A stretch of 64,000 bases of DNA, from the NCBI RefSeq assembly GCF_002252445.1, contig NZ_NNRJ01000018.1, forward strand, positions 62,001-126,000, written 5' to 3'. This document shows, in pieces, positions 1 through 64,000 of this stretch. The notes under the pieces were generated by a model. It was not told the origin of the DNA and did not search any database. It saw nothing but the letters and a program-made list of their open reading frames with translations. Source of the stretch: Brucella thiophenivorans. Lineage in GTDB: Bacteria > Pseudomonadota > Alphaproteobacteria > Rhizobiales > Rhizobiaceae. The number at the start of each line of letters is the position of its first letter. Position 1 is the stretch's first letter. The translations under genes were made by a program, and so were the position numbers.

Positions 1-596
1 CCGCGACTTTTGAGGTCTGCGATTACCTTGAAGAGAATATCCACTTCAGCGGCTGAAAGAGCCGAAGTCGGCTCATCCATGATAACGATACGCGCATCAA
101 TCGAAATGGCTTTGGCAATTTCGACGAGCTGTTGCTGACCGATCGGCAGGTCTGCAACCATGGTTCGGGCATCAATGCCCGCATCCAGACGGTCGAGATA
201 TTCATTGGCCTTTTTGATCTGCGCCTTGTGGTCAATCCCGCGTATGCCGCGAGTGATTTCACGCTTGGCAAAGATATTTTCCGCGACTGACATGTTTGAA
301 AACAGGTTCAGTTCCTGAAAAATCATCGCAATGCCGCGTTTTTGCGCGTCAGCGGGGCTATCGAAGGATACTTCTTCGCCGTCGAGAATGATCTTGCCAA
401 TGGTAGGACGTTCAACACCGGCGATGATTTTCATCAGCGTAGATTTGCCAGCACCATTTTCACCAACCAGCACATTGACTGAACCACGGCGCAATTCGAG
501 ATTGGCGCGCTTGACCGCGACAATGCCTGAATAGACCTTCGACACGTCCTCAAGTCTGAGGACGATGTCGTCCTTGTTATGTGTTTCGTCTTCCAT
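1..596 (-). CDS. Sugar ABC transporter ATP-binding protein (RbsA/XylG-like), truncated by window edge
   Basis: Energises uptake of a sugar across the inner membrane. Only the N-terminal ~198 residues are inside the window; the rest lies beyond base 1. Reading the minus strand from ATG at 596 gives Walker A GENGAGKST (about residues 45-53), a Q-loop in IFQELNLF, a signature-like LPIGQQQLVEIAKA and Walker B IVIMDEPTSAL. The ENGAGKST and EPTSAL forms are typical of the double-domain sugar ATPases of the CUT2 class (RbsA, XylG, MglA). It starts 3 nt after the stop of the DUF2291 gene, so it is in the same operon as the binding protein at 1323-2279. The substrate is inferred to be D-apiose or a related branched sugar from the neighbouring catabolic genes. 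Confidence 0.9.
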   Translation of the reverse strand, partial: MEDETHNKDDIVLRLEDVSKVYSGIVAVKRANLELRRGSVNVLVGENGAGKSTLMKIIAGVERPTIGKIILDGEEVSFDSPADAQKRGIAMIFQELNLFSNMSVAENIFAKREITRGIRGIDHKAQIKKANEYLDRLDAGIDARTMVADLPIGQQQLVEIAKAISIDARIVIMDEPTSALSAAEVDILFKVIADLKSR

Positions 597-599
597 GGA

Positions 600-1244
600 T
601 CATTTCTCCATGGAAATTGAAACAGGGGTGAACAGCGGCAACTGACCCTTTGATGGCATCGAGAAAGCGCCGGTTGCAGTCACTTTCATACCGATCAGCT
701 CTTCACGCGGCAGTTTTGTAAGCGTTTCGTCGTTTATACGAATATTGAACGACTTACCGAATTGCGCCCATTCAATCTGATTGCGAAATTCGTTGAAGTT
801 GACGATTTTAAGAGCGTCGCGGATTGCAGTGCCACGCACTGTCGGCCCGATCTGAACGCGCGCATCTGCTTTGCCGTCGCCATTGCTGTCCACATCAACA
901 TAGGCGGCACGCGATTTGGTTTCTGCGTCAACCACAGTGCCTTCAAGCTTGGTTGCGAAGGTCCATGGCGCATTGCCTTGCTTCTCGCGATGACCGAACT
1001 TTTCGCCAGCCTCATCAAGATTGCTATTGGCAGCATCCATCACTTCGCCGAGCGATATGGATTTTTCTGCGAAATAAGGAACGACTTTGCTTTCCCAGAT
1101 TTCGGCAACCGAGCGATCCGGGTTGAAATTATCGCCGCGTGCTTCTGCGGCTTCTTCTGCTGTTGGCGTTTTGATGATCTTGCAGCCCGAAAGCGCGACG
1201 CCGCAGGCCAGCAGGACAATGGAAGCTGACTTCAGCACTGACAT
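600..1244 (-). CDS. DUF2291 family periplasmic lipoprotein
   Basis: A 214-residue protein with a lipoprotein signal: a hydrophobic stretch VLLACGVALSGC in which LSGC is a lipobox, so Cys21 would be the lipidated residue. The body includes PWTFATKLEGTVV and a Ca-binding-like DVDSNGDGKAD loop (residues ~118-128). DUF2291 proteins are a small family encoded with CUT2-class sugar ABC transporters; their biochemical role is unknown to me. Here it lies between the binding-protein gene and the ATPase gene, on the same strand, which is the usual place. A role as an accessory periplasmic factor for sugar uptake is inference. Confidence 0.85.
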   Translation of the reverse strand: MSVLKSASIVLLACGVALSGCKIIKTPTAEEAAEARGDNFNPDRSVAEIWESKVVPYFAEKSISLGEVMDAANSNLDEAGEKFGHREKQGNAPWTFATKLEGTVVDAETKSRAAYVDVDSNGDGKADARVQIGPTVRGTAIRDALKIVNFNEFRNQIEWAQFGKSFNIRINDETLTKLPREELIGMKVTATGAFSMPSKGQLPLFTPVSISMEK

Positions 1245-1272
1245 GAGAATATCCTCGATAGAAGAAATGCTG

Positions 1273-1304
1273 TTGGGAGCGCTAACATTTGTCGGCGCTC
1301 CCGT
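1273..1304 (-). terminator. Intercistronic hairpin after the binding-protein gene
   Basis: Stem GGGAGCGC (1275-1282) pairs with GCGCTCCC (1295-1302), loop 12 nt, just after the stop of the binding-protein gene on the minus strand. No T-run follows, so it is more likely an mRNA-stabilising or attenuating hairpin than a full terminator. This would favour high expression of the binding protein over the ATPase. Confidence 0.55.
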
Positions 1305-1322
1305 CCTCGCAAGCCTTGGGAG

Positions 1323-2351
<1,029 letters not shown>

Positions 2352-3179
2352 TTACGTGATGCGACGAATGCTTTCTGCAATTTCTTCTGGTTCGAAAACG
2401 TTTTTCCAATCGTCGCGCATCAGCGCTGGAATGCCGAATTCGATTGCCTTGTTGCATGCATCCGAGAACACGCCCTGAACTTCGCCAAAGATGACAGCGC
2501 CCAGAACATTCATGTGGCCGAGCAGGAAGTCGCGTGCTGCTTCTTCAGGAACGCCGCGACGAACGGTTTCGTCCATGGCCTGCTTCATAACAACGAGAAG
2601 CGAAGCTGCAACGGTTTCCGAAAGGCCTGGCTCAAGAATTGCGAGCTGCTCAACAGTGACGCGGTGCGAGCGCATGACAGGAGCCCAGATGACCTTGGCG
2701 ACTTCTTCGCCGAGTGCATAGGCTTCTTCCGGACCCTGCATCAGAGCCGAAACGATGTGCTGCTTGGCAGCAATACCGCCGAAGAAATCGCGCTTTGCAG
2801 CAGGATCGGTTTCATCGTTGAAGATTGGCGGATGGCAAGGATGCGTGACGAAATAGGTGAGGTCTGCGCGTTCTGGCAGGTGACCGGCGAATGGTGCTGC
2901 TGCATCGAGTGCAACAACCATGGTGCCTGGCTTCAGCTTGTCAACGATGCCTGCTGCAACTTTACCGATGATGGTATCTGGAACAGCCAGGATAACGACT
3001 TCTGCGCCTTCAAGACCTGCATCAACATCGACTGTATCTAGGCCGAGATCGTCCTTCAGACGTGCTTTACCGACTTCGCTGACTTCGATGTGACGAACGT
3101 CAAAGCGCGAACCTTTAAGGTTCTTGGCCAGACGGTAGCCCATCTTGCCACCTGCGCCGAACAGAGCAATAGCTGTCAT
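2352..3179 (-). CDS. apnO: D-apionate oxidoisomerase-like protein (ApnO)
   Basis: A 275-residue Rossmann-fold enzyme: GAGGKMGYRLAKNL at residues 8-21 is the NAD(P)-binding loop, followed by VVILAVPDTIIGKVA and the conserved HPCHPPIFNDE segment (residues ~112-122). The C-terminal helical half (LSETVAASLLVVMKQAMDE, FLLGHMNVLGAVIFG) resembles the phosphogluconate-dehydrogenase C-terminal fold. ApnO enzymes (family knowledge) oxidise and isomerise D-apionate to 3-oxo-isoapionate with NAD. The adjacent DUF1537 kinase and RuBisCO-like protein are the next two steps of that pathway, which strengthens the call. It opens a transcription unit with the binding protein and is preceded by a perfect palindrome at 3214-3228 that could be an operator. 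Confidence 0.78.
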   Translation of the reverse strand: MTAIALFGAGGKMGYRLAKNLKGSRFDVRHIEVSEVGKARLKDDLGLDTVDVDAGLEGAEVVILAVPDTIIGKVAAGIVDKLKPGTMVVALDAAAPFAGHLPERADLTYFVTHPCHPPIFNDETDPAAKRDFFGGIAAKQHIVSALMQGPEEAYALGEEVAKVIWAPVMRSHRVTVEQLAILEPGLSETVAASLLVVMKQAMDETVRRGVPEEAARDFLLGHMNVLGAVIFGEVQGVFSDACNKAIEFGIPALMRDDWKNVFEPEEIAESIRRIT

Positions 3180-3212
3180 GATTGTATTTCCTTCCCGTAG
3201 TTTTGGTAGCTT

Positions 3213-3243
3213 AACTGGTATAACCAGTCAATGAGTATTCCAG
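3213..3243. promoter_or_regulatory. Candidate FadR/GntR operator, copy 1
   Basis: Contains the perfect palindrome ACTGGT-ATA-ACCAGT (3214-3228) followed by ATGAGTATTCCAG. The words AACTGGTATAA and ATGAGTATTCCA recur together at 6048-6070. Both copies lie at the upstream ends of genes in the same pathway, with a FadR-family regulator next to copy 2. Inference: both are bound by that regulator. Confidence 0.5.
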
Positions 3244-3245
3244 AT

Positions 3246-4592
3246 TTAAGCGGTGAGACCGTCACGAATCTGGCTGAAATATCCGTCAGAACCGACCTGA
3301 CCGCCCTTAAGGGCAATCTGTAGGCCGTTGGTGGCGGGGTGAGCGCCGTGCGCCGTACAAAGCGGCGACCCCGGTGTTTGTGGCAGCGGCAGAAGCGTGG
3401 TGAGTGCATCGACATGCAATTCACGCAATGCGTGGCTGGAAGTATCGCCGCCTGCGATTACAGCGCGGGTAAGTTTTTCGCGCTCAACAAGGCTGCGGAG
3501 GATGAAGCCGAGGCTGCGTGCCAGCTTGTGTCGGCTGCCTGTGATCTTATCGATTTCGGTTCCACGATCAGCCGATGGACCAAGCGCCGTGTTCAAGATC
3601 ACGCTGTTACCCTGCTGAAGTGCCTGCTGACCCTGAGCGATGGCAGTTTCGATTGCCTGATTGCTGTTTTCGCCAAGCAGATCGAGCGGATTAAGATCAA
3701 TGCCGGTGAATCCTGATGCCGTCGCATGACGGATCTGGCGTTCAGTTGTCGGTGATACGCTGCCCGAAACAACCGCAATGCGGTCAGCTTTGCCGGGAAG
3801 TGGGAATTCTTTTGTAGTGCCGATCAGTCCGGCCTTTGCCCATGCAGCCAAAAGCGCATATTCAACGCCTGACGAGCCAGCAACGAACCAGCCAGCATCA
3901 GGCCGCAGACGCCAGAGTTGTTCGCCTGCCTGCAACTGGCTTTCGCGGCTGTCCACATCAAGCAGCAACATGCCGTCAGCATCTTTGACAATCGCGTCTA
4001 CAAGGTCATTTGCATCGGCGGCTGAAAGCGCTACGAGGTCGGCAAGTACGGTTTTAAGCGCCGTCTGCTGAGCGAGATGCACGCGCAGGTCGGCTTCATG
4101 CATGGGTGTAACCGGATGACGGCTCATGACCGGATGACGGTCGATGCGATAGACTTCGCCCTGATAAGCCGCAAACAGATTACCAAAGGACGTGTAGCGC
4201 TTCAATTGCGGTGCGCCGACAATCACCGGCACATAGGCCTGATCGAAGATCGCTTTGCCTATTTCGACAGCCTTGCCGATATTGCCCACCTTCGGTGCAG
4301 AATCGAATGTCGAGCAGACTTTGTAATGCACAATCGCTGCATTAAGGCTTTTTAGCCAGTTGAATGCAGGCGTGAGATTTTCCTGCATCCATTCCGGCGT
4401 CTCGCTGCGGCTGGTGCCAGCGAGGCCAATCGCCTTGCAATGCGAAAAGCGCGAAAGCAGCGCTTCGTCCGGCACATTCATGAACAGAACGGTATCGACA
4501 CCATTGGATGCCATGGCCTCCATAACGTCGGTGGAGCCGGTGAGATCGTCGCCGTAATAAGAGAGAAGAAGATCGTGAGGTGCTTTTGACAT
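3246..4592 (-). CDS. oiaK: DUF1537 four-carbon acid sugar kinase family protein (3-oxo-isoapionate kinase-like, OiaK)
   Basis: A 448-residue sugar-acid kinase. The N-terminal domain carries the family motif YYGDDLTGSTDVMEAM (residues 12-27), and the C-terminal nucleotide-binding domain has VIAGGDTSSHALREL (~393-407). Family members OtnK/DtnK phosphorylate C4 acids; OiaK phosphorylates 3-oxo-isoapionate at C4. The gene start (ATG at 4592) shares one base with the stop of the RuBisCO-like gene (TAATG), so the two are translationally coupled. Length is normal for the family. Substrate is inferred from the RuBisCO-like and ApnO-like neighbours; a tetronate substrate cannot be excluded from sequence alone. 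Confidence 0.8.
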   Translation of the reverse strand: MSKAPHDLLLSYYGDDLTGSTDVMEAMASNGVDTVLFMNVPDEALLSRFSHCKAIGLAGTSRSETPEWMQENLTPAFNWLKSLNAAIVHYKVCSTFDSAPKVGNIGKAVEIGKAIFDQAYVPVIVGAPQLKRYTSFGNLFAAYQGEVYRIDRHPVMSRHPVTPMHEADLRVHLAQQTALKTVLADLVALSAADANDLVDAIVKDADGMLLLDVDSRESQLQAGEQLWRLRPDAGWFVAGSSGVEYALLAAWAKAGLIGTTKEFPLPGKADRIAVVSGSVSPTTERQIRHATASGFTGIDLNPLDLLGENSNQAIETAIAQGQQALQQGNSVILNTALGPSADRGTEIDKITGSRHKLARSLGFILRSLVEREKLTRAVIAGGDTSSHALRELHVDALTTLLPLPQTPGSPLCTAHGAHPATNGLQIALKGGQVGSDGYFSQIRDGLTA

Positions 4593-5863
4593 TATTCGCC
4601 TCCCCCATTTGCGTTAACGGGGCCGAACTTCGCAAGCGAAGCCGCAAGTTCAGGATGGTCCGTTGCGTAAGTTTCGAGTGGAATGCCCGCGACTGCTGCT
4701 TCCCATGCCTGCTGCACGGCGCGAACGCCCGATGCTGGTCCGCCGGGATGGCTGACAATGCCGCCGCCGCAAAGATAAAGCAGGTCCGTCGTGCGGCCTG
4801 TGCGCTCATAGGTTTCCGGTGCCTGTCCGCCCCATTGGCCGGAACCGGCAACGGGAAGCGGGCAATCGGATGGATCAAATAGCGGCGTACTGACGGCCTT
4901 GAACGAATTAACGAAGCTTTCGTCAGGCTCCCAGTATTTCACGCGGATGCCGTTGATCTGGAACTGATCCACGCCGAGCAAGCGCCAGAACTGCTGATAG
5001 ACGCGGAAATCCATGCCAGTGCCCGGATTGCGAGTCAAAATATCCCAGCCATTGCGATGTGCGTGCAGAACAAGGCCGGAGCGCTTGCGCAGGAAGCTCA
5101 TGCCGCCAAAACCGACCGAGTTGATGTTGACCACGGCGCAATTGCCGCCAGCCTTTAGCACCATGTCATGATTGCGCATCATTTCATCAGGATCAGCATG
5201 CGAAATGCCAAACGCATACATGACCTTTTTACCTGTCTTCTGTTCATGATTGAGAATAAGCGGCATGATCGCTGCAATGCGCTCTTTAAGCGGCGAATAG
5301 ACCGGACTCATCAGCTTTTCATCGTCCTTGATGAAATCAACGCCCGATTCAATAAGTTCGCCGACGAGTTCTGCTGTCTCCTGCGGACGTAGACCAAGCG
5401 CTGGCTTAACGATCGTGCCGATGATCGGGCGCTTTTCGACGCCTGTCAGACGACGGCTTCCGGCAATGCCGAATTGTGGGCCAGGATGCGCATTCTTGAA
5501 GGCTTCCGGCAACTTCATATCGACAACGCGAATGCCGGTCATGCCCTTGATCGAGTAAACACCGCCAACAGCAATGGTCATCAGCGCTGCAAGGTCGGTG
5601 CCGACCGCATCAAGCGGAAAAGAAATATCAACATCGGCGCGCTTAATTGGGCCGTGTCCGGGTTCAAGTTCTGGCCAAGCGGGAACTGTTGCATCTTCGA
5701 GCGGGCGAATTTCCAGAACACGCGCTGCAACGCGAGCTTTGAGTTCTTCTGTCTCGCCAGGAAGGGCGACAAAAGTGCCGGTTGACTGATCGCTGGCGAT
5801 CTTGGCTGCCATCTGTTCGATGCTGCCGGTTGTCTCAATGCGATAGGTCAGACAGATATTCAT
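4592..5863 (-). CDS. RuBisCO-like protein (form IV; OiaX/OiaT type)
   Basis: A 423-residue RuBisCO large-chain homologue without a small subunit or Calvin-cycle neighbours. Catalytic-site segments are retained: GTIVKPALGL (Lys of the first active-site loop), GVDFIKDDEKL (the carbamylated Lys and the Mg-binding Asp/Glu), LVLHAHRNGWD, VKYWEPDES (loop-6-like lysine), and the phosphate-binding CGGGIVSHPGGPASG. In apionate catabolism RuBisCO-like proteins act on 3-oxo-isoapionate-4-phosphate, either as decarboxylase (OiaX, to an erythrulose phosphate) or as transcarboxylase/hydrolase (OiaT, to 3-phosphoglycerate and glycolate). I cannot separate these two from sequence alone. It is the first gene of the unit with the kinase. 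A half-copy of a chromosomal repeat (5889-5941) lies between its promoter region and its start. Confidence 0.85.
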   Translation of the reverse strand: MNICLTYRIETTGSIEQMAAKIASDQSTGTFVALPGETEELKARVAARVLEIRPLEDATVPAWPELEPGHGPIKRADVDISFPLDAVGTDLAALMTIAVGGVYSIKGMTGIRVVDMKLPEAFKNAHPGPQFGIAGSRRLTGVEKRPIIGTIVKPALGLRPQETAELVGELIESGVDFIKDDEKLMSPVYSPLKERIAAIMPLILNHEQKTGKKVMYAFGISHADPDEMMRNHDMVLKAGGNCAVVNINSVGFGGMSFLRKRSGLVLHAHRNGWDILTRNPGTGMDFRVYQQFWRLLGVDQFQINGIRVKYWEPDESFVNSFKAVSTPLFDPSDCPLPVAGSGQWGGQAPETYERTGRTTDLLYLCGGGIVSHPGGPASGVRAVQQAWEAAVAGIPLETYATDHPELAASLAKFGPVNANGGGE

Positions 5864-5888
5864 CGGATTTTTTGTCGCTCGCTGCTTG

Positions 5889-5941
5889 TTTTAAAGCGCA
5901 TCTTTTCCGAAAATCGTTTCACACTTTTCGGGATCCGCTCT
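5889..5941 (-). repeat. Short dispersed palindromic repeat, half copy
   Basis: Reads AAAGCGCATCTTTTCCGAAA...TTTCACACTTTTCGGGATCC. It is the reverse complement, with few mismatches, of 60398-60450. It lies in the leader of the RuBisCO-like/kinase operon and can fold through the CCGAAAA / TTTTCGG arms. Such elements are common between genes in Brucella and other Rhizobiales. Confidence 0.7.
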
Positions 5942-6047
5942 CGTTTCCACCCATGTCAGAAATGCTCCGACAGTTTATTTCGCGCATCGCCCCGAAAGTT
6001 TCTCCTCGCTTTCAAGGATGCGACTGAAGCGCTTGGCTCCGAGTGCG

Positions 6048-6071
6048 AACTGGTATAATGAGTATTCCAAT
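6048..6071. promoter_or_regulatory. Candidate FadR/GntR operator, copy 2
   Basis: AACTGGTATAA directly joined to TGAGTATTCCAAT, in the divergent region between the RuBisCO-like operon and the FadR-type regulator. It matches copy 1 (3213-3243) except that copy 1 has an 8-nt insertion in the middle. The TGGTAT and ATTCCA arms form an imperfect inverted repeat. Confidence 0.5.
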
Positions 6072-6158
6072 ATCTGCAAGTGGAAAATTGTTAGCCCATT
6101 CACGAGAAAGTGGGTAACAGCTTTTATCTGGTCGCTTGACGATGCATAAGAGGAGAAC

Positions 6159-6884
6159 GTGCGTGAGCAGCGAGATGCAATGAACAAGCCTATAGAACCT
6201 ATCGTTCGCCGCAAATTATCCGATGAGGTTTTTGACCGGCTTGAAAACATGATTACGTCGGGCGAACTAATGCCCGGCGATGAGATGCCGTCTGAGCGTG
6301 TCTTGATGGAACGCTTTGGCGTAGGCCGTCCTGCGATCCGTGAAGCTATGCAATCGCTCGCCAAAATGGGGTTGGTCAGCATTTCGCATGGTGAGCGCGC
6401 AAAGGTCTTGAAGCTCACTGCGAGGTCTATCTTTCAACAGGTTGATCCGACAGCAAAAATCATGCTGGCACAGTCGATTGATTCGCTTGAGCATCTTAAG
6501 AATGCGCGTATTTTCTTTGAGCGTGGAATTGCGCGCGAAGCGACTTTGAAGGCAACCGCGCAGGATGTTGCTGATCTGAAAGCAATCGTTGATCGGCAGC
6601 GCACGTCGCTGGGCGATGCGGATGCATTCATCTCTGCCGATATGGAATTTCACATTCGAATTGCGAAGATTTCGGGCAATCCGATCTTTGTGGGCCTAAG
6701 TGAAGCAATGCTCGCATGGCTGCGTGAATATCATACCCATATGTTGATATGGACGGGTAAAGAAAACTTCACGCTCGTCGAGCATGAGGAAATTCTTGAT
6801 AGAATCGCCGCCAAAGACGCCGATGGCGCCGAAGGTGCCATGCGTCACCATCTGGAGCGCTCACGAGACCTTTATACAAAGTAA
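6159..6884 (+). CDS. FadR-type GntR family transcriptional regulator
   Basis: A 241-residue regulator. The N-terminal winged helix is seen in LSDEVFDRLENMITSGELMPGDEMPSERVLMERFGVGRPAIREAMQSLAKMGLVSI (residues ~18-73); the C-terminal helical FCD effector domain has the metal/ligand pattern DMEFHIRIAKISGNP and RHHLERSRDL. It is transcribed away from the RuBisCO-like operon and is the likely regulator of the two minus-strand catabolic units. The start is uncertain: GTG at 6159 has AGGAGA only three bases upstream; ATG at 6180 is the alternative and keeps the whole DNA-binding domain. Confidence 0.85.
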   Translation: MREQRDAMNKPIEPIVRRKLSDEVFDRLENMITSGELMPGDEMPSERVLMERFGVGRPAIREAMQSLAKMGLVSISHGERAKVLKLTARSIFQQVDPTAKIMLAQSIDSLEHLKNARIFFERGIAREATLKATAQDVADLKAIVDRQRTSLGDADAFISADMEFHIRIAKISGNPIFVGLSEAMLAWLREYHTHMLIWTGKENFTLVEHEEILDRIAAKDADGAEGAMRHHLERSRDLYTK

Positions 6885-6891
6885 TTCGTCA

Positions 6892-7935
6892 TCAGCTTTC
6901 GGGGATATTTTCTCTGAATATCACCTGAATGCGTGGTGGATGTTCATCGAACGGCTGATTTTTGATGGTGTTGATCAGGACTGACAGGGCTTCACGCGCT
7001 TCCACACGCGGGTTCTGATCAATCACTGCGTCCATTGTTCCATTGAGCAGGAAGCGTTTGGTGTCTTCGGTCAGTTCATGCCCGATAAATACGATAGCGC
7101 CGGATTTACCTGCATCCGACAAGGCCTGTCCAATGCCCTGATTTCCTGCGCCAAGATTATAAATGCCAGCAAGGTCTGCATGGCGTTTAAGGACAGCAGT
7201 CGTTTCGCTATAGGCGCGCTCTCGGTCATCTTCGATTTCGTTGAGTTCAACGATGTTGAGATGCGGAAATTCCTCCGAAATGGCGCGGCGAAAGCCCATT
7301 TCGCGCTCTTCATGGCCGCGATATGAGAGCGACCCTGCAAAAAGCGCAATCTTGCTTCCTCTGGATTTTCCCAGAAAACGTCCCAGAATATAGCCGCCAA
7401 GACGGCCTGCTGCGCGATTATCGATGCCGATGTAACGGATGCGCGGCACATGCAGAATATCAGAGGCAATCGTCACAATAGGAATGCCGGACTGGGCGAG
7501 CGAACGCATTGCTTCGCGCACGCTTGGATGATCAAGCGCAATGACGCCGACGCCGTGCGCTTTGCCCTTCAGGTTTTCCAAGGCTTGCGCCAGCGTATCC
7601 GGGTTGAAACCTTCGACGCTGTGTATGGTCACATCAATTTCTGGCTGCAACAGTGCCTGCTTGGCGATCTGGTCATGCAGATTGGCTATGAATGTGTTGG
7701 TTCCTGCGGGGAGTACAAAGGCGAGCTTGATTGATTTCAATGGAACGGTTTCTTCGCTCAGTGTTCCTGCGATATAGCCAAGACTATGCGCTGCATTGAA
7801 CACGATTTCCCGCGTTCGGTTGCTCACACCCGCACGGTTGTTTAGGACACGATCGACAGTCGCAGTCGATACGCCTGCCGCCTTGGCAACATCTGTAATT
7901 TTTGATCGCAAGCCTGATTCCTCAATTCTACGCAT
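6892..7935 (-). CDS. LacI family transcriptional regulator
   Basis: A 347-residue repressor with the LacI helix-turn-helix KITDVAKAAGVSTATVDRVLNNRAGVSNRTREIV (residues 12-45) and a periplasmic-binding-protein-like effector domain (IKLAFVLPAGTNTFIANL, YIGIDNRAAGRLGGYILGRFL, VFIGHELTEDTKRFLLNG). The hinge region is of the subgroup that binds sugars and polyols. It is convergent with the FadR gene (8 nt apart) and divergent from the dehydrogenase operon at 8171, which it probably controls; an inverted repeat sits right upstream of its start. Confidence 0.87.
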   Translation of the reverse strand: MRRIEESGLRSKITDVAKAAGVSTATVDRVLNNRAGVSNRTREIVFNAAHSLGYIAGTLSEETVPLKSIKLAFVLPAGTNTFIANLHDQIAKQALLQPEIDVTIHSVEGFNPDTLAQALENLKGKAHGVGVIALDHPSVREAMRSLAQSGIPIVTIASDILHVPRIRYIGIDNRAAGRLGGYILGRFLGKSRGSKIALFAGSLSYRGHEEREMGFRRAISEEFPHLNIVELNEIEDDRERAYSETTAVLKRHADLAGIYNLGAGNQGIGQALSDAGKSGAIVFIGHELTEDTKRFLLNGTMDAVIDQNPRVEAREALSVLINTIKNQPFDEHPPRIQVIFRENIPES

Positions 7936-7937
7936 TC

Positions 7938-7958
7938 TTGATGTTTAATTTACATCAA
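7938..7958. promoter_or_regulatory. Inverted repeat, candidate LacI-family operator
   Basis: TTGATGT (7938-7944), 7-nt AT spacer, ACATCAA (7952-7958), starting 3 nt upstream of the LacI start. A related word, AATGATGTAAAATG, recurs near 8032-8045, closer to the divergent dehydrogenase gene. Autoregulation and control of the divergent operon are inferred. Confidence 0.5.
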
Positions 7959-8170
7959 AAACCATCATTTGCACGTATAAAAGCAGATAAAATTGTCGTT
8001 GAGATCATTTTCCGATCAAAAAAGATTGCTAATGATGTAAAATGATTTGTTGTGATGTTGACACCTTCTAAAGCTATCTTCAATAATTCGCTCCGTGTCG
8101 ATGGAGGTCGATTTCATTGGGCGGAGCCATTCAAGGTTCTTCTTGATGTCGCATGTCATGGGAGGAATGT

Positions 8171-9262
8171 ATGAGCGCAGCGCAGGGCTTTGCCCCTGAT
8201 CCGCAGGTTCGGGTTCGGGATTTCAAGATTGGTTGCATCGGTGCGGGCATGATCATGGCCGAGTGCCATCTTGCCGCCTATAAGCAGGCAGGTTTTAACG
8301 TTGCAGCCATCGCTTCGCGCACCAGATCAAAGGCCGCAGAGGTTGCCGAGCGCTGGGGGATTGCTAATGTTCACGACACGCCTGAAGCGCTGATCGCTGA
8401 CGACAATATTGAAATTATTGATATTGCCTATCCGCCAGATCAGCAACCGGCACTGATCCGCAAAGCGTTGGCAGAGCCGCATATCAAGGGCGTTCTCGCG
8501 CAAAAGCCGCTGGCTCTGACGCTCGAAGAAGCCATTGCACTGCGCGATGAAGCGGCAAAAGCTGGTAAAATTCTCTCCGTCAATCAGAACATGCGCTACG
8601 ATCAGTCAATGCGTGTTCTCAAGCAAATCCTCGATAAGGGTGAACTTGGCACGCCGGTCATGGCGACCATTGAAATGCGCGCTATCCCGCATTGGCAGGC
8701 TTTTCTTGAAGATTACGATCGTCTCACGCTGTCCAATATGAGCGTACATCATCTGGATGTGTTGCGTTTCCTGTTTGGCGAGCCTGACACCATCACCACG
8801 CTGACACGTACCGATCCGCGCACGAAATTTGAGCATAAGGACGGTATCACCGTTTCGACGCTGATGTTTCCAAGCGGCGTGATGGCTGTTTCGATGGAGG
8901 ACGTCTGGTCAGGTCCGCGCGAAGAGGGCTTTGACAGCGATATTTACATCAAATGGCGCGTCGAAGGCACCGAGGGCGTGGCAAAAGGAACGATTGGCTG
9001 GCCGGATGGGTCGCCATCAACCCTGACCTATGCTTCCAAAAAGACGACGGACGGCAAATGGGTCAGCCCTCAATGGGACACCATGTGGTTCCCGCATGCT
9101 TTCATCGGCGTGATGGAGCAGTTGCAATATGCGCTTCATTCCGGCGAGCCGCCCGCTTTGTCGGTTGCTGACAATGTGAAAACGGTTGCGCTTATCGAGG
9201 CTGGTTACAAGTCCATCGATGAAGGCCGCACGGTCAGACTGTCTGAAATATCGATTAAATAA
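8171..9262 (+). CDS. Gfo/Idh/MocA family oxidoreductase (candidate D-apiose dehydrogenase)
   Basis: A 363-residue NAD(P)-dependent sugar dehydrogenase. The Rossmann motif IGCIGAGMIMAECHLAAYKQAG is near the N-terminus, followed by the family EKP-like segment VLAQKPLALTLEEAIALRDEA and the catalytic-helix region NMSVHHLDVLRFLFGEPDTI. ATG at 8171 is preferred over 8153 because GGAGGA (8161-8166) is at good distance. D-apiose dehydrogenase (ApsD), which starts the oxidative apiose route, belongs to this family; with ApnO/OiaK/RuBisCO-like genes next door that is the best guess, but other substrates are possible. Confidence 0.75.
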   Translation: MSAAQGFAPDPQVRVRDFKIGCIGAGMIMAECHLAAYKQAGFNVAAIASRTRSKAAEVAERWGIANVHDTPEALIADDNIEIIDIAYPPDQQPALIRKALAEPHIKGVLAQKPLALTLEEAIALRDEAAKAGKILSVNQNMRYDQSMRVLKQILDKGELGTPVMATIEMRAIPHWQAFLEDYDRLTLSNMSVHHLDVLRFLFGEPDTITTLTRTDPRTKFEHKDGITVSTLMFPSGVMAVSMEDVWSGPREEGFDSDIYIKWRVEGTEGVAKGTIGWPDGSPSTLTYASKKTTDGKWVSPQWDTMWFPHAFIGVMEQLQYALHSGEPPALSVADNVKTVALIEAGYKSIDEGRTVRLSEISIK

Positions 9263-9287
9263 TCATTTAAATGGGAGGATTTCTAAC

Positions 9288-10202
9288 ATGATGCAGGTTG
9301 GCATTTTCAGCGGCTATTTCCCTTATTCGCTTGAGGAAACAGCAAAAAAGATCCGTGCGCTTGACTTCAATACTGTCCAGCTGGATATGCATTTCAAGGA
9401 TATTGATCTTAGTGCTGGTCAGATCACCAAGGATAAGTGCATTAAAATTCGCGAGACATTCCGCGATCATAATCTGCCGATTTCGTGCATTTCCGGTTAT
9501 ACGAACATCATTCATCCCGACAAGGCTGAGCGCGAACGTCGCGTGGGTTATCTCAAGGAGATTATCCGCCACGCGCAGTATCTCGGCACGCCTTATGTGA
9601 TTTCAGAAACCGGCACTTACAACACAGAGTCTGACTGGGTCCATCATCCCAAGAACAAGACCGAAGAAGGCTTTGAAGAATGCCGCAAGGTCATCGCGGA
9701 TCTGTCGCAGTTTGCCTATGATCATGGCGCAGTGTTTCTTCTCGAAACCTATGTGAACAACGTCGTCGGTTCTGTTGAAGAAACAGTAAAAATGTTTGCT
9801 CAAGTCGATCATCCGGGCCTTGGTCTGCTGATGGACCCAACCAATTATTTCGAGACGCACAATATCGATCGTATGGATGAAATCCTCAATCAGGTTTTCG
9901 ATACGCTAAGCGATAAGATCAAAATTGGTCATGCCAAGGACGTTAAGCGCTCTGGCGATGACAAGAGTGAAAAGCATGCCGACATTGGCGATGCTGAAGC
10001 TCTTGAAAGCCATACTTTCCGCGGCGTCGGCGAAATTGAATTGCCTGCTCCGGGTCTTGGTTCGCTGAACTATGATCTTTATCTCAAGCGTCTGGCGCAG
10101 AAACATCCAAACATTCCGATGATCATCGAGCATCTTGATGAGGCGGATGTGCCGCGTGCGAAGAAATTCCTCGACGGCAAACTGCGCGCGCAGGGACTCT
10201 GA
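9288..10202 (+). CDS. Sugar phosphate isomerase/epimerase family TIM-barrel protein (candidate 3-oxo-isoapionate decarboxylase, OiaC-like)
   Basis: A 304-residue AP-endonuclease-2/xylose-isomerase-like TIM barrel. Metal-ligand candidates include GTPYVISETGTYN (Glu), FLLETYVNN (Glu), GLGLLMDPTNYFET (Asp), KIGHAKDVK (His/Asp) and PMIIEHLDEADV (Glu). GGGAGGA at 9273-9279 sets the start at ATG 9288. It follows the dehydrogenase by 25 nt in one operon. OiaC of apionate pathways is in this fold class and would make L-erythrulose from 3-oxo-isoapionate; an epimerase/isomerase role is the alternative. Function is by context. Confidence 0.65.
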   Translation: MMQVGIFSGYFPYSLEETAKKIRALDFNTVQLDMHFKDIDLSAGQITKDKCIKIRETFRDHNLPISCISGYTNIIHPDKAERERRVGYLKEIIRHAQYLGTPYVISETGTYNTESDWVHHPKNKTEEGFEECRKVIADLSQFAYDHGAVFLLETYVNNVVGSVEETVKMFAQVDHPGLGLLMDPTNYFETHNIDRMDEILNQVFDTLSDKIKIGHAKDVKRSGDDKSEKHADIGDAEALESHTFRGVGEIELPAPGLGSLNYDLYLKRLAQKHPNIPMIIEHLDEADVPRAKKFLDGKLRAQGL

Positions 10203-10307
10203 TACCACCTCGGGCGGGATGGGGCGGCCGATGCTTTAACATAAGAGTTTGCATCGACCGCCATTTTAAATGAAGTGGCTGTAAGCCTCAGTATCTAAGG
10301 TTTGAAA

Positions 10308-11489
10308 ATGGTGAAGCTTTACGGAGAGGCGAAGTCGCGTCGCGATATTGCAGCTTGCAGCGGTTCCTTTGCGCAATTTGCTGGCGTACGCCTCATGGTG
10401 CTCGAAGACGGACTGGAACGCGGCATAAGAATGCTGGAGTTCCGTTCTGGCACTGGCTTGCGCTTCACCGTTCTCGTGGACCGCGCCATGGATATTGCCG
10501 ATTGCGAATATCGTGGCATGGCTATCGGCTGGAATTCACCGTCTGGTTTCCGTCATCCGGGTCTTCATGAATATGAAGGCGAAGGCGGTCTTGGCTGGAT
10601 GCGCTCATTCTCCGGCCTTCTGGTGACTTGCGGTCTTGACCATATCCTCTTCATGTATGACGAACCAGCCGGCCATTATAATTATAAACCGCGTGAGACA
10701 ATCAAGCATTCCATTCATGGTCGCGTTGGCACCATTCCGGCCAAACTCACAGGCTATGGCGAGCGCTGGGAAGGCGATGAATGCTATCTCTGGTGCGAAG
10801 GCGTTGTGACCCAAGGGACGGTCTTTGGCGAGCATCTGGAACTGACGCGTCGCATCGAAATTAAGGCTGGCACCAACGACATCAAACTGACGGATCGCGT
10901 GACCAATCGCGGTTTTTACCGCACGCCGCATATGTATTGCTACCATATCAATGTTGGTCATCCGGTTCTTGCCGAGGGTTCGCGTTATCTGGCACCGCTC
11001 AAGGATGTGGTCTGGGCCGCTCACGCGGGTGAAGATTATGAAAAACAGGGCGTTGGCTATCGCTCACTGCCTGCACCGCAGATGAATTTCCATGAACAGG
11101 TCTGGCAGCATGAAATGGGTGCAGACGCCAATGGCGAAGTGCCTGTTGCGCTGGTCAATGATCGGCTGGGCATCGGCTTTGAAGTTATAACACGCAAGGA
11201 TCAGTTCCCTTGCATGTATGAATGGCAGAACCTGCAAGCCGGGCAATATGCACTAGGCATCGAGCCTGCAACAAATCACGTTCAGGGGCACGGTGCTGCA
11301 CGCGATCGCAACGAGCTGATCTGGCTCGAACATGGAGAAGAACGTCGCTACGACAGTACGTTCCGTATTCTTGGTGATGCGGCGAGCATTGCGGAAACCG
11401 AAACACGAATTGCCGCAATCGCTAGGCAGCCAGAAGAAGAATATCCGGTGCCATCCGGTAATCACATTGCCATTGGAGGCCGTTCATGA
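10308..11489 (+). CDS. DUF4432 (aldose-1-epimerase-like) family protein
   Basis: A 393-residue beta-rich protein of the galactose-mutarotase superfamily: RGIRMLEFRSGTGLRFTVLVDRAMDIADCEYRGMAIGWNSPSGF is the N-terminal sheet with the sugar-ring-contact segment, LLVTCGLDHI and TPHMYCYHINVGHPVL carry the conserved His/Asp residues, and EWQNLQAGQYALGIEPATNHVQG is the C-terminal glutamate segment. The ATG at 10308 (AAGG at 10297-10300) is preferred to TTG 10302. DUF4432 proteins are not well characterised; a mutarotase, or a lactone-handling step between the dehydrogenase and ApnO, would fit the operon. Overlaps the SDR gene by 4 nt. Confidence 0.7.
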   Translation: MVKLYGEAKSRRDIAACSGSFAQFAGVRLMVLEDGLERGIRMLEFRSGTGLRFTVLVDRAMDIADCEYRGMAIGWNSPSGFRHPGLHEYEGEGGLGWMRSFSGLLVTCGLDHILFMYDEPAGHYNYKPRETIKHSIHGRVGTIPAKLTGYGERWEGDECYLWCEGVVTQGTVFGEHLELTRRIEIKAGTNDIKLTDRVTNRGFYRTPHMYCYHINVGHPVLAEGSRYLAPLKDVVWAAHAGEDYEKQGVGYRSLPAPQMNFHEQVWQHEMGADANGEVPVALVNDRLGIGFEVITRKDQFPCMYEWQNLQAGQYALGIEPATNHVQGHGAARDRNELIWLEHGEERRYDSTFRILGDAASIAETETRIAAIARQPEEEYPVPSGNHIAIGGRS

Positions 11490-12256
11490 GCAGTGCATCC
11501 ATGTTTTCAGTAGCAGGTAAAACCATTCTTTATACAGGCGCTGCAGGTGGCCTCGGACTTGAAACCACGTTGAATTTTTTGCGTGCCGGTGCGCGGGTTG
11601 TGGCTATCGATCACAACCGGAAAAAAATCGAAGAGCTGAAAAGCAAAGCCGAGGGCGAAGGTCTGGGCGGGCTTTCGATCCACGCACTTGACCTGTCTGA
11701 ATTGTCTGCACTTCGCCGCGCATTAGAAGAGATTAGCCTTGAGGCTGGCGGCTTTGATGTCGTGATCAACAATGCTGCGATCTATCCGTCCAAGTCGTTT
11801 GAGGACTATACGCTTGAGGAAATGCAGAAGGTGCAGCACATCAATGTTGATGCGGGCATTGTTTGCGTTCAGGTAGCGCTGCCGCATATGCGCGAAAAAG
11901 GATGGGGCCGTATCATTAATATTGCAAGCGTCACAGCCTATGGCGGCTGGGCACTGTTGTCGCCTTATGTGCAGTCGAAAGGTGCTTTGATCGGGCTTGC
12001 GCGGGCATGGGCGCGCGAATTTGGTGGCTATGGCATTACCGTCAACGCAATTGCGCCGGGTGCATTTCCGACAGATGCCGAGAAAATTCATCCTGATCCA
12101 GACGGCTACACAAAGTTCGTACTTGAGCATCAAGCAGTGAAGCGCCGCGGGTCGTCCAAAGATATTGCTTCCGCGCTGATGTTTTTGGCTTCGGATGAAG
12201 CCGGGTTTATCACAGGGCAGACCTTGAATGTGGATGGCGGCTGGGTAATGCATTAA
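11486..12256 (+). CDS. Short-chain dehydrogenase/reductase (SDR)
   Basis: A 256-residue classical SDR. TGAAGGLG (residues 17-24) binds the nucleotide, D38-type acidic residue in VVAIDHN suggests NAD(H), NNAAIY is the structural motif, and the catalytic Ser/Tyr/Lys are in NIASVTAYGG and YVQSKGA. The C-terminal GQTLNVDGGWVMH is typical. Overlaps the DUF4432 gene by ATGA, so they are translationally coupled. Probably oxidises or reduces an intermediate of the same branched-sugar or sugar-acid pathway; the substrate cannot be read from the sequence. Confidence 0.83.
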   Translation: MSSASMFSVAGKTILYTGAAGGLGLETTLNFLRAGARVVAIDHNRKKIEELKSKAEGEGLGGLSIHALDLSELSALRRALEEISLEAGGFDVVINNAAIYPSKSFEDYTLEEMQKVQHINVDAGIVCVQVALPHMREKGWGRIINIASVTAYGGWALLSPYVQSKGALIGLARAWAREFGGYGITVNAIAPGAFPTDAEKIHPDPDGYTKFVLEHQAVKRRGSSKDIASALMFLASDEAGFITGQTLNVDGGWVMH

Positions 12257-12285
12257 AACGGGCCTGTTTTCTATGGAAGGCATTT

Positions 12286-13413
12286 TTGCGTTTACCTGAT
12301 CCGGGTGATGGATTAGGAAAAGATGCAGCCATAGCGGTATTACTCTTTTGTAGGGTTCTTTTATCTTTGACAGGCGAAAAAGCGCTTCCCAGAAAAAGCC
12401 GACGCAAAGGCTCAGGTGTCACCATGGCCGATGTGGCTGCGGCCGCGGGTGTTTCCATGCAGACCGTGTCGCGCACGCTGCGATACCCGGACACAGTGAC
12501 GCCGGAAAAGCGCAAGATCATTCAGGATGCAATCGAGAAGACGCATTACGTGCATAATTTGGCTGCAAGCCATCTTGCATCGCATAAAAGCAATACGGTT
12601 GCCGCGATTATCCCGACGCTGTCCGCTTCGGTTTTTGCTGATACAATTCAGCACTTTTCTGACGTGCTGCATCGAGCTGGCTATCAGATTTTCCTGGGCA
12701 ACACCGATTATAGTCAAGAACGCGAGGAAGAGATTATCCGCAGCCTGCTCGGACGGCGCCCAGATGGTATTTTTCTCATTGGTACGCAACATACCAAAGG
12801 CAGTATCGCACTGCTTAAACGCGCGGAAATTCCTATTGTTGAAAGCTGGGATATGACGGATCGTCCGCTTGATCGGCTGGTGGGATTTTCCAATGCTAAC
12901 GCCATTGGTAACATGGTTGATCACCTGCTTGAAACGGGCAAGCGCCATATCGTTTTTGCCGGTGTTGTGCGCAAGGGTGACAACCGTGCAGCAGAGCGCC
13001 GTGCCGCATTTGAAGCAAAAATGGCGAATAGTTTTTCCGATCAAAAGCCACGCATGACCATCGCAACGGATATGCCGCTGGTCATGACATCGGGCGTTGA
13101 TCTTTTGGCTCTTGTCCGCGCGCAGTATCCGGAAGCCGATGCAATCATGTTTTCAAGCGATATTCTGGCATCGGGCGCGCTGCTTGAAACGCAGCGCCGT
13201 GGCATAAATGTGCCTGAACAACTGGCAATTACTGGCTTTGGCGACTTTGAGCTTTCCCAACATCTCGTGCCGCCATTGACGACGGTTGCAGTTCCCTCCG
13301 CTCGCATTGGCCGTCAGGCCGCAAAGCTTTTGCTAGAGGGAATGCGCGGCGAGGTTTCCGTACAAAATATTGTCGATGTTGGCTTTGAACTGAAGATCAG
13401 AGCCAGCGGATAA
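12286..13413 (+). CDS. LacI family transcriptional regulator (GntR/IdnR-like)
   Basis: Repressor with the helix-turn-helix TMADVAAAAGVSMQTVSRTLRYPDTVTPEKR and a type-1 periplasmic-binding-like effector domain (AAIIPTLSASVFADTIQHFSDVL, GRRPDGIFLIGTQHT, MFSSDILASGALLETQRRGINVPEQLAITGFGDFELS), the layout of the gluconate-type LacI regulators. The start is uncertain: TTG at 12286 has GGAAGG upstream but gives an unusual ~45-residue N-terminal extension; TTG at 12367 would place the HTH at the normal distance. A LacI-type operator at 13455 in front of the CoA-transferase operon suggests that operon is a target. Confidence 0.82.
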   Translation: MRLPDPGDGLGKDAAIAVLLFCRVLLSLTGEKALPRKSRRKGSGVTMADVAAAAGVSMQTVSRTLRYPDTVTPEKRKIIQDAIEKTHYVHNLAASHLASHKSNTVAAIIPTLSASVFADTIQHFSDVLHRAGYQIFLGNTDYSQEREEEIIRSLLGRRPDGIFLIGTQHTKGSIALLKRAEIPIVESWDMTDRPLDRLVGFSNANAIGNMVDHLLETGKRHIVFAGVVRKGDNRAAERRAAFEAKMANSFSDQKPRMTIATDMPLVMTSGVDLLALVRAQYPEADAIMFSSDILASGALLETQRRGINVPEQLAITGFGDFELSQHLVPPLTTVAVPSARIGRQAAKLLLEGMRGEVSVQNIVDVGFELKIRASG

Positions 13414-13454
13414 GAATAATCGATTGATCTTTGCGCTAAATTCTTGTTGAAAAA

Positions 13455-13468
13455 TGTTAGCGCTCACT
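13455..13468. promoter_or_regulatory. LacI-type operator upstream of the CoA-transferase operon
   Basis: TGTTAGCGCTCACT centres on AGCGCT, the core of the common LacI/GalR operator TGTTAGCGCTAACA (one arm imperfect). It lies 65 nt before the CoA-transferase start and right after the LacI gene. Confidence 0.6.
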
Positions 13469-13532
13469 TTAGAAATATCAACAACAGAAGTTAATTTTCT
13501 GCAGATCAAATGAGAGTCGTAAGGATAGCGCT

Positions 13533-14726
13533 ATGGGCGTTTTAACTGGGTATCGGGTTTTGGATTGTTCAATCGCCATGGCGGGCCCATTTGCGGCCCA
13601 GCGGCTCGGTGATCTTGGGGCTGATGTGGTGAAGGTTGAGCCAACGACAGGCGAATGGCAGCGCCATGTGGCGGCTGGTGGGGCAGAAGGCAATCAGATC
13701 AATGTGTCCTTCCTGTCGCTCAACCGTAACAAGCGTTCGCTGGCGGTTGATCTCAAGTCGCCCGATGGCAAACAGGTCCTGCTAGATCTTGTCAAAACCG
13801 CCGACGTGTTCTTGCAAAATTATCGTCCGGGTGTCGCCAAGCGTTTGGGCGTCGATTATGAATCACTTTCGAAGATCAATCCGAAACTGATTTATGTTTC
13901 GATTTCCGGCTATGGCGAAGATGGACCGTACGTGAACCGCCCGGGACAGGACCTTGTGTTGCAGGGCATGTCGGGTGCCATGCTGTCTGCCGGTCGTGAA
14001 GGTGAAGCACCAACCGCGGCTGGTCAGTATCTTGTTGATGCAATCACCGCCTATACTGCCTTTGAAGGCGCATTGGCTGCACTTCTGCATCGCGAACGTA
14101 CCGGCGAGGGCCAGCTTGTGCAGGTCAATATGCTCGATGCCATCACCACAATCCAGATGCAGGAACTCTCGGTTTTCACAGTGGGTGGCAAGCCGCAAAC
14201 GCGTTCTGCCGAACCGCATGCGCATGTCTATATTCGCGCGCCTTATGGTGCTTTTGCGACCTCTGACGGTTTTATCATTGTTGCATTTCCGAAGCTTAAA
14301 ACACTCGGCGAAGTGATTGGCGAAGACAGTTTTCTGACCATGAATGACGAAGTCGATACATGGGCTCGCCGCGATGAAATCTTTGCCAAGACGCGTGAGA
14401 AGCTCAAGACGAAGACCTCCGCGGAATGGCTCGAACTGCTGCGTGCTGCCGATATCTGGTGCGGTCCGGTCTATGGCTATGGCGATCTCGTTGAGGACGA
14501 GCAGATCAAGCATAACGGCACATTTGTCGAATATGAGCATCCGACCGAAGGCAAGGTGAAGACGCCTGGCTTCCCGATCCGCTTCTCCAAGACTCCATCA
14601 ACCGTTGATCGCGGTGCACCGATCACCGGTCAGGACACGCGCGATATTTTGGCCGAGGCCGGTTACGCGACAGATAAGATTGATGCGCTTGAGCAATCCG
14701 GCGCTGTGGTTTCGGGGAAAATCTGA
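13533..14726 (+). CDS. CaiB/BaiF (family III) CoA-transferase
   Basis: A 397-residue family III CoA-transferase that moves CoA between carboxylic acids. Diagnostic segments: RVLDCSIAMAGPFAAQRLGDLGADVVKVEP (residues 8-37), LNRNKRSLAVDLKSPDGK, DVFLQNYRPGVAKRLGVDYESL, SISGYGEDGPYVNRPGQDLVLQGMSG, where the Asp of GQDL is the expected catalytic residue, and RTGEGQLVQVNMLDA. First gene of a three-gene operon with a signal-less binding-protein-like gene and a crotonase, so a carboxylic acid is probably activated to its CoA ester and then hydrated, isomerised or cleaved. Substrate unknown. Confidence 0.88.
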   Translation: MGVLTGYRVLDCSIAMAGPFAAQRLGDLGADVVKVEPTTGEWQRHVAAGGAEGNQINVSFLSLNRNKRSLAVDLKSPDGKQVLLDLVKTADVFLQNYRPGVAKRLGVDYESLSKINPKLIYVSISGYGEDGPYVNRPGQDLVLQGMSGAMLSAGREGEAPTAAGQYLVDAITAYTAFEGALAALLHRERTGEGQLVQVNMLDAITTIQMQELSVFTVGGKPQTRSAEPHAHVYIRAPYGAFATSDGFIIVAFPKLKTLGEVIGEDSFLTMNDEVDTWARRDEIFAKTREKLKTKTSAEWLELLRAADIWCGPVYGYGDLVEDEQIKHNGTFVEYEHPTEGKVKTPGFPIRFSKTPSTVDRGAPITGQDTRDILAEAGYATDKIDALEQSGAVVSGKI

Positions 14727-14727
14727 A

Positions 14728-15873
14728 ATGCAGGTGATTAAGGCACTCACCTGGGATCACCCGCGTGGTTTCAATGCATTGGCCGCAGCCGCCAAGCGTC
14801 CGGAAATGGCAAGAGAAGGACTTCTGATCAGTTGGGAAAAGCAGCCGCTTGAAGGCTTTGAATCGCATCCGATTGCTGATCTTTGCGCGCGTTATGATCT
14901 TGTGGTTCTCGATCATCCGCATGTGGGTGAAGCCGTTGATGGCAAATGTCTTCTTTCGCTTGAGGAGGTCTTTGGACAAGAGACACTTGCAGCACTTGCT
15001 GATGCAAGTATTGGCCCTTCGCTGACCAGCTATCGCTTTGCGGGAAATCATTGGGCGTTGCCGCTCGATGCCGCAACGCAAGTCATGGCTTTGCGGCCCG
15101 ATCTCCTGGACGAAGTTCCAGTGACGTGGGATGAGGTTGCAAAGCTTTCGCGTGAAAGCGGCAAAGTTGCGCTTTCCCTTGCTGGACCACACGCCTGCCT
15201 TTCGTTTCTGTCGATAGCGGCAGCCTTAGGCGAGCCGCCAGCCGAAAAAGACCCTGATATTCTCGTCTCACAAGCGACTGGCAGACAAGTCTATGATCTG
15301 ATGGCCGAACTTGCGGCTCGCAGCCCCGCATCGGTGCGGCAGAAAAATCCTATCGGCATACTTGGCCATATGGCAGTAAATGACGATGTCGCGCTTTGTC
15401 CGCTGGTCTACGGCTATGTGAATTATGCGGCTCCACAAAGCGGTCATCCGCTGGCTTTTCACAATGCGCCACGCTTGGCTGCAAATGGCCGTCCGGGTTC
15501 GACACTAGGAGGCACAGGCATCGGGATTTCGCGAAGTTGTAACGTGACGCCGGAATTGAAAGATCATCTTCTGTGGCTCCTGAGCCGCGAGGCACAATGC
15601 AGTTTCATTCCTGATCACGACGGTCAGCCATCGCGCCGCGATGCCTGGGCTGACGAACGTGTTAATGCGCGCTGGGGCGATTTTTATCGCAACACTGCGG
15701 ATACGCTGGAGCAGGCCTATGTGCGTCCGCGTCATGATGGCTACATCGCTTTTCAGGGGAAAGCTTCGGTACTTTTGGGTGCTGCGTTTGATGAGCGGCG
15801 CTCGGCTGACTTAGTTTTGAACGAACTCCAGTCTCTTTATGCCGCTTCGCGTGTAAATGGTGGTGAAAGGTAG
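14728..15873 (+). CDS. Solute-binding-protein-like protein lacking a signal peptide
   Basis: A 381-residue protein resembling family-1 extracellular sugar-binding proteins: DLVVLDHPHVGEAVD, an aromatic-rich HWALPLDAATQVMALRPDLLDEVPVTWDEVAKLS segment typical of the hinge/ligand cleft, and GSTLGGTGIGISRS near the second hinge. ATG at 14728 follows the CoA-transferase stop by one base. The N-terminus MQVIKALTWDHPRGFNALAAA is the first strand of the fold itself; there is no hydrophobic leader, so the protein should be cytoplasmic. No permease or ATPase gene is near. Its role in a CoA-transferase/crotonase operon is unknown: a ligand sensor or an enzyme on a binding-protein scaffold are possibilities. 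Confidence 0.7.
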   Translation: MQVIKALTWDHPRGFNALAAAAKRPEMAREGLLISWEKQPLEGFESHPIADLCARYDLVVLDHPHVGEAVDGKCLLSLEEVFGQETLAALADASIGPSLTSYRFAGNHWALPLDAATQVMALRPDLLDEVPVTWDEVAKLSRESGKVALSLAGPHACLSFLSIAAALGEPPAEKDPDILVSQATGRQVYDLMAELAARSPASVRQKNPIGILGHMAVNDDVALCPLVYGYVNYAAPQSGHPLAFHNAPRLAANGRPGSTLGGTGIGISRSCNVTPELKDHLLWLLSREAQCSFIPDHDGQPSRRDAWADERVNARWGDFYRNTADTLEQAYVRPRHDGYIAFQGKASVLLGAAFDERRSADLVLNELQSLYAASRVNGGER

Positions 15874-15879
15874 GGTTTT

Positions 15880-16650
15880 ATGACCGACGACGTAAAATTT
15901 GAAGTCCATGGAGCCGTGGCTGTCATCACGCTTAACCGTCCGCAAAAACTCAATGCGGTTACGCCGGAAATGGCGGATGCGATTGTGGCTGCCGTCACCG
16001 AATGTAATGACAGCGACACGATCCGTTGCGTTATTCTTACTGGCGCTGGCGAGCGTGCCTTCTGTGCAGGTTCCGATATTCGCGAACTCGACACCTATGA
16101 AACGCCCTGGCAGTTTCGCAACCGCCCGGATTATTGCGATGCGTTTCGCGCGCTCCTCAAGCCGTCCATTGCAGCCGTTAACGGCTATGCCTTTGGCGGT
16201 GGACTGGAAACGGCAATGTCCTGCGATATTCGCATTGCTTCGGACAATGCGCAATTTGCAGCACCTGAAATCAAGCTGGGCTGGATTGGCGGCGGTGGCA
16301 TGGCAGCGCATCTCGCCCATTCCGTCGGCGCATCCAATGCGGCATTGATGGTCATGACCGGTGATCCGATTTCGGCGGAAAAAGCCGAGCGCTGGGGACT
16401 GGTCAGTGAGGTGGTCCCACCGGCGGATTTGCTCAAACGTGCGCGTGAAATCGCGGGTGTGATTGCATCACGCGCACCGATTGCTGCTGAAACTGCAAAG
16501 CTTAATCTCAAGGCCGCCGTTTCGATGCCGCTTGAAAAAGCCATCGAGTATGAGCGCGACTTGCAAACGATTTGCTTTGCAACGGCTGATGCACAAGAGG
16601 GCCGGGCGGCTTTTAAGGAAAAACGGCCTCCTATTTTCAAGCGCCGCTAA
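15880..16650 (+). CDS. Enoyl-CoA hydratase/isomerase (crotonase) family protein
   Basis: A 256-residue crotonase-fold enzyme acting on acyl-CoA. The oxyanion hole is formed by AFCAGSDI (residues ~63-70) and GYAFGGGLE (~105-113); APEIKLGWIGGGG holds the second acidic residue. LNRPQKLNAVTPEM is the usual first helix entry. Six nt after the binding-protein-like gene, so co-transcribed. It would process the CoA ester made by the CoA-transferase; hydratase, isomerase and hydrolase activities cannot be told apart. Confidence 0.88.
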   Translation: MTDDVKFEVHGAVAVITLNRPQKLNAVTPEMADAIVAAVTECNDSDTIRCVILTGAGERAFCAGSDIRELDTYETPWQFRNRPDYCDAFRALLKPSIAAVNGYAFGGGLETAMSCDIRIASDNAQFAAPEIKLGWIGGGGMAAHLAHSVGASNAALMVMTGDPISAEKAERWGLVSEVVPPADLLKRAREIAGVIASRAPIAAETAKLNLKAAVSMPLEKAIEYERDLQTICFATADAQEGRAAFKEKRPPIFKRR

Positions 16651-16663
16651 AATTGGTTTGTAG

Positions 16664-16695
16664 AAAAGCCCCGTGCGTGTTGCGCGAGGCTTTTA
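16664..16695 (+). terminator. Rho-independent terminator after the crotonase gene
   Basis: AAAAGCC ... GGCTTTT stem with a GC-rich loop, followed by ATC. It lies between two convergent operons and may serve both strands. Confidence 0.6.
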
Positions 16696-16699
16696 TCAT

Positions 16700-17872
16700 T
16701 CATACTCTGCCTGTGGTCGATGCGTTGAGCAGATCAAGCGCGCCTTGTTTTGTTAATTCAACCGGATTTCCATCTGCTGTCGGATCGACAATTGCCATTT
16801 CCGCGATCAGCGTCTTGCGGCCCTCATCCATATCAAGGCCTTTAATAAAATCCTGCAATGTATCGGGAACACCGAGATCGCTTCGCAGCTTCATGATAGC
16901 ATCGACAAAGCCATCAAATCCGCCCTCAATACCGAGATAATTAGCAAGCCGTTTGATGCGCTCTTCGATTGCCGCACGGTTGTGATGCAGAACATAGGGC
17001 ATGAAAACGGCATTTGTCATGCCATGATGGGTGTCATAAAGAGCGCCGATAGGATGGGAAAGGGAGTGGATTGCGCCCAGTCCCTTTTGAAATGCCGTAG
17101 CGCCCATGGAAGCTGCTGCCATCAAATTGGCACGGGCTTCAATATCTGCGCCATTCGCATAGGCTTTCGGCAGATTTTCAAACACAAGGCGGATGCCTTC
17201 AATCGCAATGCCATCGGCCATCGGGTGAAAACCGGGCGCACAATAGGCTTCCAGACAATGCGCAAGCGCATCCATGCCGGTGCCAACAGTGATGAATGGC
17301 GGCATCCCTACTGAAAGTTCAGGATCGGCAATGACCGTGACGGGAAGCATTTTCGGGTGAAAGATCACCTTCTTGGTGTGGGTGGCTTCATTGGTTAGAA
17401 CACCTGCGCGGCCCACTTCCGAACCTGTGCCAGCGGTGGTTGGCACAGCAATAATTGGGGCTATGGCTTTGCTGTCGGCGCGGGTCCACCAGTCGCCAAC
17501 GTCTTCAAAGTCCCATACAGGGCGTGTTTGGCCTGACTGAAAGGCAATCAGCTTGCCAAGATCAAGCGCTGAACCGCCGCCAAAAGCAATCACGCCGTCA
17601 TGCTTGCCGTCATTAAAGACGTTTACGCCTGCATTAAGGTTGCTCTCGACCGGATTGGGCTTCACATCGGAAAAGACCGCATATTTGACGCCTGCTTCAT
17701 CAAGAATTGCGAGCGTGGAGGCGACGACTGGCAATTGTGCAAGTCCGGGATCAGTGACGAATAACGGGTGTTCGATGCCCGCTGCTTTTAGCACGGCTGG
17801 CAGTTCTTTGATACGGCCCGGTCCGAAAAGCACGGTAGTCGGGAAATTCCATTTGGCGGTCAGAGTGGTCAT
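16700..17872 (-). CDS. Iron-containing (group III) alcohol dehydrogenase
   Basis: A 390-residue Fe-ADH. NAD loop FGGGSALDLGKLIA (~residues 93-106); metal ligands are the Asp and His in the segments GTGMDALAHCLEAYCAPGFH and GAIHSLSHPIGALYDTHHG. ATG at 17872 starts right before the conserved WNFPTTVLFGPGRIKELP; the longer reading overlaps upstream sequence without family support. It is the last gene of the operon with ALDH, a glutamine-synthetase-like ligase and an amidohydrolase. In that context it would oxidise the alcohol group of a gamma-glutamylated amino alcohol; this is inference. Confidence 0.85.
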   Translation of the reverse strand: MTTLTAKWNFPTTVLFGPGRIKELPAVLKAAGIEHPLFVTDPGLAQLPVVASTLAILDEAGVKYAVFSDVKPNPVESNLNAGVNVFNDGKHDGVIAFGGGSALDLGKLIAFQSGQTRPVWDFEDVGDWWTRADSKAIAPIIAVPTTAGTGSEVGRAGVLTNEATHTKKVIFHPKMLPVTVIADPELSVGMPPFITVGTGMDALAHCLEAYCAPGFHPMADGIAIEGIRLVFENLPKAYANGADIEARANLMAAASMGATAFQKGLGAIHSLSHPIGALYDTHHGMTNAVFMPYVLHHNRAAIEERIKRLANYLGIEGGFDGFVDAIMKLRSDLGVPDTLQDFIKGLDMDEGRKTLIAEMAIVDPTADGNPVELTKQGALDLLNASTTGRV

Positions 17873-17900
17873 GTCGATTGCTTTCCAGAGACTCAATAAT

Positions 17901-19286
17901 TCAGATTTTTTCACGCAGATGGAAGGATTTTGGTCGCGTGAGATTGCCATAGCCGATGGGCGAGAGGGCGGCACCCTTGCCGGTATCCTTCACGCCGGTC
18001 CAGACCAATGCGGGATCGAGATAATCGCAGCGATTCATGAAAACGGTTCCGGTTTCAATGCGATCGCCGAGAGCCGCTGCGTGGTCGGTGTCAGTCGTCC
18101 AAAGCGAGGCGGTGAGGCCGTAAATGCTGTCATTCATCAGCGCCAATGCTTCTTCATCATTGCGCACCTTCATGATGCCGACAATAGGGCCGAAGCTTTC
18201 TTCACGCATGACGCTCATCTGGTGATCGACGTGGGTGAGCACTTCCGGTGCAATATAGGGCGAACCGGCAATATCGTTTTCTACGCTCATGTTGACGTGG
18301 GATTTTGCACGTTTGCGCAGGGCTTCGGCTTTCTGTTCACGAATGAGATCGGCAAAGCGGGCCTGTGCCATGGGGCCAAGTGTAGTCGAGGCATCCAGCG
18401 GATTGCCGACGACATATTGCTTCGTCAGATCAATGAAACCATCGACAAAGCGGTCATAGACGGCTTCATGAACGTAGATGCGTTCGATGCCACAACAGCA
18501 CTGGCCGGAATTGAAAAACGTGCCATCAACCAGATTGGCGACGGCGTGATCGATATTGACGTCGGGTAGCACATAGGCCGGGTCTTTGCCGCCAAGCTCC
18601 AGCCCAAGAGACATGAAAGTGCCAGAAGCAGCTTTTTCAATTGCGCGTCCGCCGGCAACCGAACCAGTAAAATTGACATGATCGATCTGACCCGATGAGA
18701 GTAGCTTTTCGGTCGAGGCATGATCCAGAACGATATTCTGAAAAACACCTTTTGGAAGTTCGGCTTGTTCAAAAGCCTGCGCAAAGCGCTCGCCGGTCAG
18801 AAGCGTCTGCGTTGCGTGTTTGAGAAGCACAGTATTTCCGGCCATCAGCGCCGGAATGATCGTATTGACGGCTGTGAGATAAGGATAGTTCCACGGCGCA
18901 ATCACCATCACCACGCCAAGCGGAACATGCTTTACATAGCGGCGGAAGCCATCTTTCTGTGCAGGCACATAGGCTTGCAGCGCGTCTTTCGCGATGTCGA
19001 TCATATATTGGCCGCGTTCCTGTACGCCGCCATTTTCGCCTCCATAGCGCGTAGGTCGGCCCATCTGCCATGCGATTTCAGGAATGATCTCAACCTGCAT
19101 TGCGCTAAGAGCATCCAGTGCCGCACGGCAATAACGAGCGCGTTCTGCGATGCTTAATGCGGCCCAGCCGGACTGTGCTTGTTTTGCTGCGGTGATTGCA
19201 CCGTTGATTGCGGCATCAGTTGCATAGGCGCGCTCTGCGTAAACTGAGCCGTCGATAGGGGAGATGATCTTGGCAGTGCCGCTCAT
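17901..19286 (-). CDS. Aldehyde dehydrogenase family protein
   Basis: A 461-residue NAD(P)-dependent ALDH. NAD-binding APWNYPY and HVNFTGSVAGGRAIEKAA, general-base Glu in LELGGKDPAYVL (~residue 250), and nucleophile in FNSGQCCCGIERI, where three adjacent cysteines make the exact catalytic Cys (middle or second) hard to assign by eye; by spacing it should be the second. ESFGPIVGIMKV is the C-terminal conserved segment. 22 nt after the glutamine-synthetase-like gene and 28 nt before the Fe-ADH. Would convert the aldehyde from the Fe-ADH step to a carboxylate. Confidence 0.87.
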   Translation of the reverse strand: MSGTAKIISPIDGSVYAERAYATDAAINGAITAAKQAQSGWAALSIAERARYCRAALDALSAMQVEIIPEIAWQMGRPTRYGGENGGVQERGQYMIDIAKDALQAYVPAQKDGFRRYVKHVPLGVVMVIAPWNYPYLTAVNTIIPALMAGNTVLLKHATQTLLTGERFAQAFEQAELPKGVFQNIVLDHASTEKLLSSGQIDHVNFTGSVAGGRAIEKAASGTFMSLGLELGGKDPAYVLPDVNIDHAVANLVDGTFFNSGQCCCGIERIYVHEAVYDRFVDGFIDLTKQYVVGNPLDASTTLGPMAQARFADLIREQKAEALRKRAKSHVNMSVENDIAGSPYIAPEVLTHVDHQMSVMREESFGPIVGIMKVRNDEEALALMNDSIYGLTASLWTTDTDHAAALGDRIETGTVFMNRCDYLDPALVWTGVKDTGKGAALSPIGYGNLTRPKSFHLREKI

Positions 19287-19308
19287 CGGGCAATTCCTCT
19301 GTACGAAA

Positions 19309-20679
19309 TTAATAGCGTTCGAAGCCGCGATGCAGTTCCCAGTCGGTCACGCGGCGGTCATATTCAATCTGCTCCCAGTGGGCTGTGTGAACGTAATGAT
19401 CGACCACATTCTCACCAAGTGCCTCCTTGAGAAAGCCCGAGTTCTTGAGCGCTTCCGCTGCCTCCCGCAACGTATAGGGAATTTCCTTGAGTTTCACGGC
19501 GCTATAAGCGTCGCCGACGAATGGATCTTCCAGTTCAAGATTTTCGTCAATGCCCTTAAGTCCTGCTGCAATAAGCGCTGCAAATGCCAGATAGGGGTTG
19601 AGATCAGCGCCACCAATGCGGCATTCAATACGGATTGATTTGCTGCCTTCGCCGCAAAGGCGGAAACCCGCCGTGCGGTTATCCTGGCTCCACATGATCT
19701 TGGTGGGTGCAAAAGTTCCGGCCTGAAAACGCTTGTAGGAATTGATGTAGGGGGCCAGAAAATAGGTGTAATCGGCAGCATATTTAAGCTGGCCTGCCAC
19801 CCACGAGCGCATCAGAGGCGTCATGGTATAGGGTGCTTTTGGATCAAAGAATAAAGGTTCTTTGCCATCCGCGCTCCAGATGGAGTTATGCACGTGGCTG
19901 GAACTCCCAGCCTTGGCATAATCATATTTCGCCATGAAAGTGATAGATTTGCCATGCGCTTCGGCAATTTCCTTCATGGCATTCTTCATGATTACATGCC
20001 GGTCTGCCATGTCGAGCGCTTCCGCATAGCGCACGTTCAATTCTTGCTGGCCGGGTCCCCATTCTCCCTTGGAGTTCTCAACCGGAATGCCTGCCGCACC
20101 AAGATGGTTGCGCATTGCGCGCAGCACCTGCTCTTCTTTGGTGGTCAGATGGATCACATAGTCCTGCACATAAGGGGATGCAGTCTCCAGTTCCTGCCAA
20201 TGCTTGGCGCGCGCTGTTTTATAGGTCTCATCAAACACGTAGAATTCGAGTTCAGATGCAAAATAGGCGCGATAACCACGCTCATGCAGCCGTGCGAGCT
20301 GCTTTTTGAGAACGGCACGCGGTGAGTGCGCGAGGTCTTCATGATCGTGATGATCAAGTACGTCGCACAAAACTATGGCCGTCTTTTCCAGCCACGGCGC
20401 AAGCCGCAGCGTGGAAAGATCGGGCTTCATAACGAAATCGCCATAGCCTTTGTCCCAGCTTGCCGCCTCATAGCCGGGCACTGGCTCCATATCGATGTCA
20501 TTGGCTAGAAGATAGTTGCAGCCATGCGTTTCGTCATGGGCAGTTTCAACAAAGAATTCTGCATAGAAGCGTTTGCCGATCAAGCGGCCTTGCATATCGA
20601 CGAAGCAGGCGAGAACCGTGTCGATTTCGTTATTTGCGACGGCTTTTTTCAATGTGTCGAAAGTCAATTGTTCGGCCAT
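19309..20679 (-). CDS. Glutamine synthetase family protein (gamma-glutamylamide ligase-like)
   Basis: A 456-residue member of the GS fold. ACFVDMQGRLIGKRF is the N-terminal beta-grasp segment, FASELEFYVFD the first metal-binding Glu pair, NSKGEWGPGQQELNVRYAEALDMADRHV the second, FMAKYDYAKAGSSSHVHNSIW the catalytic core, and RIECRIGGADLNPYLAFAALIAAG the C-terminal motif. The absence of the adenylylation-site motif of GlnA and the company of ALDH, Fe-ADH and an amidohydrolase point to a PuuA/IpuC-like ligase that joins glutamate to an amine. Co-transcribed with the amidohydrolase 13 nt upstream. Confidence 0.83.
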   Translation of the reverse strand: MAEQLTFDTLKKAVANNEIDTVLACFVDMQGRLIGKRFYAEFFVETAHDETHGCNYLLANDIDMEPVPGYEAASWDKGYGDFVMKPDLSTLRLAPWLEKTAIVLCDVLDHHDHEDLAHSPRAVLKKQLARLHERGYRAYFASELEFYVFDETYKTARAKHWQELETASPYVQDYVIHLTTKEEQVLRAMRNHLGAAGIPVENSKGEWGPGQQELNVRYAEALDMADRHVIMKNAMKEIAEAHGKSITFMAKYDYAKAGSSSHVHNSIWSADGKEPLFFDPKAPYTMTPLMRSWVAGQLKYAADYTYFLAPYINSYKRFQAGTFAPTKIMWSQDNRTAGFRLCGEGSKSIRIECRIGGADLNPYLAFAALIAAGLKGIDENLELEDPFVGDAYSAVKLKEIPYTLREAAEALKNSGFLKEALGENVVDHYVHTAHWEQIEYDRRVTDWELHRGFERY

Positions 20680-20692
20680 TATGCTTCGCTCC

Positions 20693-21463
20693 TCACGGTA
20701 TCACGCGCTCAATTTTCCTAAAGATCACAGCAAGCCGCATAGCCCAGGCTTCCTGCGTTTCAGGAGTAGCGATTTCGTCGTTGCGTATCTCGATCATTGC
20801 ACATGGGGCATTGCGCGGTCGCGCATGGCGCTCCAGCGTGTAATAGACCCGGTCGGCTGGCGAATAGGGTTCATTTACACCCACATTCAGCGAATTGTCC
20901 TTTTCAAGTGCTGCAATCAAAGGCTCTGCAATGCGCGCATCCGCGTCGTGAATAATGCCAATCGGCCATGGACGCGAGACGCCCTTATAGATCGGTGTAA
21001 AGGAATGGATCGTCACGATCCACGAAGCTAGACCACGCGCTGTACGCTTATGAATGACTTCCTCTATGCGCCGGTGAAATGGTCTGTGCGACAAATCAAT
21101 ACGCGCTGTACGCTCAAGAGAATTGAGATCGTTATTGCCGGGAATGACAGTCGTTTCACTGATTTCTGGAATAAGGTCACGTGCATCCAGCGGGCGATTG
21201 CAATCAATCAGCAAACGTGAATAGGTCGCCTCCAGCAAAGGGGCATCAAGCTGTTCACTGAGTTGACGTGCAACCTCTACAGCGCCGGGGTCCCAGGCAA
21301 TGTGTGCGATTAGGGATTGAGGGTCGAGGCCAAGCCCATCGAAGCCTTCTGGAATATAATTGGATGCATGTTCGCAAACGAAAACATACGGACTTTTCCC
21401 ATCTTCGTTGACAACCAAAACCGGCTTTTGGACCAAGTCTTGGCGATCTTGCTTGTCGGCCAT
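20693..21463 (-). CDS. N-formylglutamate amidohydrolase family protein
   Basis: A 256-residue member of the FGase (HutG2-like) family. VFVCEHASNYIP (His/Glu metal site near residue 30), HIAWDPGAVEVARQLSEQLDAPLLEATYSRLLIDCNRPLDARD, and VTIHSFTPIYKG (His of the metal site) are the family signatures. No other histidine-degradation genes are nearby; it is instead the first gene of the gamma-glutamyl-type operon, so it may hydrolyse a gamma-glutamylated product. Divergent from an RpiR-type regulator. Confidence 0.82.
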   Translation of the reverse strand: MADKQDRQDLVQKPVLVVNEDGKSPYVFVCEHASNYIPEGFDGLGLDPQSLIAHIAWDPGAVEVARQLSEQLDAPLLEATYSRLLIDCNRPLDARDLIPEISETTVIPGNNDLNSLERTARIDLSHRPFHRRIEEVIHKRTARGLASWIVTIHSFTPIYKGVSRPWPIGIIHDADARIAEPLIAALEKDNSLNVGVNEPYSPADRVYYTLERHARPRNAPCAMIEIRNDEIATPETQEAWAMRLAVIFRKIERVIP

Positions 21464-21591
21464 TCTGTCTATTCCCCGCGCTGTAACTTCTGTTACGTTT
21501 TATGATTGCGTGCGCTATTGCGGAATATTTGATACGCCGTATGATGCTTTGTCAAATATAATTTTGCGCGAATTTGAAAAGAGCTGCCCGA

Positions 21592-22419
21592 ATGGAAAAC
21601 GCCAGCATTGCGGAGTTGTTGAACGAACGGATTGATAGCATGCCTGCGGGTGAGCGTAGTGCAGCGCAGACACTGATCGCCAACTATCCCATGCTTGGTC
21701 TGAAGACTGTGGCTGAATTTTCAGCACAGGCAGGCGTAAGCTCACCGACCATTTTGCGATTTGTGAACAGGCTGGGGTTTCAGAGCTATTCCGAGTTTCA
21801 GGCACGTTTGCAGGATGAGCTCGCAGCGCAGTTGCAATCTCCGCATCATCGCAACGAACAGCCCGAGAAGGCACCGGATACGGCCTATCCTGCTGTCGAA
21901 TATACGCTTGATAATATTCGGGAAAGTTTCAGGCATTTAGGAGACAGGCAGTTGCAGCAAATCGTTGCGGCACTGAGCAATTCCAAGGGAAATGTCTATC
22001 TGATCGGCGGACGTTTTACCGATCCAATAGCGCAATATATGACCGCCCATATGTCAATTATCCGTCCCCATGTCTTTCATCTGGGAGGACAAGAAAGCAT
22101 GTGGCGTGACCGGCTGCTGGATATGGGAAAACGCGATGTCCTCGTCGTTTTCGACATTCGTCGTTATCAGCATAGTTTGTTGAGACTTGCTGAAAAAGCG
22201 CGTGGGCGAGGTGTTGAGGTCATTCTCATCACTGATCAGTGGCTTTCACCGATTGCACGCGTTGCGGGGCATGTGTTGGCTGGGCGCATCGCGGTGCCAT
22301 CTGCATGGGATTCCTCCGCATCAATTTTCGTTCTCGCTGAAACCATTATTCGCGAAATGACGCGTGCCTTGGAGCACGATAGTGCTGCGCGCATCGCTGA
22401 GCTTGAAGCGTTGCGATAA
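21592..22419 (+). CDS. MurR/RpiR family transcriptional regulator
   Basis: A 275-residue regulator: N-terminal RpiR helix-turn-helix (LIANYPMLGLKTVAEFSAQAGVSSPTILRFVNRLGFQSYSEFQARLQDEL, ~residues 28-77) and a C-terminal SIS sugar-phosphate-binding domain (NVYLIGGRFTDPIAQYMTAHM, RDVLVVFDIRRYQHSLLRLAEKARGRGVEVILITD). ATG 21592 is taken because the family helix begins soon after. Divergent from the amidohydrolase operon; likely its regulator. SIS domains in amine-operon regulators are also seen in other bacteria, so a sugar-phosphate effector is not certain. Confidence 0.83.
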   Translation: MENASIAELLNERIDSMPAGERSAAQTLIANYPMLGLKTVAEFSAQAGVSSPTILRFVNRLGFQSYSEFQARLQDELAAQLQSPHHRNEQPEKAPDTAYPAVEYTLDNIRESFRHLGDRQLQQIVAALSNSKGNVYLIGGRFTDPIAQYMTAHMSIIRPHVFHLGGQESMWRDRLLDMGKRDVLVVFDIRRYQHSLLRLAEKARGRGVEVILITDQWLSPIARVAGHVLAGRIAVPSAWDSSASIFVLAETIIREMTRALEHDSAARIAELEALR

Positions 22420-22502
22420 AGCATCTCCTATCAAAAAAGCAGTTCCGATTTACCGGCTGATGTTGTAGCCAAGGTCCGAAACGATGCTACGGATGGGAGG
22501 CT

Positions 22503-24134
22503 ATGGTGGACGTATTTCTCGGCGTTGATGTTGGTACAGGCAGTGCGCGTGCCGGGCTTTTTACACGTGATGGCGAATTGCTTGCGAGTGCGAAGCAAAA
22601 CATTCGCATGTGGAAACAAGGCTCAGATATTGTGGAGCAGTCCTCCAGTGATATTTGGCAGGCTGTTTGTACTGCCGTTAGGGAAGCGCTCAGCCTGGCA
22701 AATATTGCGCCGGAAGCGGTCAAAGGCATCGGCTTTGACGCCACCTGTTCGCTGGTCATTGTCGATAAAGACGGAAATCCACTGCCTGCAAGCCCGGAAG
22801 GGGATGCGGAACGCAATATTATTGTCTGGATGGATCACCGCGCACGCGAACAGGCCGAACGCATCAATGCAACATCCCATTTGGTGCTGAAATATGTTGG
22901 CGGTCGCATTTCACCCGAAATGGAAACGCCAAAGCTGCTTTGGCTAAAGGAAAACAATCCAAAAACGTTTAATGAAGCTGGCCTGTTTTTTGATCTGCCC
23001 GATTATCTGACCTATCGCGCGACGGGTAGTCTTTCGCGCTCGCTTTGCACTGTGGTCTGCAAATGGACCTATCTGGGACATGAAAAACGTTGGGATGAAA
23101 ATTATTTCCGCACAATTGGTCTCGGTGTTATGGCCGACGAAGGTTTTAAGCGTATCGGCACCGATATTGTCGATATTGCAACGCCTCTTGGGCAAGGCCT
23201 GACTGAGCAGGCAGGAAAAGAACTGGGACTTTTGCCGGGTACGGCGGTCGGTGCATCTCTGATTGACGCACATGCCGGTGGCGTGGGCACCATTGCTGGC
23301 AGTGTAAAGGGGGAGCGCGTGGTAGACATGCGTTCGCGTCTGGCGCTGATCATCGGAACCTCTGCCTGCACGATGAGCGTGACTGAAAAGCCAGCTTTCG
23401 TGGATGGGGTATGGGGACCATATTGGGGCGCGATGATGCCGGATCTCTGGCTTAACGAAGGTGGGCAGTCTGCCTTTGGGGCGGCGACTGATTATCTGGT
23501 TGGCATGCACCCTTATAAGGCGGAGGCGCAAAAGGAAGCTGATGCTGCCGGTCTGTCGCTGCTCGACTATCTTGAAAAGCTTGCCATAGAGTCCGTCCAC
23601 CAGCTTTCGGAAGTGGCACTTCTCGCAAAAGGTCTTCATGTGGTGCCGGAATTCTTGGGCAATCGTGCGCCGGATGCGGATCCCGATGCGACAGGCATAA
23701 TGGCGGGCATTAAGCTTGATGCATCGCGGGAAAATCTGGTAAGCCTGTTTGTCGCTGGCCTGTGCGGTTTGGCTTATGGCACAGCCGATATTCTCGATGC
23801 GCTGAAAGAAAAAGATATTCCAATCAAAACGATCATTGTCAGTGGTGGTGCTGCTCGAAGCCCGCTGATGCGCCGAATATTAGCCGATGCAACGGGGCTC
23901 GCGGTGGCGCTGCCATCATCAGCCGAGCCGGTTTTGCTTGGATCCAGCATCGTGGGTGCGAGCGCGTTTGAGAAAAGTGATCTCGCGCAGGTAGCCGCGA
24001 GCATGAGCGAAATTGCCGAAACGATTGAACCGCAGCAAGGACTTGCCAACGCGTTTCATGCGGCCAAGCGCGAAATCTATAAAGACCTGAAACGCTCGGA
24101 GCATGCTGCGCGTCGATTGATGCAAAAATTCTGA
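22503..24134 (+). CDS. FGGY-family carbohydrate kinase (pentulose/ribulokinase-like)
   Basis: A 543-residue sugar kinase with two actin-like domains. VFLGVDVGTGSARAGLF (phosphate-1), GIGFDATCSLVIVD, catalytic Asp in SLIDAHAGGVGTIAG, RSRLALIIGTSACTMSV, and TIIVSGGAARSPLMRRILADATG (adenosine motif). The WMDHRAREQAERIN and FLGNRAPDADPDATG segments are those of the ribulokinase-like YDR109c/FGGY group. GGGAGG precedes ATG 22503. No pathway partners are adjacent apart from the RpiR gene 83 nt upstream, so substrate (a pentulose, perhaps from polyol oxidation) is not clear. Its stop abuts that of the convergent photolyase with no spacing. Confidence 0.85.
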   Translation: MVDVFLGVDVGTGSARAGLFTRDGELLASAKQNIRMWKQGSDIVEQSSSDIWQAVCTAVREALSLANIAPEAVKGIGFDATCSLVIVDKDGNPLPASPEGDAERNIIVWMDHRAREQAERINATSHLVLKYVGGRISPEMETPKLLWLKENNPKTFNEAGLFFDLPDYLTYRATGSLSRSLCTVVCKWTYLGHEKRWDENYFRTIGLGVMADEGFKRIGTDIVDIATPLGQGLTEQAGKELGLLPGTAVGASLIDAHAGGVGTIAGSVKGERVVDMRSRLALIIGTSACTMSVTEKPAFVDGVWGPYWGAMMPDLWLNEGGQSAFGAATDYLVGMHPYKAEAQKEADAAGLSLLDYLEKLAIESVHQLSEVALLAKGLHVVPEFLGNRAPDADPDATGIMAGIKLDASRENLVSLFVAGLCGLAYGTADILDALKEKDIPIKTIIVSGGAARSPLMRRILADATGLAVALPSSAEPVLLGSSIVGASAFEKSDLAQVAASMSEIAETIEPQQGLANAFHAAKREIYKDLKRSEHAARRLMQKF

Positions 24135-25523
24135 TTACTTCCCTGCCTTGGGTGCCTTGAAAACGGGAAGCGGGTAGGTTTTGCCAAGAACAACGCCTGC
24201 TTTTCGCAGAACGTCTTCGGGCGCCGCATAAGGTTTGTGAATCCATCTATCCGGTAGGTCGGCAATTTCCGGCACCCATTCGCGCACATAGGCGCCGCCA
24301 GTATCAAATTTGTCGCCTTGCAGGACAGGATTGAAAACGCGGAAATAGGGTGCTGCGTCCATGCCGCAGCCTGCCACCCATTGCCAGCTTCCCGGATTGC
24401 TGGCGATGTCGGCATCGACCAGCGTATCCCAGAACCATTTTTCGCCTTCACGCCAGTCGATCTGCATGTTCTTGCTCAAGACAGAGGCAACCAGCATGCG
24501 CACGCGATTATGCATCCAGCCTGTCGCCCAGAGCTGACGCATGCCGGCGTCAATCATCGGAACGCCGGTATTGCCCTTTTTCCAGGCCTCAAACGCCACT
24601 GGATTGTGGTTCCACTCAATATCGGCGAGCGTGTTGCGCATGTCGTTTTCGGCAATGTCCGGGCGATAATAGAGTTGGTGATAGTGAAAATCGCGCCAGA
24701 TAAGTTCGGACAGAAATTTCTCGCCCCCCGTTTGCGTGTCGGGATGCTCATCCATCAGCGACAGCGTTGCATGCCATGCCTGTCGCGGGCTGATTTCACC
24801 GAAGCGTAAGTGTGGCGAGAGCTTGGAAGTGCCTCCCACATCGGGGCGGTCGCGGTCACTTGCATAATTTTGGATGGTCTCGTCAAAGAAATGATAGAGT
24901 TGGTCGACAGCAGCCTGTTCGCCAATCTCCCACAGACCGTTCATTTTCTTTGACCAGAAGAGTTGTATCTGAGTTGCTGTCTTTGACTTGTGTTGCAGCT
25001 TAGAAGGTGCAGCTTTCCAATCAGATGATGTAAGTGGACGGTTCACCCCTTGCTGGCGGAGCGTTTTGGCGTAAGGTGTAAACACCTGATAAGGACCGCC
25101 ACCGCCTGTTTTGATCTCCCATGGCTCTGACAGGAGATTGCCTGCAAAAGATCCAACATTCAGTCCTTTGTCTTTCAGGGCCGCTTTGACCTGTGCGTCG
25201 ACGTCGCGTTCTTGCGGGGCATAGCGCCGGTTCCAGAACACGGCATCAAAGCCGTTTTCCTTGATCAAATTTTCGATGATATTGAGTGCGTCACCCTTCA
25301 TCACGATCAATTCTACATTGCGTGCGTTGAGGCTTTTCTCAAGCGAAGTCAGGCTCTGCTCCAGCCACCAGAGCACAGCACTGCCGGGGGAGCGCAAATG
25401 CGGATTGGTTTCGTGCACATAGAGCGCGGTGATGCTACCGCCAAGCTTGACAGCAGCATCCAGAGCCGGGTTGTCGGCAAGGCGCAGATCGTTACGCAAC
25501 CAGACAAGCGCATTTGCAGTCAT
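24135..25523 (-). CDS. phr: Deoxyribodipyrimidine photolyase (class I CPD type)
   Basis: A 462-residue light-dependent DNA-repair flavoprotein. N-terminal antenna domain WLRNDLRLADNPAL...ALYVHETNPHL; FAD-binding domain with LSPHLRFGEISPRQAW, FLSELIWRDFHYHQLYYRP, GNTGVPMIDAGMRQLWATGWMHNRVRMLVASVLSKNMQIDWREGEKWFWDTLVDADIASNPGSWQWVAGCG. These are the conserved FAD and Trp-triad segments. Last gene of an operon with DUF1295 and a CFA-synthase-like gene; photolyase is a classic member of the RpoE/ChrR singlet-oxygen regulon, encoded 8 kb away here. Confidence 0.93.
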   Translation of the reverse strand: MTANALVWLRNDLRLADNPALDAAVKLGGSITALYVHETNPHLRSPGSAVLWWLEQSLTSLEKSLNARNVELIVMKGDALNIIENLIKENGFDAVFWNRRYAPQERDVDAQVKAALKDKGLNVGSFAGNLLSEPWEIKTGGGGPYQVFTPYAKTLRQQGVNRPLTSSDWKAAPSKLQHKSKTATQIQLFWSKKMNGLWEIGEQAAVDQLYHFFDETIQNYASDRDRPDVGGTSKLSPHLRFGEISPRQAWHATLSLMDEHPDTQTGGEKFLSELIWRDFHYHQLYYRPDIAENDMRNTLADIEWNHNPVAFEAWKKGNTGVPMIDAGMRQLWATGWMHNRVRMLVASVLSKNMQIDWREGEKWFWDTLVDADIASNPGSWQWVAGCGMDAAPYFRVFNPVLQGDKFDTGGAYVREWVPEIADLPDRWIHKPYAAPEDVLRKAGVVLGKTYPLPVFKAPKAGK

Positions 25524-25533
25524 TGAATAATCC

Positions 25534-26562
25534 TTATTTGACGGGCTTTAGAAGATAATGCCCGACGCCCCAGACATTTCCGTTGTCGTGACCGAAAAGA
25601 CCGGCAGTCGCTAAGAAAAACAGCCGCCAGCGACGTTCCCACAGGCCAGCGTCCTGCGCATAGACCTGTTGCAGGATTGGTCTGATCTGATCAATCGATT
25701 TATCGAAGTTGCTTAGCCAATCCAAAGCCGTTTGCTGATAATGCGTGCCGGACCAGCGCCAATCCTGCTCAACTGTGAATAGTTCACCAAAGCGGTGCGG
25801 AAGATCGAAAGCTGGCATGATGCCGCCCGTGAAAAAATGATGGGCAATCCAGTCTGCCGGATTGTCGTGATTGAACCGGTAAGAGCGGTCGCGATGGGTG
25901 AAAACATGGATGAATAATTTTCCCTCTGCAGTTAGCCAGCCGCGCACGCGCTCAAACAGCGATTGCCAGTTAGACATATGTTCAAACATTTCAACCGAGA
26001 CCACGCGATCAAAGCGCTGATCAATTGAAAAGTCGTTCATGTCTGCAGTGATTACGCTTAGATTGCCAAGGCCGCGCATGGCTGCCTGTGCCTCGATATA
26101 GGCGCGTTGCGGCGTAGAGTTTGACACCGATATAATGTTGGCGTTTGGAAAATTTTCAGCCAGATAAAGCGATAGCGAACCCCATCCGCAGCCCAGTTCC
26201 AGAATGTTCATGCCATCGTGAATGTCGGCGTGGCTCAACGTCTCGCGCAGCGCGAATGCTTCTGCTTCGCCAAGTGTTGTGTTTTTATCCGGATAATAGC
26301 AGCAGGAATATTTGCGTTGTGGTCCCAGTGCCAATTCGAAAAATTGCGGAGGGAGTTCATAATGCTGGCGATTGGCTTCATCGGTGTGGGTAGCAACTGG
26401 GAAGTTCTTCATTGTCTGGAGGAAATCAAGTTCCGTTTGTTCCGGCGTTCCGGCCAGCCTGCGCTTTGTACGACCGCAAAGATAATCGATGCCTGCAAGC
26501 GTGATCGTATCGCTCAAAGGAACGCGTTCCGCTGCATTGATTGCATAGGCCAGCATATTCAT
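25534..26562 (-). CDS. Cyclopropane-fatty-acyl-phospholipid synthase-like methyltransferase (short form)
   Basis: A 342-residue SAM-dependent methyltransferase of the CFA/mycolate family. SAM loop MNILELGCGWGSLSLYLAENFPNANIISVSNS (~residues 120-150), DRVVSVEMFEHMSNW, and FFTGGIMPAFDLPH. HYELPPQFFELALGPQRKYSCCYY is the entry segment. It lacks the N-terminal domain of classical Cfa and is distinct from the second copy at 29671. GGAGCC and ATG 26562 lie two bases after the DUF1295 stop. In Rhodobacter and Rhodopseudomonas such enzymes methylate unsaturated chains of phospholipids in response to singlet oxygen, giving furan fatty acids; a similar role here is inference. Confidence 0.87.
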   Translation of the reverse strand: MNMLAYAINAAERVPLSDTITLAGIDYLCGRTKRRLAGTPEQTELDFLQTMKNFPVATHTDEANRQHYELPPQFFELALGPQRKYSCCYYPDKNTTLGEAEAFALRETLSHADIHDGMNILELGCGWGSLSLYLAENFPNANIISVSNSTPQRAYIEAQAAMRGLGNLSVITADMNDFSIDQRFDRVVSVEMFEHMSNWQSLFERVRGWLTAEGKLFIHVFTHRDRSYRFNHDNPADWIAHHFFTGGIMPAFDLPHRFGELFTVEQDWRWSGTHYQQTALDWLSNFDKSIDQIRPILQQVYAQDAGLWERRWRLFFLATAGLFGHDNGNVWGVGHYLLKPVK

Positions 26563-26564
26563 AT

Positions 26565-27350
26565 TCAGGCTCCTGACTTTTTGGGACCGGGAAAAAACGC
26601 ATTAACGCGGCGTTGAAGGGCGCGGAATTTTTCACCGCGCGATTTGAGCATGTGTTCTTCGAGAGGGGGGATGCCCGATACGTGCACCAGCAGCCAATAC
26701 ATCTGGATGGGGGCGAGCAGCGACACCCAGCTCCAGGGCGATGCATTAATTGCCATCAACGGCCATGCGCACCAGAAAAGCCATTCAAAGAAATAGTTAG
26801 GATGCCGCGAATAGGCCCAAAGGCCGGACTCGCAAATTTCAGTTTTTGCCGCTGGTGTTTTGCGAAATTTTGCAAGCTGCGCGTCAGACAATGCTTCGCC
26901 CGCAATAGCAATCGCGATAATTGCAACAGCGATAACGTCCCAGACATTGGGGAAGTCAGGACGGCTTACGGCTGCAAGATAGACTGAAAGCACAAGAATA
27001 AACGCCGCCAAGGCCTGTATCTGTAAAAACCAGAACAAGCGCTTTGAGGCGTTGTCGCCCCATTCTTTCATAAGCTTTGTATAACGCGGGTCTTCGCCGT
27101 GAGACAGGCTTCGCTGTGCGATATGAAGCCCCAAACGCAGTGACCAAACAAGGATCAGGATGAGGATTGCTGAGCGGCGTTGCCATGGCGTATCGGCCCA
27201 AAGCACAGCTATGAGCGAACCTAATCCAACAGAAATTGACCAAATCGCATCGATCCAGCCACTTTTGCCGGTCTTTCTTTCCAAGCCCCACGCAAAACTC
27301 ATGATGAGCGACAGGCTGATGGCAACAATGAGAAGAAGATCGGGTTGCAT
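26565..27350 (-). CDS. DUF1295 family membrane protein (steroid-5-alpha-reductase/isoprenylcysteine-methyltransferase fold)
   Basis: A 261-residue polytopic protein with about six to seven membrane segments (LLLIVAISLSLIMSFAWGL, SAILILILVWSLRLGLHIA, FLQIQALAAFILVLSVYLAA, VIAVAIIAIAIAGEALSD, FFEWLFWCAWPLMAINASPWSWVSLL). The soluble signature ICESGLWAYSRHPNYFFEW is the DUF1295/ICMT-like NADPH- or SAM-binding loop, followed by GIPPLEEHMLKSRG. First gene of the operon with the CFA-like enzyme and photolyase. May reduce or modify lipid chains; function unproven. Confidence 0.85.
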   Translation of the reverse strand: MQPDLLLIVAISLSLIMSFAWGLERKTGKSGWIDAIWSISVGLGSLIAVLWADTPWQRRSAILILILVWSLRLGLHIAQRSLSHGEDPRYTKLMKEWGDNASKRLFWFLQIQALAAFILVLSVYLAAVSRPDFPNVWDVIAVAIIAIAIAGEALSDAQLAKFRKTPAAKTEICESGLWAYSRHPNYFFEWLFWCAWPLMAINASPWSWVSLLAPIQMYWLLVHVSGIPPLEEHMLKSRGEKFRALQRRVNAFFPGPKKSGA

Positions 27351-27456
27351 TTGCGGGCCTTTGGTCGAGATTGCGTTTTATACAATGCATACGTATGGCC
27401 TTGGCTTTTGGTTTCCTAAGCCGCTCAAAAAAATCAAAAAAAGTTACAGTCTCCAT

Positions 27457-27486
27457 TGAACCAATCAGCATCTTAAAACGTAAGAT
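27457..27486 (+). promoter_or_regulatory. Predicted RpoE (ECF11) promoter for the amine-oxidase/DUF1365/CFA operon
   Basis: TGAACC (27457-27462), 18-nt spacer, TAAGAT (27481-27486). The ECF sigma-E consensus in related bacteria is TGATCC-N18-TAAGA (established for Rhodobacter); one mismatch in the -35. TSS would fall near 27493, making the ATG at 27514 the likely start of the first gene. Confidence 0.6.
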
Positions 27487-27513
27487 GAAGAAATGCGGCA
27501 CAGTGAGGGACTT

Positions 27514-28869
27514 ATGGATATTACAAACCATCCGAGCGGCGCTAAACGCCTCAAGCTCGCCATTATCGGGAGTGGGATTTCCGGCCTGTCTGCTGCGTGG
27601 CTTTTATCGCAACGCCATGATGTTACTATGTTTGAAGCCTCAAACCGCATCGGCGGACATAGCAACACGGTCGAGTTCGCAAGCAGTGGCGGGCCCGTCG
27701 CCGTCGATACAGGCTTCATTGTTTATAATGAAGTGACTTATCCCAATCTCACGTCGCTTTTTAAGCTACTCGACGTACCCACTTCTTCGTCAAATATGTC
27801 CTTTGCCGTGTCGCTCGGTAATGGCGCTTTTGAGTATTCGGGCGGTACAGGTCTTGGCCTTTTCGCACAGCGTTCAAATCTGGTTAGTCCGCGTTTCTGG
27901 GCGATGATCCGTGATTTACTGCGCTTTTATCGTAATGCTCCCAAGGATTTTAGCATGATGGGTGGCATTTCGCTGGATGACTATCTCGCGCGAAATGACT
28001 ATGGCCGGGCTTTTCGCGAGGACCATCTTTATCCGATGGCAGCGGCAATATGGTCGACACCAGCCATGGAAGTCGGTCGCTATCCAGCCGCAAGTTTTGT
28101 CCGATTTTGCTCTAATCATGGTTTGCTTGCTTTGCGTGATCGTCCGATCTGGCGAACGGTAAAAGGCGGCAGTCGTGAATATGTTGAGCGTATCACCAGG
28201 CCTTATGCGGATAATATTCGGCTATCGACACCGATAAAGTCGGTGAGACGGTTGGAAAACGCTGTTGAACTGATGGATGCGAGTGGCATTGCGTATTCAT
28301 TCGACGATGTGGTGATTGCTACCCATGCCGATCAGGCTTTACGCATTCTTGCCGACCCAAGTCATGAGGAAAGCCGCATTCTTAGTTCGTTTCAATATGC
28401 GCGCAATGAGGCGGTGCTTCATACGGATACTTCGCTGATGCCAAAAAGACGTGCTGCGTGGTCAAGCTGGAATTATCTAACCAATGCGGGTTCGGGGCCT
28501 TCGCAGCCATCAATAACCTATTGGATGAACCGCTTACAGCCATTGGGAACCGCGCCCGATACATTTGTAACGCTCAATCCATGTCGTGCGCCGCGTGAAG
28601 ATTTAGTCATCCGCCGACAGACCTATGAGCACCCTATTTTCGATCTGTCGACGGATCGTGCACAGAAGGAAATCTGGTCGTTGCAGGGGCAGCGCAGAAC
28701 ATGGTTTTGCGGCGCGCATTTTGGTTCTGGCTTTCATGAAGATGGTTTGCAGGCAGGTCTTGCGGTGGCCGAAGACCTTGGCGGCGTGCGTCGTCCATGG
28801 CAGGTCGAGCACGAAAGTGCGCGGATTGTTCGCCAGCCTGTGCCGATCCGGGAAAGGGCGCTGGCATGA
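27514..28869 (+). CDS. FAD-dependent amine-oxidase-like oxidoreductase
   Basis: A 451-residue flavoprotein. The dinucleotide-binding motif AIIGSGISGLSAAWLLSQRHDVTMFEASNRIGGHSNTVEF is near the N-terminus and the C-terminal FAD segment is WFCGAHFGSGFHEDGLQAGLAVAEDLGG. VAVDTGFIVYNEVTYPNL is typical of the subgroup next to DUF1365 and CFA-synthase genes. In Rhodobacter the homologous gene lies in the RpoE regulon and participates in making furan fatty acids from methylated phospholipid chains (UfaD/UfaO group); exact step here unknown. Start at 27514 (GAGGGA at 27505) lies after the predicted TSS. Overlaps DUF1365 by ATGA. Confidence 0.87.
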   Translation: MDITNHPSGAKRLKLAIIGSGISGLSAAWLLSQRHDVTMFEASNRIGGHSNTVEFASSGGPVAVDTGFIVYNEVTYPNLTSLFKLLDVPTSSSNMSFAVSLGNGAFEYSGGTGLGLFAQRSNLVSPRFWAMIRDLLRFYRNAPKDFSMMGGISLDDYLARNDYGRAFREDHLYPMAAAIWSTPAMEVGRYPAASFVRFCSNHGLLALRDRPIWRTVKGGSREYVERITRPYADNIRLSTPIKSVRRLENAVELMDASGIAYSFDDVVIATHADQALRILADPSHEESRILSSFQYARNEAVLHTDTSLMPKRRAAWSSWNYLTNAGSGPSQPSITYWMNRLQPLGTAPDTFVTLNPCRAPREDLVIRRQTYEHPIFDLSTDRAQKEIWSLQGQRRTWFCGAHFGSGFHEDGLQAGLAVAEDLGGVRRPWQVEHESARIVRQPVPIRERALA

Positions 28870-29684
28870 GCGAGATTTTTAAATCCGCCCTTTTTCCGGG
28901 TCATGTGACCCATGCACGTTCGCGGCCAAAGGTGCATAAGCTTGCTTATAAAATCTATTCGCTGCTGCTTGATCTTGACGAATTGCAGGCCCTTGACAGC
29001 AAATTAAAGCTGTTTTCTGTCAATCGCTTAAATCTGTTTTCTTTCCGTGAAAAAGACCGCGGCGACGGATCAACAACACCTTTGCGCGCGCAGATTGAAG
29101 ATGCAATGCGCATCACAGGTATAGAGCCGGATGGTGGTGCGATCCGCCTTCTGACCATGCCGCGGATTCTTGGCTGGTCATTTAATCCGTTGAGCATCTT
29201 CTTTTGCTACAATCGTGAAGATCGCCTCACAGCCATTTTATGGGAAGTCGATAACACGTTCAAACAGCGCCATGGCTACATGATCCCGGTGGAAGCTGAT
29301 GAGAGCGGACGCATCGTGCAGACCTGTGACAAGGCATTCTATGTATCGCCCTTCATGGATATGAAGCTGCGCTATGAGTTTGAGGTCCAGCCACCGGCAG
29401 ACAAGCTCGCAGTCAGGATCAATACGTTTGACGATGAAGGTTTGGTGCTCACCGCGCGGCATCTGGCGCACCGGGTTGAATTGAGCGACGCGGCCTTGCT
29501 GCGTGCCTTCTTTGCCATTCCCTTTTTAACATTGCGGGTTGTCGGTGGCATCCATTGGGAAGCGGTGAAAATTTTGCTGAAGGGCATCAAACTTCGCAAG
29601 CGTCCAAGCCCGCCTCAGGCCGCAATATCCCATATCCATAGTGAAATTTCTGGCAGAGGAACAGGGTCGCATGAGCCAGTTTGA
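28866..29684 (+). CDS. DUF1365 family protein
   Basis: A 272-residue protein of unknown enzymology. Family signatures are FPGHVTHARSRPKVHKLAYKIYSLLLDLDEL, the LLTMPRILGWSFNPLSIFFCYN block, LWEVDNTFKQRHGYMIP, and DKAFYVSPFMDMKLRYEF. These proteins are nearly always encoded beside an amine-oxidase-like flavoprotein and a CFA-type methyltransferase, as here. In Rhodobacter the corresponding locus is needed for furan fatty acid formation and RpoE activation. The start overlaps the upstream stop, and the 3' end overlaps the next gene by 14 nt, so all three are coupled. Confidence 0.85.
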   Translation: MSEIFKSALFPGHVTHARSRPKVHKLAYKIYSLLLDLDELQALDSKLKLFSVNRLNLFSFREKDRGDGSTTPLRAQIEDAMRITGIEPDGGAIRLLTMPRILGWSFNPLSIFFCYNREDRLTAILWEVDNTFKQRHGYMIPVEADESGRIVQTCDKAFYVSPFMDMKLRYEFEVQPPADKLAVRINTFDDEGLVLTARHLAHRVELSDAALLRAFFAIPFLTLRVVGGIHWEAVKILLKGIKLRKRPSPPQAAISHIHSEISGRGTGSHEPV

Positions 29685-30903
29685 TGAAACTTCCCACTTT
29701 CCTGCCTCTGCGTCGCTGGGGCGTTCTGTGTTGAGTCCTTCCGTGCGCTTGTTAAAGCGTCTGCTCAATCAGGTCCGATATGGCCGTCTGACACTTGTTT
29801 TGCCGTCAGGACAGTCGGTTGTTGCACAAGGTGCGCAGCCGGGACCAGAAGCGAAAATTATTATCAAAAGCTGGCGCTGCCTGCGCCGTCTGTTAGCGGG
29901 TGGCGATATTGGTTTTGCGCAAGCCTATATAGAAGGTGACTGGACATCGCCCGATCTGACCAGTGTCATCCGCTTTGCAGCGCGCAATCGTGACACGCTT
30001 CTTTCGACGTTTCGTGGATCACCTTTAATGCGTCTGGTGCATCGTGTCGGCCATTTGCTTAATGCCAATACCCGACGCGGCAGCCGTAAGAATATCGAAG
30101 CGCATTATGATCTCGGCAATGGTTTTTACAGCCAGTGGCTTGATCCATCGATGCTTTATTCGTCGGCCATTTTTAAGGAGACGACGGATAGTCTTGAGGC
30201 TGCGCAGGAGTATAAGTTGAAGTGCATTGCACAAAAGCTCTCTCTGCAGGGTGGTGAAAAAATCCTTGAGATTGGCTGTGGCTGGGGCGCTCTGGCAACC
30301 TATCTGGCCGATTATGGGGATGCACATGTAACCGGCATTACTTTGTCACCATCCCAGCTCGCATGGGGAAAGAATGTCGTTCAGAAGGCGGGACACAACG
30401 ATGCCGTTGATCTGCGCTTGCAAGATTATCGCGATGTCAAAGGGCAGTTCGACCGGATCGTATCGATCGAAATGTTTGAGGCGGTAGGAGAAGCCTATTG
30501 GCCGGAATATTTTGCAACGCTCAAGCATTGTCTGAAGCCCGGCGGTAAGGCTGTTCTGCAGATCATCTCAATTGAAGATGCACGCTATGAAAACTATCGT
30601 CGCAAGGCCGATTTTATACAGAAATTTATCTTTCCCGGCGGATTCCTGCCATCCGATAAGGTTCTAGAGCGCGATCTCGCCAAAGCCGGTCTCGTTCTGA
30701 AAGAGATCAACCATTTCGGCCATTCGTATGCGCTTACGCTGGCCGAGTGGCGGCAGCGGTTCAACGCCAATTGGCCAGAGATCGAAAAACTCGGTTTTGA
30801 TGATCGGTTCCGCAGACTTTGGGAATATTATCTTTGTTACTGCGAGGGCGGCTTTGAAGAAGGCGCCATCAATGTCGGGCTTTATACGATCGAGCATGCT
30901 TGA
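29671..30903 (+). CDS. cfa: Cyclopropane-fatty-acyl-phospholipid synthase family methyltransferase (full-length form)
   Basis: A 410-residue SAM-dependent enzyme that methylates double bonds of phospholipid acyl chains at the membrane. N-terminal lid domain (GRLTLVLPSGQSVVAQG...GDIGFAQAYIEGDW) precedes the catalytic domain: HYDLGNGFYSQWLDPSMLYSSAIF, EIGCGWGALATYLADYGDAHVTGITLS, RIVSIEMFEAVGEAYWPEYF, FIQKFIFPGGFLP and the C-terminal YYLCYCEGGFEEGAINVGLYT. ATG 29671 with AGAGGA at 29655 is preferred to the upstream GTG 29641. Could be the UfaM/Cfa-type enzyme of the singlet-oxygen regulon. Followed immediately by DUF2147. Confidence 0.9.
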   Translation: MSQFDETSHFPASASLGRSVLSPSVRLLKRLLNQVRYGRLTLVLPSGQSVVAQGAQPGPEAKIIIKSWRCLRRLLAGGDIGFAQAYIEGDWTSPDLTSVIRFAARNRDTLLSTFRGSPLMRLVHRVGHLLNANTRRGSRKNIEAHYDLGNGFYSQWLDPSMLYSSAIFKETTDSLEAAQEYKLKCIAQKLSLQGGEKILEIGCGWGALATYLADYGDAHVTGITLSPSQLAWGKNVVQKAGHNDAVDLRLQDYRDVKGQFDRIVSIEMFEAVGEAYWPEYFATLKHCLKPGGKAVLQIISIEDARYENYRRKADFIQKFIFPGGFLPSDKVLERDLAKAGLVLKEINHFGHSYALTLAEWRQRFNANWPEIEKLGFDDRFRRLWEYYLCYCEGGFEEGAINVGLYTIEHA

Positions 30904-30935
30904 TGAAAATGAATCCACGGATGCAGGAGGCACCG

Positions 30936-31304
30936 ATGAAATGGATACTCATAATAGGTAGCATCGCCATGTTAACACCATCAATTGCGCAGGCTGCAGA
31001 TATAGGCGGCAACTGGGCGCGCGGCGATGGCAAGGCGAGGGTCAAGATCGCTGACTGCGGCAATGATATTTGTGCCACCAACACATGGATCAAGCCGGGA
31101 ACGCCGAAAGAAAAGACCGGCGACCGTCTGGTTATGACGATCAACCAGACTGCCAGCGGCCAATATTCCGGCACGGCTTTCGATCCACAGCGCAATCTTA
31201 CTTATAAGCTCAGCGTGAAGGTGGACGGCGATAAAATGACGACCAATGGATGCGTTCTGGCAGGTCTTTTGTGCCGGGATGTGAGCTGGTCTCGTATAAA
31301 ATAA
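30936..31304 (+). CDS. DUF2147 family secreted protein
   Basis: A 122-residue exported protein. Signal peptide ILIIGSIAMLTPSIAQA then mature domain beginning ADIGGNWARGDGKARVKIADCGNDICATNTWIKPGT; the family pattern GTAFDPQRNLTYKLSVKVDGDKMTTNGCVLAGLLCRD has two Cys pairs that could form disulfides. GGAGG at 30926-30930 fixes ATG 30936. Function unknown; it follows the CFA gene in the same operon, so a periplasmic role during membrane stress is possible. Confidence 0.82.
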   Translation: MKWILIIGSIAMLTPSIAQAADIGGNWARGDGKARVKIADCGNDICATNTWIKPGTPKEKTGDRLVMTINQTASGQYSGTAFDPQRNLTYKLSVKVDGDKMTTNGCVLAGLLCRDVSWSRIK

Positions 31305-31319
31305 GAGAGTGGTGTTTTG

Positions 31320-31724
31320 ATGAAATCTTACATTGTAGCCTATGTGGTAACGGCCATCGCTTTTCTGGCCATTGATTCAGTGTGGCTGACGAACATGGCC
31401 AATGTGTTCTATCGCCCTGTGATGGGCGATATGCTTGCGCCAAGTTTCCGGCTTGCTCCAGCGGTTGTATTCTACGTGATTTTTGTGTTCGGGCTGGTGT
31501 TCTTTGCCGTGCGACCGGGACTTCTTGCAGGGAGCGGCGCAGTTACGCTGCTGAATGGTGCACTTCTGGGATTTGTCGCCTATGCGACTTATGATCTGAC
31601 AAATCAGGCCACCTTGAAAAACTGGTCATGGACTCTGACCATTGCAGATCTGATCTGGGGTACTGTGCTGTCTGCCGTCTCCGCCTATATTGGCTATTGG
31701 GTAACGTCGCGTTTGGTAGGCTGA
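31320..31724 (+). CDS. DUF2177 family membrane protein
   Basis: A 134-residue integral membrane protein with four helices (IVAYVVTAIAFLAIDSVWL, APAVVFYVIFVFGLVFFAV, ALLGFVAYATYDLTNQATL, IADLIWGTVLSAVSAYIGYWV). FVAYATYDLTNQATLKNW is the family signature. Function unknown. Fifteen nt after DUF2147 and on the same strand, so part of the oxidative-stress operon. A hairpin with T-run at 31761-31785 may end the transcript. Confidence 0.8.
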   Translation: MKSYIVAYVVTAIAFLAIDSVWLTNMANVFYRPVMGDMLAPSFRLAPAVVFYVIFVFGLVFFAVRPGLLAGSGAVTLLNGALLGFVAYATYDLTNQATLKNWSWTLTIADLIWGTVLSAVSAYIGYWVTSRLVG

Positions 31725-31728
31725 GCAT

Positions 31729-31841
31729 TTCCAGCAAAAGTGCGTAGCGTCTACGCAGGGAAATCAGTTCACTGGACTGATTTTTAATCCTGCTACGATG
31801 CATAGGATAATGCGTAAAAACAGAGAAATAGAGCCGTTCCA
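31729..31841 (+). repeat. Dispersed palindromic repeat with embedded terminator-like hairpin
   Basis: Begins GAGCATTTCCAGCAAAAGTGCG and ends AATGCGTAAAAACAGAGAA. The end arms match, in opposite orientation, the sequence at 32362-32413. Inside, AAATCAGT (31761-31768) and ACTGATTT (31776-31783) form an 8-bp stem followed by TTTTT, which could act as a terminator between DUF2177 and TspO. Confidence 0.55.
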
Positions 31842-31870
31842 ATTGTCACGGTTCTAGCCGGAGTAATAGT

Positions 31871-32323
31871 ATGCAGAAATTGGGTCTTCTGGCAGTCTTT
31901 GCCTTCGTGATCATCACGATTGGTATGGTGATGGGTATCAGCTTTCCGCCCGGCGAGTGGTATGCGTCGTTGCAGAAGCCTTGGTTCACGCCACCAAATG
32001 CTGCATTCGGGCCGGTCTGGACGATACTCTATGTGTTCATAGCGATTGCAGGCTGGCGCACATTTCTTAGCGATAATGGTTGGAAGCGTCGTGGACCTTG
32101 GCTTGGTCAGATGGTGCTGAATTTCATTTGGTCACCGATTTTCTTTGGCGCACATATGACTGTTCTCGGACTTGTTGTCATCATTGGTGCGTGGCTTTGT
32201 GTGCTTCTGTTTATCGTTCGTGCATGGCAACCAGATCGGATATCTGCACTGCTTTTTGTGCCCTATCTGGCATGGCTATCGGTGGCAACTGCATTGAATA
32301 CGGCGATTATAGTTCTCAATTGA
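31871..32323 (+). CDS. tspO: TspO/MBR family membrane protein
   Basis: A 150-residue five-helix membrane protein. Family features: FPPGEWYASLQKPWFTPPNAAFGPVWTILYVFIAIAGW (helix 1-2 region with the WFTPPNAAFGPVWTILY signature), LGQMVLNFIWSPIFFGAHM and LLFVPYLAWLSVATALN. TspO binds porphyrins and is linked to tetrapyrrole, light and oxidative stress responses in alphaproteobacteria (established for Rhodobacter). Its position next to the RpoE/ChrR island agrees. Ends at a strong bidirectional terminator. Confidence 0.93.
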   Translation: MQKLGLLAVFAFVIITIGMVMGISFPPGEWYASLQKPWFTPPNAAFGPVWTILYVFIAIAGWRTFLSDNGWKRRGPWLGQMVLNFIWSPIFFGAHMTVLGLVVIIGAWLCVLLFIVRAWQPDRISALLFVPYLAWLSVATALNTAIIVLN

Positions 32324-32325
32324 AT

Positions 32326-32359
32326 AAGTAAAAGGCGGCAAATATGCCGCCTTTTACTT
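32326..32359. terminator. Strong bidirectional terminator between tspO and chrR
   Basis: Perfect 15-bp stem AAGTAAAAGGCGGCA / TGCCGCCTTTTACTT with AATA loop. A and T flanks give U-rich tails on both strands, separating the convergent tspO and chrR transcripts. Confidence 0.88.
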
Positions 32360-32361
32360 AT

Positions 32362-32413
32362 GTTTTTACGCATTATCCTTCGCAAAACCTCGTCGCACTT
32401 TTGTTCTAAATGC
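32362..32413 (-). repeat. Dispersed repeat, copy overlapping the 3' end of chrR
   Basis: On the minus strand it reads GCATTTAGAACAAAAGTGCG then GAGGTTTTGCGAAGGATAATG and CGTAAAAACA, the same arms as at 31729-31841. The last codons and stop of chrR lie inside it. Confidence 0.55.
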
Positions 32414-33059
32414 CGATTAGTGGCTGAACCATACGCATCAGCCAGCCCTGGAACTTCAGCGGTGCGTCTGTCACGGCAAGGCATATGCAATCTCCGCCGC
32501 GTGACGCAATCGGCTGATGCACAAGATCGGCATCGGCTTCTTCAATATCACCGCGTGCAAAAACGCCTGTTTCATCCTCAAAACTGCCGCAGAGCACCAG
32601 TGTGAGTTCGCGTCCGCCATGGCCATGTTCAGGCACAGGCTTTCCGGCCGGAATTTTGAGCAGCCTGACATTGGTTTCGCCATCGTTGATTGCAATCGGA
32701 ACTTGATAGGCACCGCGGCCAAGCGCTTTCCATTTCAAATCCGGCAGATCTCCGCCCACATAGGAGCGTAGCGGTTCAGGAAGAACTGCAGGCGCTGCAG
32801 TGGGTGCTGGACGTTGCAGCGAGGTCTTCGGTTGAGTTTCGAGCCTGCTTTTTAAGGCGCCCCATGCATCAAGTTGAATTTCTGCCGGTGCGACTTTCTC
32901 CAGAAGCTCACCACCAATATGCTCAAACTGCTTAAGACGCGAGCGACAGGCCGGGCAAAGTGCGAGATGTGTTGCTACTGCAATGCTCCAGCCTTCGGCC
33001 AATGTGCCGGCTGCGTAGCTTGAGAGAAGTTCGTCGCTCAGATGGTGTTGAATATTCAT
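32406..33059 (-). CDS. chrR: ChrR zinc anti-sigma factor of RpoE
   Basis: A 217-residue cytoplasmic anti-sigma factor that holds RpoE inactive and releases it under singlet oxygen. N-terminal ASD domain: HHLSDELLSSYAAGTLAEGWSIAVATHLALCPACRSRL has His6, His31, Cys35 and Cys38, the zinc ligands known from Rhodobacter ChrR. C-terminal cupin: PVPEHGHGGRELTLVLCGSFED and DADLVHQPIASRGGDC, with the second metal-site His/Glu residues. Start codon overlaps the rpoE stop by one base (both at 33059), the usual sigma/anti-sigma coupling. The C-terminus runs into a dispersed repeat. Confidence 0.93.
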   Translation of the reverse strand: MNIQHHLSDELLSSYAAGTLAEGWSIAVATHLALCPACRSRLKQFEHIGGELLEKVAPAEIQLDAWGALKSRLETQPKTSLQRPAPTAAPAVLPEPLRSYVGGDLPDLKWKALGRGAYQVPIAINDGETNVRLLKIPAGKPVPEHGHGGRELTLVLCGSFEDETGVFARGDIEEADADLVHQPIASRGGDCICLAVTDAPLKFQGWLMRMVQPLIGI

Positions 33060-33634
33060 CAGTACGCTCCCGAATTGTCGAGCGCAGAACGCAATTTATT
33101 GAATGCCAGCCGCAGACGGGATTTCACGGTTCCAAGCGGCAGATTTAGTTTCTTTGCAATTGCACTATGCGTGCTGTCTTCAAAATAGGCGAGTTCAAGC
33201 AATGTGGATTGTTCTTTCGGAAGGCTTGCCATCGCAGCGCGCAATTGGCTGGCGGATTGCCGCTCTGCAATCTGAATATCGGCGGGCCGTTCTTCATCGG
33301 GCACAAAGGCCGGGTCGGTTGGGTCAAATTGCGGACGTCGCGCACGCCGGACGGCATCAATGCGCTGATTGCGTGCAATCGTGAAAATCCAAGTCGATAA
33401 GGCTCCTTTTGAAAAATCAAATTGGTCTGCCTTATTCCAGACCATAATCATGGTTTCCTGCATTAATTCTTCCGCTGTTTGCGTATCGGCAGACAGTTTC
33501 GCCATATAGGCTTTCACGCGCGGTGCGAAATGTTTGAAAATCGCCTCGAATGCGTCCATGTCGCGTCGCGAACTGACTGCCAGCATCAATTGTTCCAGAG
33601 AAGGCTGATTTTCAGAAGCAGTCCGCTCGGTCAT
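33059..33634 (-). CDS. rpoE: ECF sigma factor RpoE (ECF11 group)
   Basis: A 191-residue sigma factor. Region 2: DMDAFEAIFKHFAPRVKAYMAKLSADTQTAEELMQETMIMVWNKADQFDFSKGALSTWIFTIARNQRIDAVRRARR; region 4: LPKEQSTLLELAYFEDSTHSAIAKKLNLPLGTVKSRLRLAFNKLRSALD. The ATG at 33634 is chosen because a promoter-like element at 33745-33774 would put the transcript start near 33738 and because the region-2 fold starts just after. The pair with ChrR is the singlet-oxygen sensing system of Rhodobacter; targets here likely include photolyase, CFA enzymes and the flavoprotein operon. Confidence 0.92.
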   Translation of the reverse strand: MTERTASENQPSLEQLMLAVSSRRDMDAFEAIFKHFAPRVKAYMAKLSADTQTAEELMQETMIMVWNKADQFDFSKGALSTWIFTIARNQRIDAVRRARRPQFDPTDPAFVPDEERPADIQIAERQSASQLRAAMASLPKEQSTLLELAYFEDSTHSAIAKKLNLPLGTVKSRLRLAFNKLRSALDNSGAY

Positions 33635-33744
33635 TCGTGTTAAATCCCATATGCTCAGATGCGACAAAGCCAGAAGCGGCGAATTGCGCTCTATTTTCTT
33701 TTGCCACGCCTGTGAGCTTAAGGAAACGTTTGTATTCATAAAGC

Positions 33745-33774
33745 CTGTTACGAAGGCAAAATGAAACTGGATCA
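33745..33774 (-). promoter_or_regulatory. Predicted autoregulatory RpoE promoter
   Basis: On the minus strand TGATCC (33774-33769), 18-nt spacer, TAACAG (33750-33745). It matches the -35 exactly and the -10 loosely of the RpoE consensus TGATCC-N18-TAAGA, and lies between the GGDEF-EAL stop and the rpoE start. Confidence 0.6.
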
Positions 33775-33793
33775 CAGTTTAGGGCAAAAACTG

Positions 33794-35632
33794 TTAGTTT
33801 TTTGCGGTGTAGGTCTTTATCACCGGTGTCTGCATGCGCTGTTCATACTGCCCGCAGTCCCGCAAAAGCATAGTGGCTTTTTCATAATCCACGGCTTTCG
33901 AGAAAGCATAGCCTTGGCCGAGCTGACACCCCATCTTCTGGAGCGTTTCAGCCAGTTCAAGCGTCTCAACGCCTTCTGCGACAAGTTTGATCTTCAGGTC
34001 ACCGGCGATCTGCACAATGCCTTTGACGATCGCGACACTTGGATCACCGGGGGCTAGGCGGCATACAAAGGACCGGTCGATTTTGATAATGTCGACCGGA
34101 ACAGTCAGAAGATGCGCCAGTGCTGCAAAGCCGGTGCCAAAATCGTCAAGCGCAATACGCACACCGAGCAGGCGCAGGTTTCTGATGCCTGATGCAACGA
34201 CATCGTCGCGCTGCCCGATATAGGCGTTTTCCGTCACTTCTATGATAAGATGTGTGAGCGGCACATCATATCGAGCGAATGTCTTTGAAACAAATGCCGC
34301 CAGATCGCCGACGTAGAAGTCGGCGGCTGTCACGTTAACGCCAACATGCTGCACCGGCAGGCCAAGATCAAGCCAGCGTCGAATGTCCTGTGCGACGATT
34401 GAAAGCATATATTGGGTAATTTCGGATGCGATATGAACATCCGAAAAGGATTCTTGAAACATGGCGGCGGAAAGTATTTCGCCCGATGGCGTGGTCATAC
34501 GGCTCAACGCTTCAAAGCCGATGATTTCCCTTGTATCAAGCCGCAAGAGGGGCTGATAATGCGCGGCGATACGCTTTTGTTCGAGTGCTTCGCGGACTTC
34601 CTTGATCGAATTGCGCCGATGGACGATGCGCGTTCCGACATTGGCTTGATAAAGCACGAAACTCCCACGCGCATTCTCTTTGGCATGATAAAGCGCGAAA
34701 TCCGCGTTGCGACGTACGGTTTGCGGTTGCGTGTCGAGCGCGGCAAGGACTGCCCCGCCGATTGTCACGCGTGGTAAGATTGTCTGGCCGTCATAATGGA
34801 CAGGCGATGACAGCGCCTTGAAAACCAGATCGGCTGCATGATATGGGTCATAGAGCGCATCATGGTTCTGGATAATCACTGTAAATTCATCGCCACCAGT
34901 GCGAAATGTTATATCCGGTGAAAGACTATCTGAAATACGCGTGGCAATCGTTTGAATGAGGACATCCCCAACTTCATGCCCGAATGTATCATTGGTAACT
35001 TTGAGATTGTCCATATCAATAACGAACAATGCCCAGCTCCCCGGCAATTCACAACGCAGTTGTGATAGTGCGTCGTCAAAGGCTGCGCGATTGGCAAGAC
35101 CAGTCAGAACATCGACTGTCGCTCGCCTCTCATAGTTGAGGATTCGCACTTCGCGCACCATTGCAAGCTTACAAAGCTGTGCGCCTATATCGATAATTTC
35201 ACGTTCAGATGCTGTTGGAGTGTGTTTCTTGTCGAAATAGACCGCCAGAGCGCCGATCGCGTCGCCTGTGTCGTTGAGGATTGGCACAGAACTGCATGCA
35301 AGCAAACCCAGGGGCAGGGCAAGTTGCTTGTAAGATGCCCATTTGGGATCATTCTCAATATCTGAAACAACGACCGGAATTTTGTTATAAATTGCACTGC
35401 CGCAAGAGCCGACCTCGGGGCCGACGACAATTCCATTGAAAGCGTAGCCATAACTATCGGGCAGCTTTGGAGCGGCGAGCATATTAAGCATGCCCGCCTG
35501 ATCGACGGAGCAAACCATCGTGCGGGCATCAATGATCAGTTCTTCAATTTCAACGCACAATTGTTCGAGCGTTTGCTTCAGAGGCTGGCCTCTGGCTATC
35601 AACTCAAGAACAGTGTTCTGAAATTTGAGCAC
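33794..35632 (-). CDS. GAF-GGDEF-EAL cyclic-di-GMP signalling protein
   Basis: A 612-residue three-domain cytoplasmic protein. GAF sensor at ~1-160 (GIVVGPEVGSCGSAIYNKIPVVVSDIENDPKW, typical of GAF before GGDEF); GGDEF at ~170-330 with DVLTGLANRAAF and intact FRTGGDEFTVI; EAL at ~345-595 with GFEALSRM, NVTAADF, IIEVTENAY, ALDDFGTGF, IIKIDRSF and VAEGVET. All expected catalytic residues of both domains are present, so it could both make and break c-di-GMP. No membrane segment. Transcribed toward rpoE but stops before its promoter; the pilus operon lies upstream on the same strand, a likely target of c-di-GMP control. Confidence 0.9.
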   Translation of the reverse strand: MLKFQNTVLELIARGQPLKQTLEQLCVEIEELIIDARTMVCSVDQAGMLNMLAAPKLPDSYGYAFNGIVVGPEVGSCGSAIYNKIPVVVSDIENDPKWASYKQLALPLGLLACSSVPILNDTGDAIGALAVYFDKKHTPTASEREIIDIGAQLCKLAMVREVRILNYERRATVDVLTGLANRAAFDDALSQLRCELPGSWALFVIDMDNLKVTNDTFGHEVGDVLIQTIATRISDSLSPDITFRTGGDEFTVIIQNHDALYDPYHAADLVFKALSSPVHYDGQTILPRVTIGGAVLAALDTQPQTVRRNADFALYHAKENARGSFVLYQANVGTRIVHRRNSIKEVREALEQKRIAAHYQPLLRLDTREIIGFEALSRMTTPSGEILSAAMFQESFSDVHIASEITQYMLSIVAQDIRRWLDLGLPVQHVGVNVTAADFYVGDLAAFVSKTFARYDVPLTHLIIEVTENAYIGQRDDVVASGIRNLRLLGVRIALDDFGTGFAALAHLLTVPVDIIKIDRSFVCRLAPGDPSVAIVKGIVQIAGDLKIKLVAEGVETLELAETLQKMGCQLGQGYAFSKAVDYEKATMLLRDCGQYEQRMQTPVIKTYTAKN

Positions 35633-35796
35633 GATTTCCTCATGGTATTAATGGGTATTTGGATCTCAATCTTACACGCTTATATGGTTTTTCAAAGGAC
35701 TGTGTCGTGCGAGTGCCGAATATAGTTACTTCAATATTTATTGAAGATTCAAAAGTTTATTGCCTTTTTACTTTGAAGAATTTCAGTCTTAAAATT

Positions 35797-35827
35797 AAAA
35801 AAGTGAGAATGGAAGCGGCGCTTTCTC
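35797..35827 (-). terminator. Probable terminator of the pilus operon
   Basis: On the minus strand, TGAGAA... TTCTCA arms around AAGC-GCC-GCTT, then ACTTTTTTAATTTT. The hairpin overlaps the stop of the tip gene. The stem is imperfect, so moderate confidence. Confidence 0.5.
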
Positions 35828-36788
35828 AATAATTGATTGTTACCACAACCGTATCGGAATACGTGCCCGTGAACGGTGTGGCTTGCGGAGCAACACGGCC
35901 ATAAACTGCAACATTTTCGGAAGCACCGGTGCCTGTTCTGGAAACAATTTGTCCCGCAGTGTTACCCCATGGTGCTGTGCGTGCGCTGTTAGAATAAAGG
36001 CCGTAGATCACGGCATTTGTACCGCGCGTCATCCGCCTTTGGGTCGGTGCTGCGTTGCTCAGTCCACCGTTCAGTGAGATACTGTAAGGCAGGCCGTTGG
36101 TACAATTGACAACAATCCGGCCATTTGCATCAATGTTCGAAGTCAATGCACCATGGGTGCCGAAATTGATCGCATCAGCTGAAACCGTGCAGCTTCGATT
36201 TACATTTGCTTGCACTGTGAAGCTTGGTTGCAAGGGGTTATCTGTTACGGCTGCACAGTCTGGCGTCGCTCCAAGGAGATAACGTACATAATTCACACGT
36301 GCTTGCCCACCTGAGAATGTTGATAAGTAGGTTCCAGCAAGTTTCGATGCTTGTGATGGCAGTATACGGCCATAGATGGTCCGGCTTGCACTACCCGGCA
36401 AAAGCGGGAGCATGATAATGTCGATGGGGGTGACCGAACCCAATGACGGGTTGGTTGTGGAACCCCATGGAATGGTCCGGTTTGCATCCTGATAGAACTG
36501 ATAAGACAATGCATTGCTATCATGCGTCATTAGTCGCGTCGTACCTGAAATGCCGCCGCTGCCGGCCTCGAGATTAGGGCAGATTCGCATGAACAATTGC
36601 AGGCTCAATGTATTGGAACACGAGACATTGAGCGTGGCTGTCGTATCGATTGAACCACCCGCCTGCAGATTAACGGTTCCAAAATTCATATTTGTAATAC
36701 TGGCGCTACATGTCTGAGCGATAGCCAAGCTCGTTCCTGCAAGACATAGGAACATCACGGCAAAGATCGTCAAACATTGTTTTTTCAT
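35826..36788 (-). CDS. Tandem spore-coat-U-domain protein, probable pilus tip subunit (CsuE-like)
   Basis: A 320-residue secreted protein: signal peptide LTIFAVMFLCLAGTSLAIAQ, then two SCPU (Csu-type fimbrial) domains, about 30-165 and 190-320. Each has the paired cysteines (TCSASITNMNFGTVNL..VSCSN; SCTVSADAINFGTHGAL..VNCTNG) and a C-terminal donor-like strand (YLSTFSGGQARVNY; YSDTVVVTINY). Last gene of a four-gene pilus operon; ATG 36788 overlaps the usher stop by ATGA. The two-domain layout and terminal place in the operon suggest a tip adhesin, as with CsuE; only the second domain looks like the major pilin. Confidence 0.8.
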   Translation of the reverse strand: MKKQCLTIFAVMFLCLAGTSLAIAQTCSASITNMNFGTVNLQAGGSIDTTATLNVSCSNTLSLQLFMRICPNLEAGSGGISGTTRLMTHDSNALSYQFYQDANRTIPWGSTTNPSLGSVTPIDIIMLPLLPGSASRTIYGRILPSQASKLAGTYLSTFSGGQARVNYVRYLLGATPDCAAVTDNPLQPSFTVQANVNRSCTVSADAINFGTHGALTSNIDANGRIVVNCTNGLPYSISLNGGLSNAAPTQRRMTRGTNAVIYGLYSNSARTAPWGNTAGQIVSRTGTGASENVAVYGRVAPQATPFTGTYSDTVVVTINY

Positions 36789-39229
36789 AGCTCTTTCCGG
36801 CATATCGCGTCAGGAATGATGGTTCGCTCATTGGTGATTGCAGGTGCGGTGAATGCGACCGAGCAGCTTTCGCCGTTGGATTGCTGGACAGTGAGATTGT
36901 TCGATTTTTCGATGTTCTCGACATAAATCTGACCGTCATAACCAACAATCGTGTTTTCGCCGCCGTTGAGCTGGGCGGTTGCTCCGGTTTCAACGTAATC
37001 ACCTGCCTCGTTGCGGACTGTGATCAGCGCAGGTCTGGTTTGCGCAGACACATTGAAGTCAACGACTGCGCCACCGCGATCACTTGGTCGAACGACCTGA
37101 CGTGTGGTGCCAACACTTGCATCAAGTGGTAAATTGGAAGGATCAATCGAAATCGAATTATCTTCATAAGACCGCAAATCTGGCACGAGCAGTTTGCCGC
37201 TTCTGTTCGTCTTTCCGATTGGGCGGTTTTCGTAGAACACGTCAACACCCGGTGCCCCAACATCGACTACGCTGAAAGCATCATCAACGCGGTTTGATAA
37301 AAATGCCCCGCCACCCGCCAAGATAAGCGCACCCTCAAATTGCGCGGTTCCACGAATATTGTCATTGAACTTTTCAACGCCACCTTCCGCGCGTCCAACT
37401 GAGCTTCGATAGCTGCCGCTCGCTGCAAGAATGTCGCTTTCACCGTGAGATCCGCGCAAGCGCCATCCTGTGCTGCCGACAGAGGCCTGCTCTGACTTCA
37501 TGAGATCAGCGGTAACACTCGTGCCCGACTCATTCGACGATACGCTGCTTGAGGCTGTTATATTGCCGTCCAACATCCACGACAGGCCTGCAAAAACCCC
37601 GAAAGAACCTTTGCGCTCAAAATCCGTAAAGGCTGTAACAAAGACATTTCCCTTTTGTCCGATGGCTTTCGTTGCCGTCATTCCGAGCAGGCGCGACTTG
37701 TCAAAATTTGCAGTTTCAAGCTCTGTATAGGAGAAGTTGAAATTGAGGTTCTCGAACATAGCGGGCAGGGAGATCGAGGCCTGATCAAGCGAACGCGGCG
37801 GTTTTGTGCTATAAATCGTTGATGGTAATCCGAATTTCCGAATATCGGCAGTGATAGAAGCAATGTCGTTATAGTCGCCGAATGTCCGTTGTGTTCGCGC
37901 GAAAAATTTGACGTTCCAGAGTTCTGCTTCAACGCTTGCTGCAATCTGATAACCGGTTTCGCTACCGAAGCGACTACTGGATGCAGCTACGGAGCCAATG
38001 CCGAAAGTGCCGATATTGAAGACGCTACCCGCGCCTGCATTGTAAAAATTTTCGGCACCTTCGACATGGGCTTCGAGGGTGAAATGATTGTTTAATCCAT
38101 AGCGCATCGTGGCAGAGCCGACGGGACGATCATCATAATCGTTGGATTCAACACCATAATAGCGCCTTGCAAAACCAAGCTCCGCCGAAAAGTCGAGAAG
38201 CCCTTTCGTCAGAAGGTTGGACGACGCATAAAACGGGGTTTCCGATATGGTCTCGCGACCCAGCGCATCGCGCACAACCAGTCGTGCTGTGCCCGCACCC
38301 GTTACAATCGGCAGATTGGTGATTGAAAATGGGCCTGACGGGACAGAACGAGAAGCGTTTTGCGCATTGTTGACATACACATCGACCGTTGACGGAACGG
38401 CGGCGGACCCGGAAATTTCAGGCAGCGGCATGGTTACAAGATCAGGGCGCAACGTAAAATTCCGGCGTATCTGTATGCCTCCCAGACGCGTCGGGCGCGT
38501 CCATGAAAGTCCGCCTGAAATTATATCGCCAACGTTATATGTCATCAGCCGTTTTGGATCGGAGTAGGACCATCGTGTATCAAGCCGCGTTGAGCCGAAA
38601 TTTTCGGCGTCGGAAGAGCTTGCGATCTGTGATGAACTCAGCACCCCATAAGGACCAAACAGACGTCCCTCAAACAAGCCGGATAGTCCCTGAAATGATG
38701 TGAGGTCATCCCATTCCTCACCGCCGGTCGCGCCAAATAGAGTATAATTGACAAGCCCGCCCAGATTGCTCGTTGCGACTGGCGCTTCCTCCTCCTCAAT
38801 ATTCAGGGATATTTCATCGGCCTGTGCATCGATAATGCGTGCCGCGCGGCTCTTCTCGATTGCGTCAAAACTTAAGGTCTGGTTTTCCTCATCATAGGTT
38901 GCTACCACGCCGGGCAGTCTACCAATGTCGACCCAACCGTCCTCTCTTATCGCTTCCTTTGCAGGATTTATGCCTACGTTTTTAAGTTGCACAAGCTCGA
39001 TCAATAAAAGCCCATCGGATGTTTGACGAAATGCGGCAATCAGCTCTGTGGGGGCGCCATTTACGAAGACTTCAAGTTGCAACTCAAGGAACCCATCGTC
39101 AGGAAGCGAAACTCCTGTCGAAGGTGGTGGCAAATTCTGAGCTGCAGCCTTCGGAAGGGCCGAGAAAATTGTCAGACAAGCAATCGTCAAAACAGCGAGT
39201 TCAGCCGCCCCTGACGTTCGCTTGTGCAT
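36785..39229 (-). CDS. Fimbrial outer-membrane usher (archaic/Csu type, CsuD-like)
   Basis: An 814-residue outer-membrane usher that exports and orders pilin subunits. Signal peptide ends near KAAAQ. N-terminal domain FLELQLEVFVNGAPTELIAAFRQTSDGLLLIELVQLKNVGIN; beta-barrel with WTRPTRLGGIQIRRNFTLRPDLVTMPLPEISGSAAVPSTVDVYVNNAQNASRSVPSGPFSITNLPIVTGAG (plug-region signature of ushers); C-terminal domains GAPGVDVFYENRPIGKTNRSGKLLVPDLRSYEDNSISIDPSNLPLDASV and FTAPAITNERTIIPDAICRKEL. Overlaps the chaperone gene by 29 nt and the tip gene by 4 nt. Confidence 0.9.
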   Translation of the reverse strand: MHKRTSGAAELAVLTIACLTIFSALPKAAAQNLPPPSTGVSLPDDGFLELQLEVFVNGAPTELIAAFRQTSDGLLLIELVQLKNVGINPAKEAIREDGWVDIGRLPGVVATYDEENQTLSFDAIEKSRAARIIDAQADEISLNIEEEEAPVATSNLGGLVNYTLFGATGGEEWDDLTSFQGLSGLFEGRLFGPYGVLSSSQIASSSDAENFGSTRLDTRWSYSDPKRLMTYNVGDIISGGLSWTRPTRLGGIQIRRNFTLRPDLVTMPLPEISGSAAVPSTVDVYVNNAQNASRSVPSGPFSITNLPIVTGAGTARLVVRDALGRETISETPFYASSNLLTKGLLDFSAELGFARRYYGVESNDYDDRPVGSATMRYGLNNHFTLEAHVEGAENFYNAGAGSVFNIGTFGIGSVAASSSRFGSETGYQIAASVEAELWNVKFFARTQRTFGDYNDIASITADIRKFGLPSTIYSTKPPRSLDQASISLPAMFENLNFNFSYTELETANFDKSRLLGMTATKAIGQKGNVFVTAFTDFERKGSFGVFAGLSWMLDGNITASSSVSSNESGTSVTADLMKSEQASVGSTGWRLRGSHGESDILAASGSYRSSVGRAEGGVEKFNDNIRGTAQFEGALILAGGGAFLSNRVDDAFSVVDVGAPGVDVFYENRPIGKTNRSGKLLVPDLRSYEDNSISIDPSNLPLDASVGTTRQVVRPSDRGGAVVDFNVSAQTRPALITVRNEAGDYVETGATAQLNGGENTIVGYDGQIYVENIEKSNNLTVQQSNGESCSVAFTAPAITNERTIIPDAICRKEL

Positions 39230-39926
39230 GAATGGGGCCTGTATCGCTTTGTGCCGAAATTGTCAGCGGGCCACCACTCTGACTGTTACGGGTGCCGGGA
39301 ATGAACCAGGAAACACTCGATTTTCCAAGCACATATCCGACTAGACCCGGATGTTGTGCGACTGCCGCACCACCTTTGCTTTGTAAGGCAAGATCGGCAA
39401 CGCGCATTCGCTTGTCGCCTTTGTTGTTCAACGTTACCTGATAACCGCCAGATTTTTTCTGCACGTTCCAGGCAACATCCGCCCCTTTGTTTTCTGGAGG
39501 TGAAAAGAAGACCGGGATAGAATGCCGTATCACGAGTTTTACGGTTCCCGATTTCTGCTGTGCTGCATTTGGCAGTTCATCCACGATCAGACGATAACTT
39601 TCCTCCGCCCTGACAGGGCGTTTGGATGTGCGTACCACGCGGACCATATTTTCGCCGCCCGGTTTTAGTTGTGAAATAGGCGGGCTGACTGCAACGTCCG
39701 TGGCGGGGGTATAAGTGTCGACGCCATTGCTCTGGCTCCATCGGAAAATTCGAACCTGAACATTAATCGGGCGCTTTGCATCGTTCCAGATTTGGACGCT
39801 AGAGGCTGCGGTTGGCGCATTGAGATCAATAAGAACAGGCGAAACTCTTAAAGATGCTGCACTTGATGGTGCAGTCGAAAAATGCAGACCAGCAAGGGCC
39901 AGTGCTGCGAACACGAGAATACGCAT
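39201..39926 (-). CDS. Periplasmic pilus chaperone (PapD-like, CsuC type)
   Basis: A 241-residue two-immunoglobulin-domain chaperone. Signal peptide ILVFAALALAGLHFSTAPSSA. SLRVSPVLIDLNAPTAASSVQIWNDAKRPINVQVRIFRWSQ is the first domain; MVRVVRTSKRPVRAEESYRLIVDELPNA carries the G1/family motif, and LVIRHSIPVFF starts the second domain. Binds and caps pilin subunits in the periplasm until the usher takes them. GGAGAA precedes ATG 39926; 17 nt after the pilin stop. Confidence 0.88.
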   Translation of the reverse strand: MRILVFAALALAGLHFSTAPSSAASLRVSPVLIDLNAPTAASSVQIWNDAKRPINVQVRIFRWSQSNGVDTYTPATDVAVSPPISQLKPGGENMVRVVRTSKRPVRAEESYRLIVDELPNAAQQKSGTVKLVIRHSIPVFFSPPENKGADVAWNVQKKSGGYQVTLNNKGDKRMRVADLALQSKGGAAVAQHPGLVGYVLGKSSVSWFIPGTRNSQSGGPLTISAQSDTGPIHAQANVRGG

Positions 39927-39943
39927 GCGTTTCTCCTTCGCGC

Positions 39944-40441
39944 TTAATACGTTATGGTCGCAGTAACAGTGTCAGTATAGGTGCCCGGAGCCGGGGTGTT
40001 CTGCGGAGGCACTCGACCATAGACCGTTAGCTGCTGGGCGGCTCCCGTTCCTGTTCCTGCAAGCGTATTGGTGCCGGTGGTGTCGCCCCACACGGTATCT
40101 CGTGCAGCATTTCGATAAAGCGAATAGGTTATTGTAGCGCCACCCGGGCCTGTCATTTGCCGATTGGCGATGGTAGCAGTTGCTCCAGAGCCAGCACTCA
40201 ATCCTAAATTAAAAGGCGTAGTGTTCGTGCATTGGACAGTGACTGTGCTGCTCGCATCAGAGTTTGTATTGAGAACGCCGTGGCTATTAAAATCCATATT
40301 GGTTGCTGAATTGACCTGACAGGATCCAGTGATCGTTATCTGAACTGTGAAGTTTGCTGTAGGTGACTGGGCAACGGCAATAGTGGGTAGAAATAAAGCT
40401 CCCGCAACAGCGACTTTAATCGCACTTAACTTAATACACAT
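39944..40441 (-). CDS. Spore-coat-U-domain pilin (Csu major subunit-like)
   Basis: A 165-residue secreted subunit: signal peptide VAVAGALFLPTIAVAQ, then one SCPU domain with cysteines in GSCQVNSATNMDFNSHGVL and VTVQCTNTTPFNLGLSAG. The C-terminal strand YTDTVTATITY is donor-strand-like. ATG 40441 has a strong AGGAGGGA site. First gene of the pilus operon, so the most highly expressed: probably the rod-forming pilin. Exported and assembled by the chaperone and usher encoded downstream. Confidence 0.86.
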   Translation of the reverse strand: MCIKLSAIKVAVAGALFLPTIAVAQSPTANFTVQITITGSCQVNSATNMDFNSHGVLNTNSDASSTVTVQCTNTTPFNLGLSAGSGATATIANRQMTGPGGATITYSLYRNAARDTVWGDTTGTNTLAGTGTGAAQQLTVYGRVPPQNTPAPGTYTDTVTATITY

Positions 40442-40875
40442 AGTCCCTCCTGAATGCTGAAAACAAGCTGATTTCAGCCGTCTTTCAAGTTTGTTCGCAT
40501 TACAAGTATATGTATTATTTTTCTTTTTATGGTTGTCAGTGTGTCAATTTTAATATTAGAAATCAATGTGCATAAGTGTGTTTTTATATAAAAATGTAAT
40601 ATATTTAAATAATTTCCCTGTTGTGCTCATTTTTCATTAATTTTAAATGATGCATTCGCACCTTATATTTAAGTTGATGTCGATTTTAGGCAAAAAATAT
40701 CATAATTATACTATGTGATAGAATTTGCGTTAACTCCGCTTTTTTGAAGGTTATTCTTGATTCGGAATTTTCGAAAAGCGGCAGCATAAACTTGCGGTCC
40801 GCCTCTTGTGATTTGTGTCATCGCTCTGTCATGGAGGAAGCATAAAAGCGCGCAAACAATCAAAGATTGCGGGCA
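40442..40875. promoter_or_regulatory. AT-rich intergenic region between the pilus operon and the ABC operon
   Basis: A 434-base gap without a gene. Bases ~40495-40740 are strongly AT-rich compared with the coding DNA around them (runs such as TTTTTATATAAAAATG, AATATATTTAAATAA, CATTAATTTTAAATG). It must hold the promoters of the divergent pilin and ABC-ATPase genes. AT-rich leaders of surface genes are typical targets of MucR/Ros- or H-NS-like proteins in Brucellaceae; that is inference. Confidence 0.55.
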
Positions 40876-41952
40876 ATGTTACAAGTATCTAATATATATA
40901 CTGATTTTGCTGTTCAGACAGAAGGTCTAAGCCTTGCCTATGGTGCAAGTAAGATCCTTAAAAATATCGATCTGGATCTCACCAAAGGTCAGACACTTGC
41001 GCTGCTGGGTCCTTCAGGCTGCGGCAAGACAACATTGTTGCGGCTGGTGGCAGGTCTTTTGGCGCCCACGTCAGGATCGGTCACGATCAATGGTGTAAAA
41101 GTTGCTGATGCTACCACGGGCAAGTTTTCGCCGCCGGAAAAGCGTCATCTTGGCATGGTGTTTCAGGATTATGCGCTTTGGCCGCATATGACGGTTTATG
41201 GCAATGTTTCATTTCCGCTGGAGATGCGGGGCATCGGACGTGCCGAGCGCGAAAGCCGTGTAAAATCGGCGCTGGAACGCGTCGGTCTCACTGGCTTCGG
41301 CGATCGCTCGATCAGCGATATGTCTGGCGGTCAGCAACAGCGGGTGGCGATCGCACGCGCGATCGTTGCCGAACCCGGACTTGTGCTTTTCGATGAGCCG
41401 CTCTCTAATCTTGATCGCGAATTGCGCGAGAACATGGTCACCGAAATTGGTCAGCTCGTCGCTAATCTTGGTCTCACCGCAATCTATGTGACCCATGATC
41501 AGAGCGAGGCTTTCTCACTTGCGCATCAGGTTGCGATCATGCGGGCTGGCGTCATCGAACAGCTTGCAGCGCCCGAAATGCTTGTTGCGCAGCCGTCTAC
41601 GCCAGCCGTTGCGGATTTTCTGCGGCTTGGCTGTGTGATGCCGGTTGAGCGTGCAAATGCTGGCTATCGCATAACGCAAACGGAAATCCACCTGTCGCAC
41701 CATGTCGCGCCCGCGAAGGCGACACATGTGCTGGTGCCGTCACGCTCGGTTCGCAGTGTCGAAATGAGCGACGCCTCTATTCCTGCCACTGTTCTGCGCA
41801 CGCAGTTCCGCGGTGATGGACATCTCACAACAGTCCGCATCGGTTCGCAGCATGAAGGTCACGAACTGACCTATCTCGATGGCGCTCGTCATTCCCCGGG
41901 TGTTCCGGTGGGCATTGCAATCGATGCGGAACAGCTTCGCTGGTTCGCCTAA
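40876..41952 (+). CDS. ABC transporter ATP-binding protein (FbpC/PotA-like)
   Basis: A 358-residue ATPase. Walker A LGPSGCGKTTLLR, Q-loop MVFQDYALWPHM, signature SDMSGGQQQRVAIARAI, Walker B GLVLFDEPLSNLD, H-loop YVTHDQSEAF, and a C-terminal TOBE-like regulatory domain (~260-355). ATG 40876 is chosen over TTG 40867. First of three genes of an AfuABC/FbpABC-type importer, 37 nt before the binding protein. Substrate may be ferric iron or, given the downstream prolidase and hydroxyproline genes, an amino-acid-like compound. Confidence 0.88.
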   Translation: MLQVSNIYTDFAVQTEGLSLAYGASKILKNIDLDLTKGQTLALLGPSGCGKTTLLRLVAGLLAPTSGSVTINGVKVADATTGKFSPPEKRHLGMVFQDYALWPHMTVYGNVSFPLEMRGIGRAERESRVKSALERVGLTGFGDRSISDMSGGQQQRVAIARAIVAEPGLVLFDEPLSNLDRELRENMVTEIGQLVANLGLTAIYVTHDQSEAFSLAHQVAIMRAGVIEQLAAPEMLVAQPSTPAVADFLRLGCVMPVERANAGYRITQTEIHLSHHVAPAKATHVLVPSRSVRSVEMSDASIPATVLRTQFRGDGHLTTVRIGSQHEGHELTYLDGARHSPGVPVGIAIDAEQLRWFA

Positions 41953-41989
41953 TAACTCTTTCATCTCAGGCACATCTCAGGAGAGATTA

Positions 41990-42952
41990 ATGAAAAAGTC
42001 CCTTATCGGCGCAGGCATGGCTTTCGCCGCAGCTCTGCTCGCAAGCACGACCGCTTTTGCCGACATCACAGTTTACTCGGCTGGTCCGGGCAAGCTGATT
42101 GAAGGCCTTGCCGCTGGCTTCACAGCCAAGACCGGCACCAAGGTCAATGTCTTTCAGGCAACGACCGGCAAGGTCATGGCTCGCATTGAGGCCGAAGCTG
42201 GCAATCCTGTCGTAGATGTTCTGATTTCGGCTTCGTGGGATACAGCAACCGATTTTGCCAAGCGCGACTGGCTCGTTGCTTATACCAGCCCAAATGCCGA
42301 AACCGTGCCTGATTTCCTCAAGACTGAAACCGCTGTTGCACAGGGTGTGTCGGCGCTTGGTATTGCATGGAACCCAAACAGCAAGACGCCAAAGCCAACC
42401 GAATGGGCCGATCTGGCCAAGCCAGAATATAAGGATCTGGTGAACCTTCCAGATCCATCGCAGTCGGGTGCAACATTTGAACTCGTTGCCGCACTTTCGG
42501 AAACACAGGGCTGGGACCTGTTCAAGAACCTGCAGGCAAATGGTGCAGTTGCAGCCGGTGCCAATGCAGAAGCGCTGAACCCTGTGCTTCAGGGCGCAAA
42601 AGCAGCGGTCTTTGGCGCTGTCGATTACATTTCGCTTGCTGGCAAAGCCAAGGGCGAAGCTATTGATGTTATCTTTCCAGCATCGGGTACGGTAATTGCA
42701 CCACGTCCTGCGATGATCCTCAACTGGTCGAAAAATCAGGACGAAGCCAAGCAGTTCATCGACTACATGCTTTCGGATGAAGGTCAGAAGATGGTTGCTG
42801 ACACTTACCTGATGCCTGCACGTTCTGACGTTGCGGCTAACCGTCCACTGATTAATGATCTGAAGATTCTCAAGATCGACGCAGCAGCTGTTTATGGCAA
42901 ACGCAATGAAACGCTGAAGGAATTCAACGCGATTTTTGGCGTGAAAAAGTAA
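41990..42952 (+). CDS. ABC transporter substrate-binding protein (FbpA/AfuA family)
   Basis: A 320-residue periplasmic protein. Signal peptide LIGAGMAFAAALLASTTAFA, then DITVYSAGPGKLIEGLAAGFTAKTGTKVNVFQATTGKVMARIEAEAGNPVVDVL, the start of the class-C/family-1 iron- and phosphonate-type binding proteins. VSALGIAWNPNS and IDYMLSDEGQKMVADTYLMPAR are also typical. GGAGAG precedes ATG 41990. The tandem tyrosines that bind iron in FbpA are not evident (GAVDYISLAG has one), so a non-iron ligand is quite possible. Followed by an attenuator hairpin. Confidence 0.85.
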   Translation: MKKSLIGAGMAFAAALLASTTAFADITVYSAGPGKLIEGLAAGFTAKTGTKVNVFQATTGKVMARIEAEAGNPVVDVLISASWDTATDFAKRDWLVAYTSPNAETVPDFLKTETAVAQGVSALGIAWNPNSKTPKPTEWADLAKPEYKDLVNLPDPSQSGATFELVAALSETQGWDLFKNLQANGAVAAGANAEALNPVLQGAKAAVFGAVDYISLAGKAKGEAIDVIFPASGTVIAPRPAMILNWSKNQDEAKQFIDYMLSDEGQKMVADTYLMPARSDVAANRPLINDLKILKIDAAAVYGKRNETLKEFNAIFGVKK

Positions 42953-42959
42953 AACCCGG

Positions 42960-42988
42960 ATGGCTCTCTTCAAATCGAGGAGAGCCAT
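42960..42988 (+). terminator. Hairpin after the binding-protein gene
   Basis: ATGGCTCTC (42960-42968) pairs with GAGAGCCAT (42980-42988), loop 11 nt, then TTTCATTT. It lies between binding-protein and permease genes and probably lowers permease expression, as with the other two binding-protein hairpins in the window. Confidence 0.6.
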
Positions 42989-43052
42989 TTCATTTGGTGA
43001 TTTTTAAATTGCTGTCATTGTTCATGGCAGCGGGAATACCGCAGAGGCAATT

Positions 43053-44732
43053 ATGAGTGCAAAGACCGCTACCGCTGCAAATCCGCTTGGGCTTGTGGCC
43101 ATCATCGGCCTTGCCATTGTCGTCGCGGTTCCGTTTATTTTCATTGTCTTACAGGCTATTTTTCCGCGGATCGGGCAGGGCGTGTTCAGCGCGCCTTTTG
43201 TGCATCTGCCAGCCTTGTTTGAAGATCCAAGACTGCTGCGTATGACCGGCAACACAATTCTGCTTGGTGTCAGCGTCGTGGTGTTATCGGCGATTATTGC
43301 TGTACCTCTCGCGGTTTTTCGAGCACTCTACAAAGTGCCTCTTGCGCTGGTCTGGGACGTGCTGATGCTCGTGCCCTTCATGATCCCGCCCTATATTGCG
43401 ACGCTTGGCTGGATCATGACGTTGCAGCCGCGCGGTTATCTCGATCAGCTTGCCGGTTTTAACCTAGCGCCATTCCTATTTTCGTTGGCTGGCATGACAT
43501 TCGTAATGGCACTCAACACGTTTCCGCTGGTGTATTTCGCCGTGTCGCGGACGATTGAAGCCGTTGGCGCACGTTATTCTGATGTGGGCCGCGTTTTTGG
43601 TGCGTCGCCTTGGCGTTCGTTTTTCCGCATAACCTTGCCACTGGCAACGCCGGGACTTGCGGCAAGTCTGCTTCTCGTATTCGCTTCGGCAATCGAAGAA
43701 TATGGAACGCCTGCAGCTCTTGGCAGCCGCTCGGGCTTTGAAGTGCTGGTCACAGAAATAGATATGCGCATATCCGACTGGCCGATTGATCTTTCCGGTG
43801 CTGCGGTTTTCTCGCTGGCACTAGTTTGTTTGTCGCTTGCGGCATTCATGTTCCAGCGCTGGATTCTGACGCGCCGTTCCTATGTCACGACGGGCGGTAA
43901 GCCACAGAACAAGGACAAGCGCGAGCTTGGTGCGTTCAAGGTTCCCGTTGTCATCCTGTTTGGTGTGGTCGCTTTTACGGCGACTGGCGTTCCGCTTCTC
44001 GCAATTCTTGCGACGGCGATGTCGAAGACAATTTCCGGTGGACTTACACTATCCAATCTCGGCTTTGATAATTTTGCAGATATTGCGGATAATAGTGCAG
44101 GGGCTATGCGCGCGCTCACGAATAGCCTTTCTTTGGGTGTCGCTAGTGCGCTTCTGACAGGGTCGCTTGGAGCGATAGCTGCCTATGCAGTTGTGAAAAT
44201 GCGTTTCCGTGGGCGTTTCTGGCTTGATGTTCTGACGGTGTTGCCAAATTCGCTGCCGGGTGTCGTGGTTGCAGTCGGCCTTATCCTTGCATGGAACCAG
44301 CCATCGCTCCTGATTTCACCTTATAATACACCGCTGATCCTACTACTTGCATATTGCTGCATTCTGCTGCCGCAGCCAATCCGCTATGCGACCGCAGCGT
44401 TTCATCAGATCGGAGACAACCTCGAAGCCGCTGCGCGTGTTTGTGGCGCTGGTAGTTTTACAACTTTCCGCCGCATCATGCTACCGCTGATCGCGCCAAG
44501 CCTGGTTACTGCAATGCTGTTGGTATTTGCGGTGGCGACGCGTGAGCTTGTTGCTTCCATTCTGGTTGCCCCTGTCGGTATGCAGACCATATCGATCTTT
44601 ATCTGGCGACAGTTTGAACAGGGATCAATTGGCCTTGGCATGGCCATGGCCTTCATCGCGATCCTGCTCACGACTTTGCTGCCTTTGCTTTTGATGGGAG
44701 TCCTTAAAAGAACAGGTTTAGTCAAAATCTAA
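43053..44732 (+). CDS. ABC transporter permease, fused two-domain (FbpB-like)
   Basis: A 559-residue inner-membrane permease with two tandem copies of the permease domain, each about six helices. The two EAA-type loops are visible: ARYSDVGRVFGASPWRSFFRITLPLATPGL (~185-215) and DNLEAAARVCGAGSFTTFRRIMLPLIAPSL (~455-485). Fused permeases of this size are usual in the Fbp/Afu and PhnU-like systems. It is separated from the binding-protein gene by a hairpin and precedes the M24 peptidase gene by 77 nt that contain an operator-like motif. Confidence 0.9.
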   Translation: MSAKTATAANPLGLVAIIGLAIVVAVPFIFIVLQAIFPRIGQGVFSAPFVHLPALFEDPRLLRMTGNTILLGVSVVVLSAIIAVPLAVFRALYKVPLALVWDVLMLVPFMIPPYIATLGWIMTLQPRGYLDQLAGFNLAPFLFSLAGMTFVMALNTFPLVYFAVSRTIEAVGARYSDVGRVFGASPWRSFFRITLPLATPGLAASLLLVFASAIEEYGTPAALGSRSGFEVLVTEIDMRISDWPIDLSGAAVFSLALVCLSLAAFMFQRWILTRRSYVTTGGKPQNKDKRELGAFKVPVVILFGVVAFTATGVPLLAILATAMSKTISGGLTLSNLGFDNFADIADNSAGAMRALTNSLSLGVASALLTGSLGAIAAYAVVKMRFRGRFWLDVLTVLPNSLPGVVVAVGLILAWNQPSLLISPYNTPLILLLAYCCILLPQPIRYATAAFHQIGDNLEAAARVCGAGSFTTFRRIMLPLIAPSLVTAMLLVFAVATRELVASILVAPVGMQTISIFIWRQFEQGSIGLGMAMAFIAILLTTLLPLLLMGVLKRTGLVKI

Positions 44733-44733
44733 T

Positions 44734-44754
44734 CTGTCGACAAATTGCGTACAG
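44734..44754. promoter_or_regulatory. Candidate GntR operator, upstream of the prolidase gene
   Basis: A 21-bp site with CTGT...ACAG ends, beginning CTGTCGACAAAT and ending TACAG. It recurs with a changed 4-base centre at 46690-46710. Both lie upstream of genes flanking the GntR regulator. Confidence 0.55.
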
Positions 44755-44809
44755 AGATTTATCCTTTCATCATACCATCGAGTCCGTGGCAGGCTGAAAG
44801 GAATAAGCA

Positions 44810-45949
44810 ATGTCTCTTACAACTCAACCACCTTGCATTTCCAATGATGAGCGGCTTGAGCGTATCAACGTTCTGCGCCGCAATTTAAGCGAAAAAAACA
44901 TCGGTGCCTTGCTGCTTGGGTCGACTGAGAGCCTGCTTTATTACACTGGCCTTGTCTGGCATTCGAGCGAACGCCTGCTGGGTGCTGTGATCACGCAGAC
45001 CGACATTATCTATATTGTTCCCGGTTTTGAGCTGAGCCGCGTGGAAAGCCTCCCGCACTTGCCGGGTGAAATCCGCATCTGGCAGGAAGAAGAAAACAGC
45101 GCCGTGCTCGTCGCTTCACTTTTGAAGGCGGGCGAAACGCTCGCCGTCGACAATGCCGTTCCGCTCTCTGTCTATAATGCGTTGCGTGAGCAAGTTGGCG
45201 CTGACCGCCTTGTCGACGCTGGCCCAATCATTCGAGAACAGCGTATCCAAAAATCACAAACCGAAATCGATATTATCAAATATGCGATGGGCTTGACGCT
45301 TGAAGTGCATCGCCGTGCGCATCAATTCATTCGTCCCGGCGTTGCTGCATCCGATGTCGTGCGCTTCATCGATGAGCAGCATCGCGAAATGGGCGCAAGG
45401 GGCTCAACCTTTTGCATCGTCTCCTTTGGCGAGGCGACCTCTTTGCCGCATGGTGCCGATGGCGAGCAGTTCTATAAAAATGGCGATGTTATTCTTGTTG
45501 ATACAGGTTGCCGGATTGATGGCTATCATTCGGACCTGACCCGCACCTATATGCTTGATGAGCCTACAGCTGATTTTGAGCGTATATGGGCGATTGAGCG
45601 GCAGGCACAACAAGCGGTTTTTGATGCGGCAAAAATCGGTGCTGCCTGTTCCAGCCTTGATGACGCAGCGCGTGCGGTGCTGGTAAAGCATGGCTTGGGG
45701 CCGGATTATCAGCTTCCCGGGCTTCCGCATCGCGCGGGTCATGGTTTGGGACTGGAAATCCATGAAGCGCCTTATATCGTTCGTGGCAATCAGCTGCCGC
45801 TCGAAGCGGGCATGTGCTTCTCGAATGAACCGATGATCGTCGTGCCGGGGCAGTTTGGTGTGCGCTTGGAAGATCATATTTACATGAGCACCGAGGGCGC
45901 AGAGTGGTTTACGCAGCCTGCAAAAGGACCAACGGAACCGTTCGTCTGA
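44810..45949 (+). CDS. M24 family metallopeptidase (Xaa-Pro dipeptidase/creatinase-like)
   Basis: A 379-residue pita-bread-fold enzyme. N-terminal creatinase domain to ~residue 150; catalytic domain has metal ligands in ILVDTGCRIDGYHSDLTRTY (two Asp), HRAGHGLGLEIHEAPYI (His), CFSNEPMIVVP (Glu) and GVRLEDHIYM (Glu): the complete five-ligand set of prolidase/methionine aminopeptidase. No secretion signal. With an ABC importer before it and hydroxyproline-type genes after it, hydrolysis of imported X-Pro or X-Hyp dipeptides is the likely role. Confidence 0.87.
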   Translation: MSLTTQPPCISNDERLERINVLRRNLSEKNIGALLLGSTESLLYYTGLVWHSSERLLGAVITQTDIIYIVPGFELSRVESLPHLPGEIRIWQEEENSAVLVASLLKAGETLAVDNAVPLSVYNALREQVGADRLVDAGPIIREQRIQKSQTEIDIIKYAMGLTLEVHRRAHQFIRPGVAASDVVRFIDEQHREMGARGSTFCIVSFGEATSLPHGADGEQFYKNGDVILVDTGCRIDGYHSDLTRTYMLDEPTADFERIWAIERQAQQAVFDAAKIGAACSSLDDAARAVLVKHGLGPDYQLPGLPHRAGHGLGLEIHEAPYIVRGNQLPLEAGMCFSNEPMIVVPGQFGVRLEDHIYMSTEGAEWFTQPAKGPTEPFV

Positions 45950-45971
45950 TTTTTGCTTAAGGAAGTTAACG

Positions 45972-46676
45972 ATGACGGAAAGCGATAATAACGCCATCCC
46001 TGAACGCAAACGCGGTTCCGGCGGGAAAATGGTCTATGATCTGCTGCGCGATGAAATCCTCGATCTGGTGCTGCCTCCTGGTAGCCCGATCGATGAGGTG
46101 CAGCTTGCGGAGCGGTTTAAAATGTCCCGTACGCCGATACGTGAGGCTTTGGTGCGGCTTGCGGGTGAGGGGCTTATTGATACGCTGCCCAACCGCTCGA
46201 CGATGGTGTCGAATATCGACTTCCTTAACATGCATACATACTTCGACGCGCTGACATTGATGTATCGCGCCACAACTCAGCTTGCCGCCAAAAACCATCG
46301 GCAGGAAGATCTGGACATTATCGCGTCTTATCAGACAGAGTTTACCGCCGCTGTTGAAGCACAGAACGCACTTGGGATGATCGCGACCAACGCAGCGCTG
46401 CATCTTGCAATCGCAGAGGCAGGGCGAAATCCATATTTCACCAGTCTTTTTAAACGATTGCTGGATGAGGGGCGGCGTATTCTGCGGCTTTATTATCAGT
46501 CCTATAATGATCGCCTGCCAAGGCGTTTTGTCGAAGAGCATGAAGAAATGATCGCTGCAATCGCTGCACGCGACATGAAGCTTGCCGAACAGCTGGCGCA
46601 TGAACATGCAGAGCAGATCGTGCGTCAGGTGCAGAAACTGGTGATGCGCGATGACCGTCTTAAAATAAACCTTTAG
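45972..46676 (+). CDS. GntR family (FCD) transcriptional regulator
   Basis: A 234-residue regulator. Winged helix: KMVYDLLRDEILDLVLPPGSPIDEVQLAERFKMSRTPIREALVRLAGEGLIDTLPNRSTMV; FCD effector domain: ALHLAIAEAGRNPYFTSLFKRLLDEG and FVEEHEEMIAAIAARDMKLAEQLAHEHAEQI, with metal-binding His pattern. It lies between the prolidase and deaminase genes. The 21-bp CTGT...ACAG motif on each side is the best candidate for its operator. Confidence 0.88.
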   Translation: MTESDNNAIPERKRGSGGKMVYDLLRDEILDLVLPPGSPIDEVQLAERFKMSRTPIREALVRLAGEGLIDTLPNRSTMVSNIDFLNMHTYFDALTLMYRATTQLAAKNHRQEDLDIIASYQTEFTAAVEAQNALGMIATNAALHLAIAEAGRNPYFTSLFKRLLDEGRRILRLYYQSYNDRLPRRFVEEHEEMIAAIAARDMKLAEQLAHEHAEQIVRQVQKLVMRDDRLKINL

Positions 46677-46689
46677 TACCGTGTAATTT

Positions 46690-46710
46690 CTGTCGACAAA
46701 TAAAATACAG
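46690..46710. promoter_or_regulatory. Candidate GntR operator, upstream of the deaminase gene
   Basis: CTGTCGACAAAT ... ATACAG, 21 bp, same ends and same first 12 bases as 44734-44754. It lies 134 nt before the HypD-like gene and directly after the GntR gene. Confidence 0.55.
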
Positions 46711-46843
46711 GCTGATATATCAGTTGCGGTGAACTGAAAATGGCCAGACCCATGACAGTCCAATCGCTTTGGTTTTGTTTGTTGCATTGTCTCTTGTGAA
46801 ACTGCACCGTAGTTCGATGGCAATGCTCTGAGAGGAGTTTTCG

Positions 46844-47806
46844 ATGGCTGCCAATATTTTTTCCGGCGTGATTCCGGCTCTGATGACCCCGTGCAAGGAC
46901 GACCGCACGCCTGATTTCGATGCGCTGGTGCGCAAGGGGCAGGAACTGATCGACGCTGGTATGTCGGCTGTCGTTTATTGCGGTTCGATGGGCGACTGGC
47001 CTCTGCTGACCGACGAGCAGCGTATGGAAGGCGTTGCTCGCCTGACCGCTGCTGGCATTCCGGTTATCGTTGGTACTGGCGCCGTGAACACCGCTGTTGC
47101 TGCGGCTCATGCTGCACATGCGCAGAAAGTGGGCGCAAAAGGCCTGATGGTTATCCCGCGCGTTCTGTCGCGTGGCTCGGTGATTGCAGCGCAGAAGGAG
47201 CACTTCAAGGCTGTGCTTTCGGCTGCTCCTGATCTTCCTGCCGTCATCTACAACAGCCCTTATTATGGCTTTGCAACGCGTGCTGATCTGTTCTTCGCGT
47301 TGCGTGCGGAGCATCCGAACCTCGTTGGCTTCAAAGAGTTCGGCGGCCCCGCAGACATGCGTTACGCAGCCGAAAACATCACCAGCCGTGATGACGATGT
47401 CACGCTGATGATCGGTGTTGATACGGCTGTGTTCCATGGATTTGTGAACTGCGGCGCAACAGGTGCTATTACCGGCATCGGCAACGTTCTGCCGAAGGAA
47501 GTCATCCAGATGTGCAAGCTTTCGCAGGCTGCAGCAAAAGGAGATGCCGACGCGCGTCAGCGTGCGCTTGAACTCGAACAAGCGCTTGCTGTTCTGTCTT
47601 CTTTCGATGAAGGTCCAGATCTCGTGCTTTACTTCAAGCACATGATGGTTCTGAAGGGTGACAAGGAATACACGCTGCACTTCAATGCAAGTGACGCTCT
47701 TTCCGATAGCCAGCGCGGTTATGTCGAAGCGCAGTTCAAGCTGTTCAACAGCTGGTATGCCGAGTGGAGCAAGCTTCCCGGCGCGGTTCAGACATACAAA
47801 GCTTGA
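46844..47806 (+). CDS. hypD: DapA-family lyase, probable 1-pyrroline-4-hydroxy-2-carboxylate deaminase (HypD-like)
   Basis: A 320-residue Schiff-base aldolase-fold enzyme. SGVIPALMTPCKDDRTPDF is the start typical of the family; the catalytic Tyr is in AVIYNSPYYGF (~residue 130s) and the Schiff-base Lys in LVGFKEFGG (~160s); GATGAITGIGNVLPK closes the barrel. HypD removes ammonia from the cyclic imine of hydroxyproline to give 2-ketoglutarate semialdehyde, which the KGSADH-like enzyme at 49061 would oxidise. Other DapA-family activities remain possible, but the neighbours fit. GAGAGGAG precedes ATG 46844. Confidence 0.8.
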   Translation: MAANIFSGVIPALMTPCKDDRTPDFDALVRKGQELIDAGMSAVVYCGSMGDWPLLTDEQRMEGVARLTAAGIPVIVGTGAVNTAVAAAHAAHAQKVGAKGLMVIPRVLSRGSVIAAQKEHFKAVLSAAPDLPAVIYNSPYYGFATRADLFFALRAEHPNLVGFKEFGGPADMRYAAENITSRDDDVTLMIGVDTAVFHGFVNCGATGAITGIGNVLPKEVIQMCKLSQAAAKGDADARQRALELEQALAVLSSFDEGPDLVLYFKHMMVLKGDKEYTLHFNASDALSDSQRGYVEAQFKLFNSWYAEWSKLPGAVQTYKA

Positions 47807-47822
47807 ATATAGCCATGGATTG

Positions 47823-47851
47823 AAAAAGCCCTCCGTTTGGAGGGCTTTTTT
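47823..47851. terminator. Bidirectional terminator between hypD-like and Ldh-family genes
   Basis: AAAAAGCCCTCC / loop GTTT / GGAGGGCTTTTTT; U-tails on both strands. Confidence 0.9.
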
Positions 47852-47855
47852 GTTT

Positions 47856-48893
47856 TTAGTTGATGGCTTCGAGGCCTTTTTCCAGCAGCAGATCGAGCTG
47901 ATCAATTTCCGCTTTGGTGAGCTTGATACCTTCGCTTTCAGATTCGGCGCGTGCCTTGAAGCGACGCTGCGAAGGCAGGCGTGCGCCTTGGCCGACAATC
48001 GCATCGAACAGGCTTTCGGCTCGCGCAAACGGATCACCGGGACGACCTTTGGCAAAAGCTTCCGGCGAGAACGCAATGATCAGTTCCCCATGCACTGGCG
48101 ACAGAGTTGTCGTGCCAAGGAAATCAAGCACTTCCGGGCTGGTCAGATCGCCGATCATGATGGCAGCAAGCAATTCGACCATGGTGCTGATGGCTGAACC
48201 CTTGTGCTCGCCGAAAGGTAGCATCGCACCAGCAAGCGCTGTTTCAGGATCAGTTGTTGGGTTGCCTTCCGCATCCAGCGCCCAGCCTTCCGGCAATTGT
48301 TTGCCGGCGCGACGATGAAGTTCGATCTCGCCACGCGCCGCAACAGAGGTCGCAAAGTCGAAGACGTAAGGCGAGGTTTCCTTGCGCGGCCAGCCGAACG
48401 CAAAAGGATTGGTTCCAAGCAAGGGCTTGTTGCCGCCGGTGGGTGCAACGGTTGCGTAGCTCGGGCACATGACAAGCGCTGCCAAACCTTCTGATGTCAG
48501 CGCTTCAACTTCTGGCCAGAGGGCGGAAAAATGTGTGCAGTCATTGATGACAAGTGCCGCAACGCCGTTTTTCCGTGCACGCTCCGCGAGAACGGGCACG
48601 CCCACTTCGAATGCGGCATTGGCGAAGCCGAAATTGGCATTCACGCGCACGATGCTTGAAGCTTCATCGGCCACGATTTCGGGAATCGCGGCTGCTTTTA
48701 CCTTCCCGGCCTTGACTGTGCGAAGCGCACCCTCGATACGATATATGCCGTGAGATTTGCAGTGATCGCGTTCACCTGCAATAATAACACGCGTGACAGC
48801 GGCAGCCTGTATAGCGTTCAGCCCTGCTTTACGAAAAATCGCCTCTACGCGGTCGTGAAGCGTGGCAATGCTCAGGATGGTGGTCTCGCTCAT
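47856..48893 (-). CDS. Ldh/DpkA-family oxidoreductase (probable cyclic imine reductase)
   Basis: A 345-residue member of the malate/lactate dehydrogenase-2 family that includes delta1-piperideine-2-carboxylate/delta1-pyrroline-2-carboxylate reductase. Features: GERDHCKSHGIYRIEGAL, NANFGFANAAFEVGVPVLAERARKNGVAALVINDCTHFSALWPEVEAL with the catalytic His in CTHFSALW, NPFAFGWPRKETSPYVFDFATSVAARGEIELHRRAGK, PFGEHKGSAISTMVELLAAI. ATG 48893 is preferred over the upstream reading, which covers the operator-like region. In the hydroxyproline context it would reduce delta1-pyrroline-2-carboxylate to L-proline (trans-3-hydroxyproline branch). Divergent from the ALDH gene. Confidence 0.82.
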   Translation of the reverse strand: MSETTILSIATLHDRVEAIFRKAGLNAIQAAAVTRVIIAGERDHCKSHGIYRIEGALRTVKAGKVKAAAIPEIVADEASSIVRVNANFGFANAAFEVGVPVLAERARKNGVAALVINDCTHFSALWPEVEALTSEGLAALVMCPSYATVAPTGGNKPLLGTNPFAFGWPRKETSPYVFDFATSVAARGEIELHRRAGKQLPEGWALDAEGNPTTDPETALAGAMLPFGEHKGSAISTMVELLAAIMIGDLTSPEVLDFLGTTTLSPVHGELIIAFSPEAFAKGRPGDPFARAESLFDAIVGQGARLPSQRRFKARAESESEGIKLTKAEIDQLDLLLEKGLEAIN

Positions 48894-48958
48894 CATGCAT
48901 CTTTCATGGCTAAACCTGCATGGAATGTCCTGCAGGCAATTGATATCTGCGCACACAC

Positions 48959-48983
48959 TGTATACAAACAAACAGGGTATACA
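48959..48983. promoter_or_regulatory. Inverted repeat in the divergent region of the imine reductase and ALDH genes
   Basis: TGTATAC (48959-48965), 11-nt spacer, GTATACA (48977-48983). GTATAC cores are common in operators of FadR/FCD regulators. Different from the CTGTCGAC motif, so either another regulator or a second mode. Confidence 0.5.
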
Positions 48984-49060
48984 ATCATTAGACAAGTACA
49001 ATTTAGATTCAGTGAGATACTGGCTTAATTGTGCGTTGATTTCTACAGGAGGATGGACGA

Positions 49061-50575
49061 ATGGCATTTACGCCCAAAGGGAAACACTTTGTTGCTGGCG
49101 AATGGCTTGATGGAGCCGGGACCTTTGAATCTTCACCAGCAAGTGGGCCAGCGCATTCGTTCGCAGTCGGTACAGTTGATCTGGTGAACCGCGCTTGTGA
49201 AGCTGCGGAAGATGCGTTCTGGTCTTATGGCTATTCGACCCGCGCCGAGCGCGCTACATTCCTGCGCGCAATCGCCGACGAAATCGAAGCACGCATTGCA
49301 GACATTATCGTAATTGGTTCGCAGGAAACCGGCTTGCCGGAAGCGCGTCTTCAGGGTGAAACTGGTCGTACCACCGGCCAGCTGCGCTTGTTTGCTGACC
49401 ATATCGAAAAGGGCGATTATCTTGATCGCCGTTTTGATGCAGCACTTCCTGATCGTCAGCCAGCGCCGCGCCCGGAAATCCGCCTTGTTCAGCGTCCAAT
49501 TGGTCCTGTCGCGGTTTTCGGTGCATCCAACTTCCCGATGGCATTTTCGACCGCCGGTGGTGACACTGCGGCAGCACTGGCTGCTGGTTGCCCTGTCGTC
49601 GTGAAGGGCCATTCTGCACATCCTGGAACGGGCGAAATCGTAGCGCAGGCTATTGAAGCCGCGATCAAGAGGACTGGCGTTCATCCGGGTGTGTTCTCGC
49701 TCATTCAGGGCGGACGCCGCGATGTCGGTCATGCGCTGGTTCAGAATCCAAACATCAAGGCTGTTGGCTTCACGGGTTCGCTGGCTGGTGGCCGTGCATT
49801 GTTCGACCTTTGCGCAGCACGTCCAGAACCAATCCCGTTCTTCGGTGAGCTTGGTTCGGTCAATCCGATGTTTCTGCTGCCAGAAGCAATGAAGGCGCGG
49901 GCCGAAACGCTCGGACAGGGTTGGGCTGGGTCGCTCACTATGGGCGCTGGCCAGTTCTGCACCAATCCAGGTATTGCTGTTGTTCTCGACGGTGCTGATG
50001 CCGACACCTTCACAGAAGCTGCTGTTGAAGGTCTCAAAAAAGTTGCTCCGCAGACCATGCTGACTGATGGCATTGCGCAGGCATACCACGAAGGCAAAGA
50101 GCGTTTTGAAACGCGCAATGCTGTGAAGCCGCTTTATGAAACCGAGTCGTCGGGTCGTCAGGTTTCACCAAATCTGTTTGAAACAACTGGTGAGCGCTTC
50201 CTGTCCGACCATGCGCTTGGTGAAGAAGTATTTGGTCCTCTCGGACTGGTCATTCGCGTTGGTTCCGTCAATGAAATGGAAAAGCTTGCGCGTGGCTTTG
50301 AAGGTCAGCTGACAGCAACCATTCACATGGATGCAGGCGACATAGGTGAGGCACAGAAACTTCTGCCTGTGCTTGAACGTAAGGCTGGTCGTGTTCTCGT
50401 CAATGGTTTCCCCACTGGCGTTGAAGTGGTTGATTCAATGGTTCACGGCGGACCATATCCGGCATCGACGAACTTTGGAGCAACTAGCGTTGGCACAATG
50501 TCGATCCGCCGTTTCCTGCGTCCAGTTTCTTATCAGAACTTCCCAACGGAACTTCTGCCAGAAGATTTCGCTTAA
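49061..50575 (+). CDS. Aldehyde dehydrogenase, 2-ketoglutarate semialdehyde dehydrogenase-like
   Basis: A 504-residue ALDH of the KGSADH branch. IGPVAVFGASNFPMAFSTAGGDTAAALAAGCPVVVKGHSAHPGTGE is the NAD region in the form specific to this group; general-base Glu in FFGELGSVNPMF and nucleophile Cys in GAGQFCTNPGIAVV. LVNGFPTGVEVVDSMVHGGPYPASTNFGATSVGTMSIRRFLRPVSYQNFP is the family C-terminus. Converts 2-ketoglutarate semialdehyde, the product of HypD, to 2-ketoglutarate. AGGAGGA precedes ATG 49061. Confidence 0.88.
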   Translation: MAFTPKGKHFVAGEWLDGAGTFESSPASGPAHSFAVGTVDLVNRACEAAEDAFWSYGYSTRAERATFLRAIADEIEARIADIIVIGSQETGLPEARLQGETGRTTGQLRLFADHIEKGDYLDRRFDAALPDRQPAPRPEIRLVQRPIGPVAVFGASNFPMAFSTAGGDTAAALAAGCPVVVKGHSAHPGTGEIVAQAIEAAIKRTGVHPGVFSLIQGGRRDVGHALVQNPNIKAVGFTGSLAGGRALFDLCAARPEPIPFFGELGSVNPMFLLPEAMKARAETLGQGWAGSLTMGAGQFCTNPGIAVVLDGADADTFTEAAVEGLKKVAPQTMLTDGIAQAYHEGKERFETRNAVKPLYETESSGRQVSPNLFETTGERFLSDHALGEEVFGPLGLVIRVGSVNEMEKLARGFEGQLTATIHMDAGDIGEAQKLLPVLERKAGRVLVNGFPTGVEVVDSMVHGGPYPASTNFGATSVGTMSIRRFLRPVSYQNFPTELLPEDFA

Positions 50576-50598
50576 TCTTATCGCATTGTAAAAAACAG

Positions 50599-50627
50599 AA
50601 AGCCCCTCCAGTGGAGGGGCTTTTTTT
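50599..50627. terminator. Bidirectional terminator after the ALDH gene
   Basis: AAAGCCCCTCC / AGT / GGAGGGGCTTTTTTT between convergent ALDH and binding-protein genes. Confidence 0.9.
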
Positions 50628-51524
50628 CTATTCGTAAAGAGCTGCCGCTAATTTTCGCACGGCTTGCGCTGTTCGTGGTCCGAAGCCAAGCATATATGGG
50701 CCCTCTAGCACAACCAGCGATTGACTGCGCGCTGCTGGTGTTTCTTGCAGCGCTTTTTGGGAAAACACATCCTCGCGTGTGGGGCCGCCATTGCCATCTG
50801 AGAGCATCAACACCACATCTGGTTCTGCCTTGACCAACCATTCCTCGGACACGGGTTTATAACCGGAATAGACTGATAGCGGATTGATCCCGCCGGCATA
50901 GCGGATGAATGCATCTGCCGCAGTTTCGCTTCCCGCACCGCTCAGCCTGGCCAGACCGTGGAAAAAGACGACCCGCTTTTGCTTTCCAGCCGAAACCTTT
51001 TTGGCATAGGCTGTTGCAGCATCGAAATCTTCAACCACTTTGCGGGTAAGTAGCTCGCCTTGGTGTTCGCGATTGAGCCGCTTCGCAATCAGCCCGATCT
51101 TTTTGATTAGACCCTCGCGACTGTTATCGACCGGGACATAGAGAATTTCGAGTGCTGACTGGTTCAGCACATCTGTCGTTTCCGGTGGTCCAATATCTTC
51201 GGATGCGATAATCAGATCGGTGTCGAGTGTGAGGATTCCTTCTGGCGAAAGACTGCGGCGATAGCCGACATTAGCCTTACTGGATGTCTGCGCGGGATAT
51301 TTGCTGCTTCGATCAACCGCTACAACCTTATCGCCTGCGCCGAGTGCAAATATTATTTCAGTGACGTCAGGGCCAAGGGAGACAATGCGTTTGGCCTCTT
51401 TGTTCTCGGCAAAGGCCGCTTGTGGTGCAATGCAAATTAGCATCAGCACGAGCACAGTTTTTGCTATGCTGCGCAAAGGGAAAACCCGGATATGAGGTGT
51501 AAAATGCACGTCTACCTGATCCAT
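50628..51524 (-). CDS. Haem-type ABC substrate-binding protein (HmuT/BhuT-like), orphan
   Basis: A 298-residue periplasmic class-III binding protein. Hydrophobic leader VLVLMLICIAPQAAFA then KRIVSLGPDVTEIIFALGAGDKVVAVDRSSKYP, the usual entry of vitamin-B12/haem/siderophore binding proteins; VGYRRSLSPEGILTLDTDLIIASED, and GPYMLGFGPRTAQAVRKLAAALY, close to the HmuT C-terminus. No TonB receptor, permease or ATPase is adjacent; its transporter would have to be elsewhere. The N-terminus is longer than usual before the leader (about 22 residues), so GTG further in could be the true start. Confidence 0.83.
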   Translation of the reverse strand: MDQVDVHFTPHIRVFPLRSIAKTVLVLMLICIAPQAAFAENKEAKRIVSLGPDVTEIIFALGAGDKVVAVDRSSKYPAQTSSKANVGYRRSLSPEGILTLDTDLIIASEDIGPPETTDVLNQSALEILYVPVDNSREGLIKKIGLIAKRLNREHQGELLTRKVVEDFDAATAYAKKVSAGKQKRVVFFHGLARLSGAGSETAADAFIRYAGGINPLSVYSGYKPVSEEWLVKAEPDVVLMLSDGNGGPTREDVFSQKALQETPAARSQSLVVLEGPYMLGFGPRTAQAVRKLAAALYE

Positions 51525-51605
51525 CTGATTGTATGATCGATCAGTAAACCTTATTTAACATGAGTATAATAATCAAGTTAAAACGCCCTCGTTGGACGTT
51601 TTAAC

Positions 51606-52916
51606 TTATGGGGCTTTTGACTTACGAGGCGAATATTTCTTCACAAGGTGAAAGCTTTGCTTTGTCGGAGGACGGCCGGAATGATCGACCAGTGCTGACA
51701 AGGCGCGCGCATAATCAAGCACTAGTCCCGGCGTCCATGCCATGGATTCTGCGCGTTTGCGCATAAGGCCTGCGGCCCATAGCTCAGGAAATACGAGTGC
51801 TTGCAAAGCACGGAAAACGGGCCATCTGTGGTCGCGATAAACGCCTTCAAGGGCGGCGTCGAGAGCATCGGCAACAGCGCTTGAACAGTTTCTGTTTGTC
51901 AGATTGTAAGTGTCGTTTGCGCGATAATGTTTCCAGAACCGGCGTAGGCGTGCGGCATCTATATTGTTGATTTCCACCTGTACGGTGGATGAACACCAGT
52001 CACCGGATTCAAATTCGTAGCTTGGTAAAAAACGTCCGGGAACATTGTTGTCTGCGGTTGCACGCAGGGTACGGCTGAATTCATCCGGGTTGCGGTCGAT
52101 TTCAGCAGCCGGATAATGGCTGATATAGAGATCCGGTTCCATTTCCAGCGCTGCATGTCCTGTCGAAATGACACCATTGCTGTCGACAGCTGCAATATAG
52201 CGGTTGATCGCTCGTTGCCGAAGCGATGTCATCGCAGTTCCGGTTGGCGTCCAGACGTGAACAACCAGCTTTTTGCGGTTTCGGGCACTGCGCTTTTGAT
52301 GAAGCTGTGCTGCACGATAATTAAAAGGGTTTCTGCTAAGGATACTGGTCAGCGATGCGTCGGCTTCCATGCGCTTGATACGAAACGCTATGCTAAGCAA
52401 ACCGATACCAGTGAGAATAAGCACGGCGCCGACATTAACGCCGACGGTTCCTTCGTACCATGTTGGCCATGGTTGCAGTGTGCCAATAGCAATCAGGACT
52501 TCAACGATACCGCCGGTCAATCCCACGCGCCAGCGCGGATAGCGAACCACCCATGCGCTTGCGATACGCACGACACCGTCAATGAGGAAGCAAAGCCCGA
52601 AAAGCATCGCCAGTGTAAAATTGCTGGCTGGTGTCGAGCTTATGATCAGTATGCTTACGCCGAGCAGGGCTATACCTTGTACCAGGCGCATTCTTCGCGC
52701 AGTTCCAGAGCTCGCAATGGCTGCAAAAAGGCATAAGGCAGCTTCCGGGAGCAGGAAATAACCAAACACGCGGGCAGGTAGAACTGTCTTGCCGTCCAGT
52801 GCATCTATGACGATCAGGCTGCCGCCGATTATCCAGAGAATGGAAATCGCCAGCAAGGTTCTCCAGTGCCGCTGAATAATCTCGCGACCCAGTAGAAGAA
52901 ACAATATTCTTATCAC
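51606..52916 (-). CDS. HdeD (DUF308)-like membrane domain fused to a papain-like (DUF4105-type) peptidase domain
   Basis: A 436-residue two-part protein. Residues ~15-185 hold about six membrane helices in the HdeD/DUF308 style (LLAISILWIIGGSLIVIDAL, ALCLFAAIASSG, VLIAIGTLQPWPTWYEGTVGVNVGAVLILTGIGLLSIAF). Residues ~215-400 are soluble: VHVWTPTGTAMTSLRQRAINRYIAAVDSNGVISTGHAALEME with a His in STGHAALE, and TYNLTNRNCSSAVADALDAAL with a Cys in NRNCSS; this His-then-Cys order fits circularly permuted NlpC/P60-like (LRAT/DUF4105) enzymes. Could be a membrane-anchored hydrolase or acyltransferase. Which side of the membrane it faces is not clear. Alone in its transcript. Confidence 0.72.
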   Translation of the reverse strand: MIRILFLLLGREIIQRHWRTLLAISILWIIGGSLIVIDALDGKTVLPARVFGYFLLPEAALCLFAAIASSGTARRMRLVQGIALLGVSILIISSTPASNFTLAMLFGLCFLIDGVVRIASAWVVRYPRWRVGLTGGIVEVLIAIGTLQPWPTWYEGTVGVNVGAVLILTGIGLLSIAFRIKRMEADASLTSILSRNPFNYRAAQLHQKRSARNRKKLVVHVWTPTGTAMTSLRQRAINRYIAAVDSNGVISTGHAALEMEPDLYISHYPAAEIDRNPDEFSRTLRATADNNVPGRFLPSYEFESGDWCSSTVQVEINNIDAARLRRFWKHYRANDTYNLTNRNCSSAVADALDAALEGVYRDHRWPVFRALQALVFPELWAAGLMRKRAESMAWTPGLVLDYARALSALVDHSGRPPTKQSFHLVKKYSPRKSKAP

Positions 52917-53004
52917 CCCACCACCCCGCGACTTTCAGCGTTACCTTTAATAGCTTCAACAAGTAGGGTGTTTCAATTTAAAATGCATTTAAATTAGCGA
53001 TAAA

Positions 53005-53030
53005 GAAAAGCCCCGCAGTGCGGGGCTATT
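53005..53030 (-). terminator. Terminator after the GlsB-like gene
   Basis: AGCCCCGC / AGT / GCGGGGCT perfect stem; on the minus strand TTTTCTTTA follows. Confidence 0.82.
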
Positions 53031-53048
53031 CCTTTTATGATTTGAGCT

Positions 53049-53297
53049 TCAACTGATTGCCCGACCGACCCAGATCAATATGCAGGCTCCGATAAAGCCT
53101 GCAATCAGATAGCCAAGCCAGCCACCGAACGACACACCGAGGAAGCTGAAAATAAAGCTGGCGATAGCTGCGCCGATGATACCCAGAATTATATTCATGA
53201 ATATGCCGGTATTGCTATTCATGAAATTCGACGCGATCCAGCCTGCTAGTCCCCCAATGATGATTGCTGCAATCCAGCCAATACCTGCCTCACCCAT
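53049..53297 (-). CDS. GlsB/YeaQ/YmgE family small membrane protein
   Basis: An 82-residue very hydrophobic, glycine-rich protein with three helices: WIAAIIIGGLAGWIASNFM, FMNIILGIIGAAIASFIFSFLG, GWLGYLIAGFIGACILIWVGRAI. The GGLAGWIAS and LGIIGAAI patterns are those of the transglycosylase-associated GlsB/YeaQ family, often stress induced. Monocistronic with its own terminator. Confidence 0.88.
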   Translation of the reverse strand: MGEAGIGWIAAIIIGGLAGWIASNFMNSNTGIFMNIILGIIGAAIASFIFSFLGVSFGGWLGYLIAGFIGACILIWVGRAIS

Positions 53298-53412
53298 TCG
53301 CTATCTCCCTGATCAACAAGATAAGAATGGATATGTATCAGTTCTGACTTTCGACAAGGGGTACGAGAAGGCGGGCAGAGACTTATCATCACTGTCCGAT
53401 CGGATCTCTGTT

Positions 53413-54810
53413 TTAGAAAGGCCAAGCGCGTTGCGCGCCGCGCATTTCTTCCCACGCATGCGCCATTTGCAACACGCCGAGATCATCGAAACGACGACCG
53501 GCTATCTGCAGTCCAATCGGCACACCCGCGCTGTCATAGCCGCAATTGACCGAAATGGCTGGCTGTTCGCTCATGTTGAAAAGCAGTGTAAAATTAATGT
53601 GTGATTGCGCACCCTCTACAGTATTGCCGTTCGGATAAGTCCATTCCGCGGGAAAGCTGACATTGGGTGAAATCGGCGTCAGAATGAAGTCATATCCGGC
53701 TGTCGCTGACACTGTTTTAGAGCGGATCTCCAGTGTCATCAGATAATTATGAAATACTTCTTCGCCTGACTTTCCGAGGCCAGATTCAGCCCATTCGCGC
53801 ATTATCGGCAGAATTTTCTCTCGCGTATGCGCAGGCAGGGCCTGCACGTCCAGACCGGACCTTGTGCGCCAGAAATGATCGAGGCCATGAAGCATTTCAG
53901 GTGTCATCCACGGTTTAAGCAGTTCGACATGTGCTCCCGCATTTTCAAAAACCTTAGCAGCAGCCTGCACGGCCTCTGTTACCTGCGGATCGACAGGCAT
54001 CCCGCAGCCCGGATCGAGCAGCAAGCCGATTTTAAGACCACGAACGTCACGTTCCAGATTGAGCCAGTCAATCTCAGCGTCAGGAAGGCTCATATGATCG
54101 CGACAATCCGGTTGTGAAAGAACCGCCATTGCAATGGCAGCGTCCCTCACACTACGCGTCATCGGTCCTGCAGCACGTCCCATAAATGGTGGTTCGATAG
54201 GTATACGCCCCAGGCTGGGCTTATGTCCGACCAAACCACACCATGCGGCTGGTAGACGAACGGACCCACCGATATCCGTGCCAAGATGGATGGGGCCATA
54301 GCCAGCGGCTCCGGCTGCTGCAGCACCTGCACTCGATCCGCCCGGATTTTTTTCCAGATTCCACGGATTGCGGGCAAGCTTGTGAAAACTTGATGTCCCC
54401 GATGACGCCATCCCGAAATCTGGCATTGTCGTTCGTCCGAGAAAGACCGCCCCTGCTTCACGCAGACGAGCAGCCGGCGGTGAATCCGCAGTCTTAGGTG
54501 TCATATCACCGGACGCGGTGCCAAGCGGCATTGGCACGCCCTTTGTCGCGATATTTTCCTTAAGCGTTACAGGAATGCCGTCTAACGACACGCCCCTCAA
54601 ACGGATCGGCTCTCCGGCTTGCCAGCGTGCTTCAGAAGCGCGTGCGGATTCCATTGCGCCTTCGGCATCAACAAACCACATCGCATTGAGTTGCGGTTCG
54701 CGACGCTCAATGTGTTCAAGAACGTCTCGGGTAACATCCACCGGAGAAAAAGTGCCAGCTTGATAGCCGTCGACCATTTCTTGGACATTGAGAGCATTAA
54801 GTTTAGTCAT
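53413..54810 (-). CDS. Amidase (amidase signature family)
   Basis: A 465-residue Ser-Ser-Lys amidase. Lys in GIPVTLKENIATKG (~residue 85), cis-Ser in KNPGGSSAGAAAAGAAGYGPIHLGTDIGGSVRLPAAWCG and the nucleophilic Ser in IGGSVR (~190). GRIPIEPPFMGRAAGPMTRSVRDAA and GLQIAGRRFDDLGVL are also typical. ATG 54810 matches the family N-terminus. It follows the peptide-transporter ATPase gene by 56 nt on the same strand, so imported amides or peptides may be its substrates. Cytoplasmic. Confidence 0.9.
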   Translation of the reverse strand: MTKLNALNVQEMVDGYQAGTFSPVDVTRDVLEHIERREPQLNAMWFVDAEGAMESARASEARWQAGEPIRLRGVSLDGIPVTLKENIATKGVPMPLGTASGDMTPKTADSPPAARLREAGAVFLGRTTMPDFGMASSGTSSFHKLARNPWNLEKNPGGSSAGAAAAGAAGYGPIHLGTDIGGSVRLPAAWCGLVGHKPSLGRIPIEPPFMGRAAGPMTRSVRDAAIAMAVLSQPDCRDHMSLPDAEIDWLNLERDVRGLKIGLLLDPGCGMPVDPQVTEAVQAAAKVFENAGAHVELLKPWMTPEMLHGLDHFWRTRSGLDVQALPAHTREKILPIMREWAESGLGKSGEEVFHNYLMTLEIRSKTVSATAGYDFILTPISPNVSFPAEWTYPNGNTVEGAQSHINFTLLFNMSEQPAISVNCGYDSAGVPIGLQIAGRRFDDLGVLQMAHAWEEMRGAQRAWPF

Positions 54811-54866
54811 GATTGAGATCGGTCCATAATAAGTGAATGTAGAAATCCGGTTCGCAGGATGCCGGT

Positions 54867-56528
54867 TCAGGCATTGTGGAGTTCCCGGAACTGGGCGAAA
54901 TCCCATTCTCTGCCGGGAGCCGCATCAATAAGGCTGCGCGTATAGGCATGTTTTGGCTCGGAAAGCACATTGAATGCGGTGTCGTATTCGACGATGCGTC
55001 CATGTTGCATCACCAGTACATCGTCGCAAATCTGAGCTGCGACGCGCAGATCATGGGTGATGAAAAGAATGGCAATGCCGAGTTTTTCCTGTAATTCGTC
55101 AAGCAGTTGCAGCACCTGCGCTTGAACCGAAACGTCGAGCGCTGAAACTGCTTCATCGGCGACCAGAACTTCAGGTTCCATGGCAACGGCGCGGGCAATA
55201 GCAACACGCTGACGCTGTCCGCCGGAGAACTGATGCGGATAGCGATTGATGGCATCTTCCGGCAATCCGACCAATTGCAGAAGCTCTGCGGCACGCGCAG
55301 TTGCCTTACGCTTGTCCACGCCCATATTGACCGGGCCTTCAATCAGACTCCTGCCAATTGTCCAGCGTGGATTAAGCGAACGAAACGGATCCTGAAAGAT
55401 GATCTGGATATGTTTACGGTGGGGTTTAAGCTGACGCTGTGAGAGTTGCGCAATATCAAATTCCGCTACCTTAATCTCACCAGATGTCGGCTCAATCAGC
55501 CGCATGACGCAACGCGCCACAGTCGATTTTCCCGAGCCGCTTTCGCCAACAATCCCGAGCGTTCGACCGCGTTTGATCGTGAAATTCACATCGCTTGCAG
55601 CAAAGGTTTGATCGCCCTTTTTGAAGACGGAATGCGTTCCATAGCTCTTTTGAAGATCATTGACGCGAAGCGCCATTTTTTCGGAAGCCTCGTCGCGGGC
55701 CGCACGCGGCGTCAGACTTGGTACCGATTGCAGCAGCTTCTTGGTATAGTCTTCCTGTGGCGCACGCAGAAGCGTTTCAACGGGCGCATGCTCGACGACG
55801 CTGCCATGTTTCATCACATGCACAGTGTCGGCGATTTCTGCGACAACCCCCATGTCATGCGTGATGAAAAGCACAGCCGTTCCGTGCTTCTCCTGCAATT
55901 CGGAAATCAGGCTGAGGATTTGCTTTTGTGTGGTGACATCGAGTGCAGTCGTCGGTTCATCGGCAATCAGCAATTGTGGTTCAAGAACCAGAGCCATGGC
56001 AATCATGATCCGCTGACGTTGACCACCTGAAAGCTGATGCGGATAAGAACGATAGACGCGATCAATATCCGGCAGATGTACCTGCTCCATAATATCGAGA
56101 ACGCGAGTTTTTCGTTGGTTCGCAGACAAATTTAAATGCGTCCGCAGCACTTCTTCGATCTGTTCGCCAACGCGCAACACTGGATTAAGTGCTGTCATCG
56201 GTTCCTGAAAGATCATGGATATTTTTCGTGCACGAATGGCACGCATTGCCTGCGGTCCAAGATCGAGAAGGTTTTTGCCTTCCAGATCAATGCGCCCGCC
56301 AGCAGGTTCAAGCGCACCTTTTGGCAAAAGCCCCATGATCGAAAGTGAGGTCACAGACTTGCCTGAGCCACTTTCACCGACAAGACAGACCGTCTCGCCT
56401 TTGCGGATTTTAAGCGAAATACCATTGAGAACTGGTGCCGCATTGGTATTGCCTGCAAGCCTGACGGTCAGGTCGGATATTTTGAGCACTGTCGGCTCAT
56501 TTTCAAAATTGCGGTTCTTGAAAATCAT
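54867..56528 (-). CDS. Peptide-type ABC transporter ATPase, fused double domain (DppD-DppF/GsiA-like)
   Basis: A 553-residue protein with two complete ATPase domains. First: VGESGSGKSVTSL, MIFQEPMTALNP, LSGGQRQRIMIAMAL, LLIADEPTTALD. Second: VGESGSGKSTVARCV, IIFQDPFRSLNPRW, FSGGQRQRVAIARAV, VLVADEAVSALDVS, in which the second Walker B ends DEAV rather than DEPT, a modest variation. Each domain ends with the dipeptide-type C-terminal tail. ATG 56528 is two nt after the permease stop. Fusion of DppD and DppF is as in GsiA. Confidence 0.92.
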   Translation of the reverse strand: MIFKNRNFENEPTVLKISDLTVRLAGNTNAAPVLNGISLKIRKGETVCLVGESGSGKSVTSLSIMGLLPKGALEPAGGRIDLEGKNLLDLGPQAMRAIRARKISMIFQEPMTALNPVLRVGEQIEEVLRTHLNLSANQRKTRVLDIMEQVHLPDIDRVYRSYPHQLSGGQRQRIMIAMALVLEPQLLIADEPTTALDVTTQKQILSLISELQEKHGTAVLFITHDMGVVAEIADTVHVMKHGSVVEHAPVETLLRAPQEDYTKKLLQSVPSLTPRAARDEASEKMALRVNDLQKSYGTHSVFKKGDQTFAASDVNFTIKRGRTLGIVGESGSGKSTVARCVMRLIEPTSGEIKVAEFDIAQLSQRQLKPHRKHIQIIFQDPFRSLNPRWTIGRSLIEGPVNMGVDKRKATARAAELLQLVGLPEDAINRYPHQFSGGQRQRVAIARAVAMEPEVLVADEAVSALDVSVQAQVLQLLDELQEKLGIAILFITHDLRVAAQICDDVLVMQHGRIVEYDTAFNVLSEPKHAYTRSLIDAAPGREWDFAQFRELHNA

Positions 56529-56530
56529 GA

Positions 56531-57415
56531 TCAGCCCTCGCGTTTCTTCAGGCGTGGATCGAGCAGATCGCGCGCCGTATCGCCCAGAAGGTTGATGGAA
56601 AGGATGCACAGTGACAGCAGCAGACCCGGCCAAAAGATCAGCGACGGCTTGAGCTGGAAATAGAGCCTTCCCTCTGCCATGATATTACCCCATGTCGGAA
56701 TTTCGGTCGAAACACCCGCACCAAGGAAGGACAGAATTGCTTCGGTCAGGATTGCAGATGCGCAGACATAGGTGGCTTGCACTGTTAGCGGTGCCAAAGT
56801 GTTTGGCATCAGATGCTGCCAGATTATCTTTGGTGTCGAAGAACCAAGCGAAAGCGCTGCCTCAATATAAGGCTCTTCACGTGCTGAAAGCACAATCGAA
56901 CGCACCAGGCGTACCACGCGCGGAATTTCCGGGATGGTGATAGCTGCGAGAACAGACCAAATGCTTGGGCCGTTGAGTGCAATAAGTGCGATGGCGAGCA
57001 GGATTGATGGGATTGCCATAAGGCTGTCCATGATGCGCATGATGATTGCATCCGCAAAGCGGAAGAACCCGGCAATCAGGCCAATAAACAAGCCGAGCAA
57101 CACGCTGACAATGGCAGCCCCTATACCGATGAGCAGTGAAACCTGTCCGCCCATCAGTACACGTGACAAGAGATCACGACCATAGCCGTCTGTACCCAAT
57201 GGATAAGTATCCGAAGGGGGCTTGAGGCGTTGCAGCGCATCCATGCTCATTGGATCATGCGGAACAATCCATGGCGAAATCAGTGTCATTGCAACGATGG
57301 CAATGAGGACGATGGCCGCGACCACCGGGCCGATTCCGAGCCGCGTGGCCTTGGAAAAGGATAAGGAATTGAGCAGCCATTGCAGGCGTGCTGCCGGGCG
57401 ATGTGAGGCTGTCAT
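56531..57415 (-). CDS. Peptide-type ABC transporter permease (DppC-like)
   Basis: A 294-residue inner-membrane permease with about six helices. GIGPVVAAIVLIAIVAMTLISPWIVPHDPM and HPLGTD-like segment YPLGTDGYGRDLLSRVLMGGQVSLLIG are DppC hallmarks; EAA loop EEPYIEAALSLGSSTPKIIWQHLMPNTLAPL. Overlaps the DppB-like stop by one base and precedes the ATPase. Confidence 0.9.
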   Translation of the reverse strand: MTASHRPAARLQWLLNSLSFSKATRLGIGPVVAAIVLIAIVAMTLISPWIVPHDPMSMDALQRLKPPSDTYPLGTDGYGRDLLSRVLMGGQVSLLIGIGAAIVSVLLGLFIGLIAGFFRFADAIIMRIMDSLMAIPSILLAIALIALNGPSIWSVLAAITIPEIPRVVRLVRSIVLSAREEPYIEAALSLGSSTPKIIWQHLMPNTLAPLTVQATYVCASAILTEAILSFLGAGVSTEIPTWGNIMAEGRLYFQLKPSLIFWPGLLLSLCILSINLLGDTARDLLDPRLKKREG

Positions 57416-58356
57416 CAGTAACGAATCCTTGGGTCGAAGAGAGTGTATGAGAGGTCAATCAGCAGATTGACGAACACGTAAAGCGCACTGGTGAGCAGGA
57501 TCATGCCCTGAATAACGGGATAGTCGCGCGCAAGAACTGCATCTACTGTCAGGCGTCCGATACCCGGAATGTTGAAGACGCTCTCCGTCACCACCACGCC
57601 GCCAATAAGCAAAGCGAAGCCGGTTCCGATCACAGTCAGGATTGGAACTGCTGCATTGCGCAGCGCATGGTGAAAAAGTACAACATTCTCGCGCACACCT
57701 TTGGCGCGTGCCGTGCGAATATAGTCTTCACCAAGCACTTCGAGCATTGATGCGCGTGTCATGCGGGCAATCAGCGCCACATAAATGACGGCAAGCGTGA
57801 AACAGGGCAGTGCTGCGCGTGACAGAAACTTGCCGAAGTTTTCGGACGGTGCCGTATATCCCTGAACTGGGAACCAGCGCAGGTCGATGGAAAAGAACTG
57901 GATGAAGAGATAGCCAATTACAAAAACCGGTATGGAAAAACCCATAACCGATAGCGTCATAACCCCATAATCGATCCAGCTGCGATGACGCCATGCCGCA
58001 AGAATGCCGAGCGGAACAGCGATGACAACCGACAGAACAATCGTCAGAAGCGCGATATTCAGGGTAGGCCAGATGCGCTGCCCGATCATCGCCGTAACCG
58101 AAGTTCCCGAGATCAGTGATGTACCAAGATCACCCTGAAGCAGATGGCCCAGCCATGTGATGAACTGGATGTGAAGCGGGAGGTTAAGTCCCAGCGATTC
58201 ACGAATGCGGTCAAGCTGTTCGCTCGTTGCAGCATCACCTGCAATGATCGCAGCCGGATCACCCGGCGTCAGGCGCAAAAGCAGGAAAACAAAGATCGCT
58301 ACGATTGCCATCACCGGAATGACGGCAAGAATGCGACGCAGGATGAAACCGAACAT
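57415..58356 (-). CDS. Peptide-type ABC transporter permease (DppB-like)
   Basis: A 313-residue permease. FGFILRRILAVIPVMAIVAIFVFLLLRLTPGDPA is the classic DppB N-terminus; EAA-like loop MLEVLGEDYIRTARAKGVRENVVLFHHALRNAAVPIL; VVVTESVFNIPGIGRLTVDAVLARDYPVIQG near the end. The ATG at 58356 (AAGGAC upstream) is chosen over one 33 nt earlier because the family starts here. Confidence 0.91.
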   Translation of the reverse strand: MFGFILRRILAVIPVMAIVAIFVFLLLRLTPGDPAAIIAGDAATSEQLDRIRESLGLNLPLHIQFITWLGHLLQGDLGTSLISGTSVTAMIGQRIWPTLNIALLTIVLSVVIAVPLGILAAWRHRSWIDYGVMTLSVMGFSIPVFVIGYLFIQFFSIDLRWFPVQGYTAPSENFGKFLSRAALPCFTLAVIYVALIARMTRASMLEVLGEDYIRTARAKGVRENVVLFHHALRNAAVPILTVIGTGFALLIGGVVVTESVFNIPGIGRLTVDAVLARDYPVIQGMILLTSALYVFVNLLIDLSYTLFDPRIRY

Positions 58357-58446
58357 CGAGTTGTCCTTGTCGAAAAAATAGTCAAGCATGTGTGAAGCTT
58401 GTTACACCCAAGCAGTACTCACTTCATATACTTGTCTGATCCTGTA

Positions 58447-58480
58447 AGGCGGCAATTCGTAACACTCAGAACTGCCGCCT
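58447..58480 (-). terminator. Hairpin between binding-protein and permease genes
   Basis: AGGCGGCA (58447-58454) and TGCCGCCT (58473-58480), loop 18 nt, after the binding-protein stop on the minus strand and without T-run: an attenuating or protecting hairpin. Confidence 0.5.
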
Positions 58481-58521
58481 GTTTGGTAACTGCCGCTTTT
58501 GTGCGCGGTAGTTTCGAAAGC

Positions 58522-60162
58522 CTATTCGGCCTTCTTCACGTTCCAGAAGACCTGTACCGGAGACATGACCATGTCTTCGAGGGCTTTGCTGCGTGCATGT
58601 GGCGAATAGAACTGGCCAAGCGGCAGGTAGCTGACAGTGTCCATCGCGTGGATCTGAATCTTCTTCGCAATTTCCTTGCGCTGTTCAGGCGTCGTCGCGT
58701 CAATGAATTCCTGACGCATGGTTTCGATTTCGTCATCCTGCGGCCAGCCGAACCATGCCTGATCACCACGACCGTTCAGCATAGGGCTGATCAGCGGATT
58801 ATCAACTTCCGGCACGATCCAGTTGGTGAAGAACATGTTCCAACCGCCTTCGCTTGGCTTTGCCTTATTGGCGCGACGGGTGACAACGCTCTGCCAATCC
58901 ATCGGCTGCAAATCGACAGTGAATCCTGCTGCACGAAGAGCCTGTGCTGCAACGATAGGCTGCGATGCAATCACGCGAACATCGGTAGGCTGAAGAATAA
59001 CGACAGGTGTTCCATCATAACCAGATTCTGCGAGGAGCTTCTTTGCGCCTTCAATGTCGCCGCCATTGATAAGGGATTCACCGCCGGTTTCATCACCGAG
59101 TGGTGTTCCGCAGCCAAAAATCGCGCCGCAAACCTTGAAATACTCAGGATTGCCAACGATGTTGGCCAAGAAGTCTTTCTGGTTCAGAGCTTTAAGAGCG
59201 GCCTGACGGACTTTCTTGTTATCGAATGGCGGATGCTTGAAATTCATGCGTCCAATGGCCTGATAACCAAGATCATCACGCAGTTCGATTGCAATATCTT
59301 CGCTGGTTTCAAGGATCGGCAGAAGATCAACTGGAACCTGATCGATGAAATCGACTTCACCAGACATGATGGCATTCACAGCAGTCTGTGAGTCAGCCAT
59401 CGTGACCCATTTGACCTTCTCGACGTTTACTTTTTTGCCGCCGGCCATCCAGCTTGGCGGCTCGTCACGCGGGACATAATCCTCAAACTTGACATAGGTC
59501 GCACTTACGCCCGGCTGGAATTCCTCTGGCACGAATTTGAACGGGCCCGATCCAACATGTTCGGTGATTGCGGTATCAGCAGGTGTTGCTGCAATACGTG
59601 CTGGCATGATGAATGGCGGAAGGGCCGACTGCTTGGCGATGGTGTCAAGAAGCGGTGGGAAAGGCTTGGTCAATGTCCAGACGATAGTCTTGTCGTCTTT
59701 TGGCTCAAGACTTTCTGTCAACTTGAAAATTGTCTGACCACCGGAATCGCGCTGACCCCAACGCTTGAGCGAAGCAACCGCATCGGCAGCAGTAACAGGC
59801 GCGCCATCATGGAATTTCAATCCGTCGCGCAGCGTGAATGTATAGGTCTTGTTGTCGTCGGAAACGGTCCAACTCGCCATTTGTGGCTGTGGCTGGAACT
59901 TGTCATCAACCGCTACCAACACGTCATAGATCATGTAGGCATGATTGCGTGTGATATGCGCAGTTGTGATGACCGGATCGAGAACCCGCAGCCCTTCCAT
60001 GACTGCCGTAATCGTCTGTGCCTGAGCAGGCAGCGAAAACGCCGTGGAGCTTGCAAGCAGCACCGCTGCCATGCCTGCGAGAGCAGAGCGGAATCTGTTG
60101 AGGCTGCGCTTTGGCTGCACTTTCGCCTTCAATGAAGGCTGAGAGTTGTGTCCGTAAAACAT
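58522..60162 (-). CDS. Peptide-type ABC transporter substrate-binding protein (DppA/SBP_bac_5)
   Basis: A 546-residue periplasmic protein of family 5. Leader SALAGMAAVLLASSTAFSLPAQAQ, then DKFQPQPQMASWTVSDDNKTYTFTLRDGLKFHDGAPVTAADAVASLKRW, the conserved family segment, and SGPFKFV, GYQAIGRMNFKHPPFDNKKVRQAALKALNQKDF. Start is uncertain: ATG 60162 has GGGAA upstream and gives a plausible long n-region; an in-frame ATG at 60279 has a much stronger site (GGAGGAGGA) but would add 39 residues before it. Head of the transporter-amidase operon; divergent from the IclR regulator. Confidence 0.86.
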   Translation of the reverse strand: MFYGHNSQPSLKAKVQPKRSLNRFRSALAGMAAVLLASSTAFSLPAQAQTITAVMEGLRVLDPVITTAHITRNHAYMIYDVLVAVDDKFQPQPQMASWTVSDDNKTYTFTLRDGLKFHDGAPVTAADAVASLKRWGQRDSGGQTIFKLTESLEPKDDKTIVWTLTKPFPPLLDTIAKQSALPPFIMPARIAATPADTAITEHVGSGPFKFVPEEFQPGVSATYVKFEDYVPRDEPPSWMAGGKKVNVEKVKWVTMADSQTAVNAIMSGEVDFIDQVPVDLLPILETSEDIAIELRDDLGYQAIGRMNFKHPPFDNKKVRQAALKALNQKDFLANIVGNPEYFKVCGAIFGCGTPLGDETGGESLINGGDIEGAKKLLAESGYDGTPVVILQPTDVRVIASQPIVAAQALRAAGFTVDLQPMDWQSVVTRRANKAKPSEGGWNMFFTNWIVPEVDNPLISPMLNGRGDQAWFGWPQDDEIETMRQEFIDATTPEQRKEIAKKIQIHAMDTVSYLPLGQFYSPHARSKALEDMVMSPVQVFWNVKKAE

Positions 60163-60326
60163 TGTTTTTCCCATTTGCAAATGATGTTCCGTTATTTTTT
60201 CTGACAGCAATGTTGCTGTCTGGTGGCTTTGACATCCAACCTTTTTGCTCGCGTCGAAATTCACATTTGTTCCGCGCATTCTTTCCTCCTCCTCTACCAG
60301 CCAATCACTCCCCGCGATTGACAATG

Positions 60327-60343
60327 GTATCGATAGTCGATAC
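60327..60343. promoter_or_regulatory. Perfect palindrome, candidate IclR operator
   Basis: GTATCGA-TAG-TCGATAC in the divergent region between the peptide transporter and the IclR gene. TTGACA (60318-60323) just before it could be the -35 of the iclR promoter with the palindrome in the spacer. Confidence 0.5.
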
Positions 60344-60394
60344 GGTAGTATTGTTATTGACGATAGCTGGCATTTTGCTAGGGTGTCAAGGGGA

Positions 60395-60500
60395 TTTAGA
60401 GCGCATCCCGAAAAGTGTGAAACGGTTTTCGGAAAGGATGCGCGTTAAAACAAAGGTTTAGGGCGTAGATCTGATAGATCAGAACGAAATGCGCTCTAAA
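60395..60500 (+). repeat. Full-length dispersed palindromic repeat
   Basis: 106 bp bounded by TTTAGAGCGCAT (60395-60406) and ATGCGCTCTAAA (60489-60500), perfect terminal inverted repeats. The left half (60398-60450) is the reverse complement of 5889-5941. Size and palindromic structure resemble the Bru-RS elements described in Brucella. It sits right before the IclR start. Confidence 0.72.
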
Positions 60501-60510
60501 AGGAGGGGCT

Positions 60511-61320
60511 ATGCGCGATGTTGAAAGAGTGGAATATGGAGTGCGTTCGGCTCCTGATACGGAGGCGGACGATCCGCTGTTCGTAAACGCCATAGCGCGG
60601 GCTATGCAGGTGCTTTCCGCTTTTCACGGAACCAGTAAGCCGCTGACCCTTAACGAGATCGCCAAAATATGCGGAATGGGGAAAAGTGCTGTTCAGCGCA
60701 TCGTTCATACATTGCGCCAACAGGGCTATATCGAACGCGACCCGAATGATCGCGGTTATGTTCCTGGTATTCGCATACTCGACCATACACTCGACTATCT
60801 GCGTCTGAATTCTGTGATCGTGCGTGCGCTGCCATCGCTGCTGGAACTGCGGCGCGATGCCAGCGAGCGCGTCGATTTGAGCGTTCGTGACAATTTGCGG
60901 CTGGTTTATGCGCTGCGACTGCAAAGTAAACGCGAGGCTTTTTTTGCAACGCTTATCGGTAACAGCGTGCCGCTTTATTGTACGTCTGGTGGCCGGGCAG
61001 TGATGGCACAATTGGGTGACGATGAAGTCAATGAGATTATTGAACGCTCAAATCGTCGTAAGTTTACGCCGCGCACAATCACCGATCCACAGGAAATATG
61101 GGATAAAGTTCTAGAAGCGCGTGAAAATGGCTATGCGCTTGCGTCGGAAGAAGTTCTGCAGGGCGAAATCGCTATTGGCGCTGCCATTCGCGGACCGGAT
61201 GGTCGTCCGGTAGCGGCGCTTCATGTGGGTGGTTCACTCAGCGAGTGGAATAAAGAAACATTCGCCAGTCATTTTGCGCCTTTGGTGATGGCAGCCGCTG
61301 GAACGATCAACCGGCTTTAA
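60511..61320 (+). CDS. IclR family transcriptional regulator
   Basis: A 269-residue regulator. N-terminal winged helix: NAIARAMQVLSAFHGTSKPLTLNEIAKICGMGKSAVQRIVHTLRQQGYIERD (~25-77); C-terminal GAF-like effector domain: VDLSVRDNLRLVYALRLQSKREAFFATLIGNSVPLYCTSGGRAVMAQL and NGYALASEEVLQGEIAIGAAIRGPDGRPVAALHVGGS. Divergent from the peptide transporter-amidase operon and 6 nt from the convergent FAD oxidoreductase. GGAGGGG is 6 nt upstream of ATG 60511, within the edge of the repeat element. Confidence 0.88.
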   Translation: MRDVERVEYGVRSAPDTEADDPLFVNAIARAMQVLSAFHGTSKPLTLNEIAKICGMGKSAVQRIVHTLRQQGYIERDPNDRGYVPGIRILDHTLDYLRLNSVIVRALPSLLELRRDASERVDLSVRDNLRLVYALRLQSKREAFFATLIGNSVPLYCTSGGRAVMAQLGDDEVNEIIERSNRRKFTPRTITDPQEIWDKVLEARENGYALASEEVLQGEIAIGAAIRGPDGRPVAALHVGGSLSEWNKETFASHFAPLVMAAAGTINRL

Positions 61321-61326
61321 CCAAGT

Positions 61327-62655
61327 TTAACCCCAGTTTTCGATCCGCAGCTTTGAGCCGTCCGAAAATCGCGAAAGATGGAATGCCGAAGGATCGACGA
61401 CTGGCGTTTCGCCGCTCACCATATCAGCGACCAGTCGCCCTGCACCGGGGCCGATACCAAAACCATGCCCGGAAAAACCTGTTGCAACGATAAGACCATC
61501 AATGCCGGGCAGGGGTGAGATCACCGGAATGACATCTGGCATTGTGTCGATAAGTCCGGCCCACTCCTGTGCAATGGTTGCGGAAGCAAACGACGGAATT
61601 GCTTGCTTGAGCTTGGTCAGAACTTGTGCATTGGCTGTGCGATGTGGTTCTGGGTCGAGCGTGCGGATTTTCTCAAAGATAGAAACCTGATCGGCGGGTT
61701 TGAGCTTCCATTGAAACGCTTCTTCAAAGAATCTTTCACCAAAGCGAAAGCGTAATGAACGCCATTCGGTCGAGAGCGACGGAATGAAATCGCGGAAGAA
61801 ACGGAAACTATCGGGCACGATGTCGGCTATCGACCCTCCAAGACTCGCAACCGTATAGCCGCCATCGATGCGTTTACGCAGTGCGAAATCCGAAAAGGCG
61901 ATTGCCGGATCGACACCAGCATCGAGTGGTGCAGTGCGAAAGACCGACGAGCGCACTTTAAGTTGGGGCAGATGTGCATCGAAATCAGACAGGATCAGTC
62001 GTGACCACGCACCACCCGCAACAACAATTGCCTCACACGCGACGCGGCCTTTTTCGGTTAAAACACCCGAAACCCGGCCATTGGTAGTTTCAATTCCACG
62101 CATGGCACAGTTCTGCAAAATCACTGCGCCAAGTTCCTGCGCTTTTGCGGCAATTGCTGGAACTGCATTTTGTGGCTCCGCACGACCATCAAGCGGTGTA
62201 ATCATTCCGCCTTTGAGTGATCGTGTGAGACCTGATGTAAAGCCTGCTGCTTGCTGACCGCTCAAAAGTTCTGTTTCAATACCATGTTCGCGGGCAATCT
62301 TGATCCATTGAGCATAACGCTCAACTTCCTCCTCTTTTTCGGCAGTATAAACAATGCCGGTGGTGCGAAATCCCGTTTCGCGCCCGGTGCGTTCGTTCAT
62401 ACCCTCCCAAAGACGCATGCTTTCAACGATCAGCGGGAGTTCGCGGCTATCGCGGCCCGTGCGACGACACCAGCCCCAGTTGCGGCTCGATTGCTCACCA
62501 GCAATGTCGCCCTTTTCGAACAAGGCGACAGGTATGCCACGCTCAGCCAGAAAAAGCGCTGTTGAGACCCCAATCACGCCCGCGCCGATGACTGCGATCT
62601 TCGTTTCCGGTGGCAAACGATCAGCAGTTGCCACTTTGTCGATGATCGGCCCCAT
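61327..62655 (-). CDS. FAD-dependent glycine/D-amino-acid oxidase (DAO) family protein
   Basis: A 442-residue flavoprotein. Dinucleotide motif IAVIGAGVIGVSTALFLAERGIPVALFEKGDIAGEQSSRNWGWCRRTGRD (~20-70, the SSRNWG form is the DadA-like pattern); LKGGMITPLDGRAEPQNAVPAIAAKAQELGA; C-terminal TMPDVIPVISPLPGIDGLIVATGFSGHGFGIGPGAGRLVADMVSG. ATG 62655 has AGGAGA at good distance. Oxidises an amino or imino acid; it could be the D-hydroxyproline dehydrogenase missing from the locus at 45-50 kb, but distance makes this only a possibility. Confidence 0.85.
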   Translation of the reverse strand: MGPIIDKVATADRLPPETKIAVIGAGVIGVSTALFLAERGIPVALFEKGDIAGEQSSRNWGWCRRTGRDSRELPLIVESMRLWEGMNERTGRETGFRTTGIVYTAEKEEEVERYAQWIKIAREHGIETELLSGQQAAGFTSGLTRSLKGGMITPLDGRAEPQNAVPAIAAKAQELGAVILQNCAMRGIETTNGRVSGVLTEKGRVACEAIVVAGGAWSRLILSDFDAHLPQLKVRSSVFRTAPLDAGVDPAIAFSDFALRKRIDGGYTVASLGGSIADIVPDSFRFFRDFIPSLSTEWRSLRFRFGERFFEEAFQWKLKPADQVSIFEKIRTLDPEPHRTANAQVLTKLKQAIPSFASATIAQEWAGLIDTMPDVIPVISPLPGIDGLIVATGFSGHGFGIGPGAGRLVADMVSGETPVVDPSAFHLSRFSDGSKLRIENWG

Positions 62656-62828
62656 GGTGAGTCTCCTGCAATGCAAAAAAAGTGAGTGCAGCATTGCTCG
62701 ATTTACAAGCTTATTCAACTGGATAAGGAGGTAAATTATCCCGATTTAAAGGATGAAAAGGGAAATGCCTGACATGTTTGCTCTTGTTTTATTGGCAAAG
62801 CGGTTCAAGTGCCTTTATATGCAATTTG

Positions 62829-63947
62829 ATGAAAACAGGACTCTTGGCCTCTTCTATGGATGCACGCACACAGCAAGACACAAAGCTTGATCACGAAACG
62901 GCTCCAGCGCTGACACTTTCCGGCGTTGGCCGTCGGTTTGGCACGGTGCGGGCGCTCGATCATATCTCGCTTGATGTGCTGCCGGGGGAGATTATTTGTC
63001 TTGTGGGGCATTCCGGCTGTGGCAAAACTTCGCTCCTGCGTATCATTGCGGGCATCGATGCACCGGACGAAGGCAAACTGACCATGGGTGGGCGTACCCT
63101 TGTTGGGCCGTTGGTTTTCGTTGAGCCGGAAAAGCGCAACATCGGCGTGGTCTTTCAGGATTATGCACTGTTTCCACATTTGACCGTGCGCGAAAACGTA
63201 TTGTTCGGCTTGCGTAAACTGCGAAAGGAGCAAGCGGTGGCTCGCGTCAATGAGCTGCTGGAACTTGTCGGGCTTTCGGCTATGGGCGACCGTTATCCTC
63301 ATATGCTGTCGGGCGGCGAGCAACAGCGTGTCGCACTCATCAGGGCCTTGGCGCCAAAGCCTGATCTGCTGTTGATGGATGAACCTTTTTCCAATCTTGA
63401 TCGTGGGCTGCGTGCGCGGGTGCGTAGTGAAACCATGGCGCTTTTGCGCGCACTTGGCACGCCGGTTATCATCGTAACGCATGAAGCCGAAGAAGCGCTT
63501 TCAACCGGTGATCGGGTGGTCTTGATGCGTTCCGGCGAAATTGTGCAGCAGGGCCCGGCGCGGGATCTTCATGATCGCCCAGCTAGCCGGTATGCCGCTG
63601 ATTTCTTCTGTGATTTTAATGCGCTTGAGGGAACCGTTCGCGGACTTAAGATAGAAACTACTTTTGGTGCGTTTGATATGCCGAATGATTTGGCTGTAAC
63701 GGGTGATGTGCTGGTTTATGTGCGTCCACGTGACATAGCTATTGTTCCTGACGAGCATGCCGGATCATTGCGTGGTCACATCGAAACACACACCTATCTT
63801 GGTGAGATGGAAGAGCTGCTGGTCAATCTCGAGGGGCACAAAGACTGTCTGCGTGTTCGGACTGAACATCATGTGCCGGACGCCTCCAAGGTGATTTTCC
63901 TCCAAATTAATTGGGATAGGTCGCTGGTTTTTAAGAAAAATGAGTAA
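62829..63947 (+). CDS. ABC transporter ATP-binding protein (FbpC/PotA-like)
   Basis: A 372-residue ATPase. VGHSGCGKTSLLR (Walker A), VVFQDYALFPHL (Q-loop), LSGGEQQRVALIRAL (signature), LLLMDEPFSNLD (Walker B), IVTHEAEEAL (H-loop), then a TOBE-like regulatory tail ending near residue 370. Start uncertain between ATG 62829 and ATG 62856; the N-terminal ~35 residues before LTLSGVGRRFG are variable. No other transporter gene is visible before the window edge, so partners probably lie downstream beyond it. Confidence 0.82.
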   Translation: MKTGLLASSMDARTQQDTKLDHETAPALTLSGVGRRFGTVRALDHISLDVLPGEIICLVGHSGCGKTSLLRIIAGIDAPDEGKLTMGGRTLVGPLVFVEPEKRNIGVVFQDYALFPHLTVRENVLFGLRKLRKEQAVARVNELLELVGLSAMGDRYPHMLSGGEQQRVALIRALAPKPDLLLMDEPFSNLDRGLRARVRSETMALLRALGTPVIIVTHEAEEALSTGDRVVLMRSGEIVQQGPARDLHDRPASRYAADFFCDFNALEGTVRGLKIETTFGAFDMPNDLAVTGDVLVYVRPRDIAIVPDEHAGSLRGHIETHTYLGEMEELLVNLEGHKDCLRVRTEHHVPDASKVIFLQINWDRSLVFKKNE

Positions 63948-64000
63948 ATTACTCATATTTAACACTTACTGCGATTGACCCTGCAAAACTCAGTCCATAT

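What the first reader, a model, noticed from the sequence alone, without database searches (positions are those of the whole stretch)
24135..33634. Photo-oxidative stress island with a putative furan or modified fatty-acid pathway
Within 9.5 kb lie RpoE, ChrR, photolyase, two different CFA-type methyltransferases, a flavin amine-oxidase-like protein, DUF1365, DUF1295, DUF2147, DUF2177 and TspO. In Rhodobacter, homologues of the CFA/flavoprotein/DUF1365 genes are in the RpoE regulon and have been linked to furan fatty acids and ChrR release. Two methyltransferases fit either mono- and dimethyl furan products, or one cyclopropane and one methyl-branched product. DUF1295 and DUF2177 have no role assigned. 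For a non-photosynthetic organism this is a noteworthy complete set.
Basis: partly seen in the sequence, partly recalled or inferred. Interest (0 to 1): 0.72.

Follow-up and report, generated by a model that had tools for sequence, protein, structure and literature searches.

The report
Furan-lipid stress operon with new reductase
This stretch carries the known bacterial genes for making furan fatty acids, membrane lipids that mop up singlet oxygen, under a light-stress switch, and comparison shows that two unnamed genes in it, DUF1295 and DUF2177, travel with that pathway in distant bacteria.

Summary
In detail: all eleven genes are present, in three units: DUF1295-fufM-phr (-), ufaD-ufaO-ufaM-DUF2147-DUF2177-tspO (+) and rpoE-chrR (-). 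One promoter-like motif occurs three times in 64 kb, only at their three promoters. The furan reading is supported: gene order as in Rhodopseudomonas palustris, a UfaM-type enzyme without the cyclopropane-synthase histidine, and a FufM-class second methyltransferase. Mono- and dimethyl-furan fatty acids are expected, not a cyclopropane. This is known in kind, and non-photosynthetic hosts are usual.

New: a distinct DUF1295 clade lies within 3.8 kb of ufaO in 30 of 33 genomes of an order sample, against 0 of 9 for other DUF1295 proteins, and accompanies FufM in 64 of 80 loci from several phyla. DUF2177 has the motif upstream in 10 of 43 loci, 0.25 expected. Chlamydomonas singlet-oxygen data list DUF1365, DUF1295, DUF2177 and two CFA genes together. 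The DUF1295 model matches a steroid 5-alpha-reductase best, though ICMT methyltransferases share the fold. I propose an NADPH reductase of oxidised furan lipids, perhaps remaking the furan. Gene linkage is shown; the reaction is inference.

The parts
24135..25523 (-). phr, photolyase, last gene of the DUF1295-fufM-phr unit
   Evidence: Pfam DNA_photolyase and FAD_binding_7. In only 3 of 80 FufM loci, so peripheral.
25534..26562 (-). fufM-type SAM methyltransferase, predicted to methylate the monomethyl furan to the dimethyl furan
   Evidence: Discrete family (376 bits or more against under 130 for other CFA types); 57% identical to the R. palustris JSC-3b copy, itself 27.8% identical to that strain's UfaM.
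26565..27350 (-). DUF1295, furan-cluster clade; helical membrane protein of the steroid 5-alpha-reductase / ICMT fold; proposed reductase of oxidised furan lipid
27390..27414 (-). ECF11-type promoter-like site for DUF1295-fufM-phr
   Evidence: RAWCCA-N15-CGTA; seen by eye in the same place in same-genus relatives.
27458..27482 (+). ECF11-type promoter-like site for ufaD-ufaO-ufaM-DUF2147-DUF2177-tspO
   Evidence: Same motif.
27514..28869 (+). ufaD, FAD-dependent fatty acid desaturase type (reading frame from 27493)
   Evidence: Pfam Amino_oxidase and NAD_binding_8; in the 80 FufM loci ufaD and ufaO occur in the same 57.
28866..29684 (+). ufaO, DUF1365, furan-forming oxygenase type (reading frame from 28797)
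   Evidence: PF07103 256.6 bits.
29671..30903 (+). ufaM, vaccenate methylase type (reading frame from 29641)
   Evidence: 50% identical to R. palustris JSC-3b UfaM; Gln in place of the CFA active-site His, as in 39 of 39 relatives.
30936..31304 (+). DUF2147 (reading frame from 30900)
   Evidence: PF09917 50.9 bits; in 16 of 80 FufM loci.
31317..31724 (+). DUF2177, small membrane protein, probable ECF11 regulon member
   Evidence: PF09945 149 bits; motif upstream in 10 of 43 non-genus loci against 0.25 expected; in 44 of 80 FufM loci.
31871..32323 (+). tspO
   Evidence: PF03073 128 bits; in only 1 of 80 FufM loci, the same-genus one.
32406..33059 (-). chrR, anti-sigma factor
   Evidence: TIGR02451 222 bits over its cut-off; Pfam Cupin_7 over, zf-HC2 just under its cut-off.
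33059..33634 (-). rpoE, ECF sigma factor (frame open to 33775)
   Evidence: TIGR02937 90.7 bits over its cut-off of 42.9; motif directly upstream.
33749..33773 (-). ECF11-type promoter-like site for rpoE-chrR (autoregulation)
   Evidence: Same motif; GAWCC-N15-17-CGTA lies upstream of rpoE in 16 of 28 non-genus loci against 0.05 expected.

Best explanation
The island is a self-regulated furan fatty acid module. ChrR holds the ECF11 sigma factor; singlet oxygen releases it; it transcribes its own operon and the two divergent lipid operons from three similar promoters. UfaM methylates a membrane 18:1 chain, UfaD adds a second double bond, UfaO inserts oxygen from O2 to form the furan, and FufM adds a second methyl group. 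DUF1295 and DUF2177 are further conserved members of this module. DUF1295 is most likely a membrane NADPH-dependent ene-reductase that acts after the furan exists, best guess on the ene-dione (dioxoene) left when the furan is oxidised. Shown by computation: gene content, active-site signatures, promoter motif, linkage, fold. Inferred from published relatives: the enzyme steps and ChrR release. My own inference: the reaction of DUF1295 (about 0.3 for the ene-dione substrate, about 0.7 for a reductase of any kind). No role is proposed for DUF2177.
Confidence: 0.82

Rival explanations
1. DUF1295 reduces a broad range of unsaturated carbonyl lipids made by singlet oxygen, as general detoxification, and is only co-regulated with the furan genes.
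For: Reductase fold. DUF1295 proteins of other clades occur away from furan genes.
Against: A separate clade with its own residues (F188 in 98% against G in 23 of 23 others) is tied to ufaO (30 of 33 against 0 of 9), which suggests a furan-specific substrate.
Confidence: 0.3
2. DUF1295 is an ICMT-like methyltransferase acting on a carboxyl or other group of the lipid or of a protein.
Against: ICMT hits lie below the curated cut-offs (20.9 of 24 and 19.6 of 160 bits) and the ICMT alignments cover only model residues 53-256; the steroid and sterol reductases align over nearly the whole length, and a steroid reductase gives the best sequence match.
Confidence: 0.2
3. DUF1295 makes a different end product, for example by reducing the UfaM product to a saturated methyl-branched chain, so that the cluster makes branched as well as furan lipids.
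For: Reductase fold; the UfaM product carries a double bond.
Against: In the steroid reductase mechanism read here (PMC7591894 passages) the double bond is activated by a carbonyl, which that chain lacks near its double bond; the linkage measured is to ufaO. Linkage to ufaM was not measured in that sample.
Confidence: 0.12
4. One island methyltransferase is an ordinary cyclopropane synthase.
For: Both hit Pfam CMAS; FufM keeps the His at the H266 position in 78 of 80.
Against: Neither reaches the NCBIfam cyclopropane cut-offs. UfaM lacks the CFA His (Q in 39 of 39). FufM has F at the I268 position in 77 of 80 and lies nearer to plant N-methyltransferases than to CFA. Another CFA-type gene lies elsewhere in the genome.
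Confidence: 0.05

Closest known systems
R. sphaeroides / R. palustris furan fatty acid pathway UfaM-UfaD-UfaO and FufM (Lemke 2020, PMC7380195)
   Same: Same enzyme families; ufaD-ufaO-ufaM in the R. palustris order; chrR-linked.
   Different: Here FufM, DUF1295, DUF2177, phr and rpoE-chrR sit in one island; the sections read name no DUF1295 or DUF2177. In R. palustris JSC-3b fufM lies away from ufaDOM and next to a DUF1295.
ECF11 RpoE-ChrR core regulon (PMC6852236 and PMC5507510, passages read)
   Same: rpoE-chrR, furan genes and photolyase among the core targets.
   Different: DUF1295, FufM and DUF2177 are not named in the passages read.
Chlamydomonas SAK1-dependent singlet oxygen genes (Wakao 2014, PMC4067076)
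   Same: CFA1, CFA2, DUF1365, DUF1295 and DUF2177 co-induced.
   Different: Eukaryote, separate genes, other regulator; sequences not compared here. A 2021 review (PMC8491031, passages) already links the algal CFA genes to furan work, without naming DUF1295 or DUF2177 in those passages.
Steroid 5-alpha-reductases PbSRD5A (7c83) and SRD5A2 (7bw1)
   Same: Fold over nearly the whole length; PbSRD5A is the best sequence-profile match.
   Different: 13-17% identity; substrate and activity of DUF1295 unknown.

Membership tests
Furan fatty acid pathway (UfaM, UfaD, UfaO) | Contiguous homologues of the three enzymes | tested here: met
Furan fatty acid pathway (UfaM, UfaD, UfaO) | UfaM distinct from CFA synthases in the active site | tested here: met
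   Q at the H266 position in 39 of 39 UfaM-type; H in 22 of 24 generic CFA-type. The role of H266 is recalled.
Furan fatty acid pathway (UfaM, UfaD, UfaO) | Makes 9M5- or 9D5-type furan fatty acid | not testable with these tools
   Needs lipid analysis
FufM | Same class as the R. palustris FufM | tested here: met
   57% identical to the only FufM-class gene found in the R. palustris JSC-3b scaffold; RPA0924 itself was not at hand
ECF11 RpoE-ChrR | ChrR family anti-sigma gene next to the sigma gene | tested here: met
   TIGR02451 222 bits, cut-off 124.5
ECF11 RpoE-ChrR | Shared promoter motif at rpoE and target operons | tested here: met
   not compared with a published ECF11 matrix
ECF11 RpoE-ChrR | Released by singlet oxygen | not testable with these tools
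   Needs expression data
Steroid 5-alpha-reductase family (PF02544) for DUF1295 | Over the curated family cut-off | tested here: met
   32.7 bits against 22.6, but PF06966 scores 238
Steroid 5-alpha-reductase family (PF02544) for DUF1295 | Fold match over the whole length | tested here: met
Steroid 5-alpha-reductase family (PF02544) for DUF1295 | Catalytic E57 and Y91 and cofactor residues | tested here: inconclusive
   D34, Y90, D156 and N185 are near-invariant; D156 and N185 line up with an Asp and an Asn of SRD5A2; E57 and Y91 were not mapped
ICMT for DUF1295 | Over curated ICMT cut-offs | tested here: not met
   20.9 of 24, 19.6 of 160
Cyclopropane fatty acid synthase | Over NCBIfam CFA cut-offs | tested here: not met
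   for both enzymes

The most novel reading that the evidence does not exclude
The furan-clade DUF1295 protein closes a recycling loop. Singlet oxygen opens the furan lipid to an ene-dione; DUF1295 reduces the conjugated double bond with NADPH; the resulting 1,4-diketone loses water and closes back to the furan, so one lipid chain can quench many singlet oxygen molecules. The same loop operates in green algae and perhaps plants with homologues of the same families.
Probability: 0.2. Interest if true: 0.85.

Novelty: new variant of a known kind. Interest (0 to 1): 0.6.

Why it matters
Furan fatty acids are antioxidants found in microbes, plants and fish, and in Rhodobacter they take part in the response to singlet oxygen, yet I found nothing on an enzyme that deals with them once oxidised (searches, one open-access library). 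This work gives two gene families without a function, DUF1295 and DUF2177, a place in that module. It ties a bacterial operon to the unexplained DUF genes of a well-studied algal stress response, and it makes a specific reaction testable in laboratory strains.

Tried and rejected
Cyclopropane reading: rejected. DUF1295 as a mere FufM accessory: rejected, because 12 of 33 order genomes with furan-clade DUF1295 have UfaO but no FufM and three same-genus loci lack FufM and keep DUF1295 (no FufM elsewhere in those genomes). DUF1295 as part of 9D5 synthesis: disfavoured, because FufM in R. sphaeroides gave 9D5, with the caveat that R. sphaeroides was not checked for DUF1295. Four other genome hits of the promoter pattern gave no convincing target. 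No defence-system match for DUF1295, DUF2177 or DUF2147. TspO and phr: too rarely linked to count as core. The careful DUF1295 tree did not finish; the quick tree is used. Its context labels rest on unequal flanks: the class-survey loci hold only 1.5 kb each side, and some rows are one gene met twice.

Rows dropped before counts: four partial DUF1295 matches (with them kept, p=6e-6 instead of 2e-6); L142 and upstream windows shorter than 350 bases, whose expectation comes from plain letter shuffles; matches under 80 bits or of 200 residues or fewer; nine sequences of middle score. Gene presence rests on bit thresholds that I set. In one search, 54 of 64 DUF1295 sequences of those loci were aligned with the window's, 37 of 44 DUF2177 sequences.

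On checking, the total for 'a reductase of any kind' was set to about 0.7, the sum of the reductase readings (0.3 + 0.3 + 0.12); it had been written as 0.65. No other odds were changed.

Papers: PMC7380195 abstract, Results and Discussion; PMC4067076 passages and the first part of section 8 with Table 5; PMC6852236, PMC10940516, PMC12712439, PMC11313482, PMC8491031, PMC3420878, PMC5507510, PMC12595405 and PMC7591894 passages only; others search listings only. That no link of DUF1295 or DUF2177 to furan lipids is in print rests on searches of one open-access library; of the 14 papers that hold the word DUF1295 only PMC4067076 was opened.
Full report
WHAT IS THERE. Three transcription units are suggested: DUF1295-fufM-phr leftwards, ufaD-ufaO-ufaM-DUF2147-DUF2177-tspO rightwards from the same intergenic space, and rpoE-chrR leftwards. 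The block is kept in order in six same-genus loci (fufM missing in three, phr not found in one) and in part in a locus of another family of the order. The nearest named genome among the relatives found is filed as Brucella rhizosphaerae.

CONTROL. A motif that I saw at the rpoE promoter, and then at both divergent promoters, RAWCCA-N15-CGTA, occurs three times in 64 kb, only at these three sites, with 0.26 expected and 0 of 100 shuffles reaching three. The pattern was made from these sites, so this is partly circular. The independent test is in 79 non-genus loci, with a related pattern, GAWCC-N15-17-CGTA, against letter shuffles: rpoE 16 of 28 (0.05 expected), ufaD 15 of 56 (0.5), DUF2177 10 of 43 (0.25), DUF1295 4 of 62 (0.65), ufaO 4 of 56 (0.6), FufM 2 of 78 (0.6), ufaM 1 of 37 (0.25), chrR 0 of 28 (0.15).

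PATHWAY. Lemke 2020 showed UfaM, UfaD and UfaO to suffice for 9M5-FuFA, and FufM to give 9D5-FuFA from it. R. palustris JSC-3b DNA has ufaD-ufaO-ufaM together, and elsewhere a FufM-class gene next to a DUF1295. The window's UfaM is 50% identical to that strain's UfaM, and its second methyltransferase 57% identical to that strain's FufM-class protein. At the position of the E. coli CFA active-site histidine, 39 of 39 UfaM-type proteins have glutamine, while 22 of 24 generic CFA-type proteins keep histidine (the function of that residue is recalled). FufM-class proteins keep the histidine (78 of 80) but have Phe at a neighbouring position (77 of 80).

THE TWO DUFS. In a class sample of 192 genomes the FufM family (376 bits or more; the next match has 129) is in 7, DUF1295 in 29, DUF1365 in 100, DUF2177 in 20 and ChrR in 81. 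Leaving the own genome out, 6 of 6 FufM genomes have DUF1295 against 24 of 191 (p=2e-6), 22 of 24 DUF1295 genomes have UfaO against 99 of 191 (p=1e-5), and 17 of 19 DUF2177 genomes have UfaO (p=4e-4). These counts take all clades of DUF1295 together, and in one FufM genome (G071) DUF1295 lies on another contig and outside the furan clade. Among UfaO-positive genomes alone, FufM with DUF1295 still holds (p=7e-5); DUF2177 with FufM (p=0.06), DUF2177 with DUF1295 (p=0.14) and DUF1295 with ChrR (p=0.37) do not. In 80 FufM loci of named genomes, DUF1295 is within reach in 64 (61 within 300 bp), ufaD and ufaO in 57 each, DUF2177 in 44, ufaM in 38, chrR in 30. Ten of the loci are titled as MAGs from outside the Alphaproteobacteria (Planctomycetota, Verrucomicrobiota, Acidobacteriota, Nitrospirota, gamma- or betaproteobacteria), and eight of these ten have DUF1295. 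Sixteen of the 80 show no DUF1295; nine of the sixteen look like Caulobacteraceae, and four, all Bradyrhizobium, show none of DUF1295, ufaD, ufaO, ufaM, DUF2177 or chrR.

These loci were chosen by FufM. A test chosen by DUF1295 itself used 249 genomes of the order. Furan-clade DUF1295 (303 bits or more; the next is 230) is in 34. Leaving out the own genome, 30 of 33 lie within 3.8 kb of ufaO, and the other three lie on a different contig from ufaO. The nine other DUF1295 proteins are never near it (0 of 9; p=5e-7). FufM is present in 21 of the 33 and absent in 12; it is absent in all 9 of the others. Within the genus, all 7 genomes with UfaO have the full-length DUF1295; the 5 without UfaO have no full-length one, though two show weak partial matches and two are incomplete assemblies (85% and 69%). 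In a quick tree, 73 of 74 rows of one clade (support 100) are in furan context, the last being the same gene seen with a short flank; a few furan-context DUF1295 lie outside it, so the association may have arisen more than once. The clade carries Phe where all 23 others have Gly (HPNYFF against HPNYFG), with Gly31, Trp97, Gly151 and Cys173 as further marks.

MECHANISM. Furan fatty acids are oxidised to dioxoenes (PMC12595405 passage), which are carbonyl-activated alkenes. A membrane NADPH ene-reductase linked to the furan-forming step, but apparently not needed for making the furans in R. sphaeroides (presence of DUF1295 there not tested), fits best as an enzyme for the oxidised lipid. Reduction to a 1,4-diketone followed by loss of water would remake the furan. 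This last step is my own idea and is untested.

CROSS-KINGDOM PARALLEL. Table 5 of Wakao 2014 lists 104 SAK1-dependent singlet-oxygen genes of Chlamydomonas; CFA1, CFA2, DUF1365, DUF2177 and DUF1295 are ranks 2, 11, 18, 22 and 25 by induction. A 2021 review (passages) links the CFA genes to furan fatty acids; DUF1295 and DUF2177 were not linked in any passage I read or search I made. Arabidopsis homologues of UfaM/UfaD, UfaO and FufM sit on lipid droplets (passages).

VERDICT. The core is known in kind. The new content is the place of DUF1295 and DUF2177 in it and a testable reaction for DUF1295.

Noticed in passing
window 31725-31870: About 130 bases more lie between DUF2177 and tspO here than in the six same-genus loci, with stretches that look palindromic by eye; perhaps a small repeat element.
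   Followed up: no
window 33794-35632 (-): A GAF-GGDEF-EAL protein lies directly upstream of rpoE on the same strand.
   Followed up: no
window 35826-39229 (-): Spore coat U-domain protein and outer membrane usher, probably part of a chaperone-usher pilus.
   Followed up: no
window 19309-24134: Glutamine synthetase, N-formylglutamate amidohydrolase, RpiR regulator and FGGY kinase beside the island.
   Followed up: no
window 25534-26562: The FufM family profile matches plant coclaurine and pavine N-methyltransferases (best E 5e-88) far better than cyclopropane synthases (5e-41): plant alkaloid N-methyltransferases and furan lipid methylases may share a root.
   Followed up: partly
L149: In Shinella sp. 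H4-D48 the cluster lies on a record titled as plasmid p1, so the module can be mobile.
   Followed up: no
L010, L013, L014: Three same-genus genomes lack fufM at an otherwise conserved island and show none elsewhere: probably loss, predicting monomethyl furans only.
   Followed up: yes
L147, L154, L182, L193, L195, L197, L203, L204, L207: Caulobacteraceae-like loci have DUF2177 next to fufM, eight of the nine with ufaD-ufaO, but no DUF1295 in the stretch held.
   Followed up: no
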